DNA of 64,000 nucleotides, taken from Antedon bifida (lineage: Eukaryota; Echinodermata; Crinoidea; Comatulida; Antedonidae). The DNA is taken from positions 15,006,501-15,070,500 of the forward strand of contig OY727094.1 in NCBI GenBank assembly GCA_963402885.1. The letters are read 5' to 3'. This document shows, piece after piece, positions 1 through 64,000 of the stretch (the first letter of the stretch is position 1; every line of letters begins with the position of its first letter). The notes beneath the pieces were generated by a model, which saw nothing but the letters and a program-made list of their open reading frames with translations, had not been told where the DNA came from and made no database searches. Made by a program: the position numbers and the translations under genes.

Positions 1-300
1 TTACTTATTCGTTTGAATTTAAAAATTAAAATAATACACCTCGAGCGGTATTATTTTTAAAATAGGCCTCATGGGCGTCGCTTTCGATGCCCGGCATATG
101 TAGAACAAACCGGAAAAGAAATTCGTTTTTGCCAGTTGCCATCCGACTCTTAAATTCTTGAACTTTGACTCTTGTTATATTGTACTGTGTATTGTGATAT
201 TTTGTATATTTTGTAAGATCATTTTAATCCAGACCTTTTTATTTGAATTGCCCCGTGTGGGATGATTAAAGAATTTTGAATTGAATTTTGAATTGAATTT
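1..300 (+). mobile_element. 3' end of a non-LTR retrotransposon
   Basis: The segment ends in a short tandem A/T-rich tail at about 270-300 (repeated TTGAATTGAATT-like units) preceded by a compact untranslated stretch. This is the usual form of a LINE 3' terminus in invertebrate genomes. No coding sequence is left in the window, so the family cannot be named. The assignment rests on the tail structure alone. Confidence 0.4.
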
Positions 301-773
301 AAATGTTATTATCTCCTATTATGGCTACTTTTTGTTTTCATTAGATTTTACCGGTTTCAATGATTGTAATGTGTGCTTTTTGAAAATGTTTCGTTACTTG
401 TTTTATTGTATAATTTAAAAGTTAACGCGTGATACACCTAATAATATCCTACAAAACAATTTAATTATTGATAATGAATATTCATTAACCAATTAACCAA
501 ATAAAACATTTCCACACGTGTTCTTAAATTACTTAAATCTAGCTCCTAAAAAATATCACTTAAATCTATATAAACGACGAAAATGTATATCTCACCCCAT
601 ACAATATAGCGCGACCGATTTCAGGCCCTATGCCCATTCGATTAATGAATATTTATTATTTTATTTATCTCTAACACTTTAATCATGTCAATTCATAGAA
701 TTATTTTCAGCCGTTGATTTTCTTCCATTTGTCCTCATGTCAAAGGTTAGAATTGAATTGCGCCTTATAAAAA
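301..773. other. AT-rich stretch with nothing recognised
   Basis: No open frame, splice-consistent exon, inverted repeat or tandem repeat was seen here. Confidence 0.5.
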
Positions 774-975
774 AGGGCCGAATCAAAAAGAGCCGAACGT
801 AATTGAGAAAGGGCCGAATAAATAAGCGCCGAATGCTGAAAGAACCGAACGTAATGATAAATGGGCTGAATAGATATGTGCCGAATGCTCAAAGAGCCGA
901 ACGTAATGATAAATAGGCCGAATAGAAATGGACCGAATGCTGAAAGAGCCGAACGTAATGGTAAATAGGCCGAAT
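774..975. repeat. Tandem repeat, ~65-bp unit, about 3 copies
   Basis: Units contain alternating GGCCGAAT, AGAGCCGAACGTAATG and ACCGAATGCTGAAAG segments that recur about every 65 bp with substitutions. The two subunits (CCGAAT and GCCGAACGTAAT) look as if they came from an older, shorter repeat. Confidence 0.75.
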
Positions 976-984
976 ACTAATACA

Positions 985-1660
985 ATAGAAATGTGTTGGG
1001 TTGCTGTCAGAGGCAGCGATGGCGTTCCATAGTTATCAACTCTAATTTGCTTGAGGTTTCTGAGAAAGTAGAGTGTTTGAGATGCTTCTTGAAAGTCATA
1101 AGAGAGTTAGATTCCTATTGTAATGTGTTATCTGTTATAGTACCCAAATATTTATATTGGACAACTAATGCATTATGCAGGTATAAGTCTATTATCAAAT
1201 TTACAAATATTTCAACTTCATTAAGATACTCATTTATATCTTGATTCCGTCACAAATAAAACCACTAATAACAGTATTGTCGGCATATTTAACAATATTG
1301 CAATGTTTACTTAAAATATTAAAACTACTAGTATAAAATTCAAATAAAATTGGAGAAATAAAACAACCTTTTTATTCGATAGGATACCACACTCAACCAT
1401 CTGCTGTCTATCAATCAAGAAACTAAGTATAAATTTGACAAGATTAGATGAAACATTATTACGTAACAGCCTATCAATTAAAACATGAGGTAAATAGTGT
1501 TAAATGCACTGGGGAAATCGATAAAGATAGACATTTACATAACTTTGTTTGACTTTGTCAATGCGTTGGTAAATATCATTACAAATGTTTCCTTGAGTCT
1601 TTATACATTCAATCTTTCAAAACATTAAATTAGTAAAGTAATTGTAACTGGCTTAAAATC
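985..1660 (-). mobile_element. Degenerate non-LTR reverse transcriptase (CR1/Jockey-like)
   Basis: Read on the minus strand, pieces of a reverse transcriptase appear in the correct order. A palm A-type motif IFIDFPSAFNTI lies near 1530, then LIDRLLRNN and FLIDRQQ (1410-1490), a C-type motif KYADNTVISG near 1275 (canonical YADD changed to YADN), and QYKYLGTITDNTL near 1150. Frames shift between blocks and stops are present, so it is dead. The order of motifs is family knowledge; the clade name is inferred. Confidence 0.7.
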
Positions 1661-1770
1661 TGTTGGTACACTGGGTCTATTTACTTTTGGCAATGGGTTG
1701 ATAATATAAATTATACGCGTGGAACATTAGGCCTACCACTAATAAAAAAATAATATTAAAAATATAAGTG

Positions 1771-1848
1771 AAAATCAAAATTCTAATTCCCTTTTGTTTT
1801 CGATTGAAAAATCAAAATTCTAATTCCCTTTTGTTTTCGATTGAATAA
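1771..1848. repeat. Direct duplication of 39 bp
   Basis: AATCAAAATTCTAATTCCC followed by TTTTGTTTTCGATTGAA occurs twice back to back without visible divergence. Confidence 0.85.
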
Positions 1849-1849
1849 A

Positions 1850-3055
1850 AAAAATGAACGGACATAACATAACATTGTCAGGCACTGTAAAAAAATCTGC
1901 ATGAATAAAAAACCCTAAATATTGTACATAATATAAAAGATTCCAACCAGGGCCAAATCGATGTGATACTGTAATGTACAACTGTACAAGGTAATTGATT
2001 TTATGTTTTCTTAGTACTATTATTATTGTAGGCATACTTTACTTCCTTATAGGTATAACAATACACTCATCAGAGCTTGTTTCATTTTTCTTTTAAGCTG
2101 CGCCTGTTTTTTTTTCTGCGAATTACTAGTATTTATAAAAAAAATTGATCAGTATTAATATTGTTGAACTTTTAAAGCTGCCTTATATAAAGCTGTAAAA
2201 CAAATAATATTTGGAGCATAAATGTGTTTCATTTTTTCTTTTAAAATTACCACACTTCCGATATACCGGTACTAGAAAGATTTGTTTATTGGAGAAGAGA
2301 TCGGTAACAATAAGAGGCCTGTTATTGTACTTTGTATAACTTCCTTATATTATTCATATTGGAGCAATAATACACTGTGCTATTTAAAACTTAAAGATAG
2401 AAAACAAGCAACAGCAGTTGCTGTATCACTGTTTGTTATTCACGATTTCATTATTTTTCTCAAGGTGTGTAGGCCTAAAGCAGAACAATGAATGCTTGCT
2501 TTATCAAACTTCCGGTTTGCTTGTAAGCCTACCAGATCGACTTATTTAATAAGAAAAAATATCGATAATAATGTTCTTGTACTTTTTATAACTTTATGTT
2601 TATGAATATTGTTATTAGCAAGAATACATTGTGTTTTATATAAGTTTAAGATAGAAAAACCAGCACTACAAGTTGTAGTATAATTTGCAGCTGTATAGCA
2701 AGAATCAATCACAACTGAATACTAGTTTTAATGTACAAAAGATTAACTTATTTAAAACAAACTGTCGCGACACAACGACATTTCTTGATTTTAAGCTAAA
2801 TAGACAGGCAGCATTAATTCTTCCCACTAAAGAGCAGAATTATTTTTATTCATTAATTAACGTACTCCAATAGAATGTACCCTTAGATTAGTAAAATTAA
2901 TACTGAAAATCATACAATTTTAAAAGAAATGCCAGTGTTCTATCAACTATTATTAAAAGCTGTTGTGATTCTAAATAACATATTCAGTACAGAACCACAC
3001 ACGAAATTAAAACTCAACAATTATGAGAAAACAAGTATGTAACATTGGATGGCAA
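1850..3055. repeat. AT-rich intergenic sequence with a diverged ~250-bp tandem duplication
   Basis: The stretch at about 2310-2450 resembles 2565-2690: both contain an ATTGTACTTT..TATAACTT block, an AATACA(C/T)TGTG block and AAGATAGAAAA, with many substitutions. Nothing coding is convincing; the short open frames here are uninformative. Confidence 0.4.
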
Positions 3056-3059
3056 ATAA

Positions 3060-3830
3060 ATGTACTTCTGCTTCTGGTTAAATTCTGGTATCAAAACAAT
3101 CAATGATATAATTGTTGATAATGAACTAATAACATATCAAAGGTTGATTCCAATGTTATGTAATAAAGAAAACGGGTTGATTGAATATTTTGCTGTTATC
3201 AATGCCATACCGCATCAATGGAAAACAATTGTTAAAACACCGAATGTTGAAAATGAAATAGATAAAACCTTTGACATGCTTACATTCTATAAACAAAATA
3301 GATCATCTATTAATAGTAAAGTCTCTATCCCAAGATCACAAGTGAAATGGGAACAGGAATTTGGTGTCGATTTAAATTGGCACGCAATATGGTGTAATAA
3401 AGTTTTAAACACCAAACATATTGTAAAAGTTGCCCAATTCAACTTTAAATTGTTACACAGAATTATAGCATGTAGGAAAAAATTAAAACTATGGAAATTA
3501 GCTGATACGGTAGTTATATATGCCAAAAATGTAAAATAGAAGTAGAAAACGAAAAACATATGCTTTATACATGTAATACAACTCAGCCAGTCTGTAGAAT
3601 TCGATTCAATGATTGTTAAGGGTTTTCCTGTTAACGAAACACAACACAACTTTTCAAGTTGGACTAATATAGTTACTGGAAATACAAAGAGCAAACTCAT
3701 CTGAATTAATTTCTGTTTTTTCAATATATAGATCATGTATAACATATAAAATAACGTTGAAAAACGAAAATGTACAAAAAACGATATGGAACCTATACAG
3801 AATAGAACTTGTCAGAATTTTTTCAGTAAG
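3060..3830 (+). mobile_element. L1/Tx1-like LINE ORF2 C-terminal fragment, frameshifted
   Basis: The open frame at 3060-3539 has the C-terminal signature of L1-type ORF2: VKWEQEFGVDLNWHAIW followed by FNFKLLHRIIACRKKLKLW. It loses frame near 3505. The next frame holds the expected cysteine knuckle CQKCKIEVENEKHMLYTC (3513-3569), a CxxC...H....C pattern. A further fragment (ITLKNENVQKTIW) lies near 3750-3790. The 5' part of the element is absent and at least one frameshift separates the knuckle, so this is an inactive 5'-truncated copy. Confidence 0.75.
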
Positions 3831-4900
3831 CTTTAATGGAAATAAAGTATATTGTCTGTATGTATACGAATATTATACTTTTAATCTGTGTATATACATT
3901 TCCATTTTATTACTTGACAGTTTTTATAGGTTTTTTATGCCCGTGTATATAGGTCTAATGTATTCTATTTGTGTAAATTTTGTATCGTTCTTGTGTGTGT
4001 ATGTATATATATGTTTGATATATGTTATGTACTTCTATATATATATATATAATATACGTGTGATGTATTGATATTATATAAATATACAAATATATAAACT
4101 GAAAGACACACAAATTATGATAAATAAGTTAACAAACGTTTCATAACTAAACAACTTACTAACATATTGAATGAATAAAGGTGGTAGTTAACCACAAAAG
4201 ATAAAAAAAAATGATGTAGGCCTAAGTACCAGGCCTACATTTAATGAATCACAATTAAGGTAATTAACCCTTTATTTCTCTTTATCTCTAGTTAACTTAG
4301 AACACCATATTTCACACATTGTTAAAGTGTGTCTGTATTTACCTTAGCGGTGGTGTAAATTGCTAATTCGTATTTCCTATTTATTTAGCAAAAGCATTCC
4401 CCTATTATCTTAAATGACGTTTTCTGTAGGCCTAGGCCTATAGTTAGCCTAATAAAAAAAAAAAGTGCTGATACTGCTAATATTTATTTGTCCATAATAT
4501 TATGATAAACATTAAGACTCAAGGGGCGTTTATTACAAGGGATGTTTTATGGGGAGAGGGGGTGGGAGCGGTTACTTATTCAATTGGCGTTTATTTAAAT
4601 AACTGTAATTGGTTATCTAGGCCTAGATATGGATGGATTAACGATTGTAAACGCACCAGCTGACCTATAAATAAATGATAATATGCATTTATAATACCTT
4701 ATTATTTATTTCAAATACAACAAAATTTATATTGACATCCGAGACATATTTATTTATTTATTGGTCATCACTTTTTTATCAGTGGCACACACTGTCGTTA
4801 GTGGTGCAACCAAAATAAAACAATAAAACAACTGAGAAAAATAATGAAAGGAAAAACAAAAGCAACATAAAAATATATGCAAATAATAATTTATCCTATC
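3831..4900. other. AT-rich intergenic stretch without recognised genes
   Basis: It contains TA-rich microsatellite-like sequence (around 4000-4090) and a few TAGGCCTA-type motifs (4210-4245, 4427-4445, 4617-4626). No exon was supported. Confidence 0.5.
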
Positions 4901-4904
4901 GCTC

Positions 4905-5620
4905 TTTTATTCATTAACGAAACGGACAACCTTCTGGAGGAGCTATAGTTCATTTTATACGATACATTCCCACTGTCCAAATCATCCTATCGCATTTTAT
5001 TTATTAACCATCAACGGACAACATTCTGAAGAAGGAGCTATAGTTGATTTTATACGATACATTCCCATTGTCCAAATCATCCTAGCTCTTTATTTATTAA
5101 CCATCAACGGACAACCTTCTGAAGAAGGAGCTATAGTTGATTTTTTACGATACATTCCCATTGTCCAAATCATCCTATTGCTCTTTATTCATTAACCATC
5201 AATGGACAACCTTCTGAAGGAGCTATAGTTGATTTTATACGATATATTTCCATTGTCCAAATCATCATATTGCTCTTTATTCATTAACCATCAACGGACA
5301 ACCTTCCGACGGAGCTATAGTTGATTTTATACAATATATTCCCATTGTCCAAATCATGCTATCGCTCTTTATTCATCAACGGACAACCTTCCGACGGAGC
5401 TATAGTTGATTTTATACGATATATTTACATTGTCCAAATCATCATATTGCTCTTTATTCATTAACCATCAACGGACAACCTTCTGAGGGAGCTATAGTTG
5501 ATTTTATACGATATATATCCATTGTCCAAATCATCCTATCGCTCTTTATTCATCAACGGACAACCATCTGAAGAAGCATTGTTTGATTTTATAAGATGCA
5601 TTTTTGTCATATCATTGTTT
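4905..5620. repeat. Tandem array, ~85-110-bp unit, about 8 copies
   Basis: Each unit reads through ATCAACGGACAACCTTCTGA, GGAGCTATAGTTGATTTTAT, ACGATA(C/T)ATTCCCATTGTCC and AATCATCCTATCGCTCTTTA. Copies vary by short deletions, for example the lost TTCATTAACC segment. It lies just upstream of the GST exon and is probably intronic. Confidence 0.85.
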
Positions 5621-5804
5621 ATTCATCAACCCGAAACAATATATCGATAAAAAAAACGAAATTCTAAATATTTGGAGTTTATGTTACATGATTAGTGCAT
5701 GCATTAGAAAAAATTTCATTCGTTCCAATTAAAATATTTCATTATAGTATTATAGTATTATAGTATATTCCATTATAATAGTAGTATTTTCAAAATTCTT
5801 TCAG

Positions 5805-5951
5805 GTTGTTCAACCGTTGGCCTGTCCATCTGGTAAAGGTTTACTGAAGAACCAGCCGGAAATTGCTGACTGGATGAAACGTATAGAAGACAAATTGAAT
5901 CCAGATTACGATGAATTGAATAAACCACTGAAAGCAGTTTGCCAACAATGA
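5805..5951 (+). CDS. Glutathione S-transferase, theta-like, terminal exon (partial gene)
   Basis: A clean TTTCAG acceptor at 5800-5804 opens a 48-codon frame ending in TGA at 5949-5951. The peptide starts VVQPLACPSGKG and continues ADWMKRIEDKLNPDYDEL. This matches the end of theta-class GSTs, where QP, a Pro-x-x-x-x-W-x-x-R block and an NPxxDEx segment close the alpha-helical C-terminal substrate-binding domain. The glutathione-binding thioredoxin-fold domain would be in upstream exons, which I could not find in 1-5800; they may lie beyond the window. ATTAAA at about 6005 is a possible poly(A) signal. It faces OGFOD2 tail to tail. Another alpha-helical GST class is possible. Confidence 0.65.
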   Translation, partial: VVQPLACPSGKGLLKNQPEIADWMKRIEDKLNPDYDELNKPLKAVCQQ

Positions 5952-6565
5952 ATTCAAACATTTTTACAACAATTTTACAATCAGTTCTTTATTTTCGTTT
6001 GTTTATTAAAACATTTTCCATCAACAATATATTAATTACTTTTTACAATTATTAAACAATAATTAAGCTTATTTTCAAGGTTTTTTTTGCACAAGTGCCA
6101 CTAGTTTTCCATACCCGTCAATGTAAATCTCTTAAGTAATTTAAGTAACTTCTAAAATCTCACCTTTTTCAATAATTCTTGTTGGTCATTTAGCGCTGTA
6201 AAACATCAGTAAATAGCGCTTTATAAAAGTTTATTATTCTTTTTATTATATAATATAAAATATATTTATAAAAATATACTAATGTATATATAGTACTATA
6301 ATAGTTCCCTTTGATGAAGACTATGTTTTCATATCTTCTTATAAACTTCCCATAAACTCTATCTTCTCCTAAACCTCACAGCCGACACACTTTTTCAAAC
6401 AAAAAAAGAATTTCAAACCAATGTCTCTGCTACATCACAAGCTCAACCATTCTTGACATCCTTACATGTCACATAGTTAGGTCGCAGAGAGGTCATAAAT
6501 ACACATGTCCATTGGAAGAATCTTGTAAATATATTATTTGAGTTGTAAAATTTTTGACCTATGCA
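5952..6565. other. Convergent intergenic spacer between GST and OGFOD2
   Basis: AT-rich 3' flanks of two convergent genes. On the minus strand AATAAA-type signals occur at about 6230-6247, some 320 bp past the OGFOD2 stop. No exon seen. Confidence 0.5.
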
Positions 6566-9500
6566 TTATAAAGTACAACAAACATCGACAGTTGTATTTT
6601 CTGGTTGAGTGAATCCATCTCCGAATCCAACAGTCTTGATAAGTTCAGGTTTATTATCACACATTGGACACACTATTCCTTATTTTGGAAGATCGCATCC
6701 AAATAATTAGATTGTATCGTTCACCATCTGATATTGGAAGAGCACCGTGCATGTGTTGTCCTCGATGAATTAAACCATACGTTGGCTTGTGGCAATATTC
6801 AGTACGCTGTGGTTCTTCTATTCCTTGTTGCTGTTAAAAACAACACAAAATTAACAAACCTGCTATGTTGCTATATAAAAGACAATCATGTCACTTGTAG
6901 ATTTAACAGAGGTATACAAAAGCCAAAATGGAAGCCTGATGTGCAATATTTTATATAACTAATGTTAGACTGGCTTTAGACTGCCATGAGGAAATGACAT
7001 TAAGAACATCTTGTCTTGAATCATGTGTATGAACAGAAAAGTTTAGGTACTCAAAACAAGCATCTGAGGGTGGTTGGGAGAATATATACAATATGATTGT
7101 CACCAATATAGCTACATTTTTACTTTAAAAAATTGTATTCGGGTCATAATAACAAAATTGTATCGGTCATAATAAAAAAATCATATTGGTCATAAAGTAT
7201 TACTTAAAATAGAATGTAAACCATTTAATTATGGTGTTCAGTGCCAAAATTATACAAATCCTTGCTTTGTTTTTTATAACCGGATACATTCAGGCATTGT
7301 TTTTACTTACATGACGCATGCCTCCAAAATACAATGAGCCCTCAGTGAAATCACTTGTAAGTGATATATTAAGAGTGACCTCTGCATTATCATAATGATA
7401 GTTAAGATCCAAATCTTCTCCAATCTTGTACTTTACAACAAAAGCTTTGTCTCCACCACAGTCTGGATACAAGAGCCTAGCGAGTGGAGTTATGTAATTC
7501 TGACGTAAAGGTGTGATGAAGTAGTCATCAAATCCCAATTCATTCATTAATACCTACAACAAAAGAAATTGAGCAATACATTTTGAGAATTTTAAGCAGG
7601 TCTATGCTTTACTAATAGTAGTGGCTTTTATTTTATTTTTATTTATTTTCAATCCTTTTACATAACAAAGAAATCAAATACATTCTTTAAAAACAAAATC
7701 AATATCAAGAAGTGATAAAATACAGTAAAAATCACAATGCTTGGTCAATTGTAGATCATGGAAGTCAATGAATTCTACTACATATTATACAAATGTGTTA
7801 TAATACAATATTGTGTGTAATGCATGTGGTGGCATTTATTTGAGGAAAAAAGTAGAGGTTCCGGGCTGTTTATGAGAGGGCATTTATACCAAATGATGTT
7901 GTATGGGGGTAGGGGAGTTAATATTTGAGGTGGGGTTTTTGAGTAGTTTATGCAAAGCAGGGCATTTACAGTAGCCACACTTACACCATAATTGTTCATT
8001 GTATTTGGTCTTCCTTTTGGTAAATCTGTGTTTTCAAAATGTTCTATTTCTTCTTTAAATGAATTACAAAACTCTTCAGTAAATATTGGAAAAGAGTAAA
8101 TACGCTCTCCTACATTAAAAAAAACAGTTAAATGTGAAACATAAAACGTAATTACAGTAAATATGCAAGTTTTTGAATGCCATTTTGAGTTATAGAACAT
8201 CCATTGTTCACAAAATAACAATGCAAAAACATGTAATTTTGCCATTTTTTGTGTGCTTGACTTTTCCTTTAATGTGTTTGAAATATGCCTTTTCGTCAAA
8301 TAGTTTTAATCATATAGGAAAGCCTGCTATTAATACTAGTGTATAGCTTTGATTTTTATCTTTTTCGATTACTGTTCCATGGCAGAATGAGCTTCACAAT
8401 GTACAGTAATTGTATGGCAATCAGAGAATCCTTTACTAACTTTTTATAGAATTTGATTACAATAGGTCAACTATCAACAAACCTTTTTCAGTACTCATGA
8501 GTTTTATCAAACTTTGCATTGATGCATTTTTCTGCTTGCTATGTTCAACCAACTCCAGAAATGTTAGGCTCAGAAATGAAATCTACAACAATTTCAACGA
8601 GAAAATATAATACCATAAAGAAGAAAAACTTTCCAACAATTTTAAATATTTTTAGTCAAGATATTTAACTAAAAATATAACTAAAGGGGGAAGTTGTCCT
8701 TGTCAGTTGTAGTGAGACAAGTAGTCAAGATAAACGTTTGTTTGTTGTTTGTAATAGTTGGTCTTTACAAAATCAGACATGCATTCATAGTTGTATTCCG
8801 TCAGCAAGGTGTAGTTAACAGGTAAAATATTCTTTTCATTTTTGTACTACTTAATTCCATACCTGTAGTTTGTATATCTCTTGATTGAGTGGTGTGTAAT
8901 GTTTTAAAATTGTCTCTTTTCTCTTTAAATAATCTCGGCCAAGTGATTTTCTACGTTCTACTTCTGTTTTAACCTGAAATGAATTGTTAGTGAGATAACA
9001 TGTGTTTAATGGTATGAAATAAAATAAAGAAAATATAGTTTTGCATTTGAAAGTACCACTATGAGGAAAATTGTCTGCATGAGCCAAATTCTGTTTTATT
9101 CCTAGAAGAGTTTATTGACAATTCACATTTACTGATATATATTTATAATATAATAATTATCAAAACTTGTCTACGTTTCTTGTTTGTTACCATTATTCTG
9201 CTATACATATACAATTATTCTGCTACACATGTAAAATTATTCTGCTACACACAATTATTATGCTACACAAGTACTGTATTCTGCTACACAGGTACTGTAT
9301 TCTGCTACACATGTACCGTATTCTGCTACACAGGTACTGTATTCTGCTACACAGGTACCGTATTCTGCTACACATGTACACTATTCTGCTACACAGGTAC
9401 CGTATTCTGCTACACATGTACCATATTCTGCTACACAGGTTCCGTATTCTGCTACACAGGTACTGTATTCTGCTACGCTGGTCCGTATTCTGCTACACAG

Positions 9501-10902
9501 GTACTGTATTCTGCTACACAGGTACCGTATTCTGCTACACAGGTACCGTATTCTGCTACACATGTACCATACTCTGCTACACAGGTACCGTATTCTGCTA
9601 CACAGGTACCGTATTCTGCTACACATGTACCGTATTCTGCTACACATGTACACTATTCTGCTCCACAGGTACCGTATTCTGCTACACATGTACCACACTC
9701 TGCTACACAGGTACCGTATTCTGCTACACATGTACCATACTCTGCTACACAGGTACCGTATTCTGCTACACATGTACCATACTCTGCTACACAGGTACCG
9801 TATTCTGCTACACATGTACCATACTCTGCTACACAGGTACCGTATTCTGCTACACATGTACCATATTCTGCTGCACAGGTACCATATTCTGCTACACAGG
9901 TACACTATTCTGCTACACAGGTACCGTATTCTGCTACACAGGTACTGTATTCTGCTACACAGGTACCGTATTCTGCTACACATGTACCATATTCTGCTGC
10001 ACAGGTACCGTATTCTGCTACACATGTACCGTATTCTGCTACACATGTACCATACTCTGCTACACAGGTACCGTATTCTGCTACACATGTACACTATTCT
10101 GCTACACAGGTACCGTATTCTGCTACACATGTACCATACTCTGCTACACATGGTACCGTATTCTGCTACACATGTACCATATTCTGCTACACAGGTACCA
10201 TATTCTGCTACACATGTACACTATTCTGCTACACAGGTACCGTATTCTGCTACACATGAACTGTATTTTGCTACTTGCATAGGTACCATTATCAGCCAGA
10301 TAACTTAACATAATTACATAAATTAAAACATCAATTACTTACGACTCTCAGAACGTCTGTGAATCCTTCTTCATTGTCACACCCTTTGTTTTTAAGAATC
10401 TACAAAATAATACAAACAATTCACATTTTATTATTAATATTATATGTACTACAGTAGCTCCAATTTGAAGCTTGTTTCTCTCTATTTTCCATTCACATTT
10501 AAATTACATACCATATATGTACTCACTCAGTGCTTGAACGGAGCACTTATGGAAGCTACTTACTACCATCATAATGTATAATTTGTTAATTTTGACCTGT
10601 ACATGTAAATTATAAAAATACTGCATACCCTAGACTAAAGGCCTAGGTCTAGGGTAGGGTTAGTTTAGACAGGCCTACTATTAACTAGGACCAGACCAGG
10701 CTCTGCTGTCTAGGCCTAGTAGCCTAAGTGTCTGGTTAGATTAGAAAGAAGATTTGGCAGCAACAGGTTTTAACGGTTCCCAAATATCAGCAAATATTTT
10801 ATCCTCTATATACGTCACATGCAGTTTAAACTTAGGTAAAAATATCTTATGGGTGTAGTAACAGCTACAAACATAGAAGCTCTTTCTATCATCAAGACTC
10901 AT
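6566..10902 (-). CDS. OGFOD2: OGFOD2, 2-oxoglutarate and Fe(II) dioxygenase domain protein 2 (seven exons, last one frameshifted)
   Basis: Exons in transcript order: 10765-10902, 10343-10399, 8863-8973, 8483-8582, 7985-8109, 7311-7553, 6566-6830. All junction phases agree (0,0,0,1,0,0). The ATG at 10900-10902 begins MSLDDRKSFYVCSC, aligning with the cysteine-containing N-terminus of vertebrate OGFOD2. Diagnostic blocks are VERRKSLG, RPNTMNNYG, LLYPDCGG and YHYDNAEVTLN (the HxD iron ligands in HYD), then LIHRGQHMHGALP and GERYNL (distal histidine and the 2-oxoglutarate-binding arginine), and a C-terminal FGDGF...VDVC tail. The family is a prolyl-4-hydroxylase-like dioxygenase whose substrate is not established. 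The last exon lost 2 bp in a GT run at 6668-6673, so the assembled frame ends shortly after RNSV; the downstream tail is still readable in the shifted frame. The exon 1 donor (GTTGCT) is weak. It is head to head with MYO19. Confidence 0.9.
6668..6673 (-). other. OGFOD2: Frameshift in OGFOD2 last exon (GT-run contraction)
   Basis: On the minus strand the codons for R-N-S run into GTGTGT CC. The family has a C-P-M-C knuckle here. One further GT unit would give N-S-V-C-P-M-C and continue in frame for 30 conserved codons to the stop at 6566-6568. The exon is 265 nt, 2 short of a multiple of three. It is either a sequencing/assembly error in a dinucleotide run or a real null allele. Confidence 0.8.
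9187..10275. repeat. 21-bp minisatellite (about 50 copies) in OGFOD2 intron 2
   Basis: The consensus TATTCTGCTACACAGGTACCG repeats about every 21 bp. Two main variants, CACAGGTACC and CACATGTACC, are interspersed, with occasional CTCC, CTGC and TACACT variants. Because 21 is a multiple of three and the unit lacks stops in several frames, long artificial open frames run through it on both strands (repeats such as YSATQVP or RILLHMY). They lack splice or start context and are not genes. Confidence 0.95.
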
Positions 10903-11725
10903 TTTATTTTCTAGGCCTACGTAACTGTATGCTTACTGTTCTGTAGCAAGCTTGGCTTCTATCTTGTTGATTGATTGATCGCAAAAATCATAACAAAAAA
11001 CATGTGTAATAGCTGTTGTTTATTTTAAGGTCACCGAGTCATAACAGAGAGGGCGGTACACAGCGGTTTTTATATTTTTTTTTAGGAGGAGCTGAGGCTA
11101 CATTATAGGTGGCGCGCGGCGGTGTTTTTGAAAAAAAAAGAAAGAAACTGTTGGTTTTGGGGAAGTGAGAGGAGGCGCGCCTATCAAAATGACAACTATT
11201 TTGATGGAAAAAAGCAATAATTACATTCCAGTAGGCAAAAAATAAGTTACTAAATTAATGCAATTACTAGGCGGCGCCTAGCTAGGCTAGGTACAGGCAA
11301 TGTAGGATAATGCAGGTCAGGTGCAATAAATCTAGGCTAGCCTACTAGCCTTGCCCCTACTAGGCCTAGGCCTAGGCCCCTAGTAGGCCTAGGCCTAGCC
11401 TATTAGGCCTGGGTAGGGTATTATTAGGCCTAACCTAAGTCTAGGCCGGTTATCACAGTAAACATTTTTTTTTTGCTGCCCGATCGTCTTGGGCCCAGAA
11501 AACGTGGTCCCGATCGTCTTTTTAGCGTTCGGCCCGACCCCAATCGTCTCATGCGAAATCAGAAATTAATAGTTAAAATAGTTTATAATTAGTAATAGAG
11601 TATTTATTACCAAAGAGACATTCTTTCTATGCCTACAATACAAGTGAATATACTAGAGTACATGTTTTAGGGTAGGCCTATTATAAACTGATGTGTTGAT
11701 TGAGGAATGAATCTACAGTACCATA
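10903..11725. promoter_or_regulatory. Putative bidirectional promoter region of OGFOD2 and MYO19
   Basis: This spacer begins at the OGFOD2 start codon and is GC-richer than the window (GGCGCGCGGCGGTG near 11111, AGGAGGCGCGCC near 11171). It carries many TAGGCCTA-type palindromes (11270-11450) and two CCCGATCGTCTT copies near 11480-11520. The two genes diverge from it. No core promoter element was identified; promoter function is inferred from position and composition. Confidence 0.4.
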
Positions 11726-12067
11726 ATGCACTTGTCAATTGTATGACCCACTATACGACCCCCGGGAGAGGTGCGTCATTTGTCCGACGTGTGTCATACC
11801 TTATGAATACCATGACGCACATGTGCGTCAAAAATGTGACTTACCTTTAGGTGACCATGACGCACCCATTTTGACGCACTGTGACCATGTTATTTATGAT
11901 ATGGTGGGTGGTAAAGTGACAGACATTGACCCACCATTGTTCATTGATGTGACGTACCATCTAGGTTTTTTGACGCACCCCTGCGTCAATAATTATTTGT
12001 AAATGACAAACCATTGACGCACCTCTCCCGGGGGTCGTATAGTGGGTTATACAATTGACAAGTGCAT
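11726..12067. mobile_element. 342-bp MITE-like element with ~50-bp terminal inverted repeats
   Basis: The left end (ATGCACTTGTCAATTGTAT, then ACCCACTATACGACCCCCGG, GAGAGGTGCGTCA) is repeated in inverted orientation at 12018-12067 with one mismatch. The interior is filled with TGACGCAC and its complement GTGCGTCA. It has no transposase, and target-site duplication is unclear. The open frame inside is not a gene. Confidence 0.85.
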
Positions 12068-12590
12068 AACGTATTGACAAGATATAATATGGATAGAAGA
12101 ATGAGTGTTATCCATTTAAGTGTAGCATGAAAGCAAACATTTTAAATTATTATAACATATTTAATTGTTAATAATGTTAATTAATACTTCAGATTACTAT
12201 AACTAACAGTGGGGGAAAAAAATACCCGGAATGTCGAATAAGGAATAAGTAACCAACTTCACAACGCTTTAGGCCTAAGCTTTTTGGGCTATCCTGCAAA
12301 ATCTTTTATGTATTATTTGTAATGTCAGTAATTTATGTTATCACTTTCTTTTGTATGTATTTTTTATGATGATTTTCCTAAAAAATTCAAATCAAATCAG
12401 ACCGACTACACTTTTCTGCAAGCCTAGCCTGGGCCTAGTACTTAGTAGGCAGGCCTGTCTAGGCTATAATAGTAGTAGGGCCAAATAACCATTTAAATTC
12501 TCCGGGTCCTAGCTAGGCTAGGTCACAGGTGGTTATATGTTTATAAAAATTTGTTTGTACAAATTTACCATTTCGCTATTTTTTTTTCAG

Positions 12591-12662
12591 ATTATTACTA
12601 AATCTAGGCCTAGATGCATTCCACCCCAAGTTAAAAAGAAACCAGCATGTCGTTTCAAAAAG
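12591..12662 (+). CDS. MYO19: Possible first MYO19 exon
   Basis: A strong polypyrimidine-AG acceptor (ending at 12590) and an AAG|GTAAAG donor bracket 24 open codons that join the next exon in phase 0. The peptide is basic (VKKKPACRFKK) and has no good start codon, so it could be untranslated leader. The first methionine of the conserved part is at 13339. Confidence 0.35.
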
Positions 12663-12866
12663 GTAAAGGAAGATGCTGTTGATATTCTCTCTGTCATGCA
12701 TAGTAGGCCTACTTTAGTAGACCTGAAGTGAACATTCTGACACAGTTATTCATTAGGGTATTAAAAACATGGAATGAAATGGTTGCCCACACATTGGCTG
12801 GTTAATTTACTAATTCCATCTGTGTAAGCCGTTCTTTAAGTCAGTAGATTGTTTAATACGTACATG

Positions 12867-12906
12867 TGCAACGTTTCAACTTGTTTTCAATAAGTCTTCA
12901 TCTGGC
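12867..12906 (-). ncRNA. Degenerate hammerhead-like motif
   Basis: Read on the minus strand the sequence has CAGATGA, then a short stem (ACTT..AAGT), then TGAAACGTTG. This resembles the CUGANGA / GAAAC core of hammerhead ribozymes found in Penelope-like and retrozyme elements, with the first core base changed. Only the core is visible, so this is a weak call. Confidence 0.3.
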
Positions 12907-13332
12907 AACTGACTAGATGTTAGTGGTTGCTAGGAGTACTGTAGCTTTGCTAGTTGTAGATTAGCGCCCCCTAAAAAGGCAAAGAACTTCGGAAAATCAC
13001 AGACTTAGGTTACAAATAGTCATTGCCAGACTTTGAAACGTCACACACATATGTATTCATGAATGGTTTAACGTAAAGAATTATAATATATACAGAATAA
13101 TTACTATTAGATCCTTCAAAATGAAGCACATCCTCTTTTCAATACATATTAATTAGGCCTCAAAGCTCCAAATAAATTCTTCAGAAAGACATGTACTGAG
13201 CGCTACAGAAAATAATTTATTCTGAAAGCTGTAACAATTACTGTTAGCAATAGTATGGTGCAATTTGTATACATGTGTATTTTAAACATTTGTTTTAAAT
13301 GTTTGTCTACATTTCTGTCACTGTAATTTCAG

Positions 13333-13437
13333 GGGTTAATGGTGTGGATACATGATGAAAACGAGGTTTGGGTTCCAGCGTGTGTTAATTCATGTTTTAG
13401 TGATGGCAAGATTATAGTCACTAAATCTAATGGCCAG
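13333..13437 (+). CDS. MYO19: MYO19 N-terminal (SH3-like) exon
   Basis: Thirty-five codons between TTTCAG and CAG|GTAAGA, phase 0-0. The MVWIHDENEVWVPACV start is the W-x-x-x-x-x-x-x-W/V-V-P-A pattern of the myosin N-terminal SH3-like subdomain. Its last 64 bases and donor are the seed of the tandem array that follows. Confidence 0.75.
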
Positions 13438-15590
13438 GTAAGAGGTTTGGGTTCCAGCGTGTGTTAATTCATGTTTTAGTGATGGCAAGATTATAGACAC
13501 TAAATCTAATGGCCAGGTAAGAGGTTTGGGTTCCAGCGTGTGTTAATTCATGTTTTAGTGATGGCAAGATTATAGTCACTAAATCTAATGGCCAGGTAAG
13601 AGGTTTGGGTTCCAGCATGTGTTAATTCATGTTTTAGTGATGGCAAGATTATAGTCACTAAATCTAATGGCTAGGTAAGAGGTTTGGGTTCCAGCGTGTG
13701 TTAATTCATGTTTTAGTGATGGCAAGATTATAGTCACTAAATGTAATGGCTAGGTAAGAGGTTTGGGTTCCAGCGTGTGTTAATTCATGTTTTAGTGATG
13801 GCAAGATTATAGTCACTAAATCTAATGGCTAGGTAAGAGGTTTGGGTTCCAGCGTGTGTTAATTCATGTTTTAGTGATGGCAAGATTATAGTCACTAAAT
13901 CTAATGGCTAGGTAAGAGGTTTGGGTTCCAGCGTGTGTTAATTCATGTTTTAGTGATGGCAAGATTATAGTCACTAAATCTAATGGCTAGGTAAGAGGTT
14001 TGGGTTCCAGCGTGTGTTAATTCATGTTTTAGTGATGGCAAGATTATAGTCACTAAATCTAATGGCTGGGTAGTAAGAGGTTTGGGTTCCAGCGTGTGTT
14101 AATTCATGTTTTAGTGATAGAAAGATTATAGTCACTAAATCTAATGGCTAGGTAAGAGGTTTGGGTTCCAGCGTGTGTGTTAATTCATGCTTTAGTGATG
14201 GCAAGATTATAGTCACTAAATCTAATGGCCAGGTAAGAGGTTTGGGTTCCAGCGTGTGTTAATTCATGTTTTAGTGATGGCAAGATTATAGACACTAAAT
14301 CTAATGGCCAGGTAAGAGGTTTGGGTTCCAGCGTGTGTTAATTCATGTTTTAGTGATGGCAAGATTATAGTCACTAAATCTAATGGCCAGGTAAGAGGTT
14401 TGGGTTCCAGCATGTGTTAATTCATGTTTTAGTGATGGCAAGATTATAGTCACTAAATCTAATGGCTAGGTAAGAGGTTTGGGTTCCAGCGTGTGTTAAT
14501 TCATGTTTTAGTGATGGCAAGATTATAGTCACTAAATCTAATGGCTAGGTAAGAGGTTTGGGTTCCAGCGTGTGTTAATTCATGTTTTAGTGATGGCAAG
14601 ATTATAGTCACTAAATCTAATGGCTAGGTAAGAGGTTTGGGTTCCAGCGTGTGTTAATTCATGTTTTAGTGATGGCAAGATTATAGTCACTAAATGTAAT
14701 GGCTAGGTAAGAGGTTTGGGTTCCAGCGTGTGTTAATTCATGTTTTAGTGATGGCAAGATTATAGTCACTAAATCTAATGGCTAGGTAAGAGGTTTGGGT
14801 TCCAGCGTGTGTTAATTCATGTTTTAGTGATGGCAAGATTATAGTCACTAAATCTAATGGCTAGGTAAGAGGTTTGGGTTCCAGCGTGTGTTAATTCATG
14901 TTTTAGTGATGGCAAGATTATAGTCACTAAATCTAATGGCTAGGTAAGAGGTTTGGGTTCCAGCGTGTGTTAATTCATGTTTTAGTGATGGCAAGATTAT
15001 AGTCACTAAATCTAATGGCTGGGTAGTAAGAGGTTTGGGTTCCAGCGTGTGTTAATTCATGTTTTAGTGATAGAAAGATTATAGTCACTAAATCTAATGG
15101 CTAGGTAAGAGGTTTGGGTTCCAGCGTGTGTGTTAATTCATGTTTTAGTGATGGCAAGATTATAGTCACTAAATCTAATGGCTGGGTAGTAAGAGGTTTG
15201 GGTTCCAGCGTGTGTTAATTCATGTTTTAGTGATAGAAAGATTATAGACACTAAATCTAATGGCCAGGTAAGAGGTTTGGGTTCCAGCGTGTGTTAATTC
15301 ATGCTTTAGTGATAGAAAGATTATAGACACTAAATCTAATGGCCAGGTAAGAGGTTTGGGTTCCAGCGTGTGTTAATTCATGTTTTAGTGATGGCAAGAT
15401 TATAGTCACTAAATATAATGGCCAGGTAAGAGGTTTGGGTTCCAGCGTGTGTTAATTCATGTTTTAGTGATAGAAAGATTATAGTCACTAAATCTAATGG
15501 CCAGGTAAGAGGTTTGAGTTCCCGCGTGTGTTAATTCATGTTTTAGTGATGGCAAGATTATAGACACAAAATATAATTGTGAGGTAAGGA
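13374..15590. repeat. 79-bp tandem array (about 27 copies) made from the 3' part of a MYO19 exon and its donor
   Basis: Each unit is GTAAGAG plus the exon segment from GTTTGGGTTCCAGCG to AATGGCCAG. The array therefore carries ~27 copies of a coding fragment (VWVPACV..SNGQ) each followed by a splice donor but lacking the true acceptor. Variants (CCAG/CTAG, GTCAC/GACAC, GCATG/GCGTG) are ordered in a higher pattern: a block of ten units, 795 bp, is itself duplicated (for example GACAC at 13496 and 14291). Confidence 0.95.
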
Positions 15591-15687
15591 GGGGAAGGAA
15601 GCATACCATCTATGTCAACAACCCAACCTTGCTACTAAGTATTCTATATAATATATTTTAAATATTGCTTGTAACTTCATTGTCTAG

Positions 15688-15793
15688 GAGGTTGTGATGT
15701 GTGGTCATGCTGGCTATCCAGTGCTGTGTACTCAAACAGATTGGATCAATACAGATGATCTTGTTTTGCTTAATCCTCTCTCAGAACCTGCTG
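15688..15793 (+). CDS. MYO19: MYO19 exon, end of the N-terminal subdomain
   Basis: Phase 0 in, phase 1 out. DDLVLLNPLSEPA is the almost universal myosin motif preceding the first motor helix (D-D-L-x-x-L-x-x-L-x-E). Confidence 0.8.
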
Positions 15794-16084
15794 GTAAGTG
15801 AATTAATAGTAGACACATGTTTCAATGGTTGTTAATAATATACAGGTCTTCCTCCGATTAAAGACCCCTTTAATTAAAAGCTCAATCTAATTTAAATCTT
15901 TTACCATTAGCTGCTGCCTCCCTCTAATTAGAGATCAGAGACCACAATTTGGATGAATCCAACTGAACAATTTCCTTCAAATTTCCCTGCAATTAAAGAC
16001 CACTTTAAAATAAAATGTTATAATTACAGTATTATACATTTTTAGAGTAGAACAGCGGACAATTTGAAGAAAATTAGACAAAAT

Positions 16085-16660
16085 ACTGGCAACACACGTT
16101 TGTTACTTAACCTAATGTTTTCTGTTCATAGTGCTGAACTGTTTACGTGAGCGGTAGTTAGCTGGTAGATACCACACTCAGGCTGGTAGATACCACACTC
16201 AGACTGGCAACACACTTGTTACTTAACCTAATGTTTTCTGTTCATAGTGCTGAACTGTTTACGTGAGCGGTAGTTAGCTGGTAGATACCACACTCAGGCT
16301 GGTAGATACCACACTCAGACTGGCAACACACGTTTGTTACTTAACATAATGTTTTCTGTTCATAGTGCTAAACTGTTTACGTGAGCGGTACTTAGCTGGT
16401 AGATACCACACTCAGGCTGGTAGATACCACACTCAGACTGGCAACACACTTGTTACTTAACCTAATGTTTTCTGTTCATAGTGCTGAACTGTTTATGTGA
16501 GCGGTACTTGGCTGGTAGATACCACACTCAGACTGGCAACACACTTGTTACTTAACCTAATGTTTTCTGTTCATAGTGCTGAACTGTTTACGTGAGCAGT
16601 AGTTAGCTGGTAGATACCACACTCAGACTGGCAACACACTTGTTACTTTGAATCCTTTCA
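16085..16660. repeat. Five tandem copies of the acceptor side of MYO19 exon 16577-16716
   Basis: Copies of intron end TGTTTTCTGTTCATAG plus the exon start (TGCTGAACTGTTTACGTGAG...) begin at 16132, 16248, 16366, 16492 and 16577. Only the last is joined to the full exon. Copies 1, 2 and 5 have TAG where the protein needs Tyr; copies 3 and 4 have TAC. An internal 24-bp duplication (GCTGGTAGATACCACACTCA) is present in copies 1-3. Confidence 0.9.
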
Positions 16661-16716
16661 AAGAAACTGGACATTTTGATGTTCATATGATTCATCGTTA
16701 CCATAGTAATCAAAAG
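16577..16716 (+). pseudogene. MYO19: MYO19 motor exon with premature stop
   Basis: It reads VLNCLREQ-stop-LAGRYHTQTGNTL then VTLNPFK, phase 1 in and 0 out. RY followed by xxxYT..G.xLV.xNPF is the conserved myosin strand leading to the P-loop. TAG at 16600-16602 sits exactly at the tyrosine. The rest of the exon is intact. Confidence 0.85.
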
Positions 16717-17219
16717 GTAAACAAAAATTTGCTAGTATACTATTGATTTTCAGGAAAATTGATATGTTGGTGACATCACTATTAAAATCTTGACTTCAAT
16801 TTAATCTTCAAATAATATTGGGCAAAAATATTAATATGTCCTCAGTTGCACTTAGAAGTGAGAACTTAGAAATATATGCTGAGCTTCCCTGAAAAGATAA
16901 TTGTTTTGCTGAATATGCCATTTTATGTCACATAATACTGTAGTTATTCACTTTTTGATCAAAAATTGGGAAAAAAACATTATTTACCTGAAAAACTGTA
17001 CTTTTTTAACAGTCACATTTTCTGTCGGAAAATGGGATTTTGGTTAAATTTAACCATTAATTTTGTCTTTTTTTAAAGTAAACCACTATATTTGTTTGTT
17101 TTTTATTTCTTTAAAATGAATAACTTTATTAAAAGAGCAAAATGGCTTGATTTTATTAATCCTCATTTTCATGTTTTTGGGGAATATACATCTTTATTTT
17201 ATATTATATATTTTATCAG

Positions 17220-17333
17220 GCACACCCACCACATGTATGTAGAGTTGCAGAAATAGCATTGTGTAATCTTACTAGAAGACTAGACAAGATTAATCAGTCA
17301 ATAATTGTCAGCGGTGAAAGTGGTTCTGGAAAG
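17220..17333 (+). CDS. MYO19: MYO19 P-loop exon
   Basis: Thirty-eight codons, phase 0-0, ending INQSIIVSGESGSGK at the AAG|GTAATT donor; the T of GKT starts the next exon. This is the ATP-binding P-loop of the myosin motor. Confidence 0.9.
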
Positions 17334-17682
17334 GTAATTCAACAATTTCAGTTTTACGTTTCTTTTCACCAATGTAATCAGAGTCAATTTTTTACCTTTA
17401 AAACCATTTCTTTATTTTGAAATAATAGTGAGGCCCAAACTTGAAAAAAAAATAGAGAGGCTAAAAGCATGGACAAGTAATAGAGAGTGCTATAATTTGT
17501 TTTTACTGTTTCAAAGGAAACTGTTACAAAATCAGCATTTATTGAATGTCACTAAATGCTTGCCAGACGTGCAAAGAGGGAATGTTGGCAACCCATTTTC
17601 ACAAAGGCAGTTTAGTCAATATTTTTTGTGAGCATACAAAAACGTTTGTTATTCTCTGTTATTTATTATTGTTTTATTACAG

Positions 17683-17931
17683 ACATGGAATGCAAGATGT
17701 TTACTAAAATATCTGACAACGGTGGCAGTATGTAACTCTGGATATGAAAAACATTGACTCATGTGTGTAAAATTACAGTTTTTATTTCATCATAATCATA
17801 GATTTGTCTCTGTTTTGTTACTTATTTGTGATAACTTGTTGTCTTTTTTGTTCATAGTGGTTTCACGCCATCACCAGCAGATTGCATTGAACGTAGAATA
17901 TTAGACTCAAATCCTATTCTTGAAGCATTTG
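17683..17931 (+). CDS. MYO19: Two MYO19 exons after the P-loop, junction ambiguous
   Basis: 17683- reads TWNARCLLKYLTTVA and 17877-17931 reads CIERRILDSNPILEAFG (the IE.RIL.SNP..EAFGNA helix). The first GT (17728) leaves phase 0, which hits a stop in the next exon. A second in-frame donor GTAACT four bases later (17732) leaves phase 1, which joins the acceptors at 17877 or 17880 without a stop. I prefer 17731 as the exon end. Confidence 0.6.
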
Positions 17932-18740
17932 GTAATTATTATGTTTATCTTTAATAAAGTACAGTAAGATACACATGTCATTCTCAAATGTAAAAACATC
18001 TATGTACTGTTATGGTCCTAAGAAAGATTGCTAGAAGTTGGACCTTTATTTTTGTTAAATATACAAAATCAGCATTTTTAAATCATATCAATATATCAAA
18101 TTTTCTATATTCATCATCATTATCATCAACAGATAAAGAAAAAAATAGAGTAAGATTAAGAACAGTGGATAAAGAGATGAGAACCAAATAAAAATGAGCT
18201 TAATGATAGTGTACCATTAAAATTACAAGAAAACCAGGGAAGAGTTAAATTGTAATTTAACTCTTCCCTGAGAAAACTGAAATATAAAAGTCAACAAGTA
18301 TCATACTGATTTAAAAATAAATAAATAAAGCTACACCTAACCTAAAATTGATTAACGCTTTATGTAAAATGAAACTTAAAATGATAATTTAAAGCAGTTT
18401 GTGTACTGATTTTACATTTTGTAATTCTAGCATAATCTTTAACCTTCAGTCATGGTGCCAAAATCCTTTAAACTCCTAATATATAGGCTAAAACCGTTGA
18501 TCAGCAGTGGGGAACTTACAGTATGTTCTAAATATGAATTTGGTGAGATTTTATGCTCAAATTTAATTTTGGGCAGATTTGGTATCATTAAGACTAGTAG
18601 AATTAATTGCAATTGATGGCAATATTTGATGGCCTGTACCAGTATATATATATACAGTAATATTAATCTTTTGCCACCCAGTACCCTACACCTCCCTACA
18701 ACCCCATCTCTGTTAGACAACTATTATTTTATTTTCTTAG

Positions 18741-19074
18741 GCAATGCTAGCACATCCAGGAATCACAATAGTAGCCGCTTTGGAAAGTACATTCAGCTAC
18801 AATTCAGTCTGTAAGTTTCATACATTATTTTTATTTGTCAACGTTCAACCAACATACTGTATACAGGCCATGCATTTTGAGTTTCTACATATGCCATTTT
18901 GTGTGTCATAGCAGGGAAGAATGAAATTACACACAAGAGGAATTCTTATTTTAACTTTCCAATTTTGTTTTCAGTAATCATGTTGTTGGTGCTTCTATTC
19001 AGACATATCTTCTTGAGAAAACTAGAGTTGTTTATCAATGTGATGGTGCCAGGAATTTTCACATCTTTTACTAA
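18741..19074 (+). pseudogene. MYO19: MYO19 switch I exon and following exon ending in a stop
   Basis: 18741-18810 encodes NASTSRNHNSSRFGKYIQL, the switch I loop NxNSSRFGK. 18975-19074 encodes [16 protein letters not shown] and ARNFHIFY, and its last codon before the GTTAGT donor is TAA (19072-19074) where the family has Gln (HIFYQ). It splices in phase 0 to the exon at 20618. Confidence 0.8.
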
Positions 19075-19244
19075 GTTAGTATTAGTTATGTTTCATTTTT
19101 TTGTACCTTTAAACCAGATAACCAACTGTTTAACTTAGCTGCTGGAAACTGTGATACATTTGCATATTTTCTGCAGGTTAGAGAAAACCCTGCAATTTAT
19201 TTCTGTTGCCATGTTTCTAAAGTGAGTAGGCTAATAGCAAACAT

Positions 19245-20200
19245 ATGTCAGCAATTATACCCTTTGGTTGTAATCAGGTTGTTAAAATTCTACTGATATT
19301 CACAGGGGCCTGTTCTATTATACCCTTTGGTTGTAATCAGGTTGTTAAAATTCTACTGATATTCACAGGGGCCTGTTCTATTATACCCTTTGGTTGTAAT
19401 CAGGTTGTTAAAATTCTACTGATATTCACAGGGGCCTGTTCTATTATACCCTTTGGTTGTAATCAGGTTGTCCAAATTCTACTGATATTCACAGGGGCCT
19501 GTTCTATTATACCCTTTGGTTGTAATCAGGTTGTTAAAATTCTACTGATATTCACAGAGGCCTGTTCTATTATACCCTTTGGTTGTAATCAGGTTGTTAA
19601 AATTCTACTGATATTCACAGGGGCCTGTTCTATTATACCCTTTGGTTGTAATCAGGTTGTCCAAATTCTACTGATATTCACAGGGGCCTGTTCTATTATA
19701 CCTTTGGTTGTAATCAGGTTGTCCAAATTCTACTGATATTCACAGGGGCCTGTTCTATTATACCCTTTGGTTGTAATCAGGTTGTTAAAATTCTACTGAT
19801 ATTCACAGGGGCCTGTTCTATTATACCCTTTGGTTGTAATCAGGTTGTTAAAATTCTACTGATATTCACAGGGGCCTGTTCTATTATACCCTTTGGTTGT
19901 AATCAGGTTGTCCAAATTCTACTGATATTCACAGGGGCCTGTTCTATTATACCCTTTGGTTGTAATCAGGTTGTTAAAATTCTACTGATATTCACAGGGG
20001 CCTGTTCTATTATACCCTTTGGTTGTAATCAGGTTGTTCAAATTCTACTGATATTCACAGGGGCCTGTTCTATTGTACCCTTTGGTTGTAATCAGGTTGT
20101 CCAAATTCTACTGATATTCACAGGGGCCTGTTCTATTATACCCTTTGGTTGTAATCAGGTTGTCCAAATTCTACTGATATTCACAGGGGCCTGTTTTTTT
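19245..20200. repeat. 63-bp tandem array (about 15 copies) in a MYO19 intron
   Basis: The unit runs through CCCTTTGGTTGTAATCAGG, TTGTTAAAATTCTACTGATA and TTCACAGGGGCCTGTTCTAT. Copies alternate between GTTAAAATTC and GTCCAAATTC. The length is a multiple of three, which creates a spurious 163-codon frame. Confidence 0.95.
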
Positions 20201-20617
20201 GTTTGTTCTGCGCGTTTTTGCTTTGTCCTGGTATTTAACTGACCGCACACATGTTTGAAAGTATTGAAGCGTGACGTTTTTTTTTCACAAACTTGAGGTT
20301 GCGCTAATGATAGCACCCAAAACTGTACAATGACAATACTTCTCCCATGATTTCACAAGGTTTGCGTGTGAATATGAAAACATGTAATAAGTCTGGAGAT
20401 CAATGAAGGCAGATGTGAAAAGGATCTTTCTGGTACTGATATTAAACATCTTGGAACAAAATTGTCACTTTGTAATATTTTGTAGTATAGCGAAAGAAAG
20501 CACTCACTCTACTAATTTTATCAAAGCATGAAATATATTATTAGTTTATATTATTCTCATTACTGTATTATTCTTTTTAATAATATCATTAACATTTCTT
20601 CTTTCAAATTATCATAG

Positions 20618-20815
20618 ATGCTGTTTGGCGCAAATGAAAGGGAAATGAGGAACTGGTTACTAGGAAATGTATTGAGTTCAGACAACTTAAACTATGTGTC
20701 ACTAAACCGTTCAGAAGATGCATGTAATCAAAAGAATAAACAAGATTTTATAGTAACAAAGCTAGCAATGTCTAATGTTGGACTTAGCAGGTCACAGCAA
20801 CAAGGATTATTTAAA
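20618..20815 (+). CDS. MYO19: MYO19 motor exon (after switch I)
   Basis: Sixty-six open codons, phase 0-0, beginning MLFGANEREMRNWLL and ending GLSRSQQQGLFK. It corresponds to the QICKGASEDERLQW..TQNNIFK segment of vertebrate MYO19. Confidence 0.8.
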
Positions 20816-20844
20816 GTAAGAAGCTTTTACTTAATTAGTAAGTA

Positions 20845-20920
20845 AGCAATGTCTAATGTTGGACTTAGCATGTCAAAGCAACAAGAATTATTTAAAGTAA
20901 GAAACTTTTACTTAATTAGA
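20845..20920 (+). repeat. Duplicate of the 3' end and donor of MYO19 exon 20618-20815
   Basis: The last ~50 bases of the exon (GCAATGTCTAATGTTGGACT..TTTAAA) and the first ~20 intron bases (GTAAGAA.CTTTTACTTAATTA) are repeated once, 80 bp downstream, with four substitutions. Confidence 0.9.
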
Positions 20921-21296
20921 ACTGGTTACTTAATAAACATTGTTTTACCAGGGAAGAGTGAAATTCTCTGGTAAAACATGGTTAAACTTAGTGGTGATAT
21001 TATTAGTAGAACCTGAACCAAAGCAATGTGTTTAGATGCCTTGGTTGAACTAATCCAGCACATGTGGACAGTAAACATCAGTGAACTTTTACCTAGTTTT
21101 TACAATCATGATAGTATATTGATTCAAAACAACTTTTACAAATTTATGGTTTGCCTTTAATGAAAACCAAATGGTAGTATATAAATAAGTGTTTTACAGT
21201 AATAGACTTTGGTGTTTTTTATACATAAATCTAATAGTAATGTTATAATTCTATTTTTGAATTATTGAATTGAATTTGAAATGTGTTTATTTGTAG

Positions 21297-21387
21297 GTTC
21301 TAAGTGGTATACTTCATCTTGGAAATGTAGAGTTTATTAGTGATGATGATGTTACTGGACCATGTGAAATTGATTGTGAAAAACAAG
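21297..21387 (+). CDS. MYO19: MYO19 motor exon
   Basis: Reads VLSGILHLGNVEFISDDD, the conserved L.gILHLGNi.F helix of myosin motors. Phase 0 in, phase 1 out, joining GA GTT at 22922. Confidence 0.9.
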
Positions 21388-21439
21388 GTAAATGATATAA
21401 AGGTTATGCTGTTTAATTATTTTCTGTATTATACCAATA

Positions 21440-22558
21440 AAAAGATTGCATACAGTATTTATAGTTTAGCTTAAAGTAGTTGCGACCTTTAAGATTGCAT
21501 ACAGTATTTATAGTTTAGCTTAAAGTAGTTGCGACCTTTAAGATTGCATACAGTATTTATAGTTTAGCTTAAAGTAGTTGCGACCTTTAAGATTGTATAC
21601 AGTATTTATAGTTTAGCTTAAAGTAGTTGCGACCTTTAAGTTTGCATACAGTATTTATAGTTTAGCTTAAAGTAGTTGCGACCTTTAAGATTGCATACAG
21701 TATTTATAGTTTTGCTTAAAGTAGTTGCGACCTTTAAGATGGCATACAGTATTTATAGTTTAGCTTAAAGTAGTTGCGACCTTTAAGATTGCATACAGTA
21801 TTTATAGTTTAGCTTAAAATAGTTGCGACCTTTAAGTTTGCATACAGTATTTATAGTTTAGCTTAAAGTAGTTGCGACCTTTAAGTTTGCATACAGTATT
21901 TATAGTTTAGCTTAAAGTAGTTGCGACCTTTAAGATTGCATACAGTATTTATAGTTTAGCTTAAAGTAGTTGCGACCTTTAAGATTGCATACAGTATTTA
22001 TAGTTTAGCTTAAAGTAGTTGCGACCTTTAAGATTGCATACAGTATTTATAGTTTAGCTTAAAGTAGTTGCGACCTTTAAGTTTGCATACAGTATTTATA
22101 GTTTAGCTTAAAGTAGTTGCGATCTTTAAGATTGCATACAGTATTTATAGTTTAGCTTAAAGTAGTTGCGACCTTTAAGATTGCATACAGTATTTATAGT
22201 TTAGCTTAAAGTAGTTGCGACCTTTAAGATTGCATACAGTATTTATAGTTTAGCTTAAAGTAGTTCCGACCTTTAAGATTGCATACAGTATTTATAGTTT
22301 AGCTTAAAGTAGTTGCGACCTTTAAGATAGCATACAGTATTTATAGTTTAGCTTAAAGTAGTTGCGACCTTTAAGATAGCATACAGTATTTATAGTTTAG
22401 CTTAAAATAGTTGCGACCTTTAAGTTTGCATACAGTATTTATAGTTTAGCTTAAAGTAGTTGTGACCTTTAAGATTGCATACAGTATTTATAGTTTAGCT
22501 TAAAGTAGTTGCGACCTTTAAGATTGCATACAGCATTTATAGTTTGCTTAAAGTACCT
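21440..22558. repeat. 49-bp tandem array (about 22 copies) in a MYO19 intron
   Basis: The unit runs AAGATTGCATACAGTATTTA, TAGTTTAGCTTAAAGTAGTT, GCGACCTTT. Copies differ mainly at the AAGATTG/AAGTTTG/AAGATAG position. It starts 50 bp after a donor and contains no exon sequence. Confidence 0.95.
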
Positions 22559-22921
22559 TTAAGTTTTAATAGATTATATTTATAATAAATTGGCGTTTAT
22601 TTATGATTCAAAATATTCTATCAACAGTTTATATATCTTTTTAGTATTTTTTAAATTGTTTTTATTTCTACCATAATATAATATATGAGAAATAACTAAA
22701 AACAGACATAAGGAATAGCTTAATATTCTGATAGGTTGGCCAAAAAATATATAAAAAAATATCATTAATAATTTTGTCATTTTAAAATCTTAAATAATCT
22801 TATTAATATTCTTCTCCATCTTCAAAAAATGTTGATAAAATTTTTCAGCCAAAGAAAGATTTTATAATTTACTAATTATTCAATATATCATATTGTTGTA
22901 CTATTGATGTTGCTTCATCAG

Positions 22922-24226
22922 GAGTTGACACCTCTGTTAATGCTGCTGCACAGTTACTTGGTCTTGATGTTGATGCCTTAACTAGATGTCTAGCATTCCG
23001 ACAAATCACTGCATCTCACAAGCGTAGAAAGAGTGTCTTTATGAAACCTTGCTTAAAAGATGAATGTCATACAAGGAGAGATTGTCTTGCAAAGTTACTC
23101 TATGCCAGGTATTTTACAAACATTATAAGTATAATATTTGTTTTGTAGTGAAAGGAACCTACTTACTCTTTTAAAATGATCTTGTACAGTATTTGCCTTT
23201 TTACTGACATGTTATACATTCAAAACAAACCAACAGAAGATGTTGTACATATCCAATAACTTTTATTTGCTTCCCCATATGCATGCTGGGCTGCACCAAG
23301 GTGAATTGCCCACAGCAAATCATACATACACCTTTAAACATTCACAAAAATAAAATAAACATACATTACATGCAAACTCTAATACATAGTCAATTTAATT
23401 TCATTTTTATTCTGCCTAATCTCTCTTTCTGTCATGGCCTGACTTTTTTCTGCCTAATTTCTTTCTTTGACATGTAGTTCGTATGTAACAGGAGAAAATG
23501 TTTACATGCAAACGTTTTCAACACTTTGGTTTCACACAAAAAAAAACCTAGCTTTGAAGACTGACTAAATTATATTTTAATGTTTCAGAGTTTCTGATTG
23601 GCTTGTTGGATTCATCAATGGCTGTACCATGGCCAGGAGTTGGCAGTCTTACATTGGTCTACTGGATGTCTACGGATTTGAAAGTTTTTCATTTAACAGT
23701 TTGGAGCAATTATGCATAAATTATGCAAATGAGAAGCTTCAGCAACATTTTGTGCACAACTTCCTCAAAGCAGAACAGGTATTCCAACAAACTTATTTCT
23801 ATATATAGAGTATGCTAATATACAGTTGGTGCAACAGTGTTTTATTAGAGTGATAATATCAAGTTCTTTTATTAAAAAAAAAAAAAAATGAAGAAAAATA
23901 ATATAGCACTTCTTTTAGTTTATATCAAACGAATCTCGTAAAAAAATATCAAAATACTAGTATAATTATAATACAATATAAAATAATTAAGATAACAATA
24001 ATAATTAAAGTTTATGAGAATTATCATTCACTTTTGTTATCTAACAGTGATAATGATGAACCTTTATAAACATAATTATACTGCTGATTAAACAGCCATG
24101 TTTATATTATTCTAGGATGACTGTCAATCTGAGGAAATTCCATGGAAATTTGAAGACTTTACTGACAATAAAACATGTCTTGATATTATTGAAGGCAACA
24201 TCAGTATATTTGCTCTCATGAATCAA
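22922..24226 (+). CDS. MYO19: MYO19 switch II region (exons 22922-23108, 23589-23778, 24116-24226)
   Basis: All three exons are open and phase-consistent (1-2, 2-0, 0-0). They carry the [15 protein letters not shown] and [10 protein letters not shown] helices, switch [29 protein letters not shown], and [18 protein letters not shown] up to LMNQ. This is the best preserved part of the motor. The exons that should follow are not found downstream. Confidence 0.9.
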
Positions 24227-26372
24227 GTAAGTGTTGCTATTCCACTGAAAATAAAATAAATAAAATAAATGTTTTGATATTGAATATTGGGGCGTCGTAG
24301 TTTGTCTTTCAATTAAAATACAAACAATAATTTGTCATAGTTTTTCGCAAGACAAACAATTATGGTTGAAAAAGACAATCTGTATTCTGTAGTTTGTACT
24401 TTTTATTGAAAGATAAACTGTGCTATAACATGAAACCATGCTGCATGTATAGTCCATGGGATTTAGCTAAAAAATGACCCTTTTCTCACACAAATTGCAA
24501 GAAAAGGTTTTTTTGATGAAATGTGTTCTTTAGACCCTACTGAACACATTTATCAACGTTAGGACATTTTTCGACAACGGGAAGTAGCCTAATTTGCATA
24601 ATTAAAAATGGCCGCCATTTTTAATAACGTACTCTGTATCTTGGAAATCGCTAGTCACAGATACTTAATTATCGTGTCAAAATCGTTAGAATATATGTTT
24701 TTATATTCACTTTATTGAAAAAGTTTGTCCAAAAATGAATGGAAGTGCTATTTCTAACATTATTGACCTCTGACCTTGAATTCTCATATCTCAGCAACCA
24801 CTAATCGGAGATATACAAATTAGGGCTTAAATTGTTCAGAAACTACACATTTATATCCAGTCTAATTGCATGTTTTTGCAAAAAAATGGCGGATTCTAAC
24901 ATTATTGACCTTTGACCTTGATTTATCATATCTTAGCAACCACTAATCTGAGAGACACACAATATGGCTCAAACTGTTCAAAAACTACATATTTATATTT
25001 AGTCTAATGGCATGTTTTTGCAAAAAATGGCCGATTCTAACATTATTGACCTTTGAACTTTGCACTACATAAAATCGCATAACTTTGAAAATATTGTACA
25101 TATGAAATTATTTTTAGTGTCAAATTGTTCAGAACATATATGTTTCTATAGAGTCCAATGACACATTATGTCCAATAATGGCCTATTGTATTGTATTGTA
25201 TGGATGTTCATCTTGAAAAATACCCGCATACAATAATACGAGGATGATTTGCATTTTCCTATCTCCTCCTACGATAATTGTTTTTAATGGCTGAAAACCG
25301 GTTGAGCAGCTCGAGTACAGCATCATAATGTTGAAGACAGGCCGATTTTCTTTAAAAAATACTATTTTGATAGATTTAATATACGTTTATACAAGTGTAT
25401 TGATTTGCGATGAATGGAACATTCCAATCTTTGTTCCACAAGTGTCTATTCCATCAGGCGTCGTAAAGGCAAGTACTGTATACTCATAACAGAAATTCGA
25501 TCCATTTTTTTTTCAATCTGTGTTGCAGAGGTTGGATATAGATTTTTTTAAACGGATAATGAGCTAGCGTTTTCAGTCGCCGTATATTTATGTACAAATC
25601 TTTATTATTGCAGTTAAACCACCCACATCATCACCCTTCCCTCACTGGCATGAGTAGTGTTGTAAAGCCAGTAGAGGATAGACCTACAGTGCATCACATG
25701 CCCTAAACGCAGAACAACTTTGGTGGGTAGGGTAGGAACCAACTTAAGTATGAATTAGCTCTAAGAAACAATTGAAAACCATTAGGCCTACTAATTAAGT
25801 TGAGTTAGATAATTTAATATTTATTGACGATTAAATCGAATTTATGATTTGCCCCGAATAGAGGTGGTTTTCACAAATTGTTTTACATTATATAAACATA
25901 TACACGTCGTAGTGATGTATCGTTACATGTACTGTACTACTATTTCAATCGACTAGGACGGTGATAGTTTCAACAAAGTATTACATCGCAATGTTTTACT
26001 GTGTTTAGTGGTATATTATTTGTAAAACATAAAAACAATTAATATTTCGTTACTAAATGGATAAAGAATATATTTAAAAATTGTTCCACTTTGCACCCTT
26101 CCTCTTCCCCATACCTCAACCCTAATGTTACATATAAAACACAAATTAAGTTTGTTTAAATTTGACCTAAACAATTGTCTCATTTTGTGAAAAGTTTCTC
26201 TTTCGGAAGTAATTCCCAGGGTGCTAATTTTAGTTGAGTACATAAATCACAGTGTCTATTTATTCGTTCCTGTAAAGGACATGTATTATTGTCCTGCGGT
26301 ACGTACATTTGAAATCGCCAGTTTTTTAACGCTGAAATTATTATGTATTCGAGAACCATCTGTGGGCACGAC
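24227..26372. repeat. Repeat-rich stretch where MYO19 motor exons are expected
   Basis: 24430-25200 contains three diverged ~130-bp units with TAACATTATTGACCTTTGAC, ATATCTTAGCAACCACTAAT and GTTCAAAAACTACATATTTA. These recur in related form at 28.7-29.4 kb and 45.1-45.4 kb. 25200-26370 has no recognised exon, IR.CIKPN-type motif or open frame of interest on either strand. Confidence 0.55.
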
Positions 26373-26409
26373 CTAGATGGTACGAGAGCGAAGCGAGCGT
26401 ACCATCTAG
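26373..26409. other. Perfect 12-bp inverted repeat with 13-bp spacer
   Basis: CTAGATGGTACG and CGTACCATCTAG flank AGAGCGAAGCGAG. It lies just before the exon-derived array and may mark the end of an inserted element. Confidence 0.7.
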
Positions 26410-26442
26410 TTAAACTAAATTTGTTTATGTACTTTAAGATGC

Positions 26443-27100
26443 TTAGGTTTTAGAAGCTGGAAGGTGAGAAAAGATGTAAAGAGACAATATGAGGCAGTAT
26501 GTGTCATATAGTATGCTATGATGCTGAGTCACTAATTAGAATTGATATTTTGTAGGTTTTAGAAGCTGGAAGGTGAGGGAAGATGTAAAGAGACAATATG
26601 AGGCAGCACGTGTCATATAGTATGCTATGATGCTGAGTCACTAATTAGAATTGATATTTTGTAGGTTTTAGAGGCTGGAAGGTGAGAGAAGATGTAAAGA
26701 GACGACATGAGGCAGCACGTGTCGTACAGTATGCTATGATGCTTAGTCACTAATTAGAATTGATATGTTGTAGGTTTTAGAGGCTGGAAGGTGAGAGAAG
26801 ATGTAAAGAGACAACATGAGGCAGCATGTGTCATACAGTATGCTATGATGCTAAGTCACTAATTAGAATTGATATGTTGTAGGTTTTAGAGGCTGGAAGG
26901 TGAGAGAAGATGTAAAGAGACGACATGAGGCAGCACGTGTCGTACAGTATGCTATGATGCTTAGTCACTAATTAGAATTGATATGTTGTAGGTTTTAGAG
27001 GCTGGAAGGTGAGAGAAGATGTAAAGAGACAACATGAGGCAGCATGTGTCATACAGTATGCTATGATGCTAAGTCACTAATTAGAATTGATATGTTGTAG
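26443..27100. repeat. ~109-bp tandem array of the acceptor side of the MYO19 IQ exon (six extra copies)
   Basis: Each unit carries the intron end (ACTAATTAGAATTGATAT(G/T)TTGTAG) plus the first ~75 bases of the IQ exon (GTTTTAGAGGCTGGAAGGTG..TATGCTATGAT) and then returns to intron sequence. Only the seventh, downstream copy continues into the full exon at 27101. Confidence 0.95.
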
Positions 27101-27243
27101 GTTTTAGAGGCTGGAAGGTGAGAGAAGATGTAAAGAGACGACATGAGGCAGCACGTGTCATACAGTATGCTATGATTGGATATTCAATTCGTTTACATCA
27201 ACGCAAGTTAGAGGAACAATTAAATGAAGTAGATTCAGACGAG
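27101..27243 (+). CDS. MYO19: MYO19 IQ-motif exon
   Basis: FRGWKVREDVKRRHEAARVI then QYAMIGYSIRLHQRKL: a RGW.....R....AA..IQ...R pattern fitting the light-chain-binding neck. Phase 1 in, 0 out; a second usable acceptor lies seven bases downstream. Confidence 0.75.
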
Positions 27244-27569
27244 GTAGGCCTTTACTTAAAACCCCAATTTTCAATCTTCGCTGCACCAACATACTTTACC
27301 ATGTGAAGTATGTTCATTTATCACTAACACATCGCATTTACATGTACTTAACTCAATGATGTTAAATTAACACATCATCATCATCATCATGTACTACGTT
27401 ATAAAACTAATAATGTTGAATAGGGTATATTTTATTTACTGAGAGATTACCTGTTCTCGGTTCCACCTTATTAAATAGGCAATCAGTTAATTTTTAACTT
27501 TTAACTATTTTTATACCAATCTAATACTTTCTTTACTTGATACAATTTATTATGAATTTATTTTACCAG

Positions 27570-28241
27570 TTTGCTGATTCTGATGTGCAAGAATGCAATG
27601 ATGAACAATCACAACAAAACAATAGCATATTAACAGAAGGTATACTGTCAGCAGTATCATTGGATAATGAACCTCATGACAGTAACCTGTCAGTGATTAG
27701 TTCAAGCAATGGTACCAAAGAAGTTGAAGACAAGAGAGATAAGTTTACCAGTAAAGGCACCAAAGAAGTTGAAGACAAGAGAGATAAGTTTACCAGTAAA
27801 GATAGCAAAGAAGTTGAAGACAAGAGAGATAAGTTTACCAGTAAAGATAGCAAAGAATTTGATGATCAAAACAAGAGAGATGTGTATGATACTGATAAAA
27901 AGATCAATAAAATTGAAGAACGAGAAAATCTAAATAACAATTCTAGAACACAAGTTCATGAAAATGGTAACCTGAACTGTAATAGTGGTGGTAGAAGTGA
28001 GGGAAATACAATAGTCAACATTGAACTAAAGAAAGATGGGGATGAAATATCTCAAAAGAAGAGCTCAGATGAACAATGTGCTACACATAAACCAATAGCT
28101 AGTGAGCACCAGAATGGTAGACGTGTTGAAGAGGAGCCTGTAAATCAAGGAACGACTACCATCATTAACAAGTTTGTGCAAGTTGCAACAACTCCTGCAG
28201 TTGATATAGCTTTTTGGTTTGCTGTATCATGGTCCAGTTAG
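27570..28241 (+). CDS. MYO19: MYO19 tail, terminal exon
   Basis: Opens in phase 0 after TTACCAG and ends TAG at 28239-28241; AATAAA at 28546-28551. The peptide is polar and low-complexity with three near-identical 16-residue repeats around KEVEDKRDKFTSK (27715-27860), encoded by a 48-bp tandem repeat. It ends in a short hydrophobic stretch (DIAFWFAVSW). The mitochondrial-targeting tail domain of vertebrate MYO19 is not recognisable, so the end may be lost or diverged. Confidence 0.7.
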   Translation, partial: FADSDVQECNDEQSQQNNSILTEGILSAVSLDNEPHDSNLSVISSSNGTKEVEDKRDKFTSKGTKEVEDKRDKFTSKDSKEVEDKRDKFTSKDSKEFDDQNKRDVYDTDKKINKIEERENLNNNSRTQVHENGNLNCNSGGRSEGNTIVNIELKKDGDEISQKKSSDEQCATHKPIASEHQNGRRVEEEPVNQGTTTIINKFVQVATTPAVDIAFWFAVSWSS

Positions 28242-30980
28242 GCTATAACCTTTAGTCTCAAACGCTACAAAATGGTCTACTGTATGGTTCAAAGACAAAT
28301 GAAGATGGATGACACAGAAAGAAAGAGTCATGTAATTTTGCTGTTTCAGATTACAGTAATAGAATTTTCAATTGTTTATATATTTGTACCATCGTATACA
28401 AACAATAACAATTCAGAGTCTTTATGGAGCTCTTTCATCTTTGATTTTGCTTTCATGCATGAGTAAACTTTATGAATATGAAATTATCCTAATATTCAAT
28501 TTTATTATAAACAAATCATGTAAAACTAACAATATACTTTTAGTAAATAAAACTAATTCTCAGGAATATGATTTGTGATTTTTATGTCCCATGCATTTAG
28601 GATTTTCAGATTTCAATGTTGTGTTGTTTTTCTATAAAATTCTTTTTTACCCTATTGGTCGCGTTCAGATTTAAAAGAAAATAAACAAAAATAGAATACA
28701 AAAAAGTTAATAATATTGTATATCATTTATTAAAATTATAATAAACATTTTCAATACAAGTTGGGTAGCAATGGGTAGCATATTGTGTATGCTTTCATTT
28801 GATACCATACAGTTTGTCCATTGGCATTTTAAAGAATAATTTAACCCGAAAATGTGTTTTTTGGTCATTTTTGGGTCAAAGGTCAGTAAAAGCATTTCTG
28901 GTCATTTTTTCGCTAAAAGTTGTGTTAGACCGAATATAAATATGTATATTCTGAACAATTTGACACCTAAGGAACACTTGAATTATTTAATATTATAAAT
29001 AAACCAAAATAAATTTACACTATTTAATATACTCATTTTAGTAAAAAAATAATAAAATATGCACATTTTCCATACAATTAGCTTCATAATTAAACATTTT
29101 CAATACAAGTTGGGTAGCAATGAGTAGCATATTGTGTATGCTTTCATTTGATACCATACAGTTTGTCCATTGGCATTTTAAAGAATAATTTAACCCGAAA
29201 ATGTGTTTTTTGGTCACCTTGGGTCAAAGGTCAGTAAAAGCATTTTCGGTCATTTTTTCGCTAAAAGTTGTGTTAGACCGAATATAAATATGTATATTCT
29301 GAACAATTTGACACCAAAAGCATATCTGTACGACAAGTGGTTGTCGAGATATAAGAACCACACATTTTTAACCTTTGACCCCGATTTTGGGCATGTTCGT
29401 CCCGGATAGCGAATTTGGCACACATTCCATGTTGTTCGTTGGGGTCAAATTATCCTATAACAGTTGAGATATTCTCTCCTAAATTAAATGCATACAAATC
29501 TGACCCAGGTCCTAGACTAAATAGAATATGAAATATGTATTTATGAAGCAACTCTACCAATAAATGTAAATTTTTAAAGTTTCAAACGTCTTTTGTCAGG
29601 TCAATAATAAAAAAGATTTAAAAAAAGCTATACCAATGAAATAATATACAGTGGGTTTACACATATTTCTCATGTGAAATTTTAGGTAAGCCACTAACAC
29701 TAGCCATAGCCACCAAAGCACAAAAGACTCAGACATTGACAATATATATACAAAAGACCCAGTTACAGAAAGTCAACAGTCAATTACTTATTGCACAGTT
29801 CATCATAATATAATTTATTTTTCCTAGAAAACATGAGTCAAGCCATGTCACGCTAATATTGGATGTGACTGACTGATTGGAGGCATCCGTATGGCCAGTA
29901 AAAATATATTTCATTTTAGTGATAAATGGGGGAAAAGGACAATTCTGTTTAGGTTTTCAGAAGCCTGTTGATCAGTCACACACACACTAGACAGCAGCTG
30001 ATCATGTTTTTGGTACAGTTGAATTATCTTATTTTAAAACATGTGGTTTATAATCCCAATTGTTTATATTATTGAAGCATTATAGTACCAATAATCTTTG
30101 TAATTTATCAATTATGAGGAATAGAAATATGCCTGTAAATTTGTAATTTATATCATGCATTTGTGAATTTAGTCGTGAGGTAATTTCCCCGATTGATCGT
30201 AATCAAAACGGTACTGGGTATGGTCTACTAGTTTTTCTGCTCCCAACCAGTACATCCATTCATAGAAGCTTTGATGAAGTAAGCCTACCTGGTGGTAACC
30301 ATAGAACGGTTCCGAGATAACGACTATACTTCGGCTTTAGAAGATTGAAAAAATTGTTAGAGATAGAGTAGGCCTATACGATGTTTGATTATGTGTAGAT
30401 GTGTGATTTGTTCTTTTATTCAAATGATGTTATTTATTTAATACATTTTTTTATATCAATTAATGAAATTATCGTAGATTGTATATTATGCGATAAATAT
30501 TATTTAATAATTTTTTGATATATTATTATTATTATTATTATTATAATATTAAAAAAAGATATTTGTTAGTATAAATTTAAAAAATATAGATATAATTTGT
30601 GTTATAGGTACTCTTGTTGTAATATTATCTATCTAAATATTATCGGTAATAATTTTACGACATTTAATAATGCCATAGCACATTTGCAATCAGATTTGAT
30701 ATTTTTTTTTTACTTTGACACCTTTTATCTCAAAAACGCTTCCTATCATGATCGATTACCTTCCACATTCGTAATCTACGGAAAATTCTGGTCTAGAAAA
30801 GTTGGATGGCAATTTATCCCCATTCGGGTGGTGATTCTGGTGGTATCACCAGATACAAAAATAATACAAATATAAAAATATTTTGTCATTCACTTACCTG
30901 ACATCTCATATCAGGTACATGACCTATGTTCTATTACTTTGCTCTATTAAAACATAGTTTAAAGATCTTGAACTTTTAAA
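28242..30980. repeat. MYO19 3' flank and intergenic repeats
   Basis: A ~235-bp unit starting ACATTTTCAATACAAGTTGG and ending GAACAATTTGACACC occurs twice (about 28740-28972 and 29094-29315). It is related to sequence at 24.4-25.2 kb. 29500-30980 is AT-rich, including a TTA microsatellite near 30520-30545, with no supported exon. Confidence 0.6.
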
Positions 30981-30985
30981 AACAT

Positions 30986-30999
30986 TTTATTCCTTTATT
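30986..30999 (-). terminator. Poly(A) signals for the ROCO gene
   Basis: Two AATAAA hexamers on the minus strand (30986-30991 and 30994-30999), about 190 bp after the stop codon at 31185. Confidence 0.5.
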
Positions 31000-31079
31000 A
31001 ACTATGTATCTCCTATTATGTTAATACAAATTGTTTATTTGTTGAACTGAGTTACGGTCTACTGTTCTCAATAGACACT

Positions 31080-31160
31080 TTAGACTGTTTCTAGTAAGTC
31101 TACAATATCCATTCTCTCAACTGCTCTCAAGGCTTTTATTACTTCCTCTTGTTGAAATGG
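31080..31160 (-). pseudogene. Detached copy of the C-terminal part of a death-domain exon
   Basis: Minus-strand reading gives EEVIKALRAVERMDIVDLLE followed by a stop, nearly identical to EEVIKALRAVERMDIVELLK at the end of exon 31822-32088. It lies just downstream of the gene's stop codon and lacks the first two thirds of the domain. It is either a relic of a tandem exon duplication or an unused alternative terminal exon. Confidence 0.8.
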
Positions 31161-31184
31161 TGAAATTTAAACGTCTCCTCCATT

Positions 31185-31684
31185 TCATCTTTTTAACACC
31201 TCTTTAACCTCTTCTATTTTGGCCTCATTCAGCAACCCACGGGTTTCAAAGTCCAAAATCAAACTCCAGCTGTCTGTATACTCCTTAAAGACGGGGAAGT
31301 TGTATCGTCCATCAAGAGTTTTTATCTCTGAATCACTAAGACTTTTTCCAAGATTAAAGATCTCTCTTGTGCGTGGTGAAAATGATGCTACCTTACGCTT
31401 CTTGATATTTTTGAAAGCAGGAAGCTTTTCTTTAATGACCGACTGAAAGCCAAATTGTTCCGTTACTTTTATTGCATCATACAGGACAGAAAGATTTGTT
31501 TGACTCAATTGTTCATATGCAGTTAAAAGAGCTAACAGTTTTATTGTACTGGTAACCCTTTTCAACTCTTGAATGTCATCTACTATTTCTATGCATAGAA
31601 CTTGTAGTCTGTTAAGGAGACCACGATCATCAAACCATTGTGAAAAGTCTGCAATCAACTGTTTAAAATTATCTTCCGAGAAAT
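31185..31684 (-). CDS. Terminal exon: tandem death-effector-like domains
   Basis: 166 codons including TGA at 31185-31187. The first unit, FKQLIADFSQWFDDRGLL..LQVLCIEIV..LALLTAYEQLSQTNLSVLYDAI, fits the six-helix DED pattern with the ..LF..L....LS..NL..L helix 5-6 segment. The second, NLGKSLSDSEIKTLDG..LILDFETRGLLNEAKIEEVKEVL, matches the L-E-x-R-G-L-L-x-E-x-x-I/L hallmark closely. Tandem DEDs are known from initiator caspases and c-FLIP. No caspase domain follows. Assignment is by pattern, not by search. Confidence 0.65.
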
Positions 31685-34600
31685 CTACATGGTTGAAGAA
31701 AAGCAAGTTTCCAATATTATGAAATAAATTTAGTATAATTAGCAAAATTAAATTCTTAAAAAATCTTTTTGAGACTGCATAAAATGTATTTTCTGTAAAA
31801 ATGTTAAATAAAGATACCCACCTTGTCCTGATTTCTTTAGTAATTCTACAATATCCATTCTCTCAACTGCTCTTAAGGCTTTTATTACTTCCTCTCGTTG
31901 GTTCACATCTCTTCCTTGCTTACATCGCCATTGTACCAGTGATTCCATAGTTGCTTCTACAGTCTCCGCTGAAAACCTCCTCTCAGTTTGTGATAGCTCA
32001 ACATCAGCAATACCAAGATTCCTACAGAAGTTATTCCAATCTGTCGTCTTCTCAGAAATTATCAGGAAGTCCAAGTCTGTTAAGCATCCTGTAAAATTTT
32101 AATTTATTATATAAAACACATTTTGGTTGTTTTTCTATAAATATTGAGGTGCTGAAATTAAGTAACATTCCTGGAATATATAATTAATAATAAACAAATA
32201 ACAATCTTACTTAAAAACAAAATTAGCTTTAGCTCTAAAATTCTAAAAAAAATCATGTTTAAATATAAAAACATATAAAGAATAGTAAGCATTACCCACC
32301 TTGTCCTGATTGGTCTGTAAACATTGGAACTTCAAAACTGACATCATCTTTGTATTCCTTTCTTTTACACAGACTATCAGCTAAATCAACACGTCCTTGT
32401 TGTTTTAAAGCCTTGATCACTGTAGGTAGTTGATGTGCTTCTGCATGTTGCCAGCTATTTTTCCATTGCACCAAAACTTCCATCATGGCATCTTCTACAT
32501 GTTTGTTTTCGCCTGTACTTTTACTAATGTTTTCCCATTTGAGTCCAAGTCGCACTGCTAATCTTCTCCAATTTTGCCCTAAATTGTCACAGATGAATAG
32601 CAGATCTTGATCATCAATACAAACTGTAAAATAATGAGAGAAAGAGAATGCTTTGATAAAAATAATAAAATGTATTCAATTATATCATAAAAAAGCATTT
32701 TGTTTTATAAAAAAAAATAAATCATTAGTAAACATTCTATTATAATGCCAGTCAAAAATAATTTTTTTAAATCATAATAATCCATGAGCCTAATTACTAA
32801 TTATTTTCTATGATAAAGAATTACAAGATAACTAAATATAGCATAAATGATTAAATAATCTCTCTAAACTATTGAAAAAAAACCCACCAATGATGTTGAT
32901 ATGTTTCAAACATAGGGCTTCAAGCTTTCATAGACTGAAGTCTATACCATTCAGAATAACAGCTAGCTTGCAAAAACCATTAGTATATGTCAATGCTTTA
33001 GAATTAATTAATGGCATAATCAACTTCATGAATTATTCATGATTTCTGAAAATGATGAAAAAGTAATGATGCCAGCATTCAGGCTATACATATGAATGCA
33101 ATATACCTGAATGTTTGATAATTTGTGGCAGTTCATCCTTAATGTATTTCTCAAACTGCTTAGCAATATCATTACGACCATGTTGTCTTAGTGCAGTGCA
33201 TAATACTTGTTGCTGATTAAGGTCACTACCAATGCTGCTTCTCCAACGTTTCAGCATCCTTGCTGTAGCTTTATCTGCCTGCTTTTCATTATAAAAAATA
33301 TTATTCACTGTAGACCATGTAAGCCCCAAACGAACACCAAATCGTCTACAGGAAAGATCCATCTCTGTAGATACACTTTCAATAGTAAGGTCATCCACAC
33401 AGTCTATGATTAAAAAAAATGTTTATTCTATTTTTTTAAATTATTTTCACATGGATGTGTCTGAAAAGGTAAACAGACAAATTAATGTAATAATAAGCAA
33501 TAATAAAAAAATAATAATGCAAAAATAAGGTTCAATCAAGTCTTCTTCTAATAGCTGTACTAAGGTGCAAACAATGTATATTATGATACGAAATAAGTCT
33601 GTGTCTGTGAAAGTCATACTTACCAATGTTATTCACATACCTGTCTTCAATGGACTCCTCTGGAAAAAAAAGATTAACAGAATATTTAAGCTTTCACTAT
33701 GAATTGAAAATCATAAAAAATGCTTACTGTAAATCTTTTGATTTTATTTAGCTTCTAATGTGTACAGACACAACTGGATACATACATTTTCAACAAGGGT
33801 CTCAAGGCATAGTAACAAATAGAGAAATGAAATTTGCCCAAAAATACATCAATCAGTTGAAACCAGCATTTTTAAAACTATTATTAGGGCATATAATAGG
33901 ACACGTATATCTGAAATTTTGGAAAGGAACAAATATTGGTAAGTATTACAGTTTTGTCAGAGAGAAAAATAACATGGATTGCAACATTATTCATTTTTCG
34001 TCAACATCCTACCTAGGCTTCATGTGATCTTAAACTTAAAAACACAAATAATAATTTACCCTTTGATAGGACATTGTCTCCAAACAGATTACGGTAACGT
34101 TTCACTTCCATTCCTCTGCTTCCACATGGCAACACATCTTTGTCAAATTTGCGTACAACATGCATATGAGTAGGTTCACCTTTTGAAGCACACACACAAG
34201 GGATGTACATCTTTACTTTAACACCATGTGCATTCTTCTCACTCAAAAAGTGTAATTCTTTTTGAAGGAAACTAAGCACCTGAAAAATATTTTTTTTAAA
34301 ATAAAGTTGTAACAGTAATGCAATAACAATTAAAAAGGAACAAATTAACAGGCATATATCAGTATTTCTAATGGCTAATTGTGTAAATAGAATTATGCTT
34401 GTGAAAGATGTAAAAGCAACATAAGTTGGAGGTAATTCTAAATAAAGTGTAGAATGTTTGACACTGGCTTACCTTCTTACAGATGCTAGGTTGTGGATCA
34501 TCATCTTCAGGAGAGCTGCTTCCTGATTCTGTGTTCATGATTGTCGTTCTGACAATTGTTGTCTGCAATTACAAAAAAACAAATCAATCCTTTGAACATT

Positions 34601-37600
34601 TTTACTCAAATCTAAAAGTCCATATTATTAGCTTTTCTATCACGCCACAAGATTTTCATCTTCATTGGATTCTGCCGTTGTCCATTATTTGTCATTATTG
34701 TTTTTTTACCTCATTGTCTTTTGGTCGAAATAATAGACTTTTGAGTAGAATTAAATAAAACTATTTATTATTATTTTACCTGGAACAAACGACGGTTGTT
34801 AATAGTAGCAACATTTAGAAGCACAAGATGATGGCCATCAACATTCAGTTTAACATGCTCATAAGACAATGTAGGCTCAACATCTTCCATTTGAAATTCC
34901 TCAATAAATTTAGTTGCAACACGTTGGAAGAGATCATCTGGAAGGTAGCCATCAAAGTCATGAAAGAGAGAAATAGCACGCTTCTCTTCATATTTAACAG
35001 CCTTTGTATCATCACGTTGGGGCTTTAGGCGAGAAAGAACATAGAACATTCGTCCAACATTCTATAGAAACAAAAATGGAAAATGAGTCCTAGATAGAAT
35101 ATATGAACAATTAATTGAACTAAAATTTTAAATAAAATGTAAATACCTCTTTACTCCTTTTTTCACACATTAACCCAAAGGTTTGCATGAGAGACACAAA
35201 GAAGATAATCATCTCATCTGACTCATCCTTCCAAATATGCTGCAACAGTCTTTCATCTAGTTTGCCCCCATTTAAATTTCTCCAAAGCTGTTTCAGAGAT
35301 GGCTAAAAAACATAAAAGCACAAAAGTGCAACAAAGTAATTATTATTCTTCTTGTCAGTACAACCTCTCTTTTAAGAAAACCTTATTGAAGCTTACTTGT
35401 GAAATGAATGAGAGGCAGATTAACACCACGGCTAACCTCTATTAAGGGGACACTTTGTTGGGTCTTCTCTTAAACCTTATTGAAACTTACTTGTGAAATG
35501 AATGAGAGGCAGATTAACACCACAGCTAACCTCTATTAAGGAGACACTTTGTTGGGTCTTTCCTTAAACCTTATTGAAACTTACTTGTGAAATGAATGAG
35601 AGGCAGATTAACACTATGGCTAACCTCTATTAAGGAGACACTTTGTTGAGTCTTCTCTTAAACCTTATTGAAACTTACTTGTGAAATGAATGAGAGGCAG
35701 ATTAACACTATGGCTAACCTCTATTAAGGAGACACTTTGTTGAGTCTTCTCTTAAACCTTATTGAAACTTACTTGTGAAATGAATGAGAGGCAGATTAAC
35801 ACCACGGCTAACCTCTATTAAGGGGACACTTTGTTGGGTCTTCTCTTAAACCTTATTGAAACTTACTTGTGAAATGAATGAGAGGCAGATTAACACCATA
35901 GCTAACCTCTATTAAGGGGACACTTTGTTGGGTCTTTCCTTAAACTTTATTGAAACTTACTTGTGAAATGAATGAGAGGCAGATTAACACTATGGCTAAC
36001 CTCTATTAAGGGGACACTTTGTTGAGTCTTCTCTTAAACCTTATTGAAACTTACTTGTGAAATGAATGAGAGGTAGATTAACACCATGGCTAACCTCTAT
36101 TAAGGGGACACTTTGTTGAGTCTTCTCTTAAACCTTATTGAAACTTAGTTGTGAAATGAATGAGAGGCAGATTAACACTATGGCTAACCTCTATTAAGGA
36201 GACACTTTGTTGAGTCTTCTCTTAAACCTTATTGAAACTTACTTGTGAAATGAATGAGAGGCAGATTAACACCATGGCTAACCTCTATTAAGGGGACACT
36301 TTGTTGAGTCTTCCCTTAAACCTTATTGAAACTTACTTGTGAAATGAATGAGAGGCAGATTAACACCATGGATAACCTCTATTAAGGGGACACTTTGCTG
36401 GGTTTTCCCTTAAACCTTATTAAAACTTACTTGTGAAATGAATGAGAGGCAGATTAACACCATGGATAACCTCTATTAAGGGGACACTTTGTTGGGTCTT
36501 CCCTTAAACCATTGAAACCTGTGTGGCAGATATTACATTTTTATAGCTAAACTCATCACACTGAAAAAAATTACCACAATGTTTACGTCTGATATTCACC
36601 AATGATTGACACCACTCAAAGAAGTAAAGTTTGCTAACCTGTATGCTGGGATCTATAACTGTGATGATTGTTTTAAACTTGTCAACTACTCCCATCAAAT
36701 CTATAACAATTTTTTCTTTGAGGATCTTGTCATCTGGGTAGAACAGGATCTCACCGATGTCGTGCAAGTACTCAAGAAACAGTTTTCTGTCAGTTATCTT
36801 ACAACGAGCAAGTAAATCATTAATCTAAAAGGTAAATAAATATCATAATGAAAAATGTAACGAAAAAAAAAAGTTGATTAATTACAAACTGATAAACATT
36901 TGTTGAAGATTCACCATAAACAGTCAATTAACACAGGCAGAAAAGCAGGGATTACTGTTATATTACTATCAATAACAAACTTGTATCCCACACAATTTCA
37001 AATGTAATGAGTTTTTTTTTTACTTTAAAGGCCAGGTGCGGGCAAACAATTTCTATTGATCATACATTCCAATAATTATCGATCTATATGTTTCATATTT
37101 TTTGAGATTTTATTTGTGTTACACGAGCTTGTTGAAAATAAGCACTTTCTTATCAGTGGGGGGATAGTTCAAATTACACAGTAAAATCTCTATTCTTTTG
37201 TACACAAGTTTTGTAAATAGAGAGTCATTTTAAAAAGCTATGAAAAATAAACGGTGTGGTAAAAAATGTTATCAGATGACTAAATATAGGTAATATAACT
37301 TGAAAATTACATTTCTGGTATTTTTATTCAACTTCAGATTTTTATTTTCATGCTATAGCAAAAATTATCCACCGTATATCCACCGTATATCCACCATCTT
37401 TTTTCACCGTCTAGGGAGTCACCAGACATGTTATTACACTAGGTTAACTACCTAACTACTGAAAAAAAGTCTTCCTGGTTTTTATGGAAGAATTTTGCCA
37501 AATTTTGTATTTGACCATATTAAGGGAAATTCATATTTTTTCGTCTTGATTTCTGTTACAAATATTTGATTTATGTACAATTGACCAAATATTATATTTA

Positions 37601-40600
37601 AAATTTATGCCTGTACCTGAGCTTTAATTAACACCATTCAATGCAACACTCAGAAAAACAGGGTTTAATGCTTTAATGTGATTTTAAGAATAAACAAATT
37701 TAATGTTATGTTATGTTATGTTAAACATTAAAAGACACATTCATCAATCAATCTGTTAAAGATATTTATTCTAACCTCAGATGTTGGTAGATATAGTTTG
37801 GCTTTTCGTAACTGTTGTATTTCCAGAAGTACTTGCAGCCATTTGATTGGCAAAGTAAGAATCATCATCTGGACTAATTTTTGTATTTGGAGAATGATTT
37901 TAGAAGCACCGCTCTTTTCAAATGGGACACTGTTTTCAATGGTAAAGAGCTCTCCTTGATACACCATGTCCTCAAATGGTTTTCCTTCCAGGGCTTTCCA
38001 AAGTATATTCTCTATTTCCTTTACCTTAAATAAATAACATCATATTGGAATTATACTTATGTCAGGGGAAGATTTAGAGTGTGCCTAGCCAACCCCAACT
38101 CCTTGTGTAAAGTGCAAAAAGTGTTTCATTTAATTTATGTTACGCATTTACTTACCCAGTGTACATTGTATAATTATACCAATATAAGAAAACAAATTCA
38201 AAATGTGTGCTAAATCATAGATATTTGTATAACCTTTAATTTGTTTTATTATATCCAAATGAAAGATAAAATTAAGTTAAGTTAATCAGTTAATCATAAG
38301 CCAGCACAGTACAGTAGTATGCTCATGACATGACGTATAATACAATCATACATGATTGCCAATGTTAGTGATGAAACTACATATTGTTTCCAATGAATTA
38401 ATGACAATATACAATTTTGTACTGTTTAAAAGGAAATGTGATGACATATGTACCCTTTGTTGTCTTTCTTGTTCAGTTTTACCAAGGCTCTCATAATGTG
38501 TACCAATCAGCATTATCTTGTTATTTTGACCTTTTCTTACATTTACAAAAACTGAACGACTCCAAAACAGAATGAAGTCAAGATTTGTCATTCGATGTTC
38601 ATACAGTTTTCCCTAAATAAAAAAAAATGAACAAAATTTACATTTTAAATTCTATGAATTCTAGTTTGAAACATTGTGGCAAATTATCTATTATTATTAT
38701 TAGCAGCACAAATTTATATAGAAAAACAACACTATCATGGAAGTGGAAATAACAACAATCATATATCAGGCATCTGCTATTAACAACACTATCATAGAAG
38801 TGGAAATAACAACAATCATATATCAGGCATCTGCTATTAACAACACTATCATGGAAGTGGAAATAACAACAATCATATATCAGGCATCTGCTATTAACAA
38901 CACTATCATGGAAGTGGAAATAACAACAATCATATATCAGGCATCTGCTATTAACAACACTATCATGGAAGTGGAAATAACAACAATCATATATCAGGCA
39001 TCTGCTATTAACAACACTATCATGGAAGTGGAAATAACAACAATCATATATCAGGCATCTGCTATTAACAACACTATCATGGAAGTGGAATTAACAACAA
39101 TCATATATCAGGCATCTGCTATTAACAACACTATCATGGAAGTGGAAATAACAACAATCATATATCAGGCATCTGCTATTAACAACACTATCATGGAAGT
39201 GGAAATAACAACAATCATATATCAGGCATCTGCTATTAACAACACTATCATGGAAGTGGAAATAACAACAATCATATATCAGGCATCTGCTATTAACAAC
39301 ACTATCATGGAAGTGGAATTAACAACAATCATATATCAGGCATCTGCTATTAACAACACTATCATGGAAGTGGAATTAACAACAATCTGCTATTAACAAC
39401 ACTATCATGGAAGTGGAAATAACAACAATCATATATCAGGCATCTGCTATTAACAACACTATCATGGAAGTGGAAATTACAACAATCATATATCAGGCAT
39501 CTGCTATTAACAACTCTATCATGGAAGTGGAAATAACAACAATCATATATCAGGCATCTGCTATTTGCACAGTTTGTGTTAAGGTAAAGGATGACATGAA
39601 GGAAACATTTTATTTATGTACAATTACATAAACATTTGAAACTTGTAAAATCTACTTACAGTTGTTGGATCACGAACTTTAGCTGGGGCATTAAGACCTT
39701 CATTCAGGTTAAATACCACACATACAACAGCATAAGACACCATGAATATCTAGTAAACATAATCATAATAGTCAATATTACAAACTGTTTATACACATGT
39801 GTCAGTATACTGGCACAACTGATTATTTGATACTTTTGTTTTCCTCACAAAGTGCATGTTCACATTGGAAACATTTACAATCTTAATCATTGGTTTAATA
39901 AATAATGAATGTTTAATATCACATTCTTTCTTTTCTATCTCTCTCTGCTAATAATACATTATATTACATCAATTAATACTATTTTACTTAAAGTCTCCCA
40001 AAACTGGACACCCTTTGGCTGGCAAAATATGTCTGGGTTTACAGAAATTCTGATATTCCAAATGTATTTTTAAAGGTAAAACAGAATTTGGAACTTTTGA
40101 CCTCAATTCTGGTTTTGGTTTAAGGTAATCAGAGACTAGAGACTAAGTTGATTGTATTCAAATTAAATGAAGAATAAAATAATTTATAATATTGTAATAA
40201 TAATAATAATTGTATTTTATATCTGATACTGACATATTGTACTATATTAGATCCACATTTTTGTAATACCTTGGAGGAAGATTATAGGTTCTTAACTTCA
40301 AATCAAGTGAGCAAGCTTTTTGATTTCAGTGCTGATATTGTAACAAGGCCAAAAGACAAAGTATACATTGAAACTAACAGAAGCTCAGAAGAAGGCATGT
40401 ATATTGAATATTGACGGCAAAACTAATCTCTATTAATAAAAATTAAATACACCAATAAAATTTACCCGTTGTATCACATGGTAAATTGGTTGACCACCAA
40501 AGTCCCAGATATTCATAACAAACTTGTTGCTATCCACTTTAGAGTCACCACCTTCTCTTGCAGAGCGAAGTTTGCTTACAAATTTGTTCCTGAACCCTTT

Positions 40601-43600
40601 AGGAATTTCTGGTTTTTCTTCATACACTGGTTCTGTTGTGATAAAACACATACAACAACTTGCATTAGGTCTCATATGTGATTACCAACTATAACTTTTT
40701 TATTTAAAGAAAAAGTATTTCCAATGCAATATTTAAGTATTCTAAACCTTATCCTTTCCAATCAATAGTTTAGTGATGAGTTTATTTAACCACATTGTAC
40801 TGCAAGTTGAATAGATTACACAGCAGTGTCATACAATATACAAATATTAGTATTAACTGTCAAAGTAACTTGCAAGATAATATATGTTCATTAGCAGACA
40901 CTGATGATTATGATTAAATTTCCGCTCCTTTAATCATTTCAATATTTAGCACTTTAGTCTTTATTTCTGATATCATTAATATGTATGAACAGCAAAATCA
41001 AACACATTTCAAAATAAATATTTACCCTCTTTTTGTGGGCTTGGCATTGGATTTGTTCTTTTTGATGTTTCACCAGATTTGGCTTCCTGTTTTGATGTTA
41101 ATGCTTCTGTGGGGTTTTTCTCTTTCTCAGGTCTACTTTCTGAAAAATGTGTTAATATAATTAAAGATGCTACCTTGTTATAAATAGCATAATGTATTAA
41201 CATTCATCATTATGCTTTATAATCAAATTAACTTGGCAAGAACAAAGTTTAGTGTAATGAATCATTTGTTGCCGATTCCAACCTGATCCAATTTGCCATC
41301 ATTATTATAATATGTGTATCTTTTGCATTCTCTATTTGAATTCAAATGTCACAGAAGTAATCACAGCAAAATGTTGTATAAACCTCTCTTTTATCCACTT
41401 CTATATTAAATTTATTTTAAAAAATCTCTTTTGTACCAATTTTATATTGACTGGTATTTTGTGCCTTTTATATTTATACTTTTAAATTTATTTTACAGCA
41501 GATTACTGAATTGAATTTCATTAAAATCTTTTACCAGATTTTGTTTCCTGCTTTGATGGTCCTGCTCTTGGTGTGTATCCTTTTGTATGGCGTGGACTTT
41601 TCAACATTTGTTTAACTGTGACATCAGTGACAGCATCCTGATACATGTCTAAAGCTTTTAAATTAAAAAATGTTAATAAAATCATGTATATATTATTTTA
41701 TTTCTTACACAGTTACATACCTTGAAACTATTTTTATGATGTTGTTGCAATAATTTAAAAACTAATTTATCCTCAAATTGAATTTAAATAACGTGTATGT
41801 TTATATGGTAGTGGTTTTCTCCATGCATTTATGAAATATCAAAGTGTGTGCAAGAACTAGTCACAAATTGTCAGCAAATATTAAACCTAGAGTGTCTTTT
41901 AAATTGAATTACAATGACATGATATAAGAACAACAATTATTTGGTAAAAAAAATAAAAAACAAGTTGTGACATGACAGTGCATGAGTCAGGGGTGAATTT
42001 TAAATTTGGAGTGGAGTTGTGGCTTGGTGGTTATGGTGCTTGGCTACCAATTCAAGGGTCCTGGGTTCAAGTCCTGTCATATGTCAGGATTTTTTCTAAT
42101 GACAAATTACAACTCCACTCCCAAAGACTTGTAATAAGACTTTGTTTATGTAGAGCATCTTGTGTATGTTTGTCTTGTGAACATGATTGCTACCTTTAAG
42201 AAGAATAGTGAATTAATTCGCTATGGTTATCTTTGGCAATTTGCCTAAATAATTATAAAAAATAAATAAATCATCTATTTTGGTTGCAGCATGTATCTGA
42301 ATAAAGTGAATACTTACAAGTATCCTGCGTTGTTTCTTTCAACATTTCTTTGTTACTGGCATCTGGTGTACACACCGTTGTTTTCACCATTGCATCTGTT
42401 ATTATATGCAATGGATTAAACCTATGACAAAATGACATTATATAATTATAAAAGAATGTTTGCATTAATAATAAAACAGAAAATAATTTGATGGTATACT
42501 GCAATTACATTGTTTTTACGTTGCATTAAAATCTTATTTTAAACCCTCAACATACCAAGAACACTAAAGGGCCAAATACTTCAACAATCAAACAATAATT
42601 TTAATAGTAAATTTTAATCAACTATATTCTTACTCTTTTACATTGTGATATTTAGATTATTTATATTTAGATTATGAGGATCCCAATAAAAATAAGATAT
42701 TTAAGCTATTTTGGCTAGCTATGTGTATGGGTGACCGGAATACAAGCTTTACTTTGATGGTCACTCTCATCAATATTTGCTATGTATTTTGATATTATTT
42801 TATGGTGAAATAAATTGAAACTATTCAGGAAAAATGTTTCAAATGTCTTATTCTTGTAATTATACAGTAACAACTGTATGTAACAGTGGTTAAATGTAAT
42901 AGTTGTAATTGATATAAAGTATGCTTACTGTTTTCTTAAAAGAGAATTGATAGTAGAAGTTTTTCCAACATTCTCAAGTCCTACAAAAATAGTTCTTCCT
43001 TGATTAAACTCTGTTTGTCCTTCTTCAAGTGCAGTTTGAAATGCTTTCACCGCATCAGGTCCTCGTGCCAATATCTCCTCTGGAACATGCACATCTTAAA
43101 AACAAAATATAAGGTACAATAATTATTGTATAACTTCCTGATTGTTTGTATACTACTGGATAGCAATTAATACTCTTTATAAAATTGAACAGTTTAATAT
43201 GCACTAAGAATGTCTTATGAATACCTCAATCATTACTTGAAATAAATTAAGGTCATAATAGCAGAGTACAAAGATTAAGGTATACTCTATATAGAATAAA
43301 ATACTTCAGCAATTCGTCACAAAAAACAGATACTGATTTTCATCAAATGCAACAATTGGTTTGATAAATATGTGGTACTAATAAGGTATATGCCAACACT
43401 TAAGCTTATAAGCCGATGCTCACAAATGCGACCAAAATTTAGATGTAGACATTTCTGCATATTCAAAAGTTTTTTCATTTATTATTATAAACACACAGAA
43501 TATTGTTACAAAGCCTTTAAGAACCTTATAAATTAGAGAGTTCAGTCATTCTGAAGGCTATCTTATGGTTTTATTTACTTACTTTCAATTTTATCAGCCA

Positions 43601-46600
43601 CATCTTTTTCCTCAGCTTTCCTGAGTGCTGCAACAAGTTCTGAACGCATGGACTTCTTAGTAACCTTAGCCTGCCATGCATCCAACATGTCATAAGTCCT
43701 TCCAGAAATGTTTCTATCTGGTAGTTCAAATGAATTTATATCTTCTTGTGTCATTCCAAGATTAGCTGCTATTATTTTCCATTTATTGTTGGCGTTATTG
43801 GCAATGTATATTAATTCTTTGGTTGTAATATCTAAATAAAATAAAATATAAATATTATACTGTTTTTAAAATATTCTAATAAATCCTAAAATATTAGTAT
43901 TTTGTTAGTTTGATTCCATCTACCCATCTCAATTTCTAGATCTAAATTACCCAAATGTAATTTTGTGAAATGTTGACTTTGTCTATAGTTGTTTTATAAT
44001 TTGTAAATAAAATAATAGTTCAATAATGATAAACTATTTATTTTCTAAAAAAAAAATACTTTTTTATATTTCTTACGTAAAATAATATTTAAGTAACTGT
44101 TACAACCAGTTTATTTATAGATATTGTGAATACCAAAATCTCCATAACAAATAGAACATAAAAGATAGCTAATGTTATAGACCAAGATTAATTTTTTAAT
44201 TCATTTTTTTATTGGAAACAATTATAGCCCTATTGTGGGGCATTGAAATTGAAGAATATTCATACCTGACGATGTCATTTCGATGTAAGGTAAAGGTCCA
44301 CCTAAACAAGTAAAATGAATGTGTATATCAAGCTTTTCAGTGCAGAATTACAGATTGGAAATAATTTAGGATATAAAGGACAAACATATTTTTAAATTAC
44401 CTTTGGGACCAACATGTAGATATTTATAACAGAATTAGTAGCACACAAAATAGAAGACAGGATAAAATGCACAACTGAAACCATATTACACATTGGCATG
44501 CCATGAAGTACCATACGCCTTGTGTTAGATAACAAACCTAACGCTGCGAGTCTGAACATACCCTGTACCAACTGTGTTGAGATGAGCCGCTATTTGAATC
44601 AATCTACTTTTTTTTTTATAAATCATATTTTTTAATTTGTTTGATTATATGACTGACTACAAATACTACAGGATAAAAAGTGATCATTAATTCTATTTTT
44701 AGAAGTTCATGCTTTTATTTGAGGCACAATGTGTTTTTTAACTTACCATTCAAAATTGCAAGTATTTCTGTTTTTTTCTGTTCACCATCGTATTTATCGC
44801 ACACATTTTCATTATAGATATCAGATGCAGACATTCCATTCTGACAATCAAAGTGTTTGTGATTTAAAATAACAATATTAGCAATTCTAGTTATAAGCAT
44901 AAGTTATGATACATCCCTCAGCTACTCTTTTAAAAAAAATTAAAAAATTCAGCTTAATTTCATAATTTGCAAGAACATACTAAACCAAAAGATAAGCCAA
45001 ACTAAATAATACTAATAGGTAAAATAACCCTGGCCATTAAAAAAAATCAAATTATGACAAATATATTTCATAATAGTTATGCAAATTCCAGATATTTCAA
45101 AGGTCAATAACTTTACTATTGGCCATATCTTGGAAAAAATATGCCACTGGACTAAATCTACTTCCACTCAGTGCGATTTTATGCATTAATATCACTAAAC
45201 TCATTTTCCACGATATTTTTCCCAGGGTGCCGGACACGTTAATCCAAAGCACGATGTGAAATCAGCTGAAATATAATATTTATGGGGTTTTTGGGCCAAA
45301 ATCATTTCATAAGCCATATAATAACCACACATGCCATTAGATTTAAACTAATTAAATACATGCTCTGAAAATAAATCATTTTTGGTCTAAATCATGTAGC
45401 TTACTAATAGTCCAAAAGTAACCTGCAACTGAAATAAATGTTATAATGATGAGCAATTGAGAAGATAAATTTAATATCAAATGATATGTCAACTATAATT
45501 TAAAGAAATATAGAACAAATACTTAATGTAGTTTCAATATTTATATTATATGTATTTATTTATATAACGTATACTTCAGTTTACAGTAAAATATGAGACT
45601 AAAAGTAAAAATAATGGAAGCATGCTGTTTAAACAATTCAATTTAGATTTACAATTTAACAATACAATGTGAATACTGTAATGAAAAAATAAAAACGAAA
45701 TGTTACCGTAATAACTATAAATATATACTATATTCATTTTAATATTTCTGTAATTAATCATTCCATCAAACAAATATACAGGAACATGTGAGGAGGTGGA
45801 TGGGCAATAGACTGTTCGAGGGTCAGACAAGAAGAAAATAGCCTGTAATATTTTCAATGATAATTCTCCTGAGGACGATCAAAGCATATTGATCGAAACG
45901 TCGAGAAACTCAACAGTTTTTTTCAGAACTAATATACATGGTGTACTGCAAACTTGATATCAACAGATAATAATAAAAAAACCTTTTTGTTTCTATTTGC
46001 TATATTTTATATAACTTTAAAAAAAAAGAATAGAACTAAACTTTATTATTAAAATAATTGCATTGCAGTACTTAATAACAAACTAACCTTATTTGTCTTG
46101 CAAATGTCCATACGTCCTTCCTGTATGAAGAACACAAAGGCATTTTTGTGCTCTTCATAAGTAAGCTTTGCTCGAGCAATTATATGCAGAGCGTTGTCTC
46201 CATTCTTGAAAAAAGTGAAAAAAAAAACAAAGTGCACAAGCTGTACTAATACTGTGAATATTATATTTTGATTGTACATACAACCCTTTAGTAAAAACTC
46301 TCCAATTTCATTTACGAAACATGGATGATTTATAAATAATATAATCAAAACCTACTGAATGTTTACCATTACTTATCTATCATTTGATTGATTATATTGA
46401 TTGATTATATTTACTGAATACAAAAAGAGCATATTTATTTAGCAAGATATCTGGAGAGAAAAAACCTTTTCATTTAAAGGACATATTTCTTTAGTGAAAT
46501 TTCAATATACTTTGCAGACGATAAAAATGGTATACTTGGATATCAGTTATACTACTTTATGATTGATTCAGATTCAGATTCAGATTCAGATTCAGATTCG

Positions 46601-47471
46601 ATTTATTAAGTCATTCATACATAGTATAATGATAATTGTTTTCTTGGCAGAAAAACACAAGCAAAACAATACATACATAATATTTACATTCGTGATCAAC
46701 TTGGAACTAACAACAACAACAACAAATGATCAAAAAAAAAATACAACAGACCTAATGACCTATCTTTGAAACTCACTGTTGTATAGTCTAATAGCGCTAG
46801 GTAAGAATGAAAATTTATGTCTATTGTTTCAGCTTAGAATTTTATTCATTATAATGCTATACAAAAGCTTCTTGTCAGCTTTTTAAACTATTTTACATCA
46901 AATCTTTTTGAATCAAAAGATAAAATATTTGGTTTTATCTCAATATCTCTATGGTTTTATATACTTTTGCTTTAAGATTCTATAAATAGGTTGGTGAATT
47001 TACAGTGGAATCAATAATACCTACAATAATATCATGGCACCAGCCAGGTACAGATATAGGAACTCTTTGCATAGAGTGTGGTACACAAATAGAATGCACT
47101 AATTTGAGGATAACAAATATAGGCCTAAAGAACATTTAACATTCAGGATTGAATGGTGGTAGCTGATCAACTTGGATTATAATATGGTTAAAAAAAAATC
47201 CAGATTATTCTGTCCTAGTGATGGAGCGAAAGGGTGAGGGGGTAGGTGCAGCAAATAGTATAATCCTCACAGTATTGTGTAATACCTGCATACACTGTGA
47301 TATTTACAATATGATGCAATAATACATGCATAATTATATGAAATTACTAGATAGACTGTGTATACAACTTACATTGTTTTGCTGGTTCACATTACAACCA
47401 GCATCAACTAATACCATACAGCATGCAGTTTGACCATAGGATGCAGCTAACAAGAGTGGTGAATATCCATT
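31185..47471 (-). CDS. ROCO-family GTPase with ankyrin, multiple death and death-effector domains (5' end missing)
   Basis: Exons, transcript order: 47373-47471, 46088-46204, 44747-44840, 44266-44301, 43583-43831, 42929-43094, 42318-42421, 41535-41648, 41026-41139, 40466-40632, 39660-39749, 38454-38612, 37776-38024, 36639-36824, 35147-35302, 34780-35061, 34473-34562, 34060-34279, 33624-33659, 33107-33403, 32300-32623, 31822-32088, 31185-31684. All 22 junction phases agree and no stop occurs in 4116 nt (1371 residues). Approximate order: ankyrin 1-103, death 116-198, ROC 200-503, COR 504-897, death 910-1008, 1009-1116 and 1117-1205, DED-like 1206-1371. ROC-COR is the GTPase/dimerisation core of LRRK and DAPK proteins, and death folds recruit signalling partners, so a cytosolic apoptosis/innate-signalling role is inferred. 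It is most like DAPK1 without a kinase seen here. More ankyrin exons or a kinase could lie upstream. Confidence 0.85.
31822..33403 (-). CDS. Three tandem death-domain exons
   Basis: Exons 33107-33403, 32300-32623 and 31822-32088 each encode one death domain. Hallmarks are the WrrLAvrLGL / FCRNLGI helix 2-3, a central W in helix 5 (MLKRW, VLVQW, SLVQW) and a terminal AL....R.DIA/DLA/DIV helix. Each exon enters and leaves in phase 1. The last two share the ending SGQ and the donor GGACAAG|GTGGGT, so they look recently duplicated. Confidence 0.85.
33624..34562 (-). CDS. C-terminal COR region and linker exons
   Basis: Exons 34473-34562 (acidic linker SGSSSPEDDDPQPS), 34060-34279 (VLSFLQKELHFLSEKNAHGV, VKMYIPCVC, GSRGMEVKRY) and the 36-nt exon 33624-33659. 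Phases 0-0, 0-1, 1-1. They connect COR to the death-domain array; 34060-34279 resembles the distal part of ROCO COR domains. Confidence 0.65.
33752..33938 (+). other. Antisense exon-like segment of unknown identity
   Basis: On the plus strand, inside a ROCO intron, TTTATTTAG precedes 62 open codons (MCTDTTGYIHFQQGSQG, NREMKFAQKYINQLKPAFLK) that end ATT G|GTAAGTAT. Acceptor, donor and coding-like composition are all good. It could join in phase with the segment at 40251 (G|AT). I recognise no family. Confidence 0.35.
34780..38024 (-). CDS. COR domain exons
   Basis: Exons 37776-38024 (VKEIENILWKALEGKPFEDM), 36639-36824 (LLARCKITDRKLFLEYLHDI GEILFYPDD), 35147-35302 (LKQLWRNLNGG, MIIFFVSLMQTFGLM) and 34780-35061 (FYVLSRLKPQ, ISLFHDFDGYLPDDLFQRVA). 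The blocks FLEYLHDIGEILFYP, the L..LM..FGL helix and G.LP..LFQR.. are the diagnostic COR signatures of ROCO proteins such as LRRK2 and DAPK1, in the right order. All junctions are phase 0. Confidence 0.85.
35380..36515. repeat. 94-bp tandem array (about 12 copies) in a COR intron
   Basis: The unit covers CTTACTTGTGAAATGAATGA, GAGGCAGATTAACAC, GGCTAACCTCTATTAAGGGG and ACACTTTGTTGGGTCTTC. Copies differ by single substitutions. It occupies the intron between exons 36639-36824 and 35147-35302 and contains no exon sequence. Confidence 0.95.
37030..37395 (+). repeat. Dispersed repeat, inverted partner at 57.6-57.85 kb
   Basis: Shares TTGATCATACATTC, AATAATTATCGATC, AATAAACGGTGTGGTAAAAA and TATCAGATG.CTAAATATA with the reverse complement of 57590-57850. 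No coding content was seen; it is a non-autonomous element or a solo piece. Confidence 0.7.
38454..43094 (-). CDS. ROC GTPase domain exons
   Basis: Exons 42929-43094, 42318-42421, 41535-41648, 41026-41139, 40466-40632, 39660-39749 and 38454-38612. G1 P-loop GLENVGKT (residues ~237-244), G3 WDFGGQPIYHV (~407), and G4 IMLIGTHYE (~485) where ROC domains have a GTH-type motif. Between G1 and G3 sit two 114-nt phase 1-1 exons encoding a Lys/Ser/Pro/Glu-rich insert with repeated SKQE(T/A)KSG, so they look like a duplicated disordered loop exon. VCVVFNLNEGL is the strand after switch II. Confidence 0.85.
38733..39565. repeat. 57-bp tandem array (about 14 copies) in a ROC intron
   Basis: The unit runs ATGGAAGTGGAAATAACAAC, AATCATATATCAGGCATCTG, CTATTAACAACACTATC; one copy is truncated near 39385. 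Nineteen codons per unit keep a frame open (MEVEITTIIYQASAINNTI repeats) for more than 200 codons, but it sits antisense in an intron and is not a gene. Confidence 0.95.
39994..40075 (+). other. Antisense exon-like segment
   Basis: A CTTAAAG acceptor, 27 open codons (LPKLDTLWLAKYVWVYRNSD) and an AAG|GTAAAA donor on the plus strand, phase 2 in and 0 out. It could join 40279 (acceptor in CTTGGAG) in frame. No family recognised; the alternative frames also remain open for a while, which weakens the case. Confidence 0.25.
40251..40414 (+). other. Antisense exon-like terminal segment
   Basis: After ATATTAG, 53 open codons (PHFCNTLEEDYRFLTSNQVS, LFDFSADIVTRPKDKVYIE) end in TGA at 40412-40414. AATAAA follows at 40454, overlapping exon 40466-40632 of the ROCO gene on the other strand. 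The composition is protein-like, but no family is recognised. Confidence 0.35.
42010..42272 (+). mobile_element. tRNA-derived SINE
   Basis: The pol III A box (TGGCTTGGTGG, 42020-42030) and B box (GGTTCAAGTCC, 42064-42074) are spaced as in a tRNA gene. They are followed by a body and an A/T-rich tail ending AATAAATAAATC. It does not fold as a complete tRNA. It lies in a ROCO intron, antisense to that gene. Confidence 0.75.
43583..43831 (-). CDS. N-terminal death-domain exon of the ROCO gene
   Basis: Eighty-two codons, phase 1-1: DITTKELIYIANNANNKWKI, IAANLGMTQEDINSFEL, MLDAWQAK and LVAALRKAEEKDVADKIE. The W-K-x-I-A-A-x-L-G, central MLxxW and terminal AL....-DVAxxIE segments are death-domain signatures. 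It lies between ankyrin repeats and the GTPase. Confidence 0.8.
44747..47471 (-). CDS. Ankyrin-repeat exons of the ROCO gene
   Basis: 47373-47471 is exactly one 33-residue repeat (NGYSPLLLAASYGQTACCMV then LVDAGCNVNQQN). 46088-46204 is NGDNALHIIARAK..FIQEGRMDICKTNK. 44747-44840 is NGMSASDIYNEN..KKTEILAIL, a capping repeat. All three begin with the codons AAT GGA directly after AG, in phase 0. Confidence 0.8.
45060..45420. repeat. Diverged copy of the 24.4-kb/28.8-kb repeat family
   Basis: It shares a TCAATAACTTTACTATTGGC-type segment and a comparable series of short blocks with the sequences near 24.8 and 29.3 kb. Intronic in the ROCO gene. Confidence 0.35.
45869..45902 (+). ncRNA. Hammerhead-ribozyme-like motif
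   Basis: CTGAGGA (45869-45875) fits the CUGANGA core. A perfect 7-bp stem II, CGATCAA/TTGATCG (45876-45882, 45889-45895), has a 6-base loop. GAAAC and GTC follow (45895-45902). This is the core layout of the minimal hammerheads in Penelope-like retroelements. Stem I and a self-cleaving dimer arrangement were not established. Confidence 0.5.
46560..47000 (-). mobile_element. LINE 3' terminus with (GAATCT)n tail
   Basis: On the minus strand KFSFLPSAIRLYNSEFQR followed by a stop (about 46770-46825) is the typical C-terminus of CR1/L2-type ORF2. It is followed by a short 3' region and an AATAAATC(GAATCT)n tail at 46563-46608. Truncated at its 5' end. Confidence 0.65.
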
Positions 47472-50400
47472 CTAAAAAAATAGATTATAATATGTCATAC
47501 AACTATAACAAACCTCTTTAGCAATGCACAGTAGAAGCATGACCATTAATAATTGTGGTGTAATTAAAAATATTTTTCAGTATATATATATTGTTAGATT
47601 ATTTAATTCAATCATGATCATAATAAAAAGTTTACACAGTGAAGATATACTATTGAATATTTTGAATGTTAAATGTTCTTTAGGCCTATATTTATTATTT
47701 TTTCAAAAATAAACATCAATATTTTAATTATTTATTGTGCAAACATGATGTTTTTCACCGCTATTATATTGTAACTATCTATATATTTCGGTATTAATAT
47801 GTTATAAGTAGTAGTATAAATAATCAAAACACATATATACCATTGTAAAACTTTTGATGAAGTTTTATAAATTGCACTAAATGAATCAATGGTTAAAAAT
47901 GTCTAATAATGGTATTTCAACTAAGTATTAAATAGGCTGTGTACATCATAAGTTAACAGTTTTTAGTCTCATTGAGTTTTATAGCTCCATGATTTGGTAG
48001 ACTGCAATTGTATTTTAAGAACAGCACTTAAAATTAATATAATATAATATAAATACAATTGAAAGATTTTAATGTAAATGATTTTAATTAAGATAATTTA
48101 CATTGGCAAATCTCACTCTGAATACATTTAACCATTTCACATTAAACATTAGTGTGGTAAAAGACCTACTTGACAAACAATACATTATATGGACACATTT
48201 AATATTAAAAACTCATTATAATCCAGCATTTGAACAGAGAAATATTATTGAGAAAGGTTTTCATTTAATTTTCTCCCTGTCACCTTATTCAAGCTGTGAC
48301 AATTGTATTTATCATGGCTCTGCACAACCATTAACAAACATAAGAATGGTTGTCAATATTATTAATAAAGGACAAAATAAAATCTGATCCCATCACAATG
48401 CACTTTTATATGATGATCTAGCGAACTCAAGTAGAATAATATAGGTGGCTTCTTGTGTCTTGTGCCTTGTGTTGGAAGGCATTGGATAATAAGACACAAA
48501 AAGGTGTACAAGGGTGTCTTTAGCTGTGCTTGATAGGCTGCACTATCATAGACGGGTAGATGTTATTGTGTATTAAATAGTTTAAAAAAGAGATGATAGC
48601 ATTCGGTTTATTCTATTAAAAAAAGTGGTAGGTTATATAGGTTATACGATAATGTTACTATTGTAGTTTTAATGGAATGAAACTATGTTATGGAATAAAT
48701 CTACAAAGGCATAGTATTATGCGCTGTTTAAACACTGTATTCATGTTGGATAAGGTATTCAGATTAAGGTGTATGTATATATTCAGATGGTAGTGTAAAT
48801 CCCATATTATTTTTGTTTAAGCAATTTAATAATTATAGAAACTACTAATTCATTTTGTTTCAGTTTTGTTCAGAAATATATGTTTGATGTTCTTCTGAAT
48901 TTAGTTTTGTGAGCATAAAATAATATCATGACTTGTTTTTGTATGCAATGTGTGACAATGCTCTATTAACACATGTACCCAATTAATGAAAAGGGCGTTG
49001 CAAACTACAGAAAGCCACTAATCTCTTTTCTGTATTGACATCATGCTCTTATACTCTTTCATGGTTTTATACTTTATGCACTTTGTCATTCTCTTATACA
49101 CGATGTTAAATGCACCAGGGTTCTAGCACTGTCTTTTTTTTCTCTTTTGTGGCTTTAACCAGCACTTTTGTTCATTCATTCAATGACATGATTAATACAA
49201 ATTAATCAGTAATATGTAATACAGTAGTTGTCATAAATCTACAATATTCATAATCTATTTGATCATTGTTATCCAATATAATCCTAATTTTTCTGTCATT
49301 GTTGTATATCTTTATCAATATAATATTCAAAATAAAGACCAAAAACCATTCATTCACAACAACATTCAATCCGCAATGTGTTGCTGTTCTAAATATTGCA
49401 TCTTTATAATCTGTTTAAATTGTTATTATCCAATAAAATTCTCCCTTTTCTTTCTTTTTTTGTGTATTCTTTAACCTTTTGATCCATGTATAATAATGTG
49501 TATATAAACATTAAAAACAGCTGTAATTATTAAAAAAAAGCATTATATAATATAAACATTAAAAAGGCGTTAGCATTATAGGAATGCTAAATTTTGTTAG
49601 TCATTGATAATCAACTTAAATAGTATCCAGAAGTTTTTGCACACTGGCTGAATATTTAATTCAGATGGTATCGTAATATGTATAGTATAGAGTCGGGGCC
49701 TGTCATCACAATCACCATGGATATGTGACTTAGTAACACATATTATTTTCCTTTTTAGTATATATATTATTTTAACTTTGAAAGAATAAAATGGAGCTCA
49801 GGAGGCCATGCTTTATTTATACTACAAAAAAAAGGATTTTATCTCTGTCCACAGCTTTTACACTATTACAGACTGACACGTCTCAAACTTTTGGGATTCA
49901 TTTAAATATAAAAGATAGAACCTTGATAATATAAATATGAATATGCATGCATAAAACACATGAAAAATAAAATCTAAAAATGACCACAAATGATTACAAC
50001 AGAAAAAATGTATTAATAGATTAATACAATTTAAAGAAGTTAATAATAACACATACATGTAAATATATTTTTTCATACTCTATAAAGAGTTGTAAAATAA
50101 TTCTGCAATATCGTTGATATGAATAAACTATTTGATTTGTTTTCTTAATAGTTAATAGTAATTTATAAATTCATTTCATTTCAAGTAACATTTATTACTT
50201 TTTCTTTCAAATAAAACGTTAACATTTGACAAAAATAAATAATTAAAATAAATAATAAATATACTTTAAAACTTTATCAAATTTTTAAAAAATGCTAAAA
50301 AGAAGAGGCTAAAGCCCTAGAAGTTATACATCAATTGGATTACTCCAAATTGACACTTGTGGTAGGCAAGCCAGGTACAATAAATGTACAAAATTGTGTG

Positions 50401-50849
50401 TAATGAAAAAAAAAAGAACAAAAAGATAGAACAAAACACACACAAACAAACAAACAAACAAACAAACAGGAAGCATAAAGACAATAAATGGTAATTATTG
50501 TAATTTAGTATAGCCATGGGGCAGAGGAGATGAAAAACGACCAACAATAATCATTTAAAATATACAGTAACTAGAAATTGCGAGACGCCGTTAGCACCCG
50601 TTGAAAAATACAATAACAAAGCTATAAAACCTACACTAATAAGAGCCATTGTCTGTAAGAATCAAAGAAATATCAAAAATAGTGGCAGACTCAAAAAAAT
50701 GGATTTCTTTCAAATTTTGCACATGGTTATATATGTGTTGAGAGAAATCAAATATGAAGTATTTTTTATTTCACACATGTATTTCCATGGCAATGGCCAA
50801 ATTTAAGTTTTAAATTTTTTTCATTTTTGAAACAAGTTTATTTTTAATC
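47472..50849. other. AT-rich stretch upstream of the last recognised ROCO exon
   Basis: No ankyrin, kinase or other exon was recognised on either strand. Only low-complexity runs were seen (for example AAAC repeats at 50445-50468). Further 5' ROCO exons may be here unnoticed or lie outside the window. Confidence 0.4.
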
Positions 50850-52030
50850 TTTGATATTTTGTGGATAACTAAAGTTTGAATTTAAAAGAATGATCCGTCT
50901 GTTAACAAATATTAAGCTTTACAAAATGATTAAAGTTGATCTTTTTATCTTGTGATTTTCAAATAGTATACTGTTGACATTATTGCTTATACTTGAATGA
51001 ATGCTGTAAAGTAAGCATTGATAATCTGTCATTGTTCTAAAATATTAAAACTGTAGCAACACCAACATTACAGTGGGTAGATTAATATTTAAACGAGTTT
51101 GTTTGTTATTGTCTTATAATGATGAAGAAGATGAATAAATATAACAATGATAGAATATGAAATCATTTTAATTATACTACAGACTGTGCAAAGCACTGGT
51201 GCTCACTGCTGTTACCTATTTAATAAAGCATTCCATAATGATAACAATAATGCTTACATTTTATCATCATTCCTGATGATGATCAAATAAAGTTTGAAAC
51301 GTTGAATCATTCTTATTTGGATTCAGTTTTATACTATGTTGTATTTATTATTATTTAAATAGATGATTAACAAGGCCGTATACATGGCTTTAGTCACGTG
51401 TACAAATTTGAGTTAGTGTTTACCGACCTACCGACCGACATAGTGAGCTTAGAGTCTCAGTGATTAAGTTCACTTAGGTTGACTCTGGTCTCCCCAATTT
51501 CATTTTTTTTTTGTATATACTGAAATAGACCGAATAATGAAATGAAATCATCATCTAGTTTAATGCTGGTAATAGTTTTTCTTTTATTTAAATGCTATTT
51601 CAATTAAAGGTGTTTTGTAAAAAAGGTCTAAAAAAATTAAATAAAATAAAATTTTGTACAGATTTTTTGGTTTTTATTGAACAGTAAGCTGGTACTGAAA
51701 GTGCTAACAATATAAACAGAATTTTTAAAAATAAAATAAATGATGAGTGAGGGCACTGTGTAATATAAAATGTATAGGCCCTTGTAATGTATTATGGAAA
51801 AAATAATTACAAACTAAAAATGGGTCTAATATGGGTTTATATTACACATTTAATATCATTGCTCTTCACTATTTAATGATGATGAGGTGGTGGACGAAGT
51901 TGGTAGTGTGTTGAAAATAAAAGAGAGTATGGTAAAATGCATTAGTAAAAATGATGAATAAAACATCATACTAAAATATTCAGTACAACTAGCCTCTTTG
52001 ATCATTATAATACACAGGGATCATGAAGGC
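50850..52030. repeat. Segmental duplication copy A
   Basis: Blocks in common with 58.6-63.5 kb, in the same order: TTAAAGTTGA, the TGCAAAGCACT..TG block, ATCATC.(T/C)CTAGTT, AAGGTG.TTTGT, TACGGAAAAA/TATGGAAAAA.TAA, and GAGGTGGT...GTTGGTAGTG...AG AGTATGG. It carries no insertion where copy B is interrupted. Confidence 0.6.
51273..51304 (+). ncRNA. Hammerhead-like motif
   Basis: CTGATGA (51273-51279), a 5-bp stem TCAAA/TTTGA with loop TAAAG, then GAAACGTTG. The cleavage-site triplet GTC is replaced by GTT. Same signature as the motif at 45869. Confidence 0.35.
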
Positions 52031-55000
52031 ATTTTTTAAGTGACTTGTCTAAAAAACAAATTTGTGAAAATTGCACTTTTAAAATACAAAAACACTATTT
52101 AATTTTTTTTCTACGGAAGTGATTACAGTAATTTTATTAAAACCCTACAAAATAACATATTCAAAATCTGATTTAATTAATCTTCATTTTTCATGATTTT
52201 GGGGACAATAGACTTTTTATTTAAATACTGTTTAAAAAATATAATGTTATTTAATAAAATGGTCAAGGCACTATTGTTTTCAATGTTTTATAAAGTGTTT
52301 CAAATGGAAATTATATTTATCAACTTTGCACTGATTACTAGTTGCATTATGGGAGTGTTAATAATAATAATAATAGATAGATTTAAATAGCGCAAATAAA
52401 TGATGTCTCTATGCGCTCGAAAATAAAGAGAAAGAGTGGAAACCAAAAGGAAGAGAACAAAAAGACAAAGCTAAGCACCCAAACCGGAGTATGGGAATAC
52501 ACCATCACCGCTAACTAGGGATCAGTGTGTAAGGGATTCCCTGTGTAAGTACCCCAGTTAGCATCAGTTAAGTCTTTTCAGGAATCCGGTGCTAGTCAGA
52601 AAACAACAATAGGCAAGAAAGGTGAACAAGAGCAAAAATCCAAAAAAATGACTGGGGTAATAATGCAAAGAGAATAGAAGCATTGTGCAATAATTCCTTT
52701 AGTATTTTTGTATTTAATACTTTTAAAATTATATAATTAGAATAGAAAATTATTACAGTAGGCCTACTGTATAATTAGGTATGAAACTAAAAAATTACCG
52801 GCCTAATAATAGATGTTCATAACCACCAAGCTAATTGAATTCAGCTATCAAAACTAATTTCCATTATGTAATTGAATAATAATAATACTCTATACTATGT
52901 TAATAATAAATATTCAGTTTAATATCTTTTAATTTGTTTTAACTTTAAAAGCTAGCATACCAAGATACAGAAGCCAGTACAAGACAGAAAAAACAACAAA
53001 GTGATTTATCACTGTGAATGTATCATCCATGTGATTTTTTTGTAAATTATCAACTTTCAAATAATCAATAATCAGTATTTTGTTTCACATGCTTAGAATT
53101 ATTTACAGGGGCAGTAGCAGGACTATCTTTAAGGGGATTGTCCAAATGACCAGGGCCTTAGCCAGGATCTGAAAAGGGAACGAGATTTAAACAAATTTTG
53201 TTAAATGACACCTCTAGATGGCGGGAAATGCTCTCGCACATAAAATTCATAATAAATGGCACCTCTAGTTCGCCGGAAAAGACACTCCAAAGCATGCTAG
53301 TAAACAGAAATATGATCATAGACTATTTTTTCCACCAGTACAACACATGCAACTAACATTGAGACAATAGGATAACATTTTTTGCATTTTCAATGTGAAC
53401 GTCAGGGGGAAGTTCCAATGAAGGTGCTTTAGGTAAGGTAATAAATTCTAATAATTATAATCAATTAAAGCAAATCAATTAATGCAAATCAATTAATATT
53501 ATCAATCAATCAACAACAACATTTATTCAGAAAACAGTTCATGAAATAAAAACAGCATATATTAAAAACAATAATAATAATTGAAACAAGTTTAACAAAA
53601 AAATATGAAGCTGCTGCTATAAATATTGAGCAAAACGTTTAAATTGTATTATTTTGAAATAAATGCTAAATATGTCATAAAACCACAAAATTCATTTTTA
53701 TTATAAACTGTACAACTGTCAAATTGAAAAAAAAAGATAGGAATATAAGGAAGCAAAAAGTTTGGAAAGTCCGTAATTACTAGGAAAATTTAATCTACTC
53801 CCAAAACAAATGTTTAAATCAGATTTGAACTTGCTACGGTCTTAATTGCCTTTAATATCAATATCGTTTCTTAGTCTATTTAAAAGTGTAGTATATGATC
53901 TATAGTGTGGAACATTGCTGACATGTCTAATGACTGTATTTTGAATGCTTCAAATTTAAATGATTATCTATTTGTGAAATACTCCAGGAATATTAAGTAT
54001 TTTAAATTGTATTGAACAGTTTTTATTGCGGTACAGAAAAAGTTTAATTTTTCTTTTTCTGATGATTATGATTTCTTATTAAATGCCTCTTATGTATCGC
54101 TATTACATACTGTCTTATATGAATAATAACCTTTAGAGTAGAGAACTCAAATTCTTATTTACAGCCAAATTGAAGTACTAGTAGTAGAAGAGTATGGACA
54201 TCTCCGAGTGAAGACATACTTGAATAGCTCTGCATAATATTTATTTGATTCAGAAATCCTTACAAACAAATCACCATCTTTGTCATACACATAATGTATT
54301 TAAATAAACATGTTATGAACATTCTAGAACACAATTATTGTTTTTTTTTTTACAAAATATGATCAGAGTTATTATTGAAAAAAGAACTATGTGATTCGCT
54401 TTTTATAAATCAATAAAACAAACTATAATTACAGTACAGTAATTTAATTAATAATTATTTTATATCATCATCAATTATTGTTCTTTTTTCCCTACGATTT
54501 CTAAACCAACGAGAACTTAAAAAAAAAAATTAATGCAGAACTTATTTTTACACAAATTTTTACAGACATCTCTGATCATTTACCTATTTAAAAAATAATT
54601 GATTATGATTAACTTTAAAATAGGTTGACGTTCCTGACCATTCATACTGAATTAGAGATATAGGTGCATTTTGCAACTGATTGGTCTAAACTATACAGCT
54701 AATTCTAATGTTGGATACATTTTTTTTATAAACTTTGTGCAGTTCAAGGAAAAAAAACAAAACACTAAAACAACTATGGATGACACCCCTCTACCCACCC
54801 CACCTAAATAAATTTAGTAAACATAAACTTTAACAAATTCATAAATGTTCCGATATCTCAAGATATAAAAAGTATAGCAACATTATTACTGCACTTCAAA
54901 TGAAAAAAATGCTACGAGACTAAATTCAATCAGATTAAATGTAACATTTTTTTAAAAATGAGAAGTAAAAAATTCTGTAATTAATCCCGGTAAAGAAAGT

Positions 55001-55469
55001 AAAAATACATATGAATGATGACTATGTTTATGATACAAACCTAATTAGCCAGAATTCAGTGATTATTTTTCAAAAATGTGTAGAACTACCTGTAATTCTA
55101 TATTCCTAAAAATACCAAAAACCTAATCTCTTAAATTCCACCTCACATATAGCCTCTCATTTATATCTGAAACAGAAGTGCTTAATATAATTAATAATTT
55201 GAATTCTAGTAAAGGTTGAGGGGCATGATTCTTAAAAAGGTTACGCCATTAATTATAAGTCATCATTCATGATGGGTTCTGTACCTAATCATATTAAAAG
55301 TTAATCCTGTACTTAAAAACGGATACTTTTATACCAATCTTAATTTTACACATTTTTTTCAAAAAATAATAAAAAATGTATACATACAATACCACTTTTC
55401 ATGCTTTTCTTGAACTCACTAATTCTGTTAATACTGCATTTGAAAACAATTAATTTTATGAAGTTCTTT
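52031..55469. other. AT-rich intergenic stretch
   Basis: 52380-52660 contains a GC-richer low-copy-repeat-like segment (AATAGCGCAAATAAATGATG, TCTCTATGCGCTCG) of the kind found at ends of non-autonomous elements. 53200-53290 has two CACCTCTAG..(GGCGG/CGCCGG) units. No exon supported. Confidence 0.4.
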
Positions 55470-55990
55470 TCTAAATTTATCAAAAAATGTTGATGTTGTT
55501 AACCATGATATTTTCAAGTTGTTTCGTTATGGTATTTTGGGGCCTTTCTTAGATTGGTTTAAAAGCTATTTTACAGATCAAAATCATTATTTCAAATTAA
55601 TAATTAGTGAATCTTCCAGACAACCTTTTTTTTTTTGCAGATGATACAACTTTATTATATGTTAATAACAATATTGATGTCTTGTTGAAATTTTTAAATT
55701 TAGAGTTAAATAAGCTAGTGAATGGTTCACTACAAACCAATTATTAATTAATACGGCTAAAACTAATTGTATTAGATATAAACTTACAAACAACAATTGT
55801 TGTGTTTTTTAATAGAAAATTAATTTAAAGAAAAAGTGAAGTATCATTCCTTGGTCTTTTAGATTATTGGCTGCCAACAATTTTTATCAAATAAAATATC
55901 TAAATATATTGGTATTCTAAAGAAATTAAAATAAAATGTTTTACTTATACAGTACTGTAAAATTGTTTGGGCTGGTGATTACGCCCCCTC
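55470..55990 (+). mobile_element. Degenerate LINE reverse transcriptase
   Basis: Fragments in order on the plus strand: VDVVNHDI, GPFLDWFKSYFTDQ, a FADDTTLLYVNN block (the catalytic ADD) and KLVNGS, then LLINTAKTN. Frames shift between blocks. Confidence 0.65.
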
Positions 55991-56599
55991 TAATCCGAGA
56001 GTGAAGGTTTAGCAATTATAAATCAACAAATGATGCTTAACCACAAAATTAAGTGATTAACAAAAATATATTTAATTTTTTTAATTGACAAACCAAGTGA
56101 GTTGTACACTACTGATTCAATCACTTTTATGTTGGTAAAATGAGGTTTGCTATGTTTTTTGGAAGATTGCAGAGTTTGACAATTATTTTAAACAAAAAAC
56201 TGATGTTTTACCCCAAATATAAGTGTAATAGTCTTGATTTAACCATTGTTACTAATTGTAAAAACTTTTAAATGATATTTGAAAAATCATTATCTGTCCA
56301 ACTACTTTTCTGATGAAATAATACGCTATTGTCTATATTTCTTTTGATTTTATTTATTAGTTTTAAGTTCTGGTTCCTGTAATGGTCATTACCTTTATTC
56401 ATGTATTTTATTTTATATATTTTCATGCTACTTTTTAAACAAATTAATGTAACCTAAATATATTTTCTGTTTTGTATTCATTTGACCATTATGAAAAAAT
56501 TGTATTGAACTTTAACTAGATAATAATTGTTATTTGATTTTCAACTCATCACAAGTCCTCAAAATGAGTGCTTATGTTTTTCATATGTACATTTGGATA

Positions 56600-57030
56600 A
56601 AAGAAAAAGCCAGTATACAATCAAAATTAATAGTTGTGCATTGAATCAGGGCAATTATTAAATACATTCCTAAGTCATTGTACATTTTATTTTGATTCCA
56701 AATCTGAGGGAATAATTAATTTATGTGTGAAATTATAGGACAATTCTCAATAAAAAAAAATTATAACAATACTGCTTGAACATTAGATGAAGGAGAAACC
56801 TAATCATTGAATGTCAGTAACAGAATAAATACATTCTTATATAATTGACAGAAGGTGAAAAGGTGTAGTTTATAAAACTAATCAAAGCTTTAACATCTAC
56901 AAGAAATAATTCAGAAACAGAAAGACTTGATTGTTCCATAGTTTTGTACCACAATACTGTAAATGAAATTCTGTGTTTACCTAAAATAATACAAGGTTTG
57001 GGTAAAAGGAAAATTAACATTAAGGGCATA
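56600..57030 (-). mobile_element. Possible LINE C-terminal remnant
   Basis: The minus strand reads LGKHRISFTVLWYKTMEQSS, resembling the ..NSIxxxGxxxWNxL.. C-terminal motif of LINE ORF2 with mutations. Confidence 0.35.
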
Positions 57031-57214
57031 TTTTATTAACTTTTTACAAAAATACTAGATAGTGTAAATTGATATTGGTTTATTTAAAATATAAATAATT
57101 CAGTGTTTAAGAACTTTTGGTGGTTGGAAATTATTGTTGGACACAGATACCTGAGTCTTTATACATGCTGATAGAGAGTAGAAGGCATGGGACCACATTA
57201 GCACTATTTAGTCA

Positions 57215-57410
57215 ATGAAATCAACTAGTAGCCACATGCTAGAAAGATGTCCTATTCACGCTGCCGTGCTGTTTAAGGATATTTTACGAAGATGTGGGTA
57301 CAATGAGTATCTATTTGGACTGCATAGCATTCGCTGGGTTGGTGTTACTGCAGCCGCTGACGCAGGGTTGAAGGAGGTTGTTAAAAAGCAAGACCGATGA
57401 AAGGTAAGCC
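57215..57410 (+). mobile_element. DIRS-like tyrosine recombinase fragment
   Basis: LFGLHSIRWVGVTAAADAGLKEVVKKQDR followed by TGA and K-V matches the HSLR.GGATAAANAG......HGRWKS end of DIRS/Ngaro-type tyrosine recombinases. It retains the H-x-x-R part of the catalytic tetrad. The tryptophan of GRW is TGA. Only the C-terminal part remains. Confidence 0.7.
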
Positions 57411-57589
57411 ACATGTTAAAGGTTTCCCAGTCGTTGGGCTTATAGTAATGTTGTTATATGCATTCAGCCATATGTATACTGTGTGAATAAAGTGTCTGTA
57501 AACAAGCAATTTTACGTCTCTTGTCTGTTATTTAACATTCGTGATACGGTGCTCTACTACAGGGGAAGCGAAGTAGGACCATTCTCTCT

Positions 57590-57850
57590 TAAAGGGTGGA
57601 ATCGGGAAGTTTACTGTACTACTAAACTATAGCACAAAAATAACAATTTGAAGTTGCATAAAAACACTAGAAACGTAAACATTATATTACATATATTTAG
57701 CCATCTGATAATATTTTTTACCACACTGTTTATTTTTCCTTTATTATAGCACAATAAAATCCAAAAAATTATTAAACATAGGGGAAATTATGGATCGATA
57801 ATTATTAGAATGTATGATCAAAAGAAATTTGTTGCCTATTAAGACTAATA
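57590..57850 (-). repeat. Dispersed repeat, inverted partner of 37.03-37.39 kb
   Basis: The reverse complement aligns with 37030-37395 over several hundred bases with small indels, including a GTGTGGTAAAAAAT block and TATCAGATGGCTAAATATAT. Confidence 0.7.
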
Positions 57851-57859
57851 TATTGGTCC

Positions 57860-58377
57860 CATGACAGAATTCAGCCTGTTAAAGCTATAAAAAAGTTAAT
57901 AAATGAATTACTTAATGAGGTATTGTAGTAGTAAAATAAACATTTTCTACGCATATTATTAGTCAAAAAATGAAAAAATTAAAAATATTGCTAAATGTGT
58001 ATGAAATTGGTCTGAATCAAATCAATAAAGTAAGATTAATTCTATCTTTTTATCCATTGTTATGGGATATAGTTTTATTGAATTTAATCTTTTAATAGAT
58101 AAATCTTAATTAATATTGGCCGGCCATGACAGAATTGAGCCTGTTAAAGCTATAAAAAAGTTAATAAATGAATTACTTAATGAGGTATGTAATAGTAAAA
58201 TAAACATTTTCTATGCATATTATTAGTCAAAAAATGAAAAAATTAAAAATATTGCTAAATGTGTATGAAATTGGTCTGAATCAAATCAATAAAGTAAGAT
58301 TAATTCTATCTTTTTATCCATTGTTATGGGATATAGTTTTATTGAATTTAATCTTTTAATAGATAAATCTTAATTTA
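57860..58377. repeat. Recent ~250-bp tandem duplication
   Basis: 57860-58113 and 58125-58377 are almost identical (CATGACAGAATT(C/G)AGCCTGT ... TAATAGATAAATCTTAATT), differing by a few substitutions and a 3-bp indel. Confidence 0.95.
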
Positions 58378-59184
58378 CTTCGTGAACATGAATGTAAATT
58401 GAAAAGATAGGACCATATTCAACTGAAACAAGAATGAACCAAGGTCAATATCAGTTTAATAAAAAAGATTGTTCTGAAATAGAATCTACAAAAATTAAGA
58501 GTTTATAAACAATTGTAATACACTTATATAATGCAAAGTCATTTACATCCCTTGATTAAAATATAAAGTGATGCTACAATAACTTGGCATATATATATTT
58601 GTAAAATTGTTAAATAGCTTGTACTGAAATTTGAAATTTGTCTATATAAGTTCTTTTAAAAGTAATCTTTTAACATGAATGTTAGAAAATGTTAAACTTT
58701 TTAAAATTATTAAAGTTGAACCTTATACATATAGGTATATTTATCCTCAAAACAGTTTTGTTTGATAATGTTGGATGATGGAGATAATTATGAATGAATA
58801 CAACATGATAAAAGTGGAAAATAATTACAGCAACTGCAGACTTTGCAAAGCACTAGTGATCATCATTGTCAGTGGTCTAAAATATTTCATAATGTTAAAT
58901 TTTGGATACACTCTGAACTTGTTACAGTTGTGTAGAACATTTAAGTCTAGTTCAGCTTTCTTGTGTTTCTTAGTTGTTTAGTGTTAAACAATTTACTATA
59001 ATTTACTATGTGGGTATGTATATTTAAATAAATGTTTAAGAAATAAAGATTTTTTTCAATAGACTAAAAATATTGAAATGGATCAATCATCACCTAGTTA
59101 TGCTAATGATGATTTTTATTTTTACATTTTGTATGACATTGTAATGGTGGTTTGATACTGTAATTATTACCCTTTGCAAAAAAG

Positions 59185-59460
59185 CCGTATATGAACGTAT
59201 ACGATTTACATACGTTTCGTATATGTTTCGTATAGGAAGTCGACTTCGTATACGAAACGTATACATCAATTCGGAAGTTCCTGCCCGCATAATAAACATA
59301 TACGAACCGTATACGATCATTTATAAACAATTTCCTAATTATACGATCCGTATACGATCCGTATACGATACGACGCGTGTATACAAACTGCATCATATTA
59401 CCAAGCGAAAAGGGACTGTCCCTCTTTTTACAAGACGACGATAGCATACGTTTACGATGG
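59185..59460. repeat. Cluster of GTATACG/CGTATAC sites with a central palindrome
   Basis: At least ten copies of (C)GTATAC(G) or CGTAT(A/G) occur in both orientations around the perfect 12-bp palindrome GAAGTCGACTTC (59234-59245), which is flanked by mirrored ACGTTTCGTAT / ATACGAAACGT. This looks like an array of transposase-binding sites. Confidence 0.75.
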
Positions 59461-60586
59461 CAGGAGCATCTTGACTTCAATAATTAGTGTGTATAATTTG
59501 TTTGTTTTTTTTCAGTCGGTATATGTACATTAAATTCCCTATGATGATTTAGTTCATAGTTTTCGGTAATGAAAAAAATTGGTGCTGTATTTTACGGAGA
59601 CGTTATTTTTCTATCAAGCATAAAAACCCACCCAGGCTGTTCCGCCTTGTTTATCCCCTCTGCTATTTCTTTACCTTTGGTACGTTCCATTAATAAGTGA
59701 ATCATACAAAATGTGCTGTTATTAATTTGAAAGTGCTTTAATTAATATTAATGTACTTGGAAATAAATAAATAAATATTAAATTGGGCCCGCAGTATATT
59801 AAATTTAAAACGAGTAAGTAAAATCCATAAATTACGATGTAATAAAAATGTAGAATACATGTGGCTCCCTATTATATATATGGAATGATCCAAATAAATT
59901 CGCCCAAAACGTGCCTGTGTTGTGTGTGCTGCATGCATGCATCACATGGATGGATCAGATTTCATTCATTTTCAATCATCATTGTTGTTGTCCAACAGGA
60001 TTTTTTTTGCTACAGGTTTTAACTCGCCATAAAAAAATAAAAAATGGGATGTAGGCCTAGTTACAGTAGGCCAAAGTAGATAGTAAATCTGATGACTTCT
60101 AGCTAGCTAGGCTATAGGCATATTGTAATTGTATAGATCGAACATGCAGTATACTGCAGCAGCTCTAGTAAACTAAGAGTAACTAGGCCTGGGAAAAATA
60201 CGCCAAGGAAAAGAGTCTGTGGTACACTCATTGTGAAAATAAGCTAGCTAGCTTTCCCCTATATATTAGATTTGGTTATATTGTATTATTTTAATAACCT
60301 ACTCTAGCTAGTAGTAAATCAACAACGGTGAAATGGAAATACGATGCATTATGGATATCATCGTTGCAGAGTTAGGGGGTGCCAACAAAACATTCAACAG
60401 CCAAAAATACAAAAAAAAAAGAAGCTCCGACGTTTTAAAGCATTTTACTATTTTAGGCATCAGAACTAATATTGCTGTAAATTTCCTAGAGTTGTCACTG
60501 ATGAATACAATTTAACATAACCTACATGTAAAATCCAAATGATAAATTGTACGCGAACGTAGTAAAACCAGGTAAATGTTAATAAA

Positions 60587-61303
60587 TACCGTAGTACCCT
60601 GGGTATAATCCCACCCCCCTTGTACGTGAAATTTGCCGAATTTGGGAGGTGGGACTATACCCGGGGATTTCCCGCTGCATGAACTGAAAATGACGATATT
60701 TCTTCTAGCTACGATTCTAGGCCTAGGCGGCCTAATTGGTCTTACCTGTGCTATGCCTACCGTATAGATTTTCCCCGAGATTTCTACTTAAAAAATATCC
60801 TAAAATATGATCTAGGCCTATAGCTTCCTAAATCGACATGAACCTCTCCATGTTCACCCACACGCTCGAGCTCTCTGTGTAAATCGCATGTTGTTGCATG
60901 TGACACAAACTCTACTGCACAAGATGGTCGGTATAGAGGGTGGTGTTTTTTTTACGGTAATCAAGCATGCACAGTAGTGTAAACAACAAGAAAGAATGTA
61001 CACGACGGCGAAAGGATGTACTGTACAGAACGTGACGATCGGGGCATGCTAGCCTTAAGGTTGTTTTCAATTTAACAATGTTTAATGAGTTTTAAGTCAG
61101 CCAAATTCAGAGAAATTACTCTATTTTTTTGGTGAGAAATTGACGTCGGCCTAGCTAGCTACAGTAGGCCTAGGCCCACCTCTGGCCTAATGTTAAATTA
61201 TACACTGGGACTTTGCCCGGGGATATGCTTGCGTGCGAAGGTAATCGTAAAGTCGGGGGTGGGATTATACCCGAGGTGGGATTATACCCGAGGAACTACG
61301 GTA
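60587..61303. mobile_element. 717-bp inverted-repeat element nested in the 3.96-kb insertion
   Basis: The left end TACCGTAGTACCCTGGGTAT then AATCCCACCCCC matches, inverted, the right end GGGGGTGGGATTATACCCGA...GGAACTACGGTA. The GGTGGGA(T/C)TATACCCG(A/G)G module is present twice on each side. No coding sequence. Confidence 0.75.
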
Positions 61304-61679
61304 CTTATTTTACATCTCTCTGGTAAACTAAAAAGGTAGGCCTACCCCACGCCCCCATTTTTATGCCTCCATCATTGACAGGCCAAGCGGTATTTAATTA
61401 TATTTTTATTTATTTAATTCGTAAATTTAAAAAAAATCGTTAATATAAATATGTGAACCTTTGTATCTTTTTGTTGTATATGCGCGGGCGCGAGATACTA
61501 TTTAATAAGATTATAGCTTTATTCATATCATATGTGTTCGAGTGGTAAACAACTATGAGCCTGTTGCGAGGATACCGCCTCGTAACTACGTATTGACGTA
61601 TAGACGTTTTACTATAATATTGAATATGTGTAATAAATTGTGTGCAATATTAGTAGCTAATAGTTTTTTTGTGCCTCCT

Positions 61680-62296
61680 CTGTACACATGGCATTCGAAA
61701 AATACTTGGATGACAAAATTGACTTTAAAGGAGTAAATTTAAAATTTAAAGCTAGGTCTAACTGTTTGGATCTTGAAGGAAGAAAGATTGGTTGGCACGA
61801 GAATTTCAATGGTTGTTGTAAATTATGTATTAATGGGTCAATTGAAAATATTAAACATTTCCTTTTAGAATGTCCTGGATTAAATAATATTAGGTATAAG
61901 GTGTTTGATGAAATTAAAAATTCTTTATATGAAAACAATCTACAAGAGTACTGGGACATATTTACAAATTGTTCTGCTGACCTAAAACTTCACTATTTAC
62001 TTGATGATTTATTTTCTGAGAATGCCACACTTGGTTCAATTTTTGACAAGTTTTGTAAGATTTATTTAAAAGACTCTTGGAAAAAACGAACTGAAATTTT
62101 AAATAACCCTGCAAATAATGTTTAAATTGTTTTTTTTTTGTTTTTAACTGTATATTAATTGCTTTTAATTTGTACTTTGTCAGTGAGACTAGATCTCTTT
62201 TTTCTTTTTAATTTTGTTTTGGATGCACCGTTAGGTATTGTCTAACGTGTGCCACTGTTACTCAAGTGAATCCATTAAATTGTATTGTATTGTAGC
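61680..62296 (+). mobile_element. LINE ORF2 C-terminal fragment with 3' tail
   Basis: The open frame 61688-62125 reads LKFKARSNCLDLEGRKIG then CCKLCINGSIENIKHFLLEC, a C-x-x-C...H....C knuckle with an x-E-x-x-x-H-F-L-L-E-C-P motif typical of invertebrate non-LTR elements. It is followed by a T-run, a short 3' UTR and an ATTGTATTGTATTGTA tail (62278-62296). The frame is intact to its stop, so the insertion is fairly young but 5'-truncated. Confidence 0.8.
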
Positions 62297-63394
62297 TGGA
62301 TATTTGTTTATCATTTTAATGAATGTAGTACGAGTCTAACTCCAAATAAAGATATAGAACACATTTTGAGAATTCAAAGTTTTGATCTTTTTCAAGAATC
62401 TGATAAACATGATTTATCTTTTTACATAATATACAGCATCAGCATGTACAATCTAATTTAATTGTCACACAATTGAATTAACAAAGGACAAGGATTTCAA
62501 ATAAACTGTTACAAATAAACAATTATGAATGAAATAGTTGGGGTATTGTTGGGTCCATGGGAAATCAACAATGTTTAGTAGACTTATTTAATTTGTTATT
62601 TACAGTTGAGGGTGGTTATTTTTTAAACATATTGGAATACCATAAAAATAAAGAAAGACATGTTTTATGATTTCTTAATCACCAAGCAGAAATACCGCTG
62701 AGATAAATGAAACCAATTCAATCTGTTCGCTTAACCGGGAAAAAATTGAAATTCGATATAATTGTATTTACTATAACCACTAATTTTGTATTTTAAATTT
62801 TTTTCTACGGAAGTGATCAACTTCATATTCAAAATCTGATTGTATTCATCGTTAAATAATAATTATTATTATTATATAATGTTAATGTACATATCAACAC
62901 ATCCCACTTCTGTTTTGGATCATGGTTTTCCTCTTTGGCATTATTTGCCAAATTATTGTTACTCCATCTCCATGCTATACTACAACACATGTCGCGGAAT
63001 AATATCGCTTAACATAAACGATGTAATTTGACCACCCAAAGCTCGCACGTGGTGTGACGAATTGAGAAGATCGAACGACGTACCCGACCGATGATATGCA
63101 TGATTGGCATACGGCTTTTTTGCAAAGGGTATGTAAGGTGATTTGTTAAAACGGTAAATAAACAAATTATATTTGTACCACTATTTCTGTTTTATTGTTG
63201 TTTTTAGATGTGTCACTTTGAAAAACAGTACACTAATTCTGAGTATAAAGAAAGAATAAATAAAGATAGATAAAAGGTAAGTGGCAGATATACTATCTGT
63301 ATCTTATATTGTATACGGAAAAATAATAAATTACAACCTAATAACAAAGAACTACAATTTGGGTGTGTATTAAGAGATCTCATCTCAACCAAAT

Positions 63395-63484
63395 TCTGCA
63401 TCATCATCCCTTGGTGGTGGTGACTACCAGGAGGTGGTTGGAGTTGGTAGTGATGTTGTTGAAAGGAATAAAGGAGAGTATGGC
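63395..63484 (+). other. Exon-like C-terminal segment in duplication copy B
   Basis: The plus frame SASSSLGGGDYQEVVGVGSD then VVERNKGEYGK-stop (TGA at 63488-63490) lies in the region shared with 51885-51945. It contains two tyrosines in acidic/hydrophobic context, as in a cytoplasmic tail. No acceptor was established; this could be chance. Confidence 0.25.
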
Positions 63485-63499
63485 AAATGAGTATGATGA

Positions 63500-64000
63500 T
63501 AATTATAAAATAAATGAATACAGTCTATATGTCTATCAAAAAGCATCTTTTGTACCTCTATGTGATATACAGGTAGAATCATACTGTTTTGAAAGTTATT
63601 GAAAAGTTTTGGTAAAAATGAAGTCATCATAAATGATCATAATCATAATGATCTAAAGAAAAATTGAAATTTTGTGAAATTGTAGTGTTCATAATACTGT
63701 TTAAATTACTGTATCTAACACTTTGAGATAAGGATGATATATTTCAATTGTGCATTAGCATGTTGCTATAGTTTAGCTAAGTAAAATTGGCACTATCATT
63801 TTCATTGTTTTAATTGTTCAAAGGAAATACATGACCAAATGTTAATTTAGTCTCATAGCAATTTTTATGACTAAATATCAGAGAAAAAATATATTGAATA
63901 TCTTTAAATTATGCAAATTTCAGCATCAATAAAGTTTTATACATTAAATATTATTACACAAAAGACCATTATATTTAAAATATAAAATGTTATATATTTA
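63500..64000. other. AT-rich end of window
   Basis: No supported gene or repeat beyond the end of duplication copy B. Confidence 0.5.

What the first reader, a model, noticed from the sequence alone, without database searches (positions are those of the whole stretch)
31185..47471. A ROCO GTPase carrying ankyrin repeats, four death domains and tandem DED-like domains
Twenty-three exons with fully consistent phases and no stop give one frame with ANK x3 - death - ROC (GLENVGKT, WDFGGQ, GTH) - COR - death x3 - DED-like x2. Known relatives have ANK-ROC-COR-death (DAPK1) or leucine-rich-repeat ROCO layouts. Coupling a ROC GTPase switch to an array of death-fold recruiters on both sides, including DEDs, would make a single-chain platform linking GTP state to apoptotic or innate signalling. 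The order is read from sequence; the function is inferred.
Basis: partly seen in the sequence, partly recalled or inferred. Interest (0 to 1): 0.88.

Follow-up and report, generated by a model that had tools for sequence, protein, structure and literature searches.

The report
Expanded ankyrin–death–ROCO GTPase gene family
This animal gene does appear to encode one large GTP-switch protein studded with cell-death docking domains, and it is one of dozens of related copies in the same genome whose front end changes fast and whose back end is swapped between copies, as one would expect of a repertoire of internal danger sensors.

Summary
On the minus strand 23 exons (47471–31185) splice in consistent phase into 1,373 residues: ANK – Death – ROC – COR – Death×3 – DED×2. 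Pfam confirms four Death domains, ROC, COR-A and one clear ankyrin repeat. DED×2 is sub-threshold alone, but 40 of 41 family members match DED at E≤0.1 and the model resembles caspase-8/c-FLIP tandem DEDs. COR-B was not detected; no start codon was found.

Two paralogues keep all 23 exons and splice sites, in place of RNA evidence. A COR exon has at least 36 copies in two same-strand clusters. C-terminal classes: Death×3–DED×2, Death×3, DED×2. Ours is a chimera: a DED segment inserted into the last death exon, leaving a 63-bp duplication. Among six C7 copies dN/dS is 0.2–0.5 for ROC–COR and 0.9–1.1 for ankyrin and Death1; with a C10 copy the latter falls to 0.6–0.7.

Best reading: an NLR-like, GTP-gated platform for DED signalling with a diversifying input half. 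Mechanism inferred. New variant of a known kind.

The parts
47373..47471 (-). exon 1: ankyrin repeat 1 (phase 0 in, phase 0 out); internal exon, no start codon
   Evidence: Pfam Ank 3.5e-9, residues 1-33 of exons 1-4
46088..46204 (-). exon 2: second, divergent ankyrin-like repeat
   Evidence: Ank_2/Ank_4 matches reach residues 41-45 only
44266..44840 (-). exons 3 (44840-44747) and 4 (44301-44266): degenerate ankyrin-like stretch (by eye) and short linker
   Evidence: conserved in order in paralogues; no Pfam support
43583..43831 (-). exon 5: Death domain 1, hypervariable among copies
   Evidence: Pfam Death 7.1e-14; AlphaFold2 six-helix bundle pLDDT 92.5; Foldseek top hits are death domains, best E 1.6e-3, none at E<=0.001; nonsyn/syn ratio 1.15
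42929..43094 (-). exon 6: ROC G1/P-loop, GLENVGKTS
   Evidence: MMR_HSR1 match, sub-threshold, starts here; 79% identical exon in the distant copy C7:28.64M
41026..42421 (-). exons 7-9 (42421-42318, 41654-41535, 41139-41026): about 113 residues between the G1 and G3 exons, largely charged by eye
38454..40632 (-). exons 10-12 (40632-40466, 39749-39660, 38612-38454): ROC G3 WDFGGQ and G4-like GTHYE
   Evidence: Pfam Roc best stretch 398-438; phmmer to 3dpu and relatives around DFGGQ
34060..38024 (-). exons 13-18 (38024-37776, 36824-36639, 35302-35147, 35061-34780, 34562-34473, 34279-34060): COR-A and the region where COR-B would lie
   Evidence: COR-A 5.6e-14, residues 564-700; COR-B not detected
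33624..33659 (-). exon 19: 36-nt linker exon, phase 1-1
33107..33403 (-). exon 20: Death domain 2 (phase 1-1)
   Evidence: Pfam Death 3.1e-9
32300..32623 (-). exon 21: Death domain 3 (phase 1-1)
   Evidence: Pfam Death 6.5e-10
31822..32088 (-). exon 22: Death domain 4 (phase 1-1); in copies C, F and H its frame runs into a stop
   Evidence: Pfam Death 9.7e-10
31185..31684 (-). exon 23: tandem DED module and stop codon
   Evidence: Pfam DED in 40 of 41 family members at E<=0.1; AlphaFold2 pLDDT 92.6; Foldseek caspase-8 tDED TMq 0.75
31155..31761 (-). inserted segment, 91-92% identical to DED-bearing copies D and E in which no Death 2-4 exon was found
31838..31900 (-). left copy of the 63-bp duplication (exon 22 nt 189-251)
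31092..31154 (-). right copy of the 63-bp duplication: remnant of the old exon-22 end, running into its former stop and 3' region
   Evidence: 95% identity; continues into about 75% homology with copies C, F, H
31815..31833 (-). 19-bp patch identical to the exon-21/intron-21 junction, giving exon 22 a donor site
   Evidence: E 7.5e-6

Best explanation
The gene belongs to a locally expanded family of cytosolic ROCO proteins, probably in an echinoderm, that work like NLR-style platforms. The N-terminal ankyrin stretch and first Death domain form the input half, which diversifies between copies. The ROC-COR core is the conserved GTP-controlled switch, and by analogy with other ROCO proteins probably a nucleotide-dependent dimeriser. 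Release of the switch exposes the C-terminal Death x3 and DED x2 arms, which nucleate a death-fold assembly recruiting DED adaptors and caspases (DISC-like). Shown: gene structure, domains, family, classes, the inserted DED exon and the contrast in divergence. Inferred: expression, ligand, GTP gating, partners and outcome.
For: Gene and domains. Linkage of exons in paralogues. 36 copies of a COR exon in two same-strand clusters, counted by hand (lower bound). Intact exon 5 and exon 16 with AG/GT in 20 of 20 further copies fetched. dN/dS among six C7 copies: ANK 0.88, Death1 1.07, ROC 0.46, COR 0.22, Death2-4 0.50-0.67, DED 0.48. On a tree: Death1 121 nonsyn and 27 syn changes (ratio 1.15), exon 16 74.3 and 72.7 (0.28); Fisher p 1.1e-8 on rounded counts treated as independent. 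Death1 changes cluster at the H1-H2 corner and H3-H4 loop. Possible partners in the genome: about 150 tandem-DED-type matches listed for each of two query exons (overlap of the lists not checked), apparent genes with two tandem-DED exons in a row and 28 caspase-domain matches, which count exons, not genes.
Against: No expression, ligand, nucleotide or binding data. With the C10 copy F included the contrast shrinks: ANK 0.63, Death1 0.68, ROC 0.42, COR 0.25, and synonymous divergence is then higher in ANK/Death1 (0.15, 0.20) than in COR (0.12). Intron 4 beside Death1 is more diverged (82-87%) than intron 5 (90-99%) within C7, and other introns are uneven too (13, 16, 18), so local age, mutation or gene conversion explains part of the pattern. 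G4 reads GTHYE where I recall an aspartate as usual, and exons 7-9 separate G1 from G3 by about 113 residues, so nucleotide binding may be altered or absent. COR-B not detected. 5' end unresolved.
Confidence: 0.5

Rival explanations
1. Brake, not trigger: caspase-less DED x2 proteins cap or poison DED filaments, like c-FLIP or viral FLIP, with the ROCO core tuning the brake.
For: The exon-23 family profile puts c-FLIP tandem DEDs first in the PDB, weakly (E 0.0066), and the model matches caspase-8 and FLIP assemblies. No caspase domain in the chain.
Against: Death x3 upstream suggests recruitment as well; caspase-8 tDED is the best structural match; no functional data either way.
Confidence: 0.2
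2. Housekeeping or developmental apoptosis scaffold whose copies are dosage or by-products of segmental duplication, with no receptor role.
For: At least part of the copies sit in segmental duplications that also carry a myosin-head exon: 10 matches including the window's, all on C7 plus strand. ROC-COR is under purifying selection.
Against: Amino-acid divergence concentrates in the ANK and Death1 exons and, in Death1, in two loops; the C-terminus is reshuffled.
Confidence: 0.2
3. The exon chain is a prediction artefact: ANK-Death, ROC-COR and Death/DED belong to separate transcripts.
For: No RNA evidence; no start codon found; DED-type exons of the same kind exist apart from ROCO exons.
Against: Order, phase and splice sites of all 23 exons are conserved in two paralogues, and of the shared exons in others; introns are 85-1,336 bp.
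Confidence: 0.07
4. The array is decaying: relaxed pseudogenes and gene conversion, with the Death1 pattern reflecting neutral drift.
For: dN/dS about 1 for ANK and Death1 among C7 copies; mosaic intron divergence.
Against: No stop or frameshift in exon 5 or exon 16 in 20 of 20 further copies; a nearly invariant 16-codon stretch (one extra amino-acid state, permutation p 0.008) lies in the same exon as the hypervariable loops.
Confidence: 0.1

Closest known systems
DAPK1 group of ROCO proteins (grouping from PMC6337361, passages; ankyrin repeats of DAPK1 recalled)
   Same: ankyrin repeats N-terminal to ROC-COR and a C-terminal Death domain, no LRR
   Different: no kinase found; extra Death domain before ROC, two more after COR, and DED x2; many clustered copies
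Trichoplax adhaerens ROCO set (Civiero et al. 2014, PMC4104024; passages read)
   Same: many animal ROCO genes combining ROC-COR with CARD and death domains; at least 17 genes
   Different: the passages name LRR/TPR, CARD, death and AAA domains; the whole word 'DED' does not occur in the main text; no clusters of near-identical copies in what I read
Aplysia and sea-anemone ROC-COR immune-type genes (PMC9334734, PMC5094078; passages read)
   Same: ROC-COR joined to TIR and/or death domains, attributed to domain shuffling in the anemone paper
   Different: TIR/LRR/kinase partners in the passages seen, not ankyrin plus tandem DED
Sea cucumber LRRK-type genes (PMC11507063; passages read)
   Same: echinoderm ROCO proteins with ankyrin, ROC and COR
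   Different: LRR, kinase and WD40, no death or DED domains mentioned for them
Brown algal LRR-ROC-COR candidate immune receptors (PMC11378527; abstract and section 14 read)
   Same: expanded ROCO family, exon-encoded repeats, exon shuffling and diversifying selection on the input part
   Different: LRR input, no death-fold output
Caspase-8 / c-FLIP / FADD tandem DED and DISC
   Same: exon 23 has the tandem DED fold (TMq 0.75 to 4zbw)
   Different: no caspase domain; attached to a ROCO chain
NLR (STAND NTPase) receptors (recalled)
   Same: variable input, nucleotide-switch core, death-fold output in a clustered multigene family
   Different: core is ROC-COR, not NACHT; no LRR found

Membership tests
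ROCO (ROC-COR) GTPases | ROC GTPase domain | tested here: met
   Pfam Roc 37.8 bits against cut-off 27; phmmer to 3dpu (bacterial Roco by recall) 3.3e-5 for the whole sequence, no single stretch significant; LRRK2 chains only at E 0.22-0.39
ROCO (ROC-COR) GTPases | COR-A directly after ROC | tested here: met
   COR-A 52.7 bits against cut-off 35.3, residues 564-700
ROCO (ROC-COR) GTPases | COR-B | tested here: inconclusive
   no COR-B match at E<=10 in Pfam for 4 members, nor with a 4-sequence profile against PDB
ROCO (ROC-COR) GTPases | GTP/GDP binding and hydrolysis | not testable with these tools
   motifs GLENVGKTS, WDFGGQ present; G4 GTHYE atypical by recall (sequence)
DAPK group | kinase domain N-terminal to ROC | tested here: not met
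   none among 18 Pfam families listed for the spliced protein; the missing 5' exon could not be scanned
LRR-type ROCO / LRRK | LRRs before ROC (and kinase after COR in LRRK) | tested here: not met
   missing 5' exon not scanned
Death domain superfamily (DD) | death fold in exons 5, 20, 21, 22 | tested here: met
   Pfam above cut-off for all four; model and fold search done for exon 5 only
DED family | DED profile and tandem DED fold in exon 23 | tested here: met
   window sequence alone sub-threshold (E 0.0033); 40 of 41 family members match at E<=0.1, best 1.6e-10, number over the curated cut-off not shown; model TMq 0.75, E 8.2e-4 to caspase-8 tDED
NLR / STAND NTPases | NACHT or NB-ARC domain | tested here: not met

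The most novel reading that the evidence does not exclude
A previously undescribed repertoire of intracellular receptors built on ROC-COR instead of NACHT. One genome holds dozens of ANK-Death-ROC-COR genes in same-strand clusters whose first Death domain itself is the hypervariable specificity element (H1-H2 corner and H3-H4 loop), and whose outputs (Death x3, DED x2 or both) are exchanged by recombination. The window copy is a chimera caught with its 63-bp insertion scar.
Probability: 0.37. Interest if true: 0.8.

Novelty: new variant of a known kind. Interest (0 to 1): 0.62.

Why it matters
ROCO proteins include LRRK2 and DAPK1, yet it is unresolved what signal their GTPase reads and whether it directly controls assembly of death-fold complexes. 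A natural family that puts ROC–COR between a diversifying input and death/DED outputs, in versions with and without each output, is a ready-made set of comparisons for that question. It also gives an animal parallel to NLR and brown-algal ROCO repertoires, and a traceable example of how a signalling output is acquired: a DED exon dropped into a terminal death exon, with a borrowed splice donor.

Tried and rejected
More ankyrin exons upstream: phmmer of three ankyrin queries against open segments of 20 aa or more found nothing convincing in 47.5–64 kb. Start exon: seven ATG-to-donor candidates in phase 0. One (47514–47546) is conserved in A, B, C, H and E but would leave a 42-bp intron; another (48284–48331) is conserved in A, B, C and H, not in E or F. 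No start is claimed. COR-B by Pfam and by a profile against PDB: nothing. Direct single-sequence PDB search with exon 23: only two designed proteins at E 1.7 and 2.6; the family profile was needed. tRNAs: none found by ARAGORN. I considered that the N-terminal divergence is just older age. The claim of dN/dS above 1 is not made: 1.07–1.15 was not tested against 1. Species name: not determined. Literature: of ten searches, eight concerned the architecture and two the species. In the listings, and in what I read of seven papers, I saw no ANK–Death–ROC–COR–Death–DED protein; one search listed 20 of 22 papers and 20 of 72, and only open-licence PMC papers are held.

Rows dropped: one search left out H e22, F e22 and E e18–19 as badly aligned, and used only W, A, B, C, H, E (and F), not D or I; one search used 18 of 21 exon-5 and 19 of 21 exon-16 sequences (C10 copy and length variants dropped). 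Genome searches score only the best candidates (81 of 862, 150 of 413, 150 of 529), so copy counts are lower bounds.
Full report
Observation. The minus strand of 31185–47471 carries 23 exons that splice with consistent phases into 1,373 residues and a TGA stop. Pfam finds four Death domains (exons 5, 20, 21, 22 each above the curated cut-off on its own), ROC, COR-A and one clear ankyrin repeat. The best PDB sequence match of the core is 3dpu (3.3e-5 for the whole sequence, no single stretch significant; a bacterial Roco protein by recall), around DFGGQ; LRRK2 ROC chains follow at E 0.22–0.39, not significant. Exon 1 begins at a splice acceptor, so a 5' exon is missing. Nothing convincingly ankyrin-like lies in 47.5–64 kb. 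The homology shared with copies A, B and H stops at the same base, 50810, so the gene's start is probably between 47.5 and 50.8 kb.

Where it is. The window's own assembly is held: 315.6 Mb in 27 contigs, window at C7:15006501–15070500. Its mitochondrial COX1 frame has 5 AAA, 4 AGA/AGG and 7 TGA codons; read as Asn, Ser and Trp they fall in motifs that I recall as conserved (for example RVNNMSFWLLPP). I did not determine the species.

Linkage without RNA. I mapped the 23 exons onto paralogous loci. Copies A (C7:14.35M) and B (C7:16.81M) have 23 of 23 exons in order, AG at each acceptor, GT at each internal donor, no stop, and length differences of 0 (one of +9 in B). C, H, E and F (C10) keep exons 1–17 with AG/GT at the same boundaries and length differences that are multiples of three. 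D shows exons 9–19 and 23 in the 20 kb fetched. In some of these copies exon 18, 22 or, in the distant copy, exon 12 did not align cleanly at its 3' end. The distant copy at C7:28.64M keeps exons 6, 7 and 10–18, with weak exon-23-like pieces on both sides (E 0.003 upstream, 8e-4 downstream). Neutral sequence would not keep this, so the exons most likely belong to one transcription unit; RNA would still be the direct proof.

Family. Of the 97 matches listed, 36 are the exon-16 region in two clusters (23 on C7 between 12.0 and 17.9 Mb, 13 on C10 between 11.7 and 16.2 Mb), all 36 on the minus strand. I counted these by hand; the search scored only 81 of 862 candidates, and most copies were not read end to end. 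The adjacent myosin-head exon has 10 matches including the window's, all on C7 and all on the opposite strand. From the coordinates nine lie about 8–18 kb from ROCO exons of a copy; the tenth, at 11.64M, lies 17.5 kb from an exon-23-type match only. So the unit of duplication is larger than the gene, at least for these. Exon 5 and exon 16 were fetched for 20 further copies (19 on C7, one on C10): splice sites and frames intact in 20 of 20 for both.

The DED claim. Exon 23 alone is sub-threshold (E 0.0033). 150 relatives are listed in the genome (150 of 413 candidates scored). Of 41 aligned (40 fetched plus the window), 40 match Pfam DED at E<=0.1, best 1.6e-10. Their profile puts c-FLIP and then FADD DEDs at the top of the PDB, weakly (best 0.0066); unrelated proteins follow from E 0.4. 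AlphaFold2 gives pLDDT 92.6 and Foldseek returns caspase-8 and c-FLIP tandem DEDs, best E 8.2e-4, TMq 0.75. So 'tandem DED' is right. On C8 the same module lies just downstream of another ATG-bearing exon of tandem-DED look, whose own Pfam DED match is sub-threshold (E 0.0012) and which has 151 matches: an apparent DED-only family exists beside the ROCO family. The genome shows 28 caspase-domain matches.

How the DED got there. Of eight cluster copies read, three (window, A, B) end Death×3–DED×2. In three (C, H, F) the frame of exon 22 runs into a stop within about ten residues of the death domain, and no exon 23 was found in the 6.2 kb (C), 1.3 kb (H) or 1.5 kb (F) fetched beyond it; splicing to some other exon is not excluded. 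In two (E, D) no Death 2–4 exon was found between COR and DED×2. In the window, 31761–31155 is 91–92% identical to E and D. It is bracketed by two copies of exon-22 nt 189–251 (31900–31838 and 31154–31092), and the right-hand copy continues into the old exon-22 stop and 3' region of C, F and H (about 75%). A 19-bp patch identical to the exon-21 donor junction gives exon 22 its new donor. The window gene is therefore best read as a chimera of the Death×3 and DED×2 classes, made before A and B separated from it (98.5–98.7% identical across this stretch).

Selection. Among six C7 copies, pairwise dN/dS is 0.22 for COR and 0.46 for ROC, 0.50–0.67 for Death 2–4, 0.48 for DED (6 pairs), but 0.88 for the ankyrin exons and 1.07 for Death1; adding the C10 copy F gives 0.25, 0.42, 0.63 (ANK) and 0.68 (Death1). 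On a tree of 18 copies Death1 has 121 nonsynonymous and 27 synonymous changes (ratio 1.15), against 74.3 and 72.7 (0.28) for exon 16 in 19 copies. Variation sits in residues 11–18 and 37–46 (42 of 68 extra amino-acid states in 18 of 82 codons, a window chosen after seeing the data; none of 20,000 permutations reaches the observed maximum 10-codon window). The model (pLDDT 92.5) places these at the end of H1, the H1–H2 corner and the H3–H4 loop. From recalled work on death-domain assemblies, that is the type III contact surface; no call tested it. Against a pure selection story: intron 4 next to Death1 is also more diverged, intron divergence is uneven elsewhere, gene conversion is ignored, and the ratio was not tested against 1.

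Mechanism. The anatomy reads as input (ankyrin, Death1), switch (ROC–COR), output (Death×3, DED×2). GTP-dependent dimerisation of ROC–COR is general ROCO knowledge, not shown here. Coupling to DED adaptors and caspases is inferred from fold and from the abundance of DED-type exons. A FLIP-like brake is the main functional rival.

Prior art. ROCO proteins are grouped as LRR-only, LRR-kinase and DAPK-type with a Death domain (PMC6337361, passages). Trichoplax has at least 17 ROCO genes with CARD and death domains among their partners (PMC4104024, passages). Aplysia and sea anemones have ROC–COR with TIR or death domains (PMC9334734, PMC5094078, passages). A sea cucumber LRRK-type gene has ankyrin, ROC and COR (PMC11507063, passages). 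Brown algae have expanded LRR-ROCO candidate receptors with diversifying input exons (PMC11378527, abstract and section 14). Several invertebrates show lineage-specific expansions of proteins joining DED to TRADD-N domains (PMC8195603, passages). I saw this architecture in none of the listings or passages (searches named under Tried and rejected), so I call it a new variant of a known kind.

Noticed in passing
G000 C15:13.46-13.55M and C15:17.2-17.33M: Two dense arrays of Roc-model matches over the cut-off, spaced about 2-13 kb, most in open frames of about 950-1030 aa: apparently single-exon ROCO-type genes, a second, differently built expansion. The Roc model also rings in 8 of 14 control genomes, so the class of GTPase is unconfirmed.
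   Followed up: no
G000 C8, mainly 3.3-4.3M and 14-17.4M: A very large family of apparent genes with two consecutive tandem-DED-type exons; about 150 matches listed for each exon type, overlap not checked.
   Followed up: partly
G000 C12:7.28-7.50M and C12:11.64-11.66M: Exon-23-type DED matches lie about 0.7-10 kb from distant ROC P-loop exons on the same strand, suggesting DED-ROC-COR genes of other layouts.
   Followed up: no
window 22850-23160 and a myosin-head ORF at 23581-23808, plus strand; 10 C7 matches: A myosin-head gene next to the ROCO gene is co-duplicated along C7.
   Followed up: partly
window 7290-7553, minus strand: ORF matching Pfam OGFOD2-like (9.2e-8).
   Followed up: no
introns 14 and 11 of the gene, 35378-36518 and 38725-39565: Two long tandem arrays (94-bp unit, about 12 copies; 57-bp unit) fill introns and probably explain much of the length difference from the paralogues.
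   Followed up: no
G000 C10:14.45M/16.14M and C10:12.46M/15.76M: Pairs of exon-16 copies with identical scores 1.7 and 3.3 Mb apart, suggesting recent large duplications.
   Followed up: no
window 35061-34780 and 43831-43583 against copies 14.36M and 16.82M: The exon-16 protein is identical in the three copies while exon 5 differs by 10 and 16%, hinting at gene conversion or different ages along the gene.
   Followed up: partly
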